Assembly (NCBI GenBank): GCA_017828975.1
Contig: JAGAJN010000027.1
Location: 1 to 37,308, forward strand
Source of the DNA: Oscillospiraceae bacterium
GTDB taxonomy: Bacteria > Bacillota > Clostridia > Oscillospirales > Ruminococcaceae
Direction of reading: 5' to 3'
Length of the DNA: 37,308 bases
Positions 1 through 37,308 of this stretch are shown piece after piece; the stretch's first letter is position 1, and every line of letters starts with the position of its first letter. Position numbers and translations under genes: made by a program. Below the pieces are notes generated by a model. It was given only the letters and a program-made list of their open reading frames with translations. It was not told the DNA's origin and did not search any database.

Positions 1-133
1 ATGTTACCGATGAGGATCTGCAGCACGTTGTAGATATGATCAACAATCGTCCGAGAAAACGTCTCAATTTTCTTACTCCCTATGAGGTGCTTAAAAAGTT
101 TTTTCAGTGATTTTGTTGCACTTGACTTGACAA
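1..133 (+). mobile_element. Right end of an IS30-family insertion sequence (partial)
   Basis: The window opens inside a transposase reading frame that stops at 108-110. About 20 bases later comes a segment reading TTGTTGCACTTGACTTGACA (113-132), which looks like the terminal inverted repeat of an IS30-type element. Immediately after it, at about 131, an open KAP-NTPase frame begins, so the element boundary lies near 127-133. The left end and the target duplication are outside the window, so the exact boundary is an estimate. A -35-like TTGACA (127-132) sits at the outward edge, but I see no -10 at proper spacing. Confidence 0.7.
3..110 (+). CDS. IS30-family transposase, C-terminal 35 residues (partial)
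   Basis: The frame from position 3 encodes the last 35 residues of a transposase and ends at TGA 108-110. It contains NNRPRKRLNFLTPYEVL, the conserved tail of IS30-family DDE transposases, in which an N-x-R-P-R-K segment is followed by a T-P-x-E motif. The catalytic DDE residues lie upstream, outside the window, so activity cannot be judged. The identification rests on this short but characteristic motif. Confidence 0.75.
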   Translation, partial: VTDEDLQHVVDMINNRPRKRLNFLTPYEVLKKFFQ

Positions 134-1417
134 TCTATCAAAGAATTAGAAAGGCTTATGAAAGCTATTGTTAGTAATTATCACGATAAAACTGACAAGA
201 AGGTCAATTTCTGTATTTTCATTGACGACCTGGATCGTTTGGAACCCCGAATTGCTTTGGAGCTGCTTGAACAGCTGAAAAATTTTATGGATTTCAGCAG
301 CTGCGTGTATGTTCTCGCTATTGACCAGAAGGTAGTAAATCAGGGTCTGAAGAAAAAATACGGCGAGGAATTTTTGAAGTGCGAAAATGGTGAAACCAGG
401 TCAAGAGCCGATAAGTTCTTTGACAAGCTGATACAGGTGCCTTTCCCCATACCTCAGAATAGCTACGACCTTACCGGTTTTATCCAGGGCATAATTCCCG
501 GTCTTGAAAAGTCTAAGGCAGAGAAATATTCGCAGCTGCTCAAGGGCTTTAACATTTACAATCCCAGAAGCATAAAAAGATACCTTAATCTTTGTGAGCT
601 TTATTGCAACATAATGAAGGAGTACGAGAACGAGGGCGTTATTAACGATGCGGACTTTAATTTCCGCTGCTTTGCGGTAAATGTGCTGAAATTTGAAAAG
701 AATGACGCTTTCATGAGAATGGCTGATAAAGTTCTGGAAAATTTAGAGGAAGAAAATGAGAAGGCATGGAAGGCACTTACGACGGTGCAAGGTAACGAGG
801 ATGGCAATAAGGCTGACGTCGAGTCATTCCCCGATGAAAAATATTATAACTTAGTTCTTGCTGCCTTTGAGGGAATTGACTGTGATGAAAGGCTGGCTCA
901 GCTGCGCAGTATCATTAAATGTTCGGGATATGATGAGGAGATCACCGAGGAGCTTAAAGGGGTCATTACCCTTAAAAAGCTGCTCAGGGCGGTTCGTGAC
1001 AGGAAAGACATCGAAAAGTGCGGTATAGAACTTTCAAGCTTTAAGGAGCTTCTTAATGGACTGAGCATAAAAAGCATTTGGGGAAATATCATATCGGGTG
1101 TTACAGCCGTCGGAACGGACAGCAGCTATTTGCTGAAAATAGGCGTAAGCACTAAGCTTTCCATTAGCAGGATATATTTATCCGTATTTTTGGGTGACCG
1201 CTGTAAACGTGAAGAAACAGAAGAATATATAAGCAAAAATACGAGCTTTGCTTTAAGTGACAATATGGATATGTCCGATCTGAGCCGCTCTTTCTATTTT
1301 GTGAATTCCAGTAATTATCTGATACTATATTTCGGAAACAACGACAGTGCCGTTGAAGATGTTCTCAAGCTGCTTGGATTTGCAGGATATTTATATGATG
1401 ATCGCAAGGGGGAATAA
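131..1417 (+). pseudogene. KAP-family P-loop NTPase, 5' part removed by the IS30 insertion
   Basis: The frame is open from the IS boundary at 131, with the first ATG at 158 (419 residues to the stop). Walker B is clear (FCIFIDDLDRLEP, D23-D24 counted from ATG 158), followed by the LEQLKNFM helix and the VLAIDQKVV strand typical of KAP NTPases, a STAND-like group of P-loop ATPases. The Walker A lysine loop that should precede Walker B is missing, because the IS30 end joins the gene just upstream. The rest, about 300 residues, is a helical C-terminal region I cannot assign. The stop lies 2 bases before the next ATG, so it was translationally coupled to the kinase-protease gene. An AAAGG sits before ATG 158, so a truncated protein could be made, but it could not bind nucleotide normally. 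KAP family: confident. Loss of function: inference. Confidence 0.8.
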
Positions 1418-1419
1418 GA

Positions 1420-4400
1420 ATGAACTTGAAAAATGTAACCAAGGGCAGCAGTATACTTAACGGTACCTGCTATGTGGAATCGGACGCCATTGTCGGCGGA
1501 ATGGCAAAGATATGGAAGGTCCGCCACCCCGAGTGGGAGATAAGTCTGGCTATGAAGATACCCGACAGCAGCGGGGATATTGACAGGCTCAGGGAGGATT
1601 TTCTCAGAGAATGCAGCCTTTGGATAGACCTGGGCATGAATCCGTATATCGTTCCCTGCTATTTTGTCGTTAAAGAGGAAGGCGAAACAGCGGCATTTTC
1701 CGAATGGATGGAGTGCGGCAGTCTTGCGGATAAGATCAGGGACGGCAGCCTTTATGAGGGTACCGAGGCTGAGTGTTCGGCACGGATACTGCGTGTGGCT
1801 GCGGAGGTGCTGCTGGGTCTGAGATACGCCCATTCAAACGGTGTTGTCCATAAGGATATAAAGCCCGGAAATATCCTTTTTTCCGCTGACGGAACAGCCA
1901 GGATAACCGATTTCGGAATGTCCGATTCAAGCTCTGCGGGATTTTCAAGACCCTATTGCTCGCCCGAACAGGCAAAAGGCAAGCCGCTCTCAAAGAGTAC
2001 GGATATATACTCCTGGGCGGTCATGGTCATGGAGATGCTTACGGGAGATCATAGCTGGGGCGACGGCAGCAGGCTTTCGTACAGCGGCTTTGATAAGTAT
2101 TTGACGCAGGCGAGAGTGTCCGTCCCGCTGTATTTTAAGGTATTACTGGAAAAATGCTTCAAAAGCGACCCCGAAAACAGGATAGATGTGGATACCGCTG
2201 CGGATATTGCCTGCGGAATATATGCCCGGATCATGATGGAAACAGAACCCGAGAATATTGCCGATCGCAGGTGCTTTGAGTCATGCTGTGCGGCTCTGAA
2301 CGACCGCCATACAGTCAGCGATATGCCTTTTATGCTTCAGCTTTTCAGAGAAATGCTGAAGTTTTCAAAAAAGAGCTTTTTCTATAACGGCTCTGCTGCG
2401 CCCAACAACGGAGGTATCTGCAATAACAAGGCGCTCAGCTGCCTTATGATGGGCAAGGAGGAGGAAGCTGAAAGGCTCTGGAAGGAGGCGACCAGACGTT
2501 ATCCCAATCACAGGGACTGTATCTATAACTATTACACCTATCTCTGGGAAAGATGCAGGATTACAAATATCGAGCTGGAGAACTATCTTGCGCCTATAAG
2601 GAATTACAACGCCTTCTATCGTGATGAGTATAAGAGAATATTCGGTGAGCCTGTTTTCGTAATGCACACCGAAACTCCGAAGGTCACGGAAAATATCTGC
2701 CTGAGCGGAAATATGAAGATGGGCTTCTCGGGCGACAGGAAGAAGTTTTATCTGGTATACCGCTATGAATATGAGATCGTTGCAGAGGCATTTCTGACCG
2801 AAACGGGCGAGCTGCTGGAAAGATACAATGACAATGTGACCGTAAGAAATATCCTGGAGGAGATAAAGGCAGGAAACAAGCTCATTTCCGACCGCTTTGA
2901 GTTCGATACCAACGTTATCGACAAGAAAACAGGCAGGATAATGAACTCTGTTTCGGGAATGCAGTATATCATCAGCGCTGACGACAGCCTGTATGCAATA
3001 TGCAGATCTTCGGCTGACTATAACTCTTCGGGCAAGCGTTCTTCGGCAAAGTATGTGAATAATATTTTCATATATTCTACCGAGGGCGCCGACCTGCATT
3101 TCCGTCCGAGGCTGAGCAGAAGCATGCTTATGAACGAGCTGCTGGAGCGTGAGGAGCGTTACAGAGTGCTGATGAGCGAGTATGAAACGGCATTGGAGCA
3201 GGACGACCCCGAAAGACAGGCTGAATGTCTGAACGGAATGACAGACTGCACAAGCTATGGCAGACCTCAGGAGCTTCTCAGGCTAAAAAGAGATTTTATC
3301 GCAGAAAATTCCCATATACTTTTGCTTCGGGAGCCGTATGTGGCAGAGGTGCGCATGCTGCCTGAGGTGATAACCGTTTCGGGTAACAACGATCTGACCG
3401 GTGCTGCCTTTTCACCTGACGGGAAGTACCTTGTCCTTGCGTTTAATCGGAAAATATGCTTTTTTGATACGGAGGGTCCGAAGCTTGCTGCCGAGATGAA
3501 GCTTCTCGATGCCGAGATAAAAGACTGTATTGATGCTGTACAGATAAGCTCTGCGGTCACCTTCGATGATTCGGGCGATCTGCTGTTTATCAATCAGGTG
3601 TTCAACGTCCGCAGAAGCAAGGATATTTACGAGAAGGTCGAGAGAGTTACGTCTTTCAATATCCGGGAACAAAAGCTGGTGTCTGCCTGCGCTGACCCCG
3701 ATGAATATAAGGACGTGCATTTTAAGACCAAGGAAACAGATGAGGAATTGGTAAAGGTTTGTCCTTACGATAATATCATAGCTGTAAATCCCACAAAAAC
3801 CATGATCGCGGCGGTGGAAAAGACCGACCCCGTGGATTATGAGCTGCTTATCTGCTTTATTGATTATGCCATTGACGTAGATTATGATGAAATGCTTGAC
3901 CTGAGCGATTGGGAGCTTGGTCCCTTCGATCCAAACTATTTCGGCGATGAAGATGACGACCTTGAGGAGGATACCGAGGAGGAAGAGCTGTCCGAGGACG
4001 ATAATGAGAACGGCTGCGATAAGTCTGAGGACACTGCCGAGGAAGAAAAGAGCAGATTGGACGAGTACAGCTGCTTCTCGGGCATCACAAAAGAAAATGA
4101 ATTTCTGGTTGACAGCCTTTCTTCGACCTTGCAGGGCTTCCTGAAGCGGCTTTCAGGCGTAAAGCTTGAAAATCCTTCTATAAAATTTGCCGCAAATGCC
4201 AAGGAAGCAAAGCGCATTTTAGACGCAGGTATCACAGACCTTTCAAGGGTAGACCCTGTGATACGCCAAATGATAGAGTGTACCGATGAAGAGTACGAGG
4301 ATATGATGAACGTCGTTAAAAAGCAGTCTGAGCTGTGGATGGGACGAGGCGAGTGTGATTTCCTTTCGCTTTATATCCGCTCCAATATGCCTGCAAAGGA

Positions 4401-7400
4401 GAACGCTGCAAGCATTGATGCGGAGGAAGTGACGTTCTTCCACAAATCGGCGGCTGAGCAGAGAAAGGTAGAGCTGCCGAAGCTGGTCAAGAGGATAGGC
4501 TATATGCGGCAGCAGCTCCTCGGCTGCGTAAAGGGTCAGGATCACGCTGTTCACGCCTTTGCTGACGGTCTTTTCAATGCGGAGGTGCTGGCTGCGGCAG
4601 ACAGTAAACGTACCCGTCCTAAGGCTATATTTACCTTTGCGGGACCTCCGGGTGTGGGCAAGACATTCCTTGCGGAGAAGGCAGCGGAATTTTTGGGCAT
4701 GGATTACGTTGACGGTGTAAAACGGTTTGATATGTCGGAATTCTCGGGGCCGCAGTCCCATGAGCAGCTTATTGGCTTTGCGTTTACATACAAGGCGTCC
4801 ACGGAGGGTACTCTTACCTCATATGTTAGAAATCACCCCAAGAGCATACTTATCTTTGATGAGCTTGAAAAGGCTCACCCCATGACCATTCAGCTTTTCT
4901 ATCAGATACTTGATGCGGGTATTCTTACCGATGCCTACATCAGCACGGGCAAGGCTGCGGTGGAAAACGGCTCCAACAACGATATGGATTCGGCTCAGAG
5001 AAAGAAATTCACGGAAACCGATCCTACGGTAAGCTTTAAGGACACTATCATTATTTTCACCACCAATGCGGGACACTCTCTTTATGAGGGCGACAAGCCT
5101 GCTTCCGGCTCGGATATTTCCATGCAGACCATTACAAATGCGCTTAAAGCGGACATTGACCCCATCACAAAGCAGCCCTATTTCCCCGAAGCTATCATCA
5201 GCCGTATTGCATCGGGTTATCCTATCCTTTTCAACAAGCTGACTCCTCACGATCTGGAGCAGATCTCCCATGCGGAATTCGAGAGATGCGGAAAGCTTAT
5301 CAAGAAGCAGTACAATATGAACATTGGTATTGAGGACAACAAGGTGCTGCTTTCCATTCTTTACGCTAACGGCGGTATCGTCGATGCCAGAACTCTCAGG
5401 GCACAGACGGAGCTTTTCTTCAAAAATGAGCTTCACAAGCTGTTCACCCTTATGACCGACGATATTCCGACTATGGATAAGGTGCTGTTCCGTGTGGAAA
5501 CGGAGTCTATGGACAGTAAGATGAAGGAGCTGTTCACTTCGGGCAGCAAGCCTAAAATTCTGCTGTACACCGATGAACGTTCGGCAGAGCTTCTGAAAAC
5601 GGCGGTGGGGGACAGTGCTGTGCTGTATAATGCGGCAGATGTCCATGACGCCTTGAAGCTGGCTGAGGACAAATATCCCGATTTTGCGCTTATTTCCCTG
5701 AAGGGCTCGGAGCATATCTCCGATACGGACGATACAAAGACTGTGTATGCTTCCATTTCCGCTCACCGCTGGAATGAAGGACGAAATCTTTTCAAGAGCC
5801 TGAGAGAGAAATTCCCCGAAATGCCCGTTTATCTTCTGGAGGCATTCGGGGACAAGATCGACGGAAGGCTGTTCACAAGCTTTGTAAGAGCGGGTGCGGA
5901 GGGCAAGATCTCCATAGCCTCGGGCGATGACGGCGGAGAGTTTGTCAGCGCAATAACTGAGGTCGGACGCAGCCTTTATATGAGAAGCATGGCTGCAAAA
6001 ATGGCAGCTCAGCACAAGGTACTGTCCTTTGAAACCGCTCCCAGAAACAACGACGGCGAGATAACTATTGCCCTGAGAAACTTCAAGCTTATCCGTGCCA
6101 TAGATGCGGAGGACGCTAATGACATTCTTGACAGCGACGAGATACCAAACCTTTCCTTCGACGACGTTATCGGCGCAAGAGAGGCAAAGGAGTCGCTGAA
6201 ATACTTCGTGAAATATTTCAAAGATCCCAGGGAATTCATTGCAAAGGGTCTTTCGCTGCCTAAGGGCATACTTCTTTACGGAAAGCCCGGAACAGGCAAA
6301 ACAATGATAGCAAAGGCTATGGCGGCGGAAAGCGGCTGTGCGTTCTTCCCTGCGGTGGGCAGTATGTTCATCGACGGAGCAAACAAGGGTCCCGAGGGCG
6401 TTCGGAGGCTGTTCAGAAAGGCAAGACGATATGCGCCTTCCATCATTTTCATCGACGAGGTGGACACTATCGCTGCTCAGAGAACGGGCAATGTTTACGC
6501 AAAATATGAGGAGTCTATACTGAACACTCTGCTGGCTGAAATGGACGGCTTTGCCTCCGACCCGCAGAAGCCCGTATTTGTTATGGCTGCCACAAATTAC
6601 AATGTGGAGCCCGGTTCGGGCATAGGCGTTCTCGATGAGGCGTTCATGAGAAGATTTGACAGGCAGATACTTGTAACTCTCCCCGACCTTGAGGACAGAA
6701 TAAAGTTTTTGAAGCTCCGTCTGGCAAAGACAGCTGTACACAATGTTACGGAGGAGGGAATCAAGTCGGTGGCTTCCCGTGCTATGGGTATCAGTCCCGC
6801 TATTCTGGATAATGTTATCAATGCGGCAAAGCAGCTGGCGTTTGATGCAAATGCTCCTTTAAGTGACGAGCATATGCTTGAAGCTCTGGAAAAGGTCCGT
6901 TTCGGCGAAAAGCGTGAGTTCAGCAGGGAATACCTTGAAAGAACGGCATATCACGAGGCAGGTCATGCGGTAATGTACTATCTGTCGGGCAATATTCCCG
7001 GGTATATCACCATTGAGGGAAGAAGCAATTTCGGCGGATATATGGAACATTCCGAGGAAGAGGTAAAGCGTCCGTACAGGTCGAGAAAGGAGCTTTTGGA
7101 AACTATCCGTACATCTCTCGGCGGAAGAGCAGCTGAGATAGTCAAGTACGGCGAAGATGACGGTCTGACTACGGGCATCAGCTCCGATCTCAGGACCGCA
7201 ACAAACAACGCCGTTTATATGCTGACAGCCTATGCAATGGACTCGGATTTCGGTCTTATGTCCATAGAATGGGAAAAGGCGGTCGAAATGGATTCTGTCA
7301 GAAGCCGTGTAAATGAAATTCTTGCCGAGGAAATGAGCAACACCGTAAATACGCTGAGAGCGAACATTTCTCTTCTTGAAACGGTAACAGCTGCGCTCCT

Positions 7401-7467
7401 TGAAAGGAACAGGATAACCGGCGAGGAATTCAAAAAGCTGGTTGAGAATGCTGCTGTAACGGAATAA
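1420..7467 (+). CDS. Giant Ser/Thr kinase - ClpB-type AAA+ - FtsH-type AAA+ - M41 metalloprotease fusion
   Basis: A 2015-residue protein with AAGGGGG before its ATG. Residues about 10-275 are a Hanks-type kinase: [10 protein letters not shown] glycine-rich loop, K46, catalytic HKDIKPGN (D146) and DFG (D164). Residues about 328-380 look TPR-like. About 400-1000 is beta-rich with a WD40-like [12 protein letters not shown] stretch, interrupted by a very acidic tract (about 827-881). A ClpA/B-type AAA+ follows, with Walker A GPPGVGKT (1075-1082) and Walker B FDE (D1147, E1148). About 1376-1500 resembles a degenerate receiver fold. A FtsH-type AAA+ has GKPGTGKT (1621-1628) and Walker B D1679/E1680. 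It ends in an M41 zinc protease with HEAGH (H1845, E1846, H1849) and a third ligand in SSDLRTAT (D1923). All catalytic motifs look intact. FtsH's N-terminal membrane helices are absent, so it is probably cytosolic. Inferred role: kinase-regulated, ATP-driven unfolding and proteolysis. Its targets are unknown. Confidence 0.9.
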
Positions 7468-7493
7468 GGTGCTTTTATGCAAGGAGTGAAAAT

Positions 7494-8459
7494 ATGCCGT
7501 TTCAAATAGTAAAGAGTGATATAACAAAGGTCAAGGCGGACGCTGTGGTCAACGCTGCAAACAGTTCTCTGCTGGGCGGCGGGGGAGTTGACGGAGCTAT
7601 CCACCGTGCGGCGGGAATGGGACTTCTGAAGGAATGTATGACTTTAGGCGGCTGCAAAACGGGTCAGGCAAAGGTCACAAAGGGTTATAAAATGCCCTGC
7701 AAATACATAATCCACACGGTAGGTCCCGTATGGCGGGGCGGAGAAAACGGCGAAAAAGAGCTGCTTTATTCCTGCTATGAAAAATCCTTGCAGCTTGCGA
7801 AGGAGTATAAATGCGAATCGGTGGTGTTTCCGCTGATCTCGTCGGGAATTTACGGCTATCCGAAGGACAAGGCTTTGGAGGTTGCGGTTTCGGCAATTTC
7901 GGACTTTCTGGCGGACAATGATATGGATATTACCTTGGCAGTGCTTGATAAAAATTCGGTTTCTGTCAGCGAAGGACTGCTTTGCGATGTCCGAAGATAT
8001 ATTAATGAGAATTATGCCGAAGAACCGGTCAGGAGCACTTTCAGGCGAACCGCATTTCAGGCAAAAATGTTACAGGAGGACGCTTGCTATGATGCTTTGC
8101 CTGTTGATTTTGATAAGCTGGACGAATCCTTTTCACAGGCACTTTTGCGTTTGATCGACGAAAAGGGCATGACCGATGTTCAGGTTTACAAAAAGGCAAA
8201 CATCGACCGAAGGCTGTTTTCAAAGATACGAAGCGATGTGAACTATAAGCCGAAAAAGCAGACAGCTGTCGCACTTGCCGTTGCCCTTGAGCTGGACATT
8301 TCCGAAACTCAGAGGCTGCTTGAAAAGGCAGGCTACACTCTGTCAAACAGCTTAAAGTTTGATGTCATAATAAAATATTTCATTGAAAATCGAATGTATG
8401 ATATTTACGAGATAAACGAAACGCTTTTTGCCTTTGACCAAAGTCTTATCGGCGTGTAA
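7494..8459 (+). CDS. Macro-domain protein with helical HTH-like C-terminal domain
   Basis: A 321-residue protein with AAGGAG ahead of ATG 7494. Residues 1 to about 150 form a macro domain: [20 protein letters not shown] is the ADP-ribose-binding loop and [12 protein letters not shown] the second phosphate-binding loop. Such domains bind or remove ADP-ribose or O-acetyl-ADP-ribose. Residues about 205-321 are a separate helical region ([20 protein letters not shown], then a [11 protein letters not shown] helix) resembling an Xre-type HTH. This two-part arrangement appears in other Clostridia from memory, but its function is not established. It lies 26 bases after the kinase-protease gene and is very probably co-transcribed. 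A role in reversing ADP-ribosylation or sensing ADP-ribose within this operon is inference. Confidence 0.85.
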
Positions 8460-8483
8460 TTGTCGCTTGAAATGCGACCAAAT

Positions 8484-8533
8484 ATCCCTCCGAATGATTT
8501 ATAATAAAGCTACAATAAATCATACGGAGGGAT
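8484..8533 (+). promoter_or_regulatory. 19-bp inverted repeat covering the -10 region and RBS of the vWA gene
   Basis: Left arm ATCCCTCCGAATGATTTAT (8484-8502) and right arm ATAAATCATACGGAGGGAT (8515-8533) match in 18 of 19 positions across a 12-base spacer. The right arm contains CGGAGGG, the ribosome binding site for ATG 8539, and a TATAAT (8500-8505) overlaps the left arm. As RNA it would hide the ribosome binding site; as DNA it could be a repressor operator. I see no convincing -35 box. There is no T-run, so it is not an ordinary terminator. Confidence 0.75.
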
Positions 8534-8538
8534 TTCTT

Positions 8539-9204
8539 ATGAAAAAGAATTTTACGGAGATAGTTTTTATCCTGGACGAAAGCGGTTCCATGGCTGATCT
8601 GAAAGGCGACACTATCGGAGGTTTCAACAGCCTTATTGAAAAGCAAAAAGCTGAAGCGGGCGAAGCTGTTGTATCGACGGTACTGTTTAGCACCGAAAGC
8701 CGTGTACTGCACGACAGAGTGCCTATTGAAGAGATTGGGAAGATGACGGACAAGGATTACTGCCCCGGCGGAGGCACCGCACTTCTGGACGCTGTGGGCG
8801 ATGCGGTGAAGCATATCGGGAATATCCACAAATACGCCCGTGACGAGGACGTTCCCGAGCATACGTTGTTTGTCATTACCACCGACGGTATGGAAAATTC
8901 CAGCAGACATTTTACCGCAGACAAGGTGAAGAAAATCATAAGCAGACAGCAGGAAAAGTACGGCTGGGAGTTTGTTTTTCTGGGAGCAAATATTGATTCT
9001 GCCGAAACTGCGGAAAGTATCGGCATAGGACGTGCCACTGCGGTGGATTATTGCTGCGATACGGTCGGCTGTGCAGTGCAGTACGATGCTATGTGTGAAG
9101 CTGTTTCAACTGTGAGAAAGGGATCAAAGCTGTCCGCATCAGCCGCTTGGAGAAAAGATGTCGATGCAGACCATAAAAGAAGAAAGGGAGCAGGGAACCA
9201 CTGA
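8539..9204 (+). CDS. Small von Willebrand factor A (vWA) domain protein, TerY-like
   Basis: A 221-residue protein that is essentially one vWA domain. The MIDAS metal site is complete in outline: DESGSM (D13, S15, S17), the CPGGGTALLDAV threonine loop, and TTDGMEN with its Asp. There is no signal peptide or membrane segment, so it is cytosolic. I chose ATG 8539 because CGGAGGG lies 6-12 bases upstream; a longer frame from 8428 would overlap the macro gene and lacks a ribosome binding site. TerY-type vWA proteins often act as metal-dependent scaffolds beside kinases, AAA+ ATPases or MoxR proteins. Here it follows such genes, but may have its own translational or transcriptional control through the inverted repeat over its start. 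Confidence 0.85.
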   Translation: MKKNFTEIVFILDESGSMADLKGDTIGGFNSLIEKQKAEAGEAVVSTVLFSTESRVLHDRVPIEEIGKMTDKDYCPGGGTALLDAVGDAVKHIGNIHKYARDEDVPEHTLFVITTDGMENSSRHFTADKVKKIISRQQEKYGWEFVFLGANIDSAETAESIGIGRATAVDYCCDTVGCAVQYDAMCEAVSTVRKGSKLSASAAWRKDVDADHKRRKGAGNH

Positions 9205-9221
9205 TCCAATCGACATTTTTT

Positions 9222-9262
9222 GCTTTTTTGCTGTCTGAGTGACGTATTTAGGTGAGTGTTCA
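9222..9262 (+). repeat. Dispersed repeat, copy 1 (about 42 bp)
   Basis: This segment, just after the vWA gene, matches the reverse complement of 33395-33436 at 35 of 42 aligned positions, including the identical core CTGAGTGACGTAT and the shared end GTGTTCA. The two copies lie 24 kb apart in unrelated intergenic regions, so common origin from a mobile or extragenic repeat is likely. I cannot name the family. Confidence 0.55.
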
Positions 9263-9264
9263 TT

Positions 9265-9367
9265 ATACTGATTTCCTATCATAAAGTTGACAAAAAATCC
9301 GTACAAAAGCTCGTGTATATGGGCTTTGTACGGATTTTTTGTCTATACTTTGATTAGAAATCAGTAT
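9265..9367. repeat. 103-bp imperfect inverted repeat enclosing a strong hairpin
   Basis: The ends ATACTGATTTC (9265-9275) and GAAATCAGTAT (9357-9367) are exact inverted copies. Inside, GACAAAAAATCCGTACAAA and TTTGTACGGATTTTTTGTC (19 bp) also pair. The part between pairs imperfectly, giving one long cruciform-like unit. It lies between the convergent vWA and ureD genes. Confidence 0.75.
9289..9343. terminator. Bidirectional terminator between vWA and the urease operon
   Basis: The inner stem AAAAAATCCGTACAAA / TTTGTACGGATTTTTT gives a T-rich 3' end on both strands, as expected for a shared terminator between convergent operons. It should stop transcription of the vWA gene from the left and of ureD from the right. 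Confidence 0.75.
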
Positions 9368-9445
9368 TAGTATAAGAACGGTCGGAAAGTGAATAGGGGG
9401 ATTTGGAAAAGTTTGCCTTGGTCTGAAAGTATTGCATAGATGAGT

Positions 9446-9486
9446 ACCCGTCCTGTCGGGAATATCACCTGAAAGGACGGGTGTTT
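9446..9486 (+). terminator. GC-rich hairpin with T-rich tail directly after ureD
   Basis: ACCCGTCC (9446-9453) pairs with GGACGGGT (9475-9482), followed by GTTTTATTTTT on the plus strand. It sits directly downstream of the ureD stop. The T-run favours plus-strand termination, that is, read-through from the vWA side towards urease, rather than urease itself. Confidence 0.5.
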
Positions 9487-10187
9487 TATTTTTCGTTGGA
9501 AAATGAGTTTAATATTTCCTGCGCCGAATCCGAAAGCATGCGGATCACCTTGCCCTTGTGTGCGTTTGTACCGCACAGGCTGTCAGGGGTGTCTGAATTG
9601 AAGGAGTACATCATTCCCGAATGGGTGTGACCCTCAAAAAAGCCAATGCCCGAAAGGTCAGCTTCATTTGGCAGAAGCTTCACATTGTCCAGAAAAGCAA
9701 GCGTTCCGTCAATATGAACGGCAGTCCTTGAACGGTAGCTTGTAAAAGCAAATTGTTCATTCATGGCAGTACGTCCGCAGGAGAAAATATCCTGCATAAG
9801 AAACGAAGCTTCGTTTCCGAGAAATATTTCTGTCCTGCCGTCAAAAATGCTTTCCGCAAAGGGGATAACGGGCTGCGGAAGATACAAAAATCTGCCGCCG
9901 TTTTCCACGGTGATTTTTACACGCTGAACTGCGCCGCCCTTTTCTCCCGATTTGAAAATTTTCGTAAATGACTGCCCCGTAAATTTCAGGGAAGCGTTTT
10001 CCTTAACGACAATTTCTATCTCGTAAATATCGCCGTCAAGCATTCCCGCACTTGCCGTCATCATCATTATCTCGGTGTATCGGGGGTAATAAAACGGCTT
10101 TGCTATTTTTATGGGAGATGAAAAAAAGCTGTCCGTTATGACCGTTCTGCCGTTTTTATTTTCGGCGCAGATATATAGGCGGCTCAT
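9486..10187 (-). CDS. ureD: Urease accessory protein UreD (UreH)
   Basis: A 233-residue protein, last gene of the urease operon. UreD is the scaffold that binds apo-urease and, with UreF and UreG, delivers nickel to the active site. Recognisable UreD family features are [21 protein letters not shown] near the N-terminus, the [11 protein letters not shown] strand and the [19 protein letters not shown] segment. It is somewhat shorter than many homologues (about 260-280). Its ATG overlaps the ureG stop by 4 bases, which indicates translational coupling. Placing ureD last, after ureG, is common in Gram-positive operons. Confidence 0.9.
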
Positions 10188-10795
10188 TTCAGATCCTCAA
10201 AAAGAACATTTTTCTTTATCCAGGAAATGACCTCATCAACGCCGTCAAGGGACATCAGATTTGTGAACATATACGGTCTGCCGTTTCTCATTCTTTCGGA
10301 ATCCCTTGCCATGACATCAAGGCTTGCGCCTACAAGTGGAGCAAGGTCTGTCTTGTTTATTACAAGCAGGTCGGAACGTGTTACTCCGGGACCGCCCTTC
10401 CTCGGAATTTTCTCGCCCTGTGCAACGTCAATGACATAGATCGTTGCATCTGCCAGGTCGGGGGAAAATGTGGCAGAAAGGTTATCTCCGCCGCTTTCAA
10501 TAAAAATGATCTGAACATCGGGAAATTTTTCCGCCATTTCCTCAACAGCTTCAAGATTCATGGAACAATCCTCTCTGATGGCAGTATGAGGACAGCCGCC
10601 TGTTTCAACGCCTACGATTCTTTCGGGGGGAAGCTTGGAATTTTTTATGAGAAACTCGGCGTCCTCCTTTGTGTAAATATCGTTGGTAACAACGCAGATG
10701 CTGTATTCCTCGGACATTTTCCTTGTAAGCCGTTCAATAAGTGCGGTCTTTCCCGAGCCTACGGGACCGCCCACGCCGATCTTTACATATGACAT
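10184..10795 (-). CDS. ureG: Urease accessory GTPase UreG
   Basis: A 203-residue SIMIBI-class GTPase that powers nickel delivery to urease. The P-loop [17 protein letters not shown] is near the N-terminus. [20 protein letters not shown] contains the conserved Cys-Pro-His nickel-binding motif, [19 protein letters not shown] follows, and the nucleotide-specificity motif is [14 protein letters not shown] 10795 is chosen because GAGAGG lies 8 bases upstream; a GTG three codons earlier has no spaced ribosome binding site. It overlaps ureD by 4 bases and follows ureF by 12 bases. Confidence 0.96.
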
Positions 10796-10807
10796 ACGAT
10801 ACACCTC

Positions 10808-11476
10808 TCAGGATATATAAATTCGCGAGTATAGTTTTTCGTGTTCCATGGAACGCAGGTCAAAGCCAAAGCCGCTTATTCCAAGCTCATCTTCGGGAAC
10901 AGTCAGCGCTTTTTCAACTGCATGGGGGATAAGCTTCATGGCTTCGCTTAATGCCGCCTGACCGTCAAGCTGTCTGAGCGGCACAAGCTTGACCGCATGA
11001 TTTACCATTGATGAAAGCAGGCTGTAACAGTACATCTCCAAGCCTGTGACAATATCCGTATTCGTATCGGCAATGAAAAGTCCCACGGCAATGCAGTGAT
11101 GCCCCGAACATTCGCCCGAGGATATTTTTTCGGAATAGCTTTCAAGCTGTCGGTATCTGCCCATTGCCATTTCGGCTTTGAGAAATCTTGCGCAAAGCTT
11201 TTCGCTGCCGTTTCTCAGTTCATAGGGCGATTTTGCGGCGGTGCATATTTCGTCAAGCAATGAAACATCTCCGCCGTTTGCAGCCTTTGCCGCAAAGCCT
11301 AAGTCACTCGTTGGCAGGGTGTAAATATACGCAGACAGAAAATTTTCAAGACTCTCCCTATCTTTTACTATCTCCTTCTGAGTGTAGGTTTCCATACCGT
11401 TTGACAGCGTGAAGGTGCCAATAGGGAACAGGCTGTCAAGTGCCTGCATCAGAGAGATAAGCCCTGTATTATTCAT
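10808..11476 (-). CDS. ureF: Urease accessory protein UreF
   Basis: A protein of 222 residues from ATG 11476. UreF bridges UreD and UreG in the activation complex and controls the GTPase. The N-terminal LMQALDSLFPIGTFTLSNGMETY is the family signature, and the helical body includes SGECSGHHCIAVGLFIAD. The start is uncertain. ATG 11476 overlaps the ureE stop by 8 bases and fits translational coupling; an in-frame ATG at 11494 would give 228 residues. Neither has a strong ribosome binding site. Confidence 0.93.
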   Translation of the reverse strand: MNNTGLISLMQALDSLFPIGTFTLSNGMETYTQKEIVKDRESLENFLSAYIYTLPTSDLGFAAKAANGGDVSLLDEICTAAKSPYELRNGSEKLCARFLKAEMAMGRYRQLESYSEKISSGECSGHHCIAVGLFIADTNTDIVTGLEMYCYSLLSSMVNHAVKLVPLRQLDGQAALSEAMKLIPHAVEKALTVPEDELGISGFGFDLRSMEHEKLYSRIYIS

Positions 11477-11912
11477 GGTGATGGGTATGCGCATGGGCTC
11501 TGCACTCGATATATCCGGAAAATTTCTCGTGAGTTTTTGTCACGCTGAATCCAAGCTTTTTCAGATATTCAAAGGTCGGTTCGTCATAGGGACATTTAAC
11601 GTTATTTTCGGATATTGAGAGCGACAGATGACGGTTTCCAAGCTCAAAGCAGAGCCGTCCCATTTCCTTCATACTGCTCACATTTACGCTTACAAGGTCG
11701 CATGGGGCAATTTCTACCGCAATTATCCTGCTGTCGTCCTCGTAAAGAATATCTCCCTCATTAAGCGGAGAATCCACCTTTATGCCAATATCCTCACCCG
11801 CTGATGTGGTTTTGCGAAGCAGCTTTTTGTCACGCTCGAACCAGTCGATAGTGACGGTTTCAACTTGCTTTGATGTTTCGTGAAGCTTTCCGATAATTTT
11901 TTCCGCTATCAT
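11469..11912 (-). CDS. ureE: Urease nickel chaperone UreE
   Basis: A 147-residue metallochaperone that supplies Ni(II) to the UreDFG complex. The N-terminal peptide-binding-like domain (TIDWFERDKKLLRKTTSAG) and the metal-binding domain (CFELGNRHLSLSISENNVKCPYDEPTFEYL) with its conserved GNRH histidine are visible. The C-terminus ends in a His-rich tail, ECRAHAHTHHHE, typical of nickel-storing UreE. AAAGGAC lies 7 bases before ATG 11912. Confidence 0.96.
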   Translation of the reverse strand: MIAEKIIGKLHETSKQVETVTIDWFERDKKLLRKTTSAGEDIGIKVDSPLNEGDILYEDDSRIIAVEIAPCDLVSVNVSSMKEMGRLCFELGNRHLSLSISENNVKCPYDEPTFEYLKKLGFSVTKTHEKFSGYIECRAHAHTHHHE

Positions 11913-11925
11913 AAAAAGTGTCCTT

Positions 11926-12237
11926 TCATTTCTTGGTAAGTACCGCCTTTAAAACGCCGTCGGGGTCTTTTATAAGAAGGGAAACCAGCCAGATGACCAT
12001 TCCGAAGGCGGTAACGGACAGTCCCAGAAATCCGTCGTTTATCATATCTGCGGCTGCGGGAAGAAAATAATCCGCACCGGCTTCCATATACTCGGCAACA
12101 GCGTCAACAAGCCACATAAGCGACGCTCCCCAGTACATAAAGCAAAGCAGGCTGACATTGTGTTTTCTCGCCTTTTCGCTTGTGTACCATATAGCTGTGC
12201 TTATAACTGCGGCAATTATCGTAATAAGAAGTGTCAT
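11926..12237 (-). CDS. Unknown small membrane protein in the urease operon (second of a pair)
   Basis: A 103-residue protein I do not recognise. It has hydrophobic segments near residues 1-17 (LLITIIAAVISTAIWY), about 30-48 (CFMYWGASLMWLVDAVAEY) and about 70-90 (FLGLSVTAFGMVIWLVSLLI), so 2-3 membrane helices. The loop EYMEAGADYFLPAAADMIND carries several acidic residues. Its ATG overlaps the stop of the preceding small gene by 4 bases, and ureE follows 13 bases after its stop, so it is firmly inside the operon. It resembles neither UreI, UreJ/HupE nor the Yut/UT urea channels as far as I can see. A role in nickel or urea handling is guilt-by-association only. Confidence 0.75.
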   Translation of the reverse strand: MTLLITIIAAVISTAIWYTSEKARKHNVSLLCFMYWGASLMWLVDAVAEYMEAGADYFLPAAADMINDGFLGLSVTAFGMVIWLVSLLIKDPDGVLKAVLTKK

Positions 12238-12611
12238 TTTTCAGCACCTCTCAAAGCATTATCTCTGCGTCTTTCAATAGCGGTGCTGACCGCAGCCATG
12301 ACCGCCCAAACAGCCGTTACAAGCACTGCCATAGCAACTCCCGAGGTAGACATTTCGTGCAGCATTGCCATAGTGCTTTCTGCTGAATTTGCTGCGGTGA
12401 GGAACGGAAACCAAGGTGTTACCTCGCCGTGCCAGACGTGTTCAAATGCCAGAAGTGCAGAGCCGCCCCAAAGCATTTTATTCAGCCAGCCTATTTTTTC
12501 GGAAAAATTCACAGATAAGCTTTCTCCTGTTTTCTTTTCGTGATGTTCGATAATTTTTTGTGCGGCAGTCGTGATGATCGCTTCTGCTGCGGGAACTGTA
12601 AAACAAGCCAT
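12234..12611 (-). CDS. Unknown small membrane protein in the urease operon (first of a pair)
   Basis: A 125-residue protein, family not identified. The start at ATG 12611 (MACFTVPAAEAI) is chosen because GGAGG (12620-12624) lies 8 bases upstream; an earlier ATG at 12626 overlaps the ureC stop but itself contains that ribosome binding site. Features are an amphipathic N-terminus with EHHEKK, a hydrophobic LNKMLWGGSALLAFEHVWHG (two His), the aromatic segment TPWFPF, and a clear membrane helix GVAMAVLVTAVWAVMAAVS before a basic C-terminus (ERRRDNALRG). It is coupled to the next small gene by a 4-base overlap. The His residues leave metal binding possible but unproven. Confidence 0.8.
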   Translation of the reverse strand: MACFTVPAAEAIITTAAQKIIEHHEKKTGESLSVNFSEKIGWLNKMLWGGSALLAFEHVWHGEVTPWFPFLTAANSAESTMAMLHEMSTSGVAMAVLVTAVWAVMAAVSTAIERRRDNALRGAEK

Positions 12612-12625
12612 AATATTTTCCTCCA

Positions 12626-14338
12626 TTAAAACAGATAATATTTTTGTGTGAGCGGGAGTTTTTCCGCAGCTTCGCAGATGATCTCCTCGCCGTCAACGGT
12701 TACATGATAGTTTTCGGGATCGACCTTAATATCTCCCGTTCTGTCGTTAAAGCGCATATCCTTTTTGCCGATGCTGCGGCAGTCCTTAACCGGAAGAATT
12801 ATCCGCTGCAAATCAAGCCTTTCCTCAATGCCGTTTTCCTTTGCCGCCTTTGATACAAAGGTCGCACAGCAGCGTTTCACCGCAAGTCCCTCGGCACCGA
12901 ACATTTTCGTGTAAACAACGGGCTGGGGTGTTGGAATGGACGCATTTGCATCGCCCATTTTTGATGCGCAGATAAATCCGCCTTTGATTATCATTTCGGG
13001 CTTTACGCCGAACATTGACGGTTTCCACAGCACAAGATCGGCAATTTTTCCGACCTCGACAGAACCCACATATTCGGAAATTCCGTGAGTAACTGCGGGA
13101 TTTATGGTGTACTTTGAAACATATCTCTTGACACGGAAATTGTCGTTTCTGTCGTTATCCTCGGGGAGAGCTCCTCGCTGATCCTTCATTTTCGATGCGG
13201 TCTGCCAGGTTCGGGTAATGACCTCGCCAACACGTCCCATAGCCTGTGAATCGCTGGACATCATGCTGAAAATTCCCATATCGTGAAGAACGTCCTCCGC
13301 CGCAATAGTTTCGGGACGAATCCTCGAATCCGCAAAGGCAATATCCTCGGGCACCTTGCTGTCAAGATGGTGGCAAACCATAAGCATATCAAGGTGTTCG
13401 TCAATGGTATTCTTTGTAAAGGGCATTGTGGGATTTGTGGAAGACGGCAGAATATTCGGGAATGCCGCCGCCTTGATAATATCGGGAGCGTGTCCGCCGC
13501 CTGCGCCCTCGGTGTGATATGTGTGGATAACTCTGCCGCCGATGGCATTCAGAGTATCCTCCACAAATCCGCCCTCATTGAGCGTATCGGTATGTATGGA
13601 AACCTGAACATCATATTTATCCGCAACAGTCAGTGCCCTGTCAATAACGGAAGGCGTTGAACCCCAGTCCTCGTGAATTTTCAGACCGCATGCGCCCGCT
13701 TCTATCTGCTCGGCAAGTGTATCAAGGTCTGCGCTGTTTCCCTTTCCGAGAAATCCCAGATTCATCGGGTATTCTTCCGCTGCTTCTATCATTTTTTCAA
13801 GATTGAATTTTCCGGGGGTGCAGGTGGTGGCGTTTGTTCCGTCGGCAGGACCCGTTCCGCCGCCTATCATTGTTGTGATTCCCGAATAAAGAGCGGTTTC
13901 TATCTGTGTCGGGCTGATAAAGTGGATATGGGTGTCGATTCCGCCTGCTGTGAGGATAAGCCCCTCTCCCGCAATGGCTTCCGTGCCTGCGCCGAAAACG
14001 AGAGATGGTGTTACACCGTCCATAATATCGGGATTTCCCGCCTTGCCTATGCCGCAAATTTTCCCGTCCTTAATGCCGATGTCCGCCTTGTAAATTCCCG
14101 TGCAGTCAACGACAAGCGCAGAGGTAATGACCGTATCGGGACATTCGCTGTCGGGGACGGTACAGGACTGTCCCATGCCGTCACGGAGAGATTTTCCGCC
14201 TCCGAATTTGGCTTCATCTCCATACACCGTATAGTCCTTTTCGACCTCGATAATAAGAGAAGTGTCCGCAAGACGCACTCTGTCGCCCGTTGTTGGACCG
14301 TACATATCGGCATACTGCTTTTTGCTCATTTTAAACAT
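12626..14338 (-). CDS. ureC: Urease alpha (catalytic) subunit UreC
   Basis: A 570-residue, full-length UreC, the nickel amidohydrolase subunit that hydrolyses urea to ammonia and carbamate. The DTHIHF nickel ligands are present. The bridging lysine (carbamylated in the active enzyme) is K220 in GLKIHEDWG, the same number as in the well-studied Sporosarcina pasteurii enzyme, which supports the start. Also seen are [12 protein letters not shown], the GGGHAPDI loop, the mobile-flap motif MVCHHLD and the [10 protein letters not shown] ligand Asp. GGGGG in the end of ureAB serves as ribosome binding site. All catalytic residues look intact. Confidence 0.98.
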
Positions 14339-14340
14339 TT

Positions 14341-15021
14341 TTATGCCCCCTTAAAGCCAAGCTTTTTCGCCTTTTCAAGGGCAGCCTGTCTGACATTTTC
14401 ATCGTCAAAGCAGCCCTGTGTAAGGTCGTTCAGACCCATTCCCACACGGTTTCCGCCTATATCCACAAGTCTTACCTTCTTGCTTTCACCCGGTTCAAAT
14501 CTCACGGCAGTTCCTGCGGGAATGTCAAGCCGTTTTCCGAAAGCCGCCGCACGGTCAAATTCCAGCATTTTGTTTACTTCAAAGAAATGGAAATGCGAAC
14601 CTGTCTGAACGGGACGGTCGGCGGTGTTGGTGACGGTTATTTCCACCGAATTTTTGCCCTCATTGACAGTTATCTCGCCGTCGTCGATCAGCATTTCGCC
14701 GGGGATAATTTTGTTGTTCGGTATGATAGGCTCGTGTACGGTCACAAGCTTTGTGCCGTCGGGGAAGGTGGCTTCAAGCTGTATCTCGTGAATCATCTCC
14801 GCAACGCCGTCCATAACGTCGTCGGCAGATAACAGCTGTCTGCCCCTGCTCATAAGCTCGGTCACGGACAAGCCGTCACGGGCAAGCTCCAGAAGCTCCG
14901 AGGTTATGTATGCCACAGCCTCCGGGTAGTTGAGCTTCAAACCTCTTGCTTTACGTTGTTTTGCAAGTTCGCCTGCGTAATGCGTCATTAGTCGTTCCTG
15001 CTCTCTTGGGGTGAGGTGCAT
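14341..15021 (-). CDS. ureAB: Fused urease gamma-beta subunit (UreAB)
   Basis: A 226-residue fusion of the two small urease subunits. Residues 1 to about 99 are the gamma subunit ([48 protein letters not shown]). Residues about 100-226 are the beta subunit ([44 protein letters not shown]). Most bacteria encode these separately; the fused form is best known from Helicobacter. AAAGGAGAG precedes the ATG, and ureC starts 2 bases after its stop. It is the first gene of the operon. Confidence 0.96.
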
Positions 15022-15035
15022 ACGGTATCTCTCCT

Positions 15036-15082
15036 TTTAAAAAAATAAAAGTCCGTACGGGTCATTGACCCAGCACGAACTT
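15036..15082 (-). promoter_or_regulatory. Terminator-like hairpin in the ureAB leader
   Basis: Read on the minus strand, AAGTTCGTGCTGGGTCA pairs with TGACCCGTACGGACTT, allowing G-U pairs and one bulge, and is followed by TTATTTTTTT before the ribosome binding site. It lies between the inferred ureA promoter and the start codon, so it can act as a transcription attenuator. No gene upstream on this strand needs a terminator here. Confidence 0.6.
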
Positions 15083-15115
15083 CGTTGTTCCTAAAATATG
15101 CTTTTTCTGTATTTC

Positions 15116-15144
15116 ATTATACCACGGCATTGCTTTCATTGATA
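15116..15144 (-). promoter_or_regulatory. Promoter of the urease operon (weak -35, extended -10)
   Basis: On the minus strand, TGGTATAAT gives an extended -10 (TATAAT at 15116-15121), with TATCAA as a poor -35 box (15139-15144) 17 bases upstream. The leader is about 90 bases. A weak -35 directly beside phased repeats is the usual form of an activator-dependent promoter. Confidence 0.65.
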
Positions 15145-15178
15145 CAGTAAAAAACAGTGAAAATACAGCAAAAACAAG
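15144..15178. repeat. Helically phased ACAG/A-tract direct repeats upstream of the ureA promoter
   Basis: ACAG occurs at 15144, 15154 and 15165, each followed by an A-rich run, with a variant ACAAG at 15174. The spacing of about 10-11 bases places them on one helix face, directly upstream of the ureA -35 box. They could be binding sites for the neighbouring AraC-type regulator or a curved UP-like element. Confidence 0.55.
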
Positions 15179-15208
15179 ATAATTTTCGGTAAATTCAAAA
15201 AACTGTCA

Positions 15209-15237
15209 TTGACAACAGCGGTTATCTATGGTAAAAT
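15209..15237 (+). promoter_or_regulatory. Promoter of the hybrid histidine kinase gene
   Basis: TTGACA (15209-15214), a 17-base spacer and TAAAAT (15232-15237) make a near-consensus housekeeping promoter, firing away from urease. The predicted leader of about 50 bases contains the 18-bp motif at 15247-15264. Confidence 0.8.
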
Positions 15238-15246
15238 TCTGATGAA

Positions 15247-15264
15247 AAATGCAGGATTTTATAT
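15247..15264 (+). promoter_or_regulatory. 18-bp motif shared with the cytidylate-kinase-like gene promoter, copy 1
   Basis: AAATGCAGGATTTTATAT is identical to 18810-18827. Here it lies just downstream of the kinase promoter, at about +5 to +25. An exact 18-bp match in two control regions of one locus is unlikely by chance and suggests a shared regulator site. Confidence 0.65.
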
Positions 15265-15291
15265 TGAAAGTTGCAAAATGGGGGCGTCTTA

Positions 15292-17988
15292 ATGAAACGA
15301 AAATTCAGGATAAATACCTTTAGCAGCAAAACTATTTCCGTGGTGACCATACTGATTTTCCTTTGCGTTATGACCATTATTTTTGCGGGGAGCAGATATG
15401 TGAACACCTGTATCGAAGCGGCGGAAAATGCCCGAAAAAATTCCGAGGAGCTGAGAATGCTGGGCGAAAAGCTGGCGTATGCGTCCGACTATTTGACAGA
15501 TGAAGCAAGGCGGTATTCGGTCACGGGGGATATTTCGCATTTGTACAATTACTGGCACGAGGTCTTTTCTGCAAAAACGAGAGATGGAGTCATTGAAACG
15601 CTGTCCTCATACGGTCCGCCCGCAAATGAAAGGGAGCTGCTTGAAAAGGCAAAGCAGTATTCGGATATGCTGATAAACACCGAAATGATCTCAATGAAGC
15701 TGCGTCTTATTTCCGACGGGAAAACTGCCGATGACTACTTTTATAATGAGGAGCTTTGCGGTTATGTCAGAATGGTGGAGGAATGTGAGCTTCCTGCCGA
15801 ATATGACAATATGACCGCCGATGAAATGGGAGAAAAGGCAGAGGCTATATTGCATGACGCTTTTTACAATGAATCAAAGTCGCTGATAATGTCGCCCATA
15901 CAGGAATTTCAGGCGGCAATGGCGGCACGTCTTGACAAGGACGAGGACGAGTCGGCAAGGGGCATTGCGTTTGCGTCATATGTTCAGATAATAGGCTCGG
16001 TGGCGGTAATTGTGCTTGTGGGCATATTGATAATCGGGATAAACTTTTTTTACATAAAGCCCATAGAAAGGTATTCCGATACGCTTTCCCATTCAAATAT
16101 CGAGAATGATATTTCAAGTGCGGACCTTTCGGTAGTGCGTGTGGTCCCCGACGGAGCGGCGGAGCTTTACCGATTTGGTGAGGTGTTCAATCATTTGTCG
16201 CTGGTGCTGAATAAGGAGCTGAAGATCAGGGCACAGGCGGAAGAGAATATGCGTATCGCAAAAGAGCAGGCGGACAGCGCAAACGAAGCCAAAACTCAGT
16301 TTTTCGCACAGATGAGTCATGAGCTGCGCACCCCTTTGAATGCTGTTACAGGCTATCTTTATCTTCTTGAAAGAACCGAGCTTGACGATGAACAGAGAAA
16401 ATGCACTCATGGCATCGGAATAGCGGCGGACAACCTGCTGGGGCTTATCAACAATGTCCTTGATTTTTCAAAGATAGAATCGGGGAATATGACCTTTGAA
16501 AATGTATCCTTTGAGCTTCACGGGCTGCTGAATGAAGTGTTTGAGATGATGGAAAATACGGCAAAAAGCAAGGGCATAGGACTTATGCTGAACATTTCCG
16601 AAAAGATACCCGCCGTTGTTTCTGGCGATCCTCTCAGGCTCAGACAGGTGCTGATAAACCTTGTGGGCAATGGGATAAAATTCACCGAAAAAGGGAATGT
16701 TGACATATCCGCTGTGTATATGGGAATGAACGGCGGAAGGCATATAGTCGAATTCGGTATCCGTGACAGCGGCGTCGGAATAAAAAAGGAGGATATTCAA
16801 AGCATTTTTTCGCCGTTTGTTCAGTCCGATGCTGGAGTAACAAGAAAGTACGGCGGAACAGGTCTTGGACTGCCCATTGCGGATATGATAGTAAGCGGAA
16901 TGAGCGGCGGGAAATATCACATTGTCGTATCATCGGAGGAGGGCATAGGCTCATACTTCCGATTTAAGGCGGAATTTGATAAGGGCGCTGAGCTGAGGTC
17001 TGTTGAAGGCTCGGCTGCGGACGATCTGTCGGTAAAGGGAAATACTATCCTGCTTGTTGACGATAACGGCATAAACCTTAAAATAGAAAGCGAGATACTC
17101 GGAAGCTTCGGTCTTGAGGTAATTGCGGCAGAAAGCGGAAATGCTGCTCTCAGACTTGCCGCCGACGCTTCGCCGGACCTTATCCTGCTTGACCTTCATA
17201 TGCCCGGAATGGACGGTTATGAAACGGCGGCAAAGCTGAGAGCGGACGGCATCTGCGTCCCCATTATTGCGCTGACCGCCGATGTTGTTTCGGGGACAAG
17301 GGAAAAGATAATCGCTGCGGGAATGGACGGCTATCTGACAAAGCCCTTCAAAGCGGAAAAACTCAAAAGCGTTATAAACAGATTTCTCGGGAGTGAAATA
17401 GCTTACAGTGATGAGGTCCCCGAAAGCGATTCATTTTTCTGCATAGAAGAGGTGCTGAAAAATCTCGGCGGAAATAATGAGCTTCTGTACAGCGTTGTCA
17501 AGAAATTTATGGTCAATGAACGGTACAGCGGCAAATATATCGAGGCGCATATTAACGGCGGAAGATATGATACTGCGAAAAACATTCTTCACGATGTAAA
17601 GGGCATGGCGGGAAATATGTGCTGTTACCGTTTATGCGACGCTGCGGAGAAGCTGCATGCTGAGCTTATTAACGGGGAATACACTTCGCTTGAAAAATTC
17701 AAGTCGGTCTGGGACAGTACGATAAAAGAACTTGATGGGTTCATTTCGGCATTTGAAAGCAGAAAAAAGAGCGTTTCGGACGATTTGCCGTATGACAGTG
17801 TAAAGAAAAAATTCATTGAGCTTTGCTCCGATTATGACATTTATGCGGCGGAATGGTTTGAAAAATACAGCGATATTTTCCGACGGAATATGGATAACAG
17901 AGCATTCGCAAAGTTAAGTGAAGCGGTCAGCAAATACGATTTTGACAGCGTACTGACTGTTTTTGGAGAGGTGAATACAGATGTATAA
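15292..17988 (+). CDS. Membrane hybrid histidine kinase (HK-REC-Hpt)
   Basis: A protein of 898 residues from ATG 15292, chosen because GGGGG lies 7 bases upstream; a TTG frame begins 7 codons earlier. It has a membrane helix near residues 12-32, an extracytoplasmic helical region of about 190 residues, and a second helix (VAVIVLVGILIIGINFFY). HisKA follows with phospho-acceptor H343 (QMSHELRTPLNAV), then HATPase with N box LINLVGNGIKF, DSGVGI and GGTGLGL. A receiver domain has D634 (LLDLHMPGMDG) and TKPF, and a C-terminal Hpt domain has H767 (ILHDVKGMAGN). All relay residues are present, so a full His-Asp-His relay to the adjacent response regulator is expected. The ligand is unknown; urea, ammonia or nitrogen status is inferred from position. 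It overlaps the regulator gene by 8 bases. Confidence 0.93.
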   Translation: MKRKFRINTFSSKTISVVTILIFLCVMTIIFAGSRYVNTCIEAAENARKNSEELRMLGEKLAYASDYLTDEARRYSVTGDISHLYNYWHEVFSAKTRDGVIETLSSYGPPANERELLEKAKQYSDMLINTEMISMKLRLISDGKTADDYFYNEELCGYVRMVEECELPAEYDNMTADEMGEKAEAILHDAFYNESKSLIMSPIQEFQAAMAARLDKDEDESARGIAFASYVQIIGSVAVIVLVGILIIGINFFYIKPIERYSDTLSHSNIENDISSADLSVVRVVPDGAAELYRFGEVFNHLSLVLNKELKIRAQAEENMRIAKEQADSANEAKTQFFAQMSHELRTPLNAVTGYLYLLERTELDDEQRKCTHGIGIAADNLLGLINNVLDFSKIESGNMTFENVSFELHGLLNEVFEMMENTAKSKGIGLMLNISEKIPAVVSGDPLRLRQVLINLVGNGIKFTEKGNVDISAVYMGMNGGRHIVEFGIRDSGVGIKKEDIQSIFSPFVQSDAGVTRKYGGTGLGLPIADMIVSGMSGGKYHIVVSSEEGIGSYFRFKAEFDKGAELRSVEGSAADDLSVKGNTILLVDDNGINLKIESEILGSFGLEVIAAESGNAALRLAADASPDLILLDLHMPGMDGYETAAKLRADGICVPIIALTADVVSGTREKIIAAGMDGYLTKPFKAEKLKSVINRFLGSEIAYSDEVPESDSFFCIEEVLKNLGGNNELLYSVVKKFMVNERYSGKYIEAHINGGRYDTAKNILHDVKGMAGNMCCYRLCDAAEKLHAELINGEYTSLEKFKSVWDSTIKELDGFISAFESRKKSVSDDLPYDSVKKKFIELCSDYDIYAAEWFEKYSDIFRRNMDNRAFAKLSEAVSKYDFDSVLTVFGEVNTDV

Positions 17989-18736
17989 GATACTTATTGT
18001 TGAGGACGATTCTGCACTGAGATTTGTCTACTCAAAGAAAAAGGTGTGGAGCGACTGCGGTTTCTGCATTGAAGATCAGGCGTCAAACGGGAAGGACGCT
18101 CTTGCGCTTATTGAAAAGAAAAAGTACGACCTTATCCTTACCGATATTCAGATGTCCTTTATCGACGGCATAGAGCTTATGCGTGAGATGCGGTCAAGGA
18201 ATATTCAAAGCGAGGTTGTGCTTGTAAGCTCCTATGATGAATTTGAATATGCACGTCAGGGGCTTGTTTACGGTGCAACGGACTACATATTAAAGCCCGC
18301 CGATGACAATAAGCTGAAGGAAATGCTCCTTCGCGTAAAGGACAAGCTTGATGCAAGAAGGGAAATTGCAAAGGAGGTCAGAGAAGCCGCAGACAGCTTT
18401 GATATTTCCGTTCCCGAGGAGGGTATGACGTATAATATCTGCCGATATTTTTCGGACAATTCCGACAGGATAATAACCCTTGAAGAAATGTCGGAGGGCT
18501 TCGGATTCAGCAAGGATTATTTCGGAAAGCTTTTCAAAAGTCATATGGGAGTAAGCTTCAACAGCTTCTATTCGGCTGTAAAAATTGAGAAAGCCAAGGT
18601 CTTGCTGAAAACGGGTAATTACAAAAATTATGAGATAAGCGATATGCTGGGCTATTCGACGGTGGATTATTTCGCAAAAATTTTCAAGGAGATGACGGGT
18701 GTCACACCCACGCAGTTTAAGACGCATAATGAATAA
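17981..18736 (+). CDS. Response regulator with AraC-type DNA-binding domain
   Basis: A 251-residue protein with SD GGAGAGG inside the kinase gene. The receiver domain (residues 1 to about 125) has EDDSALRF, phospho-acceptor D55 (LILTDIQMSFIDG) and DYILKPADD. The AraC/XylS HTH pair follows at about 150-248 (FGFSKDYFGKLFKSHMGVSF, then LGYSTVDYFAKIFKEMTGVTP). This is the YesN-like type common in Clostridia. It is presumably phosphorylated by the Hpt domain of the upstream kinase. Likely targets are the divergent urease promoter with its phased repeats and the promoters carrying the 18-bp motif; this is inference from layout. Confidence 0.93.
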   Translation: MYKILIVEDDSALRFVYSKKKVWSDCGFCIEDQASNGKDALALIEKKKYDLILTDIQMSFIDGIELMREMRSRNIQSEVVLVSSYDEFEYARQGLVYGATDYILKPADDNKLKEMLLRVKDKLDARREIAKEVREAADSFDISVPEEGMTYNICRYFSDNSDRIITLEEMSEGFGFSKDYFGKLFKSHMGVSFNSFYSAVKIEKAKVLLKTGNYKNYEISDMLGYSTVDYFAKIFKEMTGVTPTQFKTHNE

Positions 18737-18809
18737 TTCTTTCTCCTGACTTTCATAAAAGTTGTGATTTTGCTGCTTTTTGCAGTGTTTTATCTGATTA
18801 TTCGGGTGC

Positions 18810-18835
18810 AAATGCAGGATTTTATATGTTATAAT
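18810..18835 (+). promoter_or_regulatory. Promoter of the cytidylate-kinase-like gene, with 18-bp motif copy 2
   Basis: AAATGCAGGATTTTATAT (18810-18827) is followed directly by TGTTATAAT, an extended -10 (TATAAT 18830-18835). There is no recognisable -35 box, and the motif fills the -35 to -10 region. The match to 15247-15264 suggests the same DNA-binding protein acts at both. Confidence 0.65.
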
Positions 18836-18885
18836 CTAATCATCAAATAAAAACCGCAAGGTTCTTTCGGAAAGGCGTGGTTATT

Positions 18886-19584
18886 ATGGACAATTACGTT
18901 ATAACGATAGCAAGAGGCTTCGGCAGCGGCGGAAAGCAGATAGGTCTTGACCTTTCAAAAAGGCTTGGGATCCCCTGCTACGAAAGTCAGATACTTGCAA
19001 TGGCATCAAATTACAGCGGAATAAATAAGGATCTCTTCTTTCAGGTGGACGAAAAGCTGAGAGGCTACCATCTTATCAAGCGGCTGATGAAAGCCAACAA
19101 TAAAGATGACATCGTCGAGCCTACGGAGAGAAGCTTTACCTCCGATGTGAATCTTTACAACATTCAGGCGAAGATAATTCGTGAGCTGGGAAAAAATCAG
19201 TCCTGCATTATCATAGGAAAATGTGCAAATCATCTGCTTCGGGATTATGACAATGTCGTCAGCGTTTATATTGAAGCTCCCCGTGCCTACTGCGTCAAAT
19301 CTGTTACCGAAAAGTTAGGCGTCACAGAGGAAGAAGCACATAATATGATATATCAGACGGACAAATACCGTGCAGATTATTACAAATACTACACGGGCGG
19401 CGATAACTGGACAAATCCCGTGCTTTATGATATGACCCTGAACAGTGCCCGTATCGGCAGGGACAAATGCGCAGAGCTTATCATTGAATATCTCAAGATA
19501 AAGCTGGGCGATGATATTCTTGAGAAAAAGGGTACTGAGGAAAATGAAAAGGCACTTCGCCAGATGGGTATTATTCAGCAATAA
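18886..19584 (+). CDS. Cytidylate-kinase-like family protein
   Basis: A protein of 232 residues from ATG 18886, with GGAAAGG 10 bases upstream; an earlier GTG at 18877 is too close to that site. The N-terminus VITIARGFGSGGKQIG is the P-loop form of the cytidylate-kinase-2 family (a Pfam group distinct from true Cmk), followed by GIPCYESQIL and the central SCIIIGKCANHLL strand. YRADYYKYYTGGDNW contains the Y-x-x-Y-T/S segment typical of this group. Function is unknown for most members, which often sit beside transporters in Clostridia. Here it lies between the two-component system and urtA and shares a promoter motif with the kinase, which argues for a regulatory or metabolic link to urea uptake rather than nucleotide salvage. 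That last point is inference. Confidence 0.85.
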   Translation: MDNYVITIARGFGSGGKQIGLDLSKRLGIPCYESQILAMASNYSGINKDLFFQVDEKLRGYHLIKRLMKANNKDDIVEPTERSFTSDVNLYNIQAKIIRELGKNQSCIIIGKCANHLLRDYDNVVSVYIEAPRAYCVKSVTEKLGVTEEEAHNMIYQTDKYRADYYKYYTGGDNWTNPVLYDMTLNSARIGRDKCAELIIEYLKIKLGDDILEKKGTEENEKALRQMGIIQQ

Positions 19585-19598
19585 TTATTCGACAAAGA

Positions 19599-19641
19599 GG
19601 TCGGCTATGGAATTTTTTTAAGTTCCGTGACCGGCTTTTTT
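19599..19641 (+). terminator. Hairpin and T-run between the cytidylate-kinase-like gene and urtA
   Basis: GGTCGGCTATGGAA pairs with TTCCGTGACCGGC using several G-U pairs, with one internal mismatch, followed by CTTTTTTAT. It ends just before the urtA ribosome binding site. I see no separate urtA promoter, so it may be a partial terminator or attenuator controlling entry into urtABCDE. Confidence 0.6.
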
Positions 19642-19664
19642 ATATTTAAATGGAGGAAAGATTT

Positions 19665-20939
19665 ATGAGAAAGTTAGAATTAACAAAAGCTGCGGCACTT
19701 GCTGCAGCGGCGGCAATGATGATGTCACTTTCGGGCTGCGGAGGAGGAAGTTCAGACGGCGGAAGTGCTTCTTCCGAGGTCACAACAGCAGCTGCATCGG
19801 CAGGAGATGACACCGTAAAGGTGGGACTTCTCCACTCCCTGACAGGCTCAATGGCTATCAGCGAAAAGGCGGTAAGCGATGCGGAAAAGCTTGCTATTTC
19901 CGAGATAAACGCAGCGGGCGGCGTTCTGGGCAAGCAGATAGTTTTCGTTGAGGAGGACGGTGCTTCCGAGCCTTCCACATTCGCAACAAAAGCTGAAAAG
20001 CTCATTGACGGCGAAAAGGTCACAACTATTTTCGGCTGCTGGACCTCCTCTTCAAGAAAAGCGGTAAAGCCTATCGTTGAGGATTACGGTTCACTGCTCT
20101 GGTACCCCGTTCAGTATGAGGGCATGGAGGCATCGCCCAACATTGTGTATACAGGTGCTGCACCCAATCAGCAGATAGTTCCCGCTATTGAATATCTTAT
20201 CGACAAGGGCTATAAAAAGTTCTTCCTGCTGGGTTCGGACTATGTATTCCCCAGAACTGCAAATATGATAATCAATGCACAGGTTAAGGCTGCGGGTCTT
20301 GAAGTTGTCGGCGAGGAATATGCCGATATGGACCAGACTGATTTTGCTGCGATCATCTCCAAGATCGAAGCTGCACAGCCCGATGTTATCATCAATACAC
20401 TCAACGGTACGGGCAACGTTTCCTTCTTCAAGCAGATGTCCGAAAAGAATTACACAAGCAAGGAATATATGACCATGTCCTTCTCTATTGCAGAGGAAGA
20501 GGTTGCTACCATCGGCGCTAACATTCTTCAGGGACATATGGTTTCCTGGAACTACTACCAGACCACACCCGGCAGCGTAAACGAAGCATTTGTAAGTGCA
20601 TACAAGGCTGCATACGGCGAAAACAGAGTAACAAGCGACCCTGCGGAGGCAGCTTATGATGCTGTATATCTCTGGAAGGCAGCTTGTGAAAAGGCGGGTG
20701 CATTTGATACGGCTTCCGTAGTTGCGGCAATTGAAGCAGGCGGAATTTCCTTTGACGCTCCTGAGGGTACAGTTACCATTCAGGGCGACAATCACCACCT
20801 TGTAAAGCCTGTAAGAATTGGCGAAGTCGGCGCAGACGGACTTATCAACGAAGTATATGCGACCGACCCCGTTGCTCCCGACCCTTACCTTGCTACATAT
20901 GATTGGGCTGTTGCAGCAGGTATCCAGCCTCTTGAATAA
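19665..20939 (+). CDS. urtA: Urea ABC transporter, substrate-binding lipoprotein UrtA
   Basis: A 424-residue lipoprotein. ATG 19665 is chosen because GGAGG lies 8 bases upstream. A basic N-terminus and alanine-rich core lead to lipobox LSGC, then a Gly/Ser/Thr linker (GGGSSDGGSASSEVTTA). The mature part is a Leu/Ile/Val-binding-fold protein (VKVGLLHSLTGSMAISE, INAAGGVLGKQI). LLWYPVQYEG and FGCWTSSSRKAV are hallmarks of UrtA/FmdD-type urea or short-chain amide binders. Beside urtBCDE and urease, urea is the natural substrate. The binding protein is separated from urtB by a strong hairpin, consistent with its higher expression. Confidence 0.93.
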   Translation: MRKLELTKAAALAAAAAMMMSLSGCGGGSSDGGSASSEVTTAAASAGDDTVKVGLLHSLTGSMAISEKAVSDAEKLAISEINAAGGVLGKQIVFVEEDGASEPSTFATKAEKLIDGEKVTTIFGCWTSSSRKAVKPIVEDYGSLLWYPVQYEGMEASPNIVYTGAAPNQQIVPAIEYLIDKGYKKFFLLGSDYVFPRTANMIINAQVKAAGLEVVGEEYADMDQTDFAAIISKIEAAQPDVIINTLNGTGNVSFFKQMSEKNYTSKEYMTMSFSIAEEEVATIGANILQGHMVSWNYYQTTPGSVNEAFVSAYKAAYGENRVTSDPAEAAYDAVYLWKAACEKAGAFDTASVVAAIEAGGISFDAPEGTVTIQGDNHHLVKPVRIGEVGADGLINEVYATDPVAPDPYLATYDWAVAAGIQPLE

Positions 20940-20979
20940 TTGATAATACCTATTTTCATTGGTTAAAAATCCCCCTCCT

Positions 20980-21050
20980 GAGCGAAATCTTCGGCTGCAC
21001 GGATTTCATTTTCAAGATACTTGCAGCCGGAGATCTCGCTTTATTTTTCT
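20980..21050 (+). terminator. Intercistronic hairpin between urtA and urtB
   Basis: GAGCGAAATCTTCGGCTGCA (20980-20999) pairs with TGCAGCCGGAGATCTCGCTT (21022-21041) over 20 bp with G-U pairs and at most one mismatch, followed by TTATTTTTCTTT. Such a partial terminator after a binding-protein gene commonly lowers transcription of the downstream permease genes. Confidence 0.8.
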
Positions 21051-21070
21051 TTACGAAAAGGAGTGTTTTT

Positions 21071-21976
21071 ATGGAACAGCTTATAAATACGCTGTTTAAC
21101 GGCATAAGCCTCAGCTCCATTATTTTGCTGACATCTATCGGTCTTGCCATAACCTTCGGACTTATGAAGGTCATCAATATGGCACACGGCGAATTTCTTA
21201 TGATCGGTGCATACATGACCTTCGTTATGCAGCAGATATTCGTTAAATTTTTCCCCGAAAGCGTCAGGGATATATATTATTTTGCGGCAATTCCGTTCGC
21301 ATTTCTTGTGACCTTCCTGCTTGGCAGCCTGCTTGAGCGGTTCGTTATTTCAAGACTTTACGGACGTGAGATAGACAGCCTTCTTGCGACCTACGGCATA
21401 AGCCTAATTTTACAGCAGGCGGCAAGAAGCATTTTCGGAACACAGGGCGTCAACGTCAATGCGCCGTCCTTCCTAAACGGCGGAATAACCATAGGCGGCT
21501 GCACATTCTCTTACAACAGACTGTTCATCATTTTTATGGTCGCACTTTGCCTTTTCCTTGTATGGCTGATTATGTACAAGTCAAATTTCGGCAAGCAGAT
21601 GAGAGCAGTCATGCAGAACAGAACTATGGCACAGTGCATGGGAATAAACTCCCGCCGTGTTGATAATATCACATTTTCCATCGGTTCGGGGCTTGCGGGA
21701 ATTGCGGGCTGTTCGGTGGCACTTCTCGGTTCCATAGATTCCACGGTCGGTCAGAGCTATATTGTAAACTCATTTATGGCAGTCGTTTTGGGCGGCGTAG
21801 GAAAGCTTCTGGGAACTGTTATCGGTTCGACCATAATCGGTTCGGCAAGTATTTTTACGGAGCATTATACTTCTTCGACCATTGCAAAGGCTATCGTTCT
21901 GCTTATCGTTATCGTATTTTTGCAGAAGCGTCCTCAGGGTCTGTTCGTTATCAAGAGCAGAAGCCTTGATGAATAA
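21071..21976 (+). CDS. urtB: Urea ABC transporter permease UrtB
   Basis: A 301-residue LivH-type inner-membrane permease with AAAAGGAG before the ATG. Typical family segments are LTSIGLAITFGLMKVINMAHGE, MIGAYMTFV and GIAGCSVALLGSIDSTVGQ, with FMAVVLGGVGKLLGTVIGS near the C-terminus, the region that contacts the ATPase. About 8 membrane helices are evident. It pairs with UrtC to form the urea channel. Confidence 0.93.
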   Translation: MEQLINTLFNGISLSSIILLTSIGLAITFGLMKVINMAHGEFLMIGAYMTFVMQQIFVKFFPESVRDIYYFAAIPFAFLVTFLLGSLLERFVISRLYGREIDSLLATYGISLILQQAARSIFGTQGVNVNAPSFLNGGITIGGCTFSYNRLFIIFMVALCLFLVWLIMYKSNFGKQMRAVMQNRTMAQCMGINSRRVDNITFSIGSGLAGIAGCSVALLGSIDSTVGQSYIVNSFMAVVLGGVGKLLGTVIGSTIIGSASIFTEHYTSSTIAKAIVLLIVIVFLQKRPQGLFVIKSRSLDE

Positions 21977-21988
21977 GGAGGTGTCGGT

Positions 21989-23092
21989 ATGAAGCTTATC
22001 AAAAAGCAGGGAGATAATATCTGCTTTTCTGTTATCGTGCTTATTCTTGCGGCAATGCCTTTGATGCTTAATGCGGGAATGCTCAGCGGTTCATCAACGG
22101 TGCTGTTTCTCGGAAAATGTATTGCATTTGCGGTGGTAGCTATCGGGCTTGACCTTATTTGGGGCTATACGGGAATACTCAGCCTCGGTCACGGACTGTA
22201 TTTTGCCCTCGGCGGATACTGCATGGCAATGTATCTTAAATTACAGCAGACAAACGGACAGATAACCGACTTTATGCACATCGGCGGAATTGAAACACTT
22301 CCTCTTGTATGGCGTCCCTTTAAGTATCTTCCGCTGACAATTATTCTGATAGTTGCCGTACCCTCGCTGGTGGCATTTTTAGTTGGATATTTTATGTTCA
22401 AAAAGAGAGTTAAGGGCGTTTATTTTTCCATCATATCACAGGCTCTTACATGGGCAGCATATTCCATATTCATCGCACTTTCTCCCTACACAAACGGAAA
22501 CGTCGGCATTACCGAGATAAAGACCGTTTTCGGCAGCATAAAGGGCGATGCAAACAGGGCGAATATGTTCACGCTTTTCTACGTATCTCTGGCAATTCTG
22601 GTGCTTGTTTATGCACTGGCAAAATTCCTTGTAAGCAGAAAATTCGGAAAGCTTCTCGTTGCTATCCGTGACGGCGAGAACAGGACATATTTCTCCGGCT
22701 ACAATGTCAGCAGCTACAAGACCTTTATCTACGTTCTTTCCGCTGCAATTGCGGGAATTGCGGGTGCGGTTTTCGTAAACTTCAACGGCAGCATTACGCC
22801 CTCGCAGATGACTATCGCATATTCCATCACTATGGTAATATGGGTGGCTATCGGCGGCAGAGGAACAATTATCGGTGCGGTTATCGGTGCATTCCTTATC
22901 AATCTCTGCGAATACAACCTCAGCTCGGGCAGTATGGTGGAGATCTGGCAGTACATAATCGGTGCTGTTTTCTGCATAACAATTCTGTTTTTCAAGGGCG
23001 GTATTGTCGGAATTGTAAGAGATCAGCTTCCCGCATTTATCGGCAGATTGAAGAATAAAAAAGCAGTTCCCGCAAAGGAGGCAGCAAAATGA
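21989..23092 (+). CDS. urtC: Urea ABC transporter permease UrtC
   Basis: A 367-residue LivM-type permease with AGGAGG before the ATG, 12 bases after urtB. The family signature GYTGILSLGHGLYFALGGYCMAMYL lies near residue 60-85 and YKTFIYVLSAAIAGIAGAVF near 245. About 9-10 membrane helices are evident, with a longer soluble insert (residues about 80-105) as is usual in UrtC. It overlaps urtD by 4 bases. Confidence 0.93.
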   Translation: MKLIKKQGDNICFSVIVLILAAMPLMLNAGMLSGSSTVLFLGKCIAFAVVAIGLDLIWGYTGILSLGHGLYFALGGYCMAMYLKLQQTNGQITDFMHIGGIETLPLVWRPFKYLPLTIILIVAVPSLVAFLVGYFMFKKRVKGVYFSIISQALTWAAYSIFIALSPYTNGNVGITEIKTVFGSIKGDANRANMFTLFYVSLAILVLVYALAKFLVSRKFGKLLVAIRDGENRTYFSGYNVSSYKTFIYVLSAAIAGIAGAVFVNFNGSITPSQMTIAYSITMVIWVAIGGRGTIIGAVIGAFLINLCEYNLSSGSMVEIWQYIIGAVFCITILFFKGGIVGIVRDQLPAFIGRLKNKKAVPAKEAAK

Positions 23093-23856
23093 TCGTCAAT
23101 GAAAATGTGCTTGAAATAAACAATATTTCCGTTTGCTTTGACGGATTTTACGCACTGACCGAAGTAAAAACTGCGGTAAAAAGAAACACCGTGCATTTCT
23201 TCATCGGTCCTAACGGTGCGGGAAAAACTACGCTGCTTGATATTATCTGCGCAAAGACAAAGCCCACCTCGGGAACGGTCATTTTCTATCCCAAGGACAA
23301 GGAGCCTGTCCGTCTGACGGGAATGAAGGAATACAAGATAGTCACCGAGGGCATTGGCAGGAAATTTCAGGTCCCCAGTGTTTTCGTAAATCTTACCGTC
23401 GCCGAAAATATGATACTTTCGCTGAAAGGTCATAAGGGCATTATGGATTCAATTTTCCGCAAACCGTCCGGTGAAGATATGGAAAATATCTATGCGACTC
23501 TTGAAAAGGTCGGTCTGAGAGAGCGTGCAGATGTGAGAGCGGGCAGCCTTGCCCACGGCGAAAAGCAGTGGCTGGAAATTGCAATGCAGCTTTTGCAGAA
23601 GCCCGAAATAATCATGCTGGACGAGCCTGCTGCGGGTATGGGAAAGCCCGAAACCTTCAAAACGGGCGAAATTCTCAAAGAGATAAAAAAGGACTGCACT
23701 ATTATCGTTATCGAGCATGATATGGATTTTGTCAAGCAGGCGGCGGATATTGTTACCGTTCTTCATGAGGGGAAAATGCTTATGGAGGGCAGCATAACCG
23801 ATGTGCTTGCGGACAAGACCGTTCAGGCGGTATATCTTGGCAGAGGCGGTGAATAA
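23089..23856 (+). CDS. urtD: Urea ABC transporter ATP-binding protein UrtD
   Basis: A 255-residue LivG-type ATPase. Walker A is IGPNGAGKTTLL; the signature is LAHGEKQWLEIAMQL (the LAHGEKQ variant of LSGGQ usual in UrtD); Walker B is IIMLDEPAAGM, with IEHDMDF as the switch His. It begins within the last codons of urtC, so it is translationally coupled. Confidence 0.94.
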   Translation: MIVNENVLEINNISVCFDGFYALTEVKTAVKRNTVHFFIGPNGAGKTTLLDIICAKTKPTSGTVIFYPKDKEPVRLTGMKEYKIVTEGIGRKFQVPSVFVNLTVAENMILSLKGHKGIMDSIFRKPSGEDMENIYATLEKVGLRERADVRAGSLAHGEKQWLEIAMQLLQKPEIIMLDEPAAGMGKPETFKTGEILKEIKKDCTIIVIEHDMDFVKQAADIVTVLHEGKMLMEGSITDVLADKTVQAVYLGRGGE

Positions 23857-23858
23857 AA

Positions 23859-24551
23859 ATGCTGGAGCTTAAAAATATTGATTCATATTACGGTGAGAGC
23901 CGTGTTATCGAGGACCTTTCCTTTAATGTTCCAAAGGGCAAAATAGTCGGCTTTATCGGCAGAAACGGCGTCGGAAAGAGCACCACTCTCAAAAGCATTA
24001 TGGGTATTGTGAAAACGCCCTCGGGACAGGTCATTTTCAACGGCGAGGACATAACAAAAAAGCCCGTTTATGAGCGGGTAAAGCTTGGTATCGGATATGT
24101 TCCGCAGGGGCGTGACATTTTCCCGCAGATGACTGTTCAGGAAAATCTTGAGCTGGGACTTCAGCCTATCGGAGGGAAGGGAAATATCCCCGATTATCTC
24201 TTTGATCTGTTTCCCATACTTCCGAAATTTGCAAAGAGAAGGGGCGGCGACCTGTCGGGCGGTCAGCAGCAGCAGTTGGCTATTGCAAGAGCCTTGGCGG
24301 CTGAGCCGAAGATACTTATTCTCGATGAACCCACAGAGGGAATTCAGCCGTCTATTATTCGGGACATTGGTGCGGCTATCAAAAAGATAAACGAGTGGAA
24401 GGGCATTACCGTTCTGCTTGTGGAGCAGTATCTTGATTTCGTGCTGGAAAACACCGATATGCTATATGTAATGGAAAAGGGCAAGATCATTTATCAAAAC
24501 GATACCAAAGCTGCCGACGGTGCAGAGGTGCAGCGTCTGATGACAGAATAA
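23859..24551 (+). CDS. urtE: Urea ABC transporter ATP-binding protein UrtE
   Basis: A 230-residue LivF-type ATPase that starts 2 bases after urtD. Walker A is IGRNGVGKSTTL, the signature is LSGGQQQQLAIARAL, and Walker B is ILILDEPTEGIQ. GYVPQGRDIFPQMTV is the family Q-loop region. It completes the five-gene urea importer. Confidence 0.94.
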   Translation: MLELKNIDSYYGESRVIEDLSFNVPKGKIVGFIGRNGVGKSTTLKSIMGIVKTPSGQVIFNGEDITKKPVYERVKLGIGYVPQGRDIFPQMTVQENLELGLQPIGGKGNIPDYLFDLFPILPKFAKRRGGDLSGGQQQQLAIARALAAEPKILILDEPTEGIQPSIIRDIGAAIKKINEWKGITVLLVEQYLDFVLENTDMLYVMEKGKIIYQNDTKAADGAEVQRLMTE

Positions 24552-24571
24552 TTTCCACGGAGGTAAATTTA

Positions 24572-25639
24572 ATGAGTGACATCGGCGAAATACTTATAGT
24601 TGATGATGTTCCCGAGCAGATAACCTTTGCAGGGAGTATTCTCCGTGAAGCGGGTTACAAGGTGCGGGCTGTCACAAGCGGAGGAGCGGCGCTGTCATAT
24701 CTCGAAAGACATCAGCCCGATCTTATTATGCTTGATATAAAAATGGCGGATATGAACGGGCTTGATGTATGCAGAAAAATAAAGTCCGACGAAATGACAA
24801 CAAATATCCCCGTGATCTTCTTCACTTCCGACGGAAGTCCGCAAACCATACGAAAGGGCTTTGAAGCGGGCTGCTGTGATTATGTTCTGAAACCGTTCAT
24901 AAGAGAAGAATATCTTGCGAGAGTAAAAACTCACATTGAGATAGCAAGGAAAACCATTGAGCTTGAAAATGCAAACAGCGAGCTGAAAATGTTCACATCG
25001 GCGGTGTCACACGACCTGAGATCGCCCCTCAGCGTTATGAAAATGCTCATCGATACTCTTGAAGATGAACTTGAAAACGGCAGCGGCGACGATGTAAAGC
25101 AAATTATGGAAATGCTCAAAGGCAAATCCGAACAGACGCTGAAAATGACGGAGCATCTTCTGGAGTTTTCAAGGGTCTGCAACGCCGTCCCGAAAATCGA
25201 AAGCATTGACCTGAATATCCTGCTTGAAGATATTTGCACTGAGCTTACCGCACTTGAACCTGACAGGAATATCACATTGGATATTTCACCTCTGCCGACG
25301 GTTTCGGGCGACAGCGTGCTTATCAGGCTGCTTTTCAGGAATCTGCTGTCCAACGCTTTTAAATTCACAAGAAATCGTGAAAATGCGGTGATCGCAGTTT
25401 CTGCCGTTGATGACAGGAAGTATGAAATTATTTCCGTAAAGGATAACGGAGCGGGTTTTGATATGAAGTACTATGACAAGCTTTTTGCGGTGTTCAGAAG
25501 GCTTCATTCCGATGAATTCGAGGGGAGCGGTGTGGGACTTGCTCTTTGCGACAGGATAATCAGGCGTCACGGCGGGAAAATACAAGCTGTCGGTGCGCCG
25601 GATAAGGGTGCGGAGTTTAGTGTGTATTTCAAAAAGTAA
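24572..25639 (+). CDS. Soluble hybrid REC-histidine kinase
   Basis: A 355-residue protein, 20 bases after urtE, with CGGAGG before its ATG, so it is the last gene of the urt operon. The receiver domain comes first (VDDVPEQ, D55 in MLDIKMADMNG, YVLKPF). HisKA follows with H147 (AVSHDLRSPLSVM), then HATPase with the N box LLFRNLLSNAFKFT, DNGAGFD and GSGVGLALC. There is no membrane segment or sensor domain. This reversed REC-then-HK order is typical of cytosolic relay or phytochrome-style kinases that take input from another kinase. It may receive signals linked to urea uptake; partners are not visible. Confidence 0.9.
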   Translation: MSDIGEILIVDDVPEQITFAGSILREAGYKVRAVTSGGAALSYLERHQPDLIMLDIKMADMNGLDVCRKIKSDEMTTNIPVIFFTSDGSPQTIRKGFEAGCCDYVLKPFIREEYLARVKTHIEIARKTIELENANSELKMFTSAVSHDLRSPLSVMKMLIDTLEDELENGSGDDVKQIMEMLKGKSEQTLKMTEHLLEFSRVCNAVPKIESIDLNILLEDICTELTALEPDRNITLDISPLPTVSGDSVLIRLLFRNLLSNAFKFTRNRENAVIAVSAVDDRKYEIISVKDNGAGFDMKYYDKLFAVFRRLHSDEFEGSGVGLALCDRIIRRHGGKIQAVGAPDKGAEFSVYFKK

Positions 25640-25682
25640 GCGGATACATCGGTCATTGGGAAAATACTGTTCAACAGGACTG

Positions 25683-26951
25683 TTACAGCTCTCGGGTATC
25701 GCCGTCACGGACTTCCTCACCCGGTGGAGGGTCCACCCAGCCCGATTTTCCATTCATAAATGCAAGCTTGGATTCCTCGCTTGACCTTGCCCAGACATTC
25801 CATTCCCGAACGTCGAAATCCTCACCGACCGCATCATAGGACATTACCGCATACATCAGGGAAGCGTTCAGCGGTATGCGGAAAAGCATATACTTATCGC
25901 TGCTGTTGAACATTACGATATATTCGCAGATATGAGAACCTCTGCGGACACGGGAATATGTATAGTTCATGCACTTTATATCGTTTTCCAGACGGGCTGC
26001 GGCAGCTTTTGCGGAGGGTGATGCCAGCAGCTTCGATCTGTTTATGCGGCGGCTGGTTTCATATCGTTCGTGCTCGTTCTCATCGCCGTACTGTATGGTA
26101 TCTCTTGCGTCGTCGGGGGTGAAGGGCTTTATCTCGCCGTCACGCTCCATTATCCGCTGTGCGATGACCGCATTCCAGTATTGCCTAAAATAGAGAGTGC
26201 GGTTGGGGTGCTTGTCCCCTGCGACCATAAACAGACCGCTGTCTGCGATTATCCTGTATGTATCCTTTCCCGATTTCCCTGCGGCAAGCTTTCTTTCGGT
26301 CTTTGCGGCGGAATCGGACATGGTTATCCCCAGAAGCCGAAGCAGTGCCAGAACTATTCCTGCGGCAAGGTTTGTAAGGATAAACAGCGGCAGGAAAAGG
26401 CACCATATGCAGGATACGCCAAGCATCAGAAACGCCAAAATCAAATTAACCGTATCGGCACGGTCTTCGCCCACATAGCCCATGGACTTTCCCTCTTCGT
26501 TTACATAGATGAAGTTTTTGTTTATCAAGGCATCGTCAATAGCGGCTGCGGGGTCAAGATGACGGTACAGCGAACAGGGAAGTCCTATGCCGAAGATAAG
26601 ACACAGCAGTCCTGCGACAAGATCGACAAACAGATACATTCTTATGACCTTTGCGGTAAATTCACCGATCTCGATACAGAGCAGCTTTGCGATAGGCATA
26701 GGTATTTTTTTATCGCTTTTGGTTCCGAAAAGATATTTTCCGACCTCTACGGAAGCCTCCTCGGGAGTCAATATGGTCCCGTCGGGAACGGCACCGATAG
26801 CGCTGCTTACGGTAATAACGGTATCGGGATATTTTTCCTTGAAATCGTTGTACGGGCTTTCATATCCGAATAGTTTTGCCGCGAGAAAAACAAGTCCTAT
26901 GGAAACAAATAATACTATGGCTTCAAGAATGGCTGTGAATATCGGTTTCAT
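25683..26951 (-). CDS. Membrane protein of unknown function
   Basis: A 422-residue protein I do not recognise. ATG 26951 is preferred because AGGAG lies 7 bases upstream; ATG 26957 is too close to it. Membrane segments are seen near residues 5-27 (AILEAIVLFVSIGLVFLAAKL), about 105-130 (LFVDLVAGLLCLIFGIGLP), and a double hydrophobic region about 165-205 (LILAFLMLGVSCIWCLFLPL, then LTNLAAGIVLALL). The C-terminal half (about 215-420) is soluble, alpha/beta-like, with many aromatic and charged residues. It overlaps the rhodanese gene's stop region by only a few bases of spacing, so the two form a short operon. Convergent to the urt operon. Function not proposed. Confidence 0.75.
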   Translation of the reverse strand: MKPIFTAILEAIVLFVSIGLVFLAAKLFGYESPYNDFKEKYPDTVITVSSAIGAVPDGTILTPEEASVEVGKYLFGTKSDKKIPMPIAKLLCIEIGEFTAKVIRMYLFVDLVAGLLCLIFGIGLPCSLYRHLDPAAAIDDALINKNFIYVNEEGKSMGYVGEDRADTVNLILAFLMLGVSCIWCLFLPLFILTNLAAGIVLALLRLLGITMSDSAAKTERKLAAGKSGKDTYRIIADSGLFMVAGDKHPNRTLYFRQYWNAVIAQRIMERDGEIKPFTPDDARDTIQYGDENEHERYETSRRINRSKLLASPSAKAAAARLENDIKCMNYTYSRVRRGSHICEYIVMFNSSDKYMLFRIPLNASLMYAVMSYDAVGEDFDVREWNVWARSSEESKLAFMNGKSGWVDPPPGEEVRDGDTREL

Positions 26952-26953
26952 TA

Positions 26954-27376
26954 TCATGCTCCTTTGCTGTTGTTATCGGTAATGTTTTCGGCAGTAGTTT
27001 CATAGCCCCATTCAATTATTCCGCCGAATTCCTTAACATTGCTGTATCCCAATGCTGCCAGCTTTTCGGCGGCATTTTTGCTTTTTCTCCCGCTGCGGCA
27101 GTAGACGAGGATAAGCTGATTTTTGTCGGGAAGTTCATTTTCGGCTTTTGCTTCAATGTCATAATCGGGGATAAGAACTGCGCCCGGAATATGTCCGTCG
27201 GCAAATTCTTTTTCGGTGCGGACGTCGAGAATGATATAATCGGTTTCGCTGTCCATAAGGGCTTTGGCTTCGGAAGAGGGAATAGATGTATATGTGATAG
27301 GTGCTTCATCGGCAGAACAGCCTCCGAGCGGCAATGCCATTGTTAAGGCTGCGATAAGGAAAAGCGGATTTTTCAT
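26954..27376 (-). CDS. Rhodanese-domain lipoprotein
   Basis: A protein of 140 residues from ATG 27376, with AGGAG 6 bases upstream; an in-frame upstream start at 27430 lies at the predicted transcription start and lacks a ribosome binding site. The signal peptide has lipobox LGGC (LIAALTMALPLGGC). A single rhodanese domain follows: DYIILDVRTEKEFADGHIPG and the active-site loop VYCRSGRKS with its catalytic Cys. It is expected to be anchored on the outer face of the membrane. Single-domain rhodaneses move sulfur or act as thiol carriers; the substrate is not indicated here. Confidence 0.9.
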   Translation of the reverse strand: MKNPLFLIAALTMALPLGGCSADEAPITYTSIPSSEAKALMDSETDYIILDVRTEKEFADGHIPGAVLIPDYDIEAKAENELPDKNQLILVYCRSGRKSKNAAEKLAALGYSNVKEFGGIIEWGYETTAENITDNNSKGA

Positions 27377-27435
27377 ACAAAACTCCTTTGCTTGAATAGC
27401 TTTTATGGTCACCTGTACTGTGCCTTTCAATTTTT

Positions 27436-27465
27436 ATTATAATACACTTATATGGTATTAGTCAA
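27436..27465 (-). promoter_or_regulatory. Promoter of the rhodanese gene
   Basis: On the minus strand, TTGACT (27460-27465), an 18-base spacer and TATAAT (27436-27441) form a good promoter. It gives a leader of about 55 bases before ATG 27376. Confidence 0.75.
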
Positions 27466-27485
27466 GCATAAAATAGTTATGGACT

Positions 27486-27527
27486 GACAGAAAAGGCTGC
27501 TCCAAAATACGGCGGAGCAGCCCTGTC
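27486..27527. other. Stable hairpin between the divergent rhodanese and mcrB promoters
   Basis: GACAG plus GGCTGCTCC (27486-27503) pairs with GGAGCAGCC plus CTGTC (27514-27527), 9+5 bp with a 4-base bulge. The minus-strand side continues as TTTTCTGTC, so it may terminate stray leftward transcripts. No gene needs a terminator here. Confidence 0.5.
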
Positions 27528-27594
27528 CTCACATTAAAGATAACATAGCGGAAATTGCGGTTTTGTCAGGAATTATGGAAAAAATTATGAGATG

Positions 27595-27623
27595 TTGACA
27601 AGCAATGCAGACCATGTTATACT
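27595..27623 (+). promoter_or_regulatory. Promoter of the mcrBC operon
   Basis: TTGACA (27595-27600), a 17-base spacer and TATACT (27618-27623) are near consensus. Transcription should begin at about 27630, which also shows that the gene's true start is the ATG at 27661. Confidence 0.85.
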
Positions 27624-27660
27624 ATTCACATATGATATGAACACTAGGGAGAAATCGTCT

Positions 27661-30543
27661 ATGACCGAAAATAACATTATATACATTGGTCCTCCGGGAA
27701 CAGGAAAAACCTATACTGCCTTGCAGGAAGCCGAAAAGTGTAAAGAATACCGACTGATCCCCTTTCACCCCGGATATACCTATCAGGATTTTATCAAAGG
27801 CATCAATGTTCAGACAGAAAATGATAAAATGATATATATGTCATCGGACAAAATATTTCTTGAATACTGCAAAAAAGCCGATGGGGACAGAGAATCGGAA
27901 TATGCGCTGATACTTGACGATATACAGCGTGCAGATCTTTCGGGAGTCCTTGGGGAGCTTATGTATGCTATTGAATACAGAGATCAGAAGATAACTCTTT
28001 CTGAGGGAAATGTGTCGGTCTGCGTTCCTTCCAATCTCAAAATATTTGCAACAATGTCCGCCGCAGGCAGCAAAGGGACGATAGATTATGCTATGCTGCG
28101 CAGATTTAAGGTCAACTATATGTACTCATCGGAGGAAATGCTTAAAACAGCATTGAAAGAAAAATGCGTGACCGATGAACAAGCAATAATCGAGATATAT
28201 AATGAAATAAACGATTTTATAGCTAAACATAAGGTTGTTGACGATGATAAGATAAAGGAATATTTATTGGGATATACATATTTTCTCCCCGAAGCTTCTA
28301 AGGGAGCCGTCACAAATGTAAAAAGAAAAATAATATATCATATTATCCCTATCCTTGAACAGTATAAAAAAGACGGAATAATTGATTTCACAAACGATGA
28401 AAAGTATTCCATACAGAAAAAATATACTGTGACCTATGTCACCGATTATAATGAGGTTGACAGGGATATGTCTATTGAGTGGTGCAGTCAGGACGGCGGA
28501 AAATTAGGACAGGCAATAAAAAATGGTGCGGAATTTGAAATAAGAGGATCTGATGGAACGCTCAAATTTGATGAAGATGGCAATATTCAAAAGGGAATAT
28601 GCAGAAATGTATATGAATTTACTGTATTTTTCCTAAATCAATATCAGCAATATATAGCAACAGAATTAAATGAAAATTATTATTTTGACAGTTTTGTTTT
28701 TAAGAATAAATTCAGTTATCCCGAATTGATAAATACTATTGTTTTCTTTCTTCTTGATTTAAAGCTGATAGACAATACTGCCTTCTATAATGAAATAATG
28801 AGAAAAATATGGTATAAAGGAAATGGTTATACCGAATCACTTGGAAAGATCCAGGAAAGCAAATCAGATCCCGAAAAATATAAATGCAATATACTATCTA
28901 CACTGTATCATGACAAAAATACGGCGTATATACCCAGGAAGCCATTGAGAAATACTGATTTCTATTCTTTCTTTATAATTAATAAAAAATCGAAGGAATA
29001 TGTTGTAAGTGTCGGAGCAAATTCAACCGGTAAAAAACAAACAGGCTCAAAAATAAATATAGATTTAGATTTATCCGACTTAAGCAACACGATCAAAATA
29101 GAGTCAGCTTCAAACAGATATTCAGATATAATTGTAATTATTCATCAATTCTATAAAACATTCTGTGATTCGGTTATCGAATATAAAAATAATTCAAATA
29201 TGCTTATGACAGATAACAATGACATAATACCGTATTACGATAAGATCATTCAGGCATTTAAAAATTTCTTCAATTTAAAAAATGATTATTCGGATCATAA
29301 ATCAAAACTGCCGTCAGATGAACGCTCAAAATCGGATAACATATTAAAAACCATATATTTTATTGAAAAGATAAGGGAATTTTGCGCCGCACTTCACGAA
29401 GTCCGTCAAAACCACCCAACGAAAGGAATATATAAAGTTATGGACACTGCTAATTATTTTGAGGTAATGAATACTCTTAACATTCATCAGATGATACTTC
29501 AGGGACCTCCGGGCACATCAAAAACCTATGGAGCTAAGGAGTTTATTGCTAAGCGAATCAAAGAGCGGGAAGAGGAGGGCAAAGAAGAAAAGGATAAAAA
29601 ACCTATTGAAGAGTATAAAAATGAATTGGCAAACTATCAGCTCAAGGATAATAACAGCGGCAGGAAAGTACTCTGGGATATAGTTCAGTTTCATCCCTCC
29701 TATTCCTATGAGGACTTTGTAAGAGGAATTGAGGTCAGCACAAGTGAAAAGCATGAGGTATGCTATAAGACAGTAAATAAAATTCTCGGCAGAATAGCAG
29801 ACGCAGCCGCAGCAGCCAAAGCAGCCAATTCCTCCGAGCCTCCCGAATATTATCTTATCATCGACGAAATAAACCGAGCAAATATGGCAACGGTATTCGG
29901 TGAGCTGATATATGCCCTTGAATACCGTGGTCAGGAGGTTTCGACGCCGTATAGCGTATCAAACAGAAACAACATTGTTATCCCCGACAATCTGTACATA
30001 ATCGGCACAATGAATACAGCCGATAAATCCATAGGCGGAATGGATTATGCCATCAGAAGAAGATTCCTTTTCTTCCCTGTGCTTCCCGAAAGAAATGTTG
30101 TTATTGAAAACACAGCAAAATTACTTGGCTGGGATCCGGAAAAAGCTGCACCCGAGGAAAAGGAAGAATATAAAAAGAAAGCCGAAAAGCAGCTTACCGT
30201 TATGCTTTTTGACGCTGTTGCGGGAATATTTGATAAATACCTTGAATCCGATTACCATAAGGACGATGTCCAGATAGGTCATACATACTTTTTGATAAAT
30301 GAGAAAAAAGATAATATCCAAACGCTTATGTATAACCGTTTAAAATATCAGATACTCCCCATTCTCAGGGAATATTACAAGGACGGGATACTCAAGGCGG
30401 ATACAGGCAAATATGACAAAGAAAAAGGCTTTACAAGTGAGAATATCTATTATTTTGCGGTTCATTATGATGAATTCACTGACTCCAAGTTCAATGAGTG
30501 TTACGAAGCATTTGAAAAGCTTTCCGCCGAGAATGATCAATAA
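27661..30543 (+). CDS. mcrB: McrB-like GTPase/AAA+ protein with two AAA+ modules
   Basis: A 960-residue protein starting at ATG 27661 (GGGAGA 7 bases upstream, just after a promoter). Module 1, residues about 5-250, has Walker A GPPGTGKT (10-17) and FHPGYTYQDFIKGI, but Walker B reads LILDDIQRA (D86-D87) and the sensor reads ATMSAAGS. Module 2, about 605-950, has GPPGTSKT (615-622), FHPSYSYEDFVRGIE, Walker B LIIDEINRAN (D735-E736) and the McrB sensor IGTMNTADKS. Residues about 260-600 form an AT-rich-coded linker with no domain I recognise. McrB subunits form rings that drive the McrC nuclease on modified or foreign DNA. The usual N-terminal DNA-binding domain of McrB is not evident. Module 1 is probably catalytically weak and module 2 active; this is inference from the motifs. 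Confidence 0.88.
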   Translation: MTENNIIYIGPPGTGKTYTALQEAEKCKEYRLIPFHPGYTYQDFIKGINVQTENDKMIYMSSDKIFLEYCKKADGDRESEYALILDDIQRADLSGVLGELMYAIEYRDQKITLSEGNVSVCVPSNLKIFATMSAAGSKGTIDYAMLRRFKVNYMYSSEEMLKTALKEKCVTDEQAIIEIYNEINDFIAKHKVVDDDKIKEYLLGYTYFLPEASKGAVTNVKRKIIYHIIPILEQYKKDGIIDFTNDEKYSIQKKYTVTYVTDYNEVDRDMSIEWCSQDGGKLGQAIKNGAEFEIRGSDGTLKFDEDGNIQKGICRNVYEFTVFFLNQYQQYIATELNENYYFDSFVFKNKFSYPELINTIVFFLLDLKLIDNTAFYNEIMRKIWYKGNGYTESLGKIQESKSDPEKYKCNILSTLYHDKNTAYIPRKPLRNTDFYSFFIINKKSKEYVVSVGANSTGKKQTGSKINIDLDLSDLSNTIKIESASNRYSDIIVIIHQFYKTFCDSVIEYKNNSNMLMTDNNDIIPYYDKIIQAFKNFFNLKNDYSDHKSKLPSDERSKSDNILKTIYFIEKIREFCAALHEVRQNHPTKGIYKVMDTANYFEVMNTLNIHQMILQGPPGTSKTYGAKEFIAKRIKEREEEGKEEKDKKPIEEYKNELANYQLKDNNSGRKVLWDIVQFHPSYSYEDFVRGIEVSTSEKHEVCYKTVNKILGRIADAAAAAKAANSSEPPEYYLIIDEINRANMATVFGELIYALEYRGQEVSTPYSVSNRNNIVIPDNLYIIGTMNTADKSIGGMDYAIRRRFLFFPVLPERNVVIENTAKLLGWDPEKAAPEEKEEYKKKAEKQLTVMLFDAVAGIFDKYLESDYHKDDVQIGHTYFLINEKKDNIQTLMYNRLKYQILPILREYYKDGILKADTGKYDKEKGFTSENIYYFAVHYDEFTDSKFNECYEAFEKLSAENDQ

Positions 30544-30555
30544 GAGAATCACGCC

Positions 30556-31917
30556 ATGAATACAATAATATCCTTTAAAGACTGGAGTCCCTATAAAGGC
30601 ATATTTCCTTACGGCACAGCAGAGCTGAACGGCAGTCCCGAAACAAATCTCGGGCTTCGCAGAGATAACGATGGGAATATTGCTTCACAGGGATATATAG
30701 GCATAACTCGCCTCAGAGAAAAGAATAATATTATTTCCGACGAAAACGGAGAAGTTATTCTGCAGATCAAGCCCAGATTCGATCTTGACCCATGGGAAAT
30801 GCTCAACGCTGTTCTTGCCGATGATGAATATGCTGATTACATCACAAAAGAAAACGGCCCCGATCCCGATACTCTGTATAAGATATTTACAAATGAAAAG
30901 CCTATCAGAATAAAAACCACCCAGAGCAATGATTCAGCGCTTATGGTAGCAATATCATTTATAAATCTCTGTCACAACCTTTGCAGGAAGCAGCTGAAGC
31001 CCAGAATGACATCAACCGAAGAAAATCTGAGCGGCAAGGTCAGGGGGAAAATACTTTTCCGGAAGCAGCTGAAAAATAATGTTTTTCAGGGCAGAGAGGA
31101 CAGAGTTTTCTGCCGCTGCGGAGTCTTTACGATCGATTGTATAGAAAACCAAATACTGAAAGCGGCATTATTCAAGGCGAAGATAATCCTAGGGCAGTCA
31201 GCCAACGCCTCGGGAATGACGCACATACAGAAAATGATGAAATTCTGCTTTAATGCGCTTGACAGCGTCAGCAAAGCAAATGTTACGTCAGCATCATTTT
31301 CACAGGTCAAGACGGGAGGCTTTTATTCATACTATAAGCCTGCCCTTGAGCTTGCAAAAGCGCTCATTCTTAATATGAACATCAGCATTGAGGACAGCAT
31401 CAATGCCGAAAAGGAAAGGTACATAATTCCGTTTGTAATAAAGATGGAGGCATTATTTGAATTCTACTGCCGTGTAAAGATCAAGGAAATGATCGAAGGC
31501 AGCAGCATTAAGATGGTCCCGTACAACAGAAAATTTCCTGTGCTGAGCGGCAGCACAAAGCCCCACGTTCTCAAGCATGTCATACCCGATATTCTTTTGT
31601 ATGATACGGAAAATAAGTGCTCTTATGTATTTGACGCCAAATACAAGCACCCGGACAGTTCATTCGGCAGCCGCCATGATACGCACCAGCTTTTGTCGTA
31701 TGTGCTGCTGTTTCAGGCAAAACGCTGCGGATTTATAATGCCCTATGAGAAAACAGCCAACAGCGCAGAATGTAAAATGCTGACCGATCTTGTCAGTCAG
31801 CTGAAGGACGGCAAAAACACAGTTCATATAGCTGAATTTGATGATCCTTTTCAAAATGATGATCCCACAGACTCCGAATTTATTTACGAAACATATTTAC
31901 TTAAAATTGACAAATAA
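30556..31917 (+). CDS. mcrC: McrC-like restriction endonuclease subunit
   Basis: A 453-residue protein, 12 bases after mcrB, with a weak GAGAA ribosome site. The N-terminal half is the helical and beta part that binds the McrB ring (MVAISFINLCHNLCRKQLKP, SGKVRGKILFRKQLKNN). The C-terminal PD-(D/E)xK nuclease has D345 (HVIPDILLYD), D360 and K362 (FDAKYKHP), followed by HQLLSYVLLFQAKRCGFIM. The catalytic triad looks intact. With McrB it forms a modification-dependent restriction system; the recognised modification cannot be read from the sequence. Confidence 0.9.
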   Translation: MNTIISFKDWSPYKGIFPYGTAELNGSPETNLGLRRDNDGNIASQGYIGITRLREKNNIISDENGEVILQIKPRFDLDPWEMLNAVLADDEYADYITKENGPDPDTLYKIFTNEKPIRIKTTQSNDSALMVAISFINLCHNLCRKQLKPRMTSTEENLSGKVRGKILFRKQLKNNVFQGREDRVFCRCGVFTIDCIENQILKAALFKAKIILGQSANASGMTHIQKMMKFCFNALDSVSKANVTSASFSQVKTGGFYSYYKPALELAKALILNMNISIEDSINAEKERYIIPFVIKMEALFEFYCRVKIKEMIEGSSIKMVPYNRKFPVLSGSTKPHVLKHVIPDILLYDTENKCSYVFDAKYKHPDSSFGSRHDTHQLLSYVLLFQAKRCGFIMPYEKTANSAECKMLTDLVSQLKDGKNTVHIAEFDDPFQNDDPTDSEFIYETYLLKIDK

Positions 31918-31964
31918 ACTGAACTGCGGCGGCAGGTCCCTTTGATCGTTGTATTTGTTCATGC

Positions 31965-33152
31965 TCAGTCGGCATTATACGACATTTTATAGATGCTTAG
32001 GATATCATCATATCCCAAGGTCTTATATCCGGGAAGCTCCCTTGTTTTGTTCCTTGTACAGTTCAGCGCAAGCTTTTCAAGGTCTTCCTCTTTTACGCCC
32101 AAAGCCTTAAGATTTGTCGGCATACCTATGGACTTATAATAATTTTCCTGCATGTCAATTGCAGCTTCGACAGTCCTTTCGGGGTGTTCATAGTCCACAT
32201 CAAGATTCCATACATTAGCGGCATATTGCGTCCATCTTGAAATATTGGCACTGTACACATATCTTGCCCAGCTGCACCATAAAGCGGCAAGACCTGCGCC
32301 GTGTGCGATCTCGGGATACATGCCCGAAACCTCGTGTTCAAACTGGTGTACAGTAAGCATATACGACCTTCCGCATTGAGTAAGACCGTTATGCGCAAGT
32401 GAGGATGCCCACATCATATTTGCTCTTGCTTCATAGTTATTTGGGTCTGCAAGGCAGTCATTTCCTGCCTTTATTGTGCTTTTTATTACCGCTTCGGCAA
32501 TAGCGTCCGTAAGATATGTAGCTTCGCCGGGGCAGAAATAGCGTTCAATGGTGTGCATTGCAATATCGACAGCACCGCAGGCTGTCTGGTAGGGACTTAC
32601 GGTATATGTCAGCTCGGGATTTTCTATGGCAAAATCCATTCTGTTGCAGGCACAGCTGTATCCCATCTTTTCGCCTGTTTCAGGATTGGTTATAACGCAG
32701 GAGTCCGACATTTCCGAACCCGCCGCAGACAAAGTAAGTACCGCACCTTTTTTCAGCGTCTTTCCCGGGACGCATTTTTTCAGAGAAAAATCCCAGACAT
32801 CGGTTTCGGGATTTGCCGCACCGTTGGCAATATCCTTTGCGGAGTCGATAACGGAACCGCCGCCGACTGCGAGAACAAAATCCACTCCCTCCGAAAGACA
32901 GAGTTCTATTCCTTTTTTCACCAAAGGTAGCTCGGGATTAGGCTTAACTCCTCCAAGCTCAACATATTTGATATTTTCATTATCCAGCGACTTTTTCACT
33001 TTGTCAAGAAGTCCGCTTTTTCTTGCTGACTGACTGCCGTAATGTATCAGCACCTTTTTCGGGGCAAAGCCTGCCACAATTTTTCCGACATTAAGCTCTT
33101 CATCTTTTCCGAAATAGACCTTTGTAGGGGTATGATAAACAAAATTCAGCAT
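31965..33152 (-). CDS. Iron-containing alcohol dehydrogenase (butanol dehydrogenase-like)
   Basis: A 395-residue group III alcohol dehydrogenase with AAGGAC before the ATG. The nucleotide-binding motif VGGGSVIDSAKDIA and N-terminal FVYHTPTKVYFGKDEE match NADPH-dependent butanol dehydrogenases (BdhA/BdhB, YqhD-like). Metal ligands lie in AVDIAMHTIERYF, VHQFEHEVSG and EIAHGAGLA. It is likely a cytosolic enzyme reducing aldehydes to alcohols during fermentation or detoxification. It has its own promoter and is unrelated to the convergent mcrBC operon. Confidence 0.92.
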   Translation of the reverse strand: MLNFVYHTPTKVYFGKDEELNVGKIVAGFAPKKVLIHYGSQSARKSGLLDKVKKSLDNENIKYVELGGVKPNPELPLVKKGIELCLSEGVDFVLAVGGGSVIDSAKDIANGAANPETDVWDFSLKKCVPGKTLKKGAVLTLSAAGSEMSDSCVITNPETGEKMGYSCACNRMDFAIENPELTYTVSPYQTACGAVDIAMHTIERYFCPGEATYLTDAIAEAVIKSTIKAGNDCLADPNNYEARANMMWASSLAHNGLTQCGRSYMLTVHQFEHEVSGMYPEIAHGAGLAALWCSWARYVYSANISRWTQYAANVWNLDVDYEHPERTVEAAIDMQENYYKSIGMPTNLKALGVKEEDLEKLALNCTRNKTRELPGYKTLGYDDILSIYKMSYNAD

Positions 33153-33301
33153 ATATATCGTCCTTTCCGTTTGTTTTAGGTGAGGTAATTATTTTTCCTG
33201 CAAATCAATATCGAAGTATAACTTGGAATTTGTCTTTTCACATTCCACATTGAAAAAAATCCAATTTATCGTGCAGTCTTATCCAACATTATGCTGAATA
33301 C

Positions 33302-33330
33302 ATTATACCATATTGAACCGAGAAAATCAA
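33302..33330 (-). promoter_or_regulatory. Promoter of the alcohol dehydrogenase gene
   Basis: On the minus strand, TTGATT (33325-33330), a 17-base spacer and TGGTATAAT (extended -10, TATAAT at 33302-33307) form a good promoter. The leader is about 140 bases; I see no clear riboswitch or terminator within it. Confidence 0.75.
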
Positions 33331-33394
33331 TAAATCCAATAAAAATAGGTTAGAGGTTTTTCGGATACAGCGGGGGGATGCGTTTCACACTTAG

Positions 33395-33436
33395 TGAACA
33401 CCCGCCAAGATACGTCACTCAGGCAGCAGTAAAAGC
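33395..33436 (-). repeat. Dispersed repeat, copy 2 (about 42 bp)
   Basis: The reverse complement aligns with 9222-9262 at 35 of 42 positions, with an identical CTGAGTGACGTAT core. It lies in a non-coding region next to other palindromic sequence. Confidence 0.55.
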
Positions 33437-33481
33437 CGAAACTGACGTATTTACAAGGATCTGATAAGATAATATATACCA

Positions 33482-33526
33482 AATGCCGTGAGGGATCATA
33501 TGGTCCGTCACGGCATTACGCTTTTT
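33482..33526 (+). terminator. Strong hairpin with T-run, no plus-strand gene immediately upstream
   Basis: AATGCCGTGA (33482-33491) pairs exactly with TCACGGCATT (33508-33517), and the inner bases GGATCATATGGTCC extend the stem. ACGCTTTTTG follows. A rho-independent terminator on the plus strand is likely, but the nearest plus-strand gene (mcrC) ends 1.5 kb earlier. Confidence 0.7.
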
Positions 33527-33559
33527 GAGAAAATAAATAATAAAAATTATAAAAATATA

Positions 33560-33588
33560 TTGAAAAAATCGGCAAAATATGTTATTAT
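33560..33588 (+). promoter_or_regulatory. Promoter of the diguanylate cyclase operon
   Basis: TTGAAA (33560-33565), a 17-base spacer and TATTAT (33583-33588) lie about 35 bases before ATG 33622. Confidence 0.7.
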
Positions 33589-33621
33589 ATTATAAAGCTA
33601 TCATATGAAGGGGACAGGATC

Positions 33622-35127
33622 ATGGACAAGCGAAGGAATGAAAATAACGATAAGATCAAACAGATCAAGCTGATAATGATATTTGGCTATGCTCTTATAG
33701 TGATCATTGCAGCGGTATTTATGGCGTATTTTACCATCAGAAAAAATGATATGGTGCTAAAATCAAAGGTCAGTGACCTTACATACTCCCTTAACGTCCA
33801 GATGAAGCTGAATATCAACACATATCTGTCAAAGCTGGAATCCATTTCAACGCTGGTTTTCGGTATGGAGGAGGCGGTCAGCTATTATTCATCTCCCGAT
33901 AATGCCGACCAATATGAGGCTCTCAACACGGAAAAGCTTATTTCGGACAAGCTTTATGACCTGTGTATAATGGAAAACTATGTGGATTTTTTCATAGTTT
34001 ACAGCGATGACCATACTGTGGGAAAGGTATCAAACGGAACCACTAAGCTTTTCGGCGACGACCTTTACAATGATATGGCACAGACCGTTACAAGAAAGCG
34101 CACGGGGGACGGCTGGTCAACAGGCTATAATGATGATTTCAGGCGCATTTATTATGTCAAGCACATAAATGACAATGCTTTGCTTGTGGCGTCCTTTTAT
34201 ACCTCCGAGCTGGAAACTGTTTTCGTGCGGCCAGATGATATGCGTAATACTGCGGTAAGACTTGTCAATGAGGACCACTATATTATGTATTCCAGCGAAA
34301 ATGAGGAAACAGGCTCAAAGCTGCATTCCGATATTCTTGACAGGATAGGCGGGAGCACCTCAGCGTCATTTATGGACGATGATTATCTTATCACCGTCAA
34401 CACCTGCGCTGACAGCTGGTATGTCATCTGCTCCGCACCTACGCAGATAATCCTTGCCGAGCGAAATATAGTTATCAGATATACTATCATTATCACCGTC
34501 GTTACCTCTGTTGTTGCAATGATACTCGGCACGCTCCTTTCAATTTACGTTACCAACCCCGTTAACCGGATCGTTACAAAGCTTAACACTCAGGCTAACA
34601 TTGACAGGCTTACAGGCATTTACAACAAGCTTTCCTTTGAAGAGAATGCCGAATATATGCTGAAAAATGCCGGGAAGGACGAGCGTCATGCCGTTATTCT
34701 GCTTGATGTGGACAACTTTAAGGGAGTCAATGATGAGCTTGGTCATGCTTACGGCGACAAGGTCCTTGCCGATATTGGCAACATTTTAAGGATCACCTTC
34801 AATTCCTCCGACTGCCTCGGCAGAATTGGCGGAGATGAATTCGGCGTTCTGCTCAACATTCCCGCAAACAGGCAGAAAGACTATATGACGCTTATAAATG
34901 AAAAATGCCGTGCCCTCTGCGGCGAATTCCATAACAATTACACAGGCAGCAGCAGGGATTACAAAATTTCCGCAAGTATCGGCGCTGCGGTATTTCCCGA
35001 TGACGGAAAGACCTTCCCGGAGCTTTACAAATGTGCCGATGCCGCTCTTTACTCCTCCAAGCACAAGGGCAAGGATACGTTCACCATTTACAGCGATGTA
35101 AGGGAGGAGGGTGATGAAAATGCTTAA
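33622..35127 (+). CDS. Membrane-bound diguanylate cyclase (GGDEF) with extracytoplasmic sensor
   Basis: A 501-residue protein with AGGGGACAGG before the ATG. It has a membrane helix at about residues 15-37 (IMIFGYALIVIIAAVFMAYF), a roughly 240-residue extracytoplasmic region of Cache-like character (YVDFFIVYSDDH, RRIYYVKHINDNALLVASFY), and a second helix (YTIIITVVTSVVAMILGTLL). The GGDEF domain follows: NIDRLTGIYNKLSF, LLDVDNFKGVNDELGHAYGD and an intact GGDEF at 403-407. It should make cyclic-di-GMP. The usual inhibitory RxxD site five residues before GGDEF reads NSSD, so product inhibition is probably lost. It overlaps the following binding-protein gene by 14 bases. Confidence 0.92.
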   Translation: MDKRRNENNDKIKQIKLIMIFGYALIVIIAAVFMAYFTIRKNDMVLKSKVSDLTYSLNVQMKLNINTYLSKLESISTLVFGMEEAVSYYSSPDNADQYEALNTEKLISDKLYDLCIMENYVDFFIVYSDDHTVGKVSNGTTKLFGDDLYNDMAQTVTRKRTGDGWSTGYNDDFRRIYYVKHINDNALLVASFYTSELETVFVRPDDMRNTAVRLVNEDHYIMYSSENEETGSKLHSDILDRIGGSTSASFMDDDYLITVNTCADSWYVICSAPTQIILAERNIVIRYTIIITVVTSVVAMILGTLLSIYVTNPVNRIVTKLNTQANIDRLTGIYNKLSFEENAEYMLKNAGKDERHAVILLDVDNFKGVNDELGHAYGDKVLADIGNILRITFNSSDCLGRIGGDEFGVLLNIPANRQKDYMTLINEKCRALCGEFHNNYTGSSRDYKISASIGAAVFPDDGKTFPELYKCADAALYSSKHKGKDTFTIYSDVREEGDENA

Positions 35128-36370
35128 AAGAAGGCTTGTATCCCTTTCGGCGGCGGTGCTTTTGCTCACCTCATGCGCTTCCGAACCGGTCGTCATCAAT
35201 CAGGAGGAATATACCGAAATATCCCTTTCCTGGTGGGGTAATGACACGAGGACCGAATATACTCTTGCGGCGGTCAAGGAATTTGAACAGCTTCACCCCG
35301 ATATCCGTGTTAAATGCAGCTACTCGGAATGGTCGGGCTATCAGACGAGATACAACATTCAGATGATGTCGGATACGGAAGCTGATGTTATGCTTGTAAA
35401 CTTTCCGTGGCTCGACAAATATTCCGCTGACGGAAACGGCTACTATGATATATATGAGCTGAGCGAATTCTTCGACATTTCACAGTTTTCGGAAAGCGAG
35501 CTGAGCTTCGGAATAAGAAACGGAAAGCTCAATGCCGTTCCCATTGCGCTGAATACTCAGACGGTATATTACAACAAGACCATTTACGACCGCTTCGGTC
35601 TGACGCTCCCCGAAACATGGGAAGATCTTTTCAATGCGGCAGAGGTAATGGGGGACGAGGTTTATCCCATTGCTATGCCTGCAAAATCCGCAATGTTCTT
35701 CATAACCGCATACACCGAACAGCAGAGCGGCAAGACGTTTGTGTCGGAGGACGGACAGCTTGGTTTCGGAAAAGAAGAGCTTGGGATAATGCTTGATTTT
35801 TACGTTGAGCTTATAAACGGTCACGTTATGCCGCAGGTGGAATATTTTGATAAGAATGACATCAGAAACGGCACCTATGCGGGAGTTTTGGCGTGGCTAA
35901 GTGATGCGGAAAATTATATGGGTCCCGCCCGTGAGGACGGAAACGAGATAGTTGTAGGCAGCTACACAGGCTGTCAGGGCGGCGTTAAGGGCTGGTACAC
36001 AAAGCCTGCGACACTTTATGCGGTAAGCGCCGAGACCGAACACCCCGAGGAAGCTGCACTTCTCCTTGATTTTCTCCTCAACAGCGACGAAATATCCGAG
36101 CTTCAGGGTATTGAAAAGGGAATACCTCTGAGCCGTTCTTCAAGAGATTATCTCGAACAGCATGATATGCTCAAAGGCCTTCACTATGACGCATTTCAGC
36201 TGATGAGCGCAAACATTGATTCAATGACACTTATTCACCCATTTATGGAGAACTCAAATATGCTCGACGCATTTCAGGAGGCCTGCAACGCTGTGCTTTA
36301 CGGCAAGGCGGACACCGAGGAAAAGTCAGCGGAGCTTTATGAGCAGTTTAATGCAATTCTTAACGGATAA
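35114..36370 (+). CDS. Orphan solute-binding lipoprotein (sugar-type, family 1)
   Basis: A 418-residue protein. ATG 35114 is preferred, with GGAGG 6 bases upstream; ATG 35120 is also possible. The lipoprotein signal (VSLSAAVLLLTSC) ends at the lipobox Cys. The mature part has the extracellular solute-binding family 1 pattern: ISLSWWGNDTRTEYTLAAVK, FEQLHPDIRVKCSYSEWSGY, VPIALNTQTVYYNKTIYDRF and LPETWEDLFNAA. No permease or ATPase gene is nearby. Overlap with the diguanylate cyclase gene suggests the pair works together, the binding protein presenting a sugar to the sensor domain. That is inference. Confidence 0.88.
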   Translation: MKMLKRRLVSLSAAVLLLTSCASEPVVINQEEYTEISLSWWGNDTRTEYTLAAVKEFEQLHPDIRVKCSYSEWSGYQTRYNIQMMSDTEADVMLVNFPWLDKYSADGNGYYDIYELSEFFDISQFSESELSFGIRNGKLNAVPIALNTQTVYYNKTIYDRFGLTLPETWEDLFNAAEVMGDEVYPIAMPAKSAMFFITAYTEQQSGKTFVSEDGQLGFGKEELGIMLDFYVELINGHVMPQVEYFDKNDIRNGTYAGVLAWLSDAENYMGPAREDGNEIVVGSYTGCQGGVKGWYTKPATLYAVSAETEHPEEAALLLDFLLNSDEISELQGIEKGIPLSRSSRDYLEQHDMLKGLHYDAFQLMSANIDSMTLIHPFMENSNMLDAFQEACNAVLYGKADTEEKSAELYEQFNAILNG

Positions 36371-36375
36371 AATTC

Positions 36376-36415
36376 AAAGGTGTGATACCGTCACAGCGGC
36401 ATCACACCTTTTATT
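36376..36415 (+). terminator. Terminator of the diguanylate cyclase operon
   Basis: AAAGGTGTGAT (36376-36386) pairs exactly with ATCACACCTTT (36401-36411) around a 14-base loop, followed by TTTATTTGATTT. It lies 5 bases after the binding-protein stop codon. Confidence 0.85.
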
Positions 36416-36536
36416 TGATTTAACAGGGTTCAGCAGAATATCATCAATAGTTCCCCAGCCCTTGGCATTACAGGAAATTGCAATGCCTATGACTCATCTC
36501 ATCGGCAGATTATCTATACCGAAAGGACGAGTATCA

Positions 36537-36686
36537 ATGAAGGGCATTTTTTCATATAACAATAAAACTATTCAAACAATTCTTATTCGTTTGGAAAATA
36601 AGGGCGTTATCGCTCATGAGAAGGATAGCCGCATGTTTGCATATTTCCCACTAATAAAAAAAGAAGAGTACCCTGATATTCCATAA
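36537..36686 (+). pseudogene. BlaI/MecI-family repressor fragment
   Basis: A 49-codon frame from ATG 36537 (AAGGA upstream) reads YNNKTIQTILIRLENKGVIA then FAYFPLIKKEEY. This is the recognition helix and wing of BlaI/MecI winged-helix repressors, which normally read W-x-x-K-T-V-x-T-L-L-x-R-L and Y-x-Y-x-P-L. The N-terminal helices and the C-terminal dimerisation half are missing; the frame stops at 36684-36686, right at the junction with a truncated GH43 gene on the other strand. The bases upstream (36416-36536) show no gene. It is almost certainly a remnant. Confidence 0.7.
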
Positions 36687-37308
36687 AATGTGTATGGTTG
36701 TTACCCCGGCGCATACCCGAGTTGCCGTCAGCATTCTGTCCCGAATTGTAGAAATATGCACCTCTGTATTCCCAGCTTTCAGCGTCAAGAGGAGTCTTGG
36801 TTATAAGGTATGTCATACTGCATGTAGGAGGAGCATCAAAACCCTCATAATCCCATTCAGAATCTCGTGTCTGCCAGTTGTTATTGTAGGTGTAGTAATA
36901 TGTACCGTCGATGTAGTTAAGCTCGCTTGCTTCAAAGAAATACGGGGCGTCAATTGAAAAGAATTTGCTGTCAAAGGAAATAAGGTCTTCGCCAAGCTTT
37001 ACGATTTTGGGAATAAAGCTGTGCGGATCTTTGCTTTCAGCAGGCGCGCCGCCTCCGAATGAGAGCCAGCCTGTTCCGTTTTCGTCAATGCAGACACCCG
37101 GGTCAAACGGTGCGGGACAGTTTTCAAGTCCCTCGGTCTGCTGGTCAACAAGCGCTTTGCCCAGTGGGTCCGTCCAGCCTGTTACAGGGTCGGTTGATGT
37201 GAGAACACCAACACCTGCACCGTTGTAAGAAAAATACAGATAGAAATGTGTAAGTCCGTCATCTTCAACTCTCGAAACAATTGACGGCGCCCATGAAGTG
37301 CCTACCCA
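36607..37308 (-). pseudogene. GH43-type glycoside hydrolase, truncated at its 3' end and running off the window
   Basis: The minus strand is open from the window edge (37308) to TAA 36607-36609, 233 codons. It reads WVGTSWAPSIVSRVEDDG, HFYLYFSYNGAGVGVLTSTD, PFDPGVCIDENGTGWLSFGG and FFEASELNYIDGTYYYTYNN, the strand pattern of GH43 five-bladed propeller enzymes (arabinanases, beta-xylosidases). The Asp in FDPGV and the Glu in FFEAS match conserved GH43 acids. After GNNHTHFMEYQG (ending about 36676) homology stops and the last about 20 codons are antisense to the BlaI fragment. The N-terminal part lies beyond the window, and a normal GH43 would continue past the junction, so the gene is broken. 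It points to plant-fibre degradation by the host. Confidence 0.8.

Follow-up and report, generated by a model that had tools for sequence, protein, structure and literature searches.

Bacterial AAA+ proteases are represented by a handful of architectures, namely Lon, ClpXP/CP/AP, HslUV, FtsH and the proteasome types. The protein analyzed here is encoded in a stretch of 37,308 nucleotides from an Oscillospiraceae bacterium (hereinafter, the window) and combines recognizable parts of several of these machines. It differs from the M41 family proteases FtsH, m-AAA and i-AAA in that it has no transmembrane anchor and carries an extra AAA+ module of another clade in front, and from the Hsp100 proteins ClpB, ClpC and ClpA in that the best match to the Hsp100 models is confined to the NBD2 part and the protease is supplied in cis rather than by ClpP. 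Unlike Hanks-type kinases such as PknB, the kinase of the window protein is fused to a protease, and no PASTA domain is found among the Pfam matches listed for this protein. As further points of reference, PrkA contains a single AAA+ module and is not known to possess an M41 domain; RssB is a separate adaptor protein, and RssB-ClpXP has one motor. As far as the excerpted text of the respective papers goes, the window protein resembles PrkA, a bacterial protein that likewise unites an AAA+ part with a kinase-like one (PMC13001217), and RssB-ClpXP, in which an atypical response regulator delivers the substrate to an AAA+ protease, offers a model for its receiver-like domain (PMC7226468).

Going by the partial text of Kaur et al. 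(2020), the nearest described system is the class of FtsH-ternary MoxR-vWA systems, which contain two FtsH-type domains, the first of them inactive, along with a MoxR and vWA core (PMC7159879). Within the same partial text, the similarities include the two AAA+ modules, the second of which is of the active FtsH type, the VWA and beta-propeller partners and the conflict context; the difference is that the first AAA+ module of the window protein is of the Clp type, with Walker residues, and that an M41 domain follows (PMC7159879). The window protein does not show this duplication of the FtsH-type domain with loss of activity in the first copy, and MoxR is absent among the matches listed for the neighbors tested. 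No description of this domain combination was found in the open full-text literature searched, judged by titles and abstracts and with most subscription journals outside the scope, so the original prediction that no named system has this domain order holds within that literature. The parts are known and the combination is undescribed in the literature searched, an absence that does not constitute proof.

Domain organization of the kinase-protease fusion

The ORF is uninterrupted, with 2015 codons without a stop (Table 1). The original prediction, derived from the nucleotide sequence alone, envisaged a soluble protein in which a Ser/Thr kinase is followed by a ClpB-type AAA+ module, an FtsH-type AAA+ module and an M41 protease. 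A Pfam search recovers the same order, with all four domains scoring above the curated cut-offs (Pkinase, E 7.6e-34; AAA_2, Clp type, E 2.1e-29; AAA, E 1.7e-38; Peptidase_M41, E 7.9e-22). The two AAA+ modules indeed belong to different clades and both possess the motor residues, the M41 site is intact, and the catalytic residues named for the kinase, both Walker sets, the HEAGH motif and Asp 1923 are all in the predicted positions. The solubility of the protein is likewise supported: the peak 19-residue hydropathy is 1.31 compared with 3.21 for the other FtsH of the same genome, and by this measure there is no transmembrane helix or N-terminal anchor. That FtsH, which is encoded on another contig and contains a transmembrane helix, is the only other M41 match in the genome. 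The predicted structure of the core (pLDDT 87) finds its structural counterparts in Clp NBD2 and in FtsH; the N-terminal part is poorly modeled (pLDDT 56).

Table 1. Coordinates of the features in and around the kinase-protease ORF (positions in the window)
Feature	Position	Strand	Details
KAP NTPase, C-terminal part, 5' part of gene missing	158..1417	+	PF07693 profile positions 147-289 of 293
Whole ORF, 2015 aa	1420..7467	+	kinase / TPR-like / degenerate propeller-like / acidic linker / Clp-D2-type AAA+ / receiver-like / FtsH-type AAA+ / M41
Ser/Thr protein kinase domain, aa 26-259	1495..2196	+	K46, E64, D146, N151, D164 in place
TPR-like helical region, about aa 331-408	2410..2643	+	helices in the model; TPR_2 match in L194; inferred for the window protein
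Propeller-like region, about aa 412-860, acidic stretch at end	2653..3999	+	WD40 matches below cut-off, low-confidence model
ClpB-D2-type AAA+ large domain, aa 1066-1251	4615..5172	+	Walker A 1075-1082, Walker B 1147-1148, pore-loop Tyr1124 (by eye)
Receiver-like domain, about aa 1375-1505	5542..5934	+	profile matches; Ser1426 at the usual Asp position
FtsH-type AAA+ module, aa 1617-1753	6268..6678	+	Walker A K1627, Walker B D1679/E1680; Phe1650 (pore loop) and R1745/R1748 (by eye)
Peptidase M41, aa 1837-2007	6928..7440	+	HEAGH 1845-1849, third ligand D1923
Macro-domain protein, directly downstream	7494..8459	+	PF01661 E 3.3e-47; gap of about 30 bases
VWA-like protein, overlapping the end of the macro gene	8428..9204	+	PF05762 17.3 bits, below the cut-off of 26.4
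Terminator-like hairpin	9466..9483	+	no excess of such sites over shuffles (5 against a mean of 9.2)

The kinase shows the Hanks-type signature, with the VAIK Lys (K46), the HRD Asp (D146, in the form HKD) and the DFG Asp (D164), which are invariant (15/15). The TPR-like and propeller-like regions that follow, as well as the receiver-like domain between the two motors, were not part of the original prediction. The evidence for the TPR-like region includes a TPR_2 match in the homolog L194 (aa 291-324, 26.3 bits), which is slightly below the cut-off of 27. The propeller-like region shares 25% identity with its counterpart in L194, and its WD40 matches are all below the cut-off (best E 0.016), which is weak support in the window protein; a clear propeller was therefore rejected. 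An acidic linker separates this region from the Clp module. No Pfam match to a Clp N-domain was detected in aa 861-1010 of the window protein, although Pfam Clp_N scarcely detects this domain in the relatives either (E 0.11 and 0.16 in two of them; absent in L033). A profile of the N-termini of 12 relatives from the kinase clade (see below) matches ClpC N-domains (best E 1.7e-4; hhalign 92.6). In the window protein and L194, the kinase unit stands where the relatives from this clade start with a Clp-N-like domain.

The Clp-type module has the ClpB/Hsp100 NBD2 fold along with the motor residues, G1075 to K1081 in Walker A and D1147/E1148 in Walker B. The best-matching stretch of the NCBIfam ClpB model covers NBD2 only (positions 558-699 of 853), with 103.7 bits against a cut-off of 1232 and a second ClpB stretch also counted; the ClpA model yields one stretch (445-588 of 734), and the best stretches of ClpA and ClpV are likewise confined to the NBD2 part. 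The two Clp nucleotide-binding domains typical of Hsp100 class I are not both present, the other AAA+ module being of the FtsH type. The FtsH-type module, in turn, contains Walker A and B as well as the second-region arginines, and the M41 domain, which is above the PF01434 cut-off, has H1845, E1846, H1849 and the distant D1923; the NCBIfam FtsH equivalog TIGR01241 reaches only 287.7 of the required 600 bits. The possibility that the protein is an ordinary FtsH or ClpB paralog was rejected given its architecture and the missed NCBIfam cut-offs.

Between the two motors, a profile built from 34 relatives matches response regulators in the PDB from E 5.2e-6 (2qxy), the top match being a designed protein (E 5.3e-7), and its hhalign comparison with receiver domains from two further window-encoded proteins gives a probability of 92.7. 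Searched singly, 14 of the 34 members match Pfam Response_reg with E values no higher than 1, which are weak matches (best 6.8e-4); OKR_DC_1_N, a decarboxylase N-terminal domain, scores similarly (14/34, best 8.1e-4). The phospho-acceptor Asp is present in 81 of the 92 aligned cores and is replaced by Ser1426 in the window protein. Of the 26 Clp/Hsp100 matches listed for VIA-align, 22 run across the receiver-like domain to model residue 544-552 and the other 4 end before it, at model residue 358-362; judging from the extension of these 22 matches past the domain, the receiver-like domain may represent an insertion into the small domain of the Clp module.

Distribution of the Clp-FtsH-M41 core

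Searches with the linker-Clp-receiver region matched 10 of 396 genomes at the family level (E 1e-34; including the source genome and a broken copy in G136), 12 of 394 at the order level (E 1e-28; source genome included) and 3 of 398 at the phylum level (E 1e-36; source genome included). At the class level, 56 of 391 genomes matched at E 1e-28, and only the source genome, G882 and G908 were below 1e-50; the next-best match (1.4e-33, a 764-aa frame) was discarded together with the rest as presumed ordinary Clp proteins. In another family search, 33 of 197 genomes matched, with matches beyond the FtsH part in the source genome, G094 and G136 only. When named genomes were scanned, using as the query aligned sequences of the Clp C-terminal part and the receiver-like domain, 127 relatives emerged. 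The 80 retained for examination, together with 13 further loci, yielded 93 relatives with the core. Among genome contigs scanned with the whole protein as a single sequence, 41 stretches match a pattern and none is a relative; the same holds for the 50 stretches matched in viral contigs, and no relative was found in phage records searched with a 382-aa region. Plasmids gave 447 matching records, none covering 80% of the query; the best 12 of these 447 match the FtsH part and, where annotated, are named ftsH.

The relatives come mostly from uncultured Clostridia, Oscillospiraceae and Ruminococcus, with many isolate names mentioning animal gut; others belong to Treponema, Tannerellaceae, Dysgonamonadaceae, Anaerolineaceae, Deferribacteraceae, Syntrophomonas and Lachnospiraceae bacterium AC2029. 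Apart from L194, which is discussed below, these are 92 further relatives with a Clp-REC-FtsH-M41 core and no fused kinase; their longest core ORF is 1241 aa, with complete ones starting from about 960 aa. Several of the 93 relatives are cut by contig ends, and L148 is broken. Duplicates (L033, L055, L056, L057, L058, L060, L062, L096, L197 and L200) were dropped before the neighbor counts, from which the broken L034 was also excluded; the non-independent pairs L120/L133 (identical cores from one genome) and L063/L064 (near-copies) were kept.

For comparison of the cores, we aligned the window protein with the 91 relatives that reach a length of 700 aa (92 rows); L148 (broken) and L151 (at a contig end), both below 700 aa, were left out. 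The M41 residues (two His, Glu and Asp) are conserved throughout the rows that extend to these columns (90/90), 2 of the 92 rows stopping short of them, which excludes chance occurrence. The Walker residues are retained in every row that reaches them except for L102, in which both motors are altered and HEAGH is intact. The pore residues, which were assigned by eye, are likewise conserved. A FastTree tree of the 92 cores was built as a quick, midpoint-rooted reconstruction without bootstrap, in which the placement of the long branches L102 and L097 is unsure.

Association with kinases and origin of the fusion

Apart from the window, only one locus with a kinase fused to the core was found. L194, a protein of 1879 aa from another genus within the family, contains the kinase, the TPR slightly below cut-off, AAA_2, AAA and M41. 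Its identity to the window protein is 26% along aa 3-762 of the latter and rises to 48% along aa 888-2014. The stretch preceding the Clp module is conserved in L194 (from aa 952), and the broken copy L034 shows 32% identity to aa 945-1100 of the window protein. The search for the same architecture in other genomes, proposed with the original prediction, yielded a kinase-fused homolog. The original interpretation is supported in part: the domain order stands and the Clp-FtsH-M41 core recurs, gating by the kinase and feeding of the FtsH ring by the Clp ring keep the status of predictions, and the kinase is not a fixed component of the architecture but, where seen, is usually encoded by a separate nearby gene. 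This core family with a separate kinase gene had not been anticipated.

In 15 of the 93 relatives, a separate kinase gene is located upstream on the same strand, at a distance of 10 to 1085 bases (within 100 bases in 10 of the 15). A PP2C phosphatase gene is present in 13/93 loci and an FHA-kinase gene in 9/93, and in 8 loci the kinase, PP2C and FHA-kinase genes are all upstream. In L162 the PP2C gene is downstream of the core and in opposite orientation; in L168 it is cut by a contig end. The partner kinases of L165 and L182, the two that were run through Pfam, contain clear WD40 propellers. No kinase, separate or fused, is present in the stretch examined in 74 of the 93 relatives, many of which are on short contigs, so control by a kinase may not extend to the whole family. 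The nearby kinases, the PP2C genes and the two fusions support a functional link between the kinase and the core.

In the tree, the window protein groups with L194 (support 99), with L195 joining next (96); L195, which adjoins both fusions, has none of the neighbors sought. All three belong to a 27-row clade (support 100) that also includes all 19 kinase/PP2C loci of the tree. Given this position of the window protein and L194, the fusion is most simply interpreted, from tree topology, as the joining of two adjacent genes in one operon.

Genomic neighborhoods

In the window, the KAP NTPase fragment stops directly before the kinase ORF; over its aa 1-149, it shares 44% identity with the KAP NTPase encoded by the gene next to L194 (aa 199-352). 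The KAP NTPases resemble QatA/PifA models and score under the NCBIfam QatA cut-off; of the QatA-QatD gene set, this ATPase is the one component noted. The macro-domain gene is likely part of the same operon as the kinase-protease ORF, and the hairpin downstream of the VWA-like gene may mark the end of this operon. None of the KAP, macro-domain and VWA-like neighbors figured in the original prediction. The end of an IS30-type transposase, suspected by eye at nt 3-107, gave no NCBIfam match for its 35 residues.

The relatives are also found in other contexts. At least one neighbor from among YbjN-like, TrkA-N, RyR, Card1-like and TIR is present in 51 of the 93 relatives, with zero overlap with the 18 kinase loci: YbjN-like proteins in 30 loci, a TrkA-N-type membrane protein in 24, RyR in 16, Card1-like proteins in 14 and TIR in 4. 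For the tree, a sigma-factor-like gene was included in the label given to these loci. Of the 50 rows labeled in this way, 47 make up, together with 12 unlabeled rows, a 59-row clade (support 99), and the remaining 3 are in a separate 4-row group. By raw counts, 25/25 TrkA-N, 16/16 RyR, 14/14 Card1-like and 43/47 YbjN copies are within 3 kb of the core, and 126 of the 133 labeled genes within this distance are on the same strand. The Card1-like protein of L125, the only one run in PADLOC, matches CARF-PDDEXK models over its length (E 1.3e-29), and the Pfam Card1 matches are slightly under the cut-off. In two loci, L103 and L179, macro-domain and SIR2-type genes are both present, with the SIR2 match below the Pfam cut-off. 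The remaining 24 of the 93 relatives, many of them on short contigs, have neither a kinase gene nor any of these neighbors and include L194, with its fused kinase, and L162, with its PP2C. RyR-domain proteins of phages that degrade ADP-ribose-based immune signals are, according to the excerpted text, the topic of a preprint (PMC13232231).

Collectively, the KAP and macro-domain genes in the window and the PP2C, CARF-nuclease-like, RyR, TIR and SIR2-type genes near the relatives suggest, as far as gene context can indicate, signal-controlled conflict or stress systems rather than housekeeping proteolysis.

Predicted mechanism and alternative explanations

The most plausible interpretation, to which we assign a probability of about 0.6, is that the window encodes a soluble AAA+ protease under the control of phosphorylation, with a Clp-type ring that passes substrates on to an FtsH-type ring and an M41 chamber. 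From the domain content and genomic associations, we infer ring assembly, gating by the kinase and a role in conflict or stress. The chains would form a hexamer with the Clp ring stacked on the FtsH ring and the M41 ring; a substrate would enter the Clp ring, be threaded through the FtsH ring and be cut in the M41 chamber. The TPR-like and propeller-like region could recruit substrates or a signal, the receiver-like domain might serve as a built-in adaptor or clutch, and the kinase, along with the PP2C phosphatase in the split operons, would switch uptake or activity by phosphorylation.

Alternatively, the AAA+ modules could be mainly a disaggregase or remodeler, with M41 trimming or destroying a few dedicated targets and the kinase, merely co-located, acting elsewhere, on the KAP or macro partners or on cell proteins. 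The predominance of relatives without a kinase in the stretch examined and the ClpB-like gene that we recognized by eye next downstream of L182 are compatible with this scenario, which nevertheless appears unlikely given the fusion of the kinase with the core in two genera, its location within 1.1 kb of the core in 15 of the 93 relatives and the retention of the M41 residues in all 90 rows that extend to them. Degeneration of a copy on its way out, next to a broken KAP gene, could account for the missing 5' part of the latter, the loss of the receiver Asp and the broken relative in G136; we regard it as quite improbable because the ORF has 2015 stop-free codons and retains those residues of the motors, the protease and the kinase that were checked. 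An assembly or sequencing artifact joining two adjacent genes, suggested by the loci where the kinase and the core are separate but close (15/93), is largely contradicted by L194, an independent homolog with the same domain order in another genus, and by the conservation of the pre-Clp stretch in L194 and L034; with a near-negligible probability, it was set aside, and the ORF can be considered real, as originally predicted.

A role in defense or abortive infection, whereby a kinase or nucleotide signal would free the protease to attack host or phage proteins, is compatible with the phosphorylation-controlled protease and can be proposed only tentatively. It is favored by the similarity of the KAP NTPases to QatA/PifA (under the QatA cut-off), by the CARF-PDDEXK-like nuclease of L125 and the RyR and TIR genes near other relatives, and by the two loci with macro-domain and sub-cut-off SIR2-type genes. 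However, TIR is found in only 4 of the 93 loci, the regions used as queries retrieved no relative from viral contigs or phages, and the PADLOC matches of the 2015-aa protein, which include kinases such as mad6 and PD-T4-6 and AAA proteins such as IetA and DolB, each span one domain only (best 25 of 43).

Implications

The findings point to a little-noticed family of signal-controlled proteases in many anaerobes. More speculatively, the Clp/FtsH hetero-tandem with an in-cis M41 domain might represent a new class of AAA+ proteases and the proteolytic arm of conflict systems in anaerobes, with one clade wired to kinase/FHA/PP2C and the other to nucleotide or ADP-ribose signals (CARF/RyR/macro/TIR), the window protein being a case of fused kinase input. 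A conserved polypeptide with two motors from two clades, its own protease and, sometimes, a eukaryote-like kinase would add an architecture to the bacterial repertoire and would provide a compact system in which to test the switching of a degradation machine by phosphorylation or by nucleotide signals; the neighborhoods, furthermore, suggest that regulated proteolysis is linked to nucleotide-signal immunity.

Genomic context of the kinase-protease gene

The genes for macro-domain and VWA-like proteins that immediately follow the kinase-protease gene are likely to be co-transcribed with it. Upstream lies a KAP NTPase gene, and the first 107 bases of the window resemble, by eye, the end of an IS30-type transposase; the 35 residues of this putative transposase end gave no NCBIfam match. 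Further downstream, the gene or genes encoding the hybrid sensor kinase and response regulator have the urease genes on one side and the gene for the urea transporter on the other.

Features of the window and of loci encoding related proteins
Locus	Position	Feature	Remark
Window	158-1417	KAP NTPase	5' part absent, near contig edge
Window	7494-9204	Macro-domain and VWA-like proteins	
Window	9486-15021	Urease: UreD, UreG-like, UreF, alpha, fused gamma/beta subunits	Minus strand
Window	15271-18736	Hybrid sensor histidine kinase and response regulator with AraC-like C-terminal half	
Window	19650-20939	Urea ABC substrate-binding protein	
L033	13374-14382	YbjN-like (example)	
L034	about 6563-9346	Clp/FtsH core copy	Broken across several frames
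L102	7576-10458	Divergent core	
L111	2618-4963	Membrane-protein-like	
L125	6466-7719	Card1-like nuclease	
L163	1-261	End of DnaK-like gene	Upstream of core; judged by eye
L182	11502-14153	ClpB-like	Downstream of core; judged by eye

Neighborhoods of the Clp-REC-FtsH-M41 core

In five loci (L159, L165, L173, L178 and L179), the core is encoded in an operon with the gene order FHA-kinase, PP2C, kinase, Clp-REC-FtsH-M41, and the kinase of the L165 operon additionally carries TPR and WD40 repeats. A DUF1848 gene is located 3' of the core in 2 of the 93 loci, namely L194, which encodes the only other kinase-fused homolog found, and L103, where it is followed by macro and SIR2-type genes.

Several other gene families recur next to the core. 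A CARF-PDDEXK-like (Card1-like) nuclease is encoded in L125 and 13 other loci, 5' of the core in 13 of these 14; PADLOC was run on a single member, that of L125. A family of membrane-protein-like sequences of about 520-950 aa is represented in L111 and 23 other loci, and in 14 of these 24 loci it is accompanied by a small gene encoding a RyR domain; one member of this family matches TrkA-N, and two others showed no Pfam match. Small YbjN-like genes, often paired, are found beside the core in at least one copy in 30 of the 93 loci, with the L061 copy scoring above the Pfam YbjN cut-off and the copy from L033, a duplicate locus excluded from the counts, scoring below it.

Altered copies of the core

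Apart from the disrupted copy in L034 (genome G136), the altered forms include the divergent member from L102, in which the motor residues of both the Clp and FtsH modules are replaced and the HEAGH motif and the distant Asp of the M41 zinc protease are intact. Judging from these residues, the L102 protein can be predicted to be a protease with apparently disabled motors.
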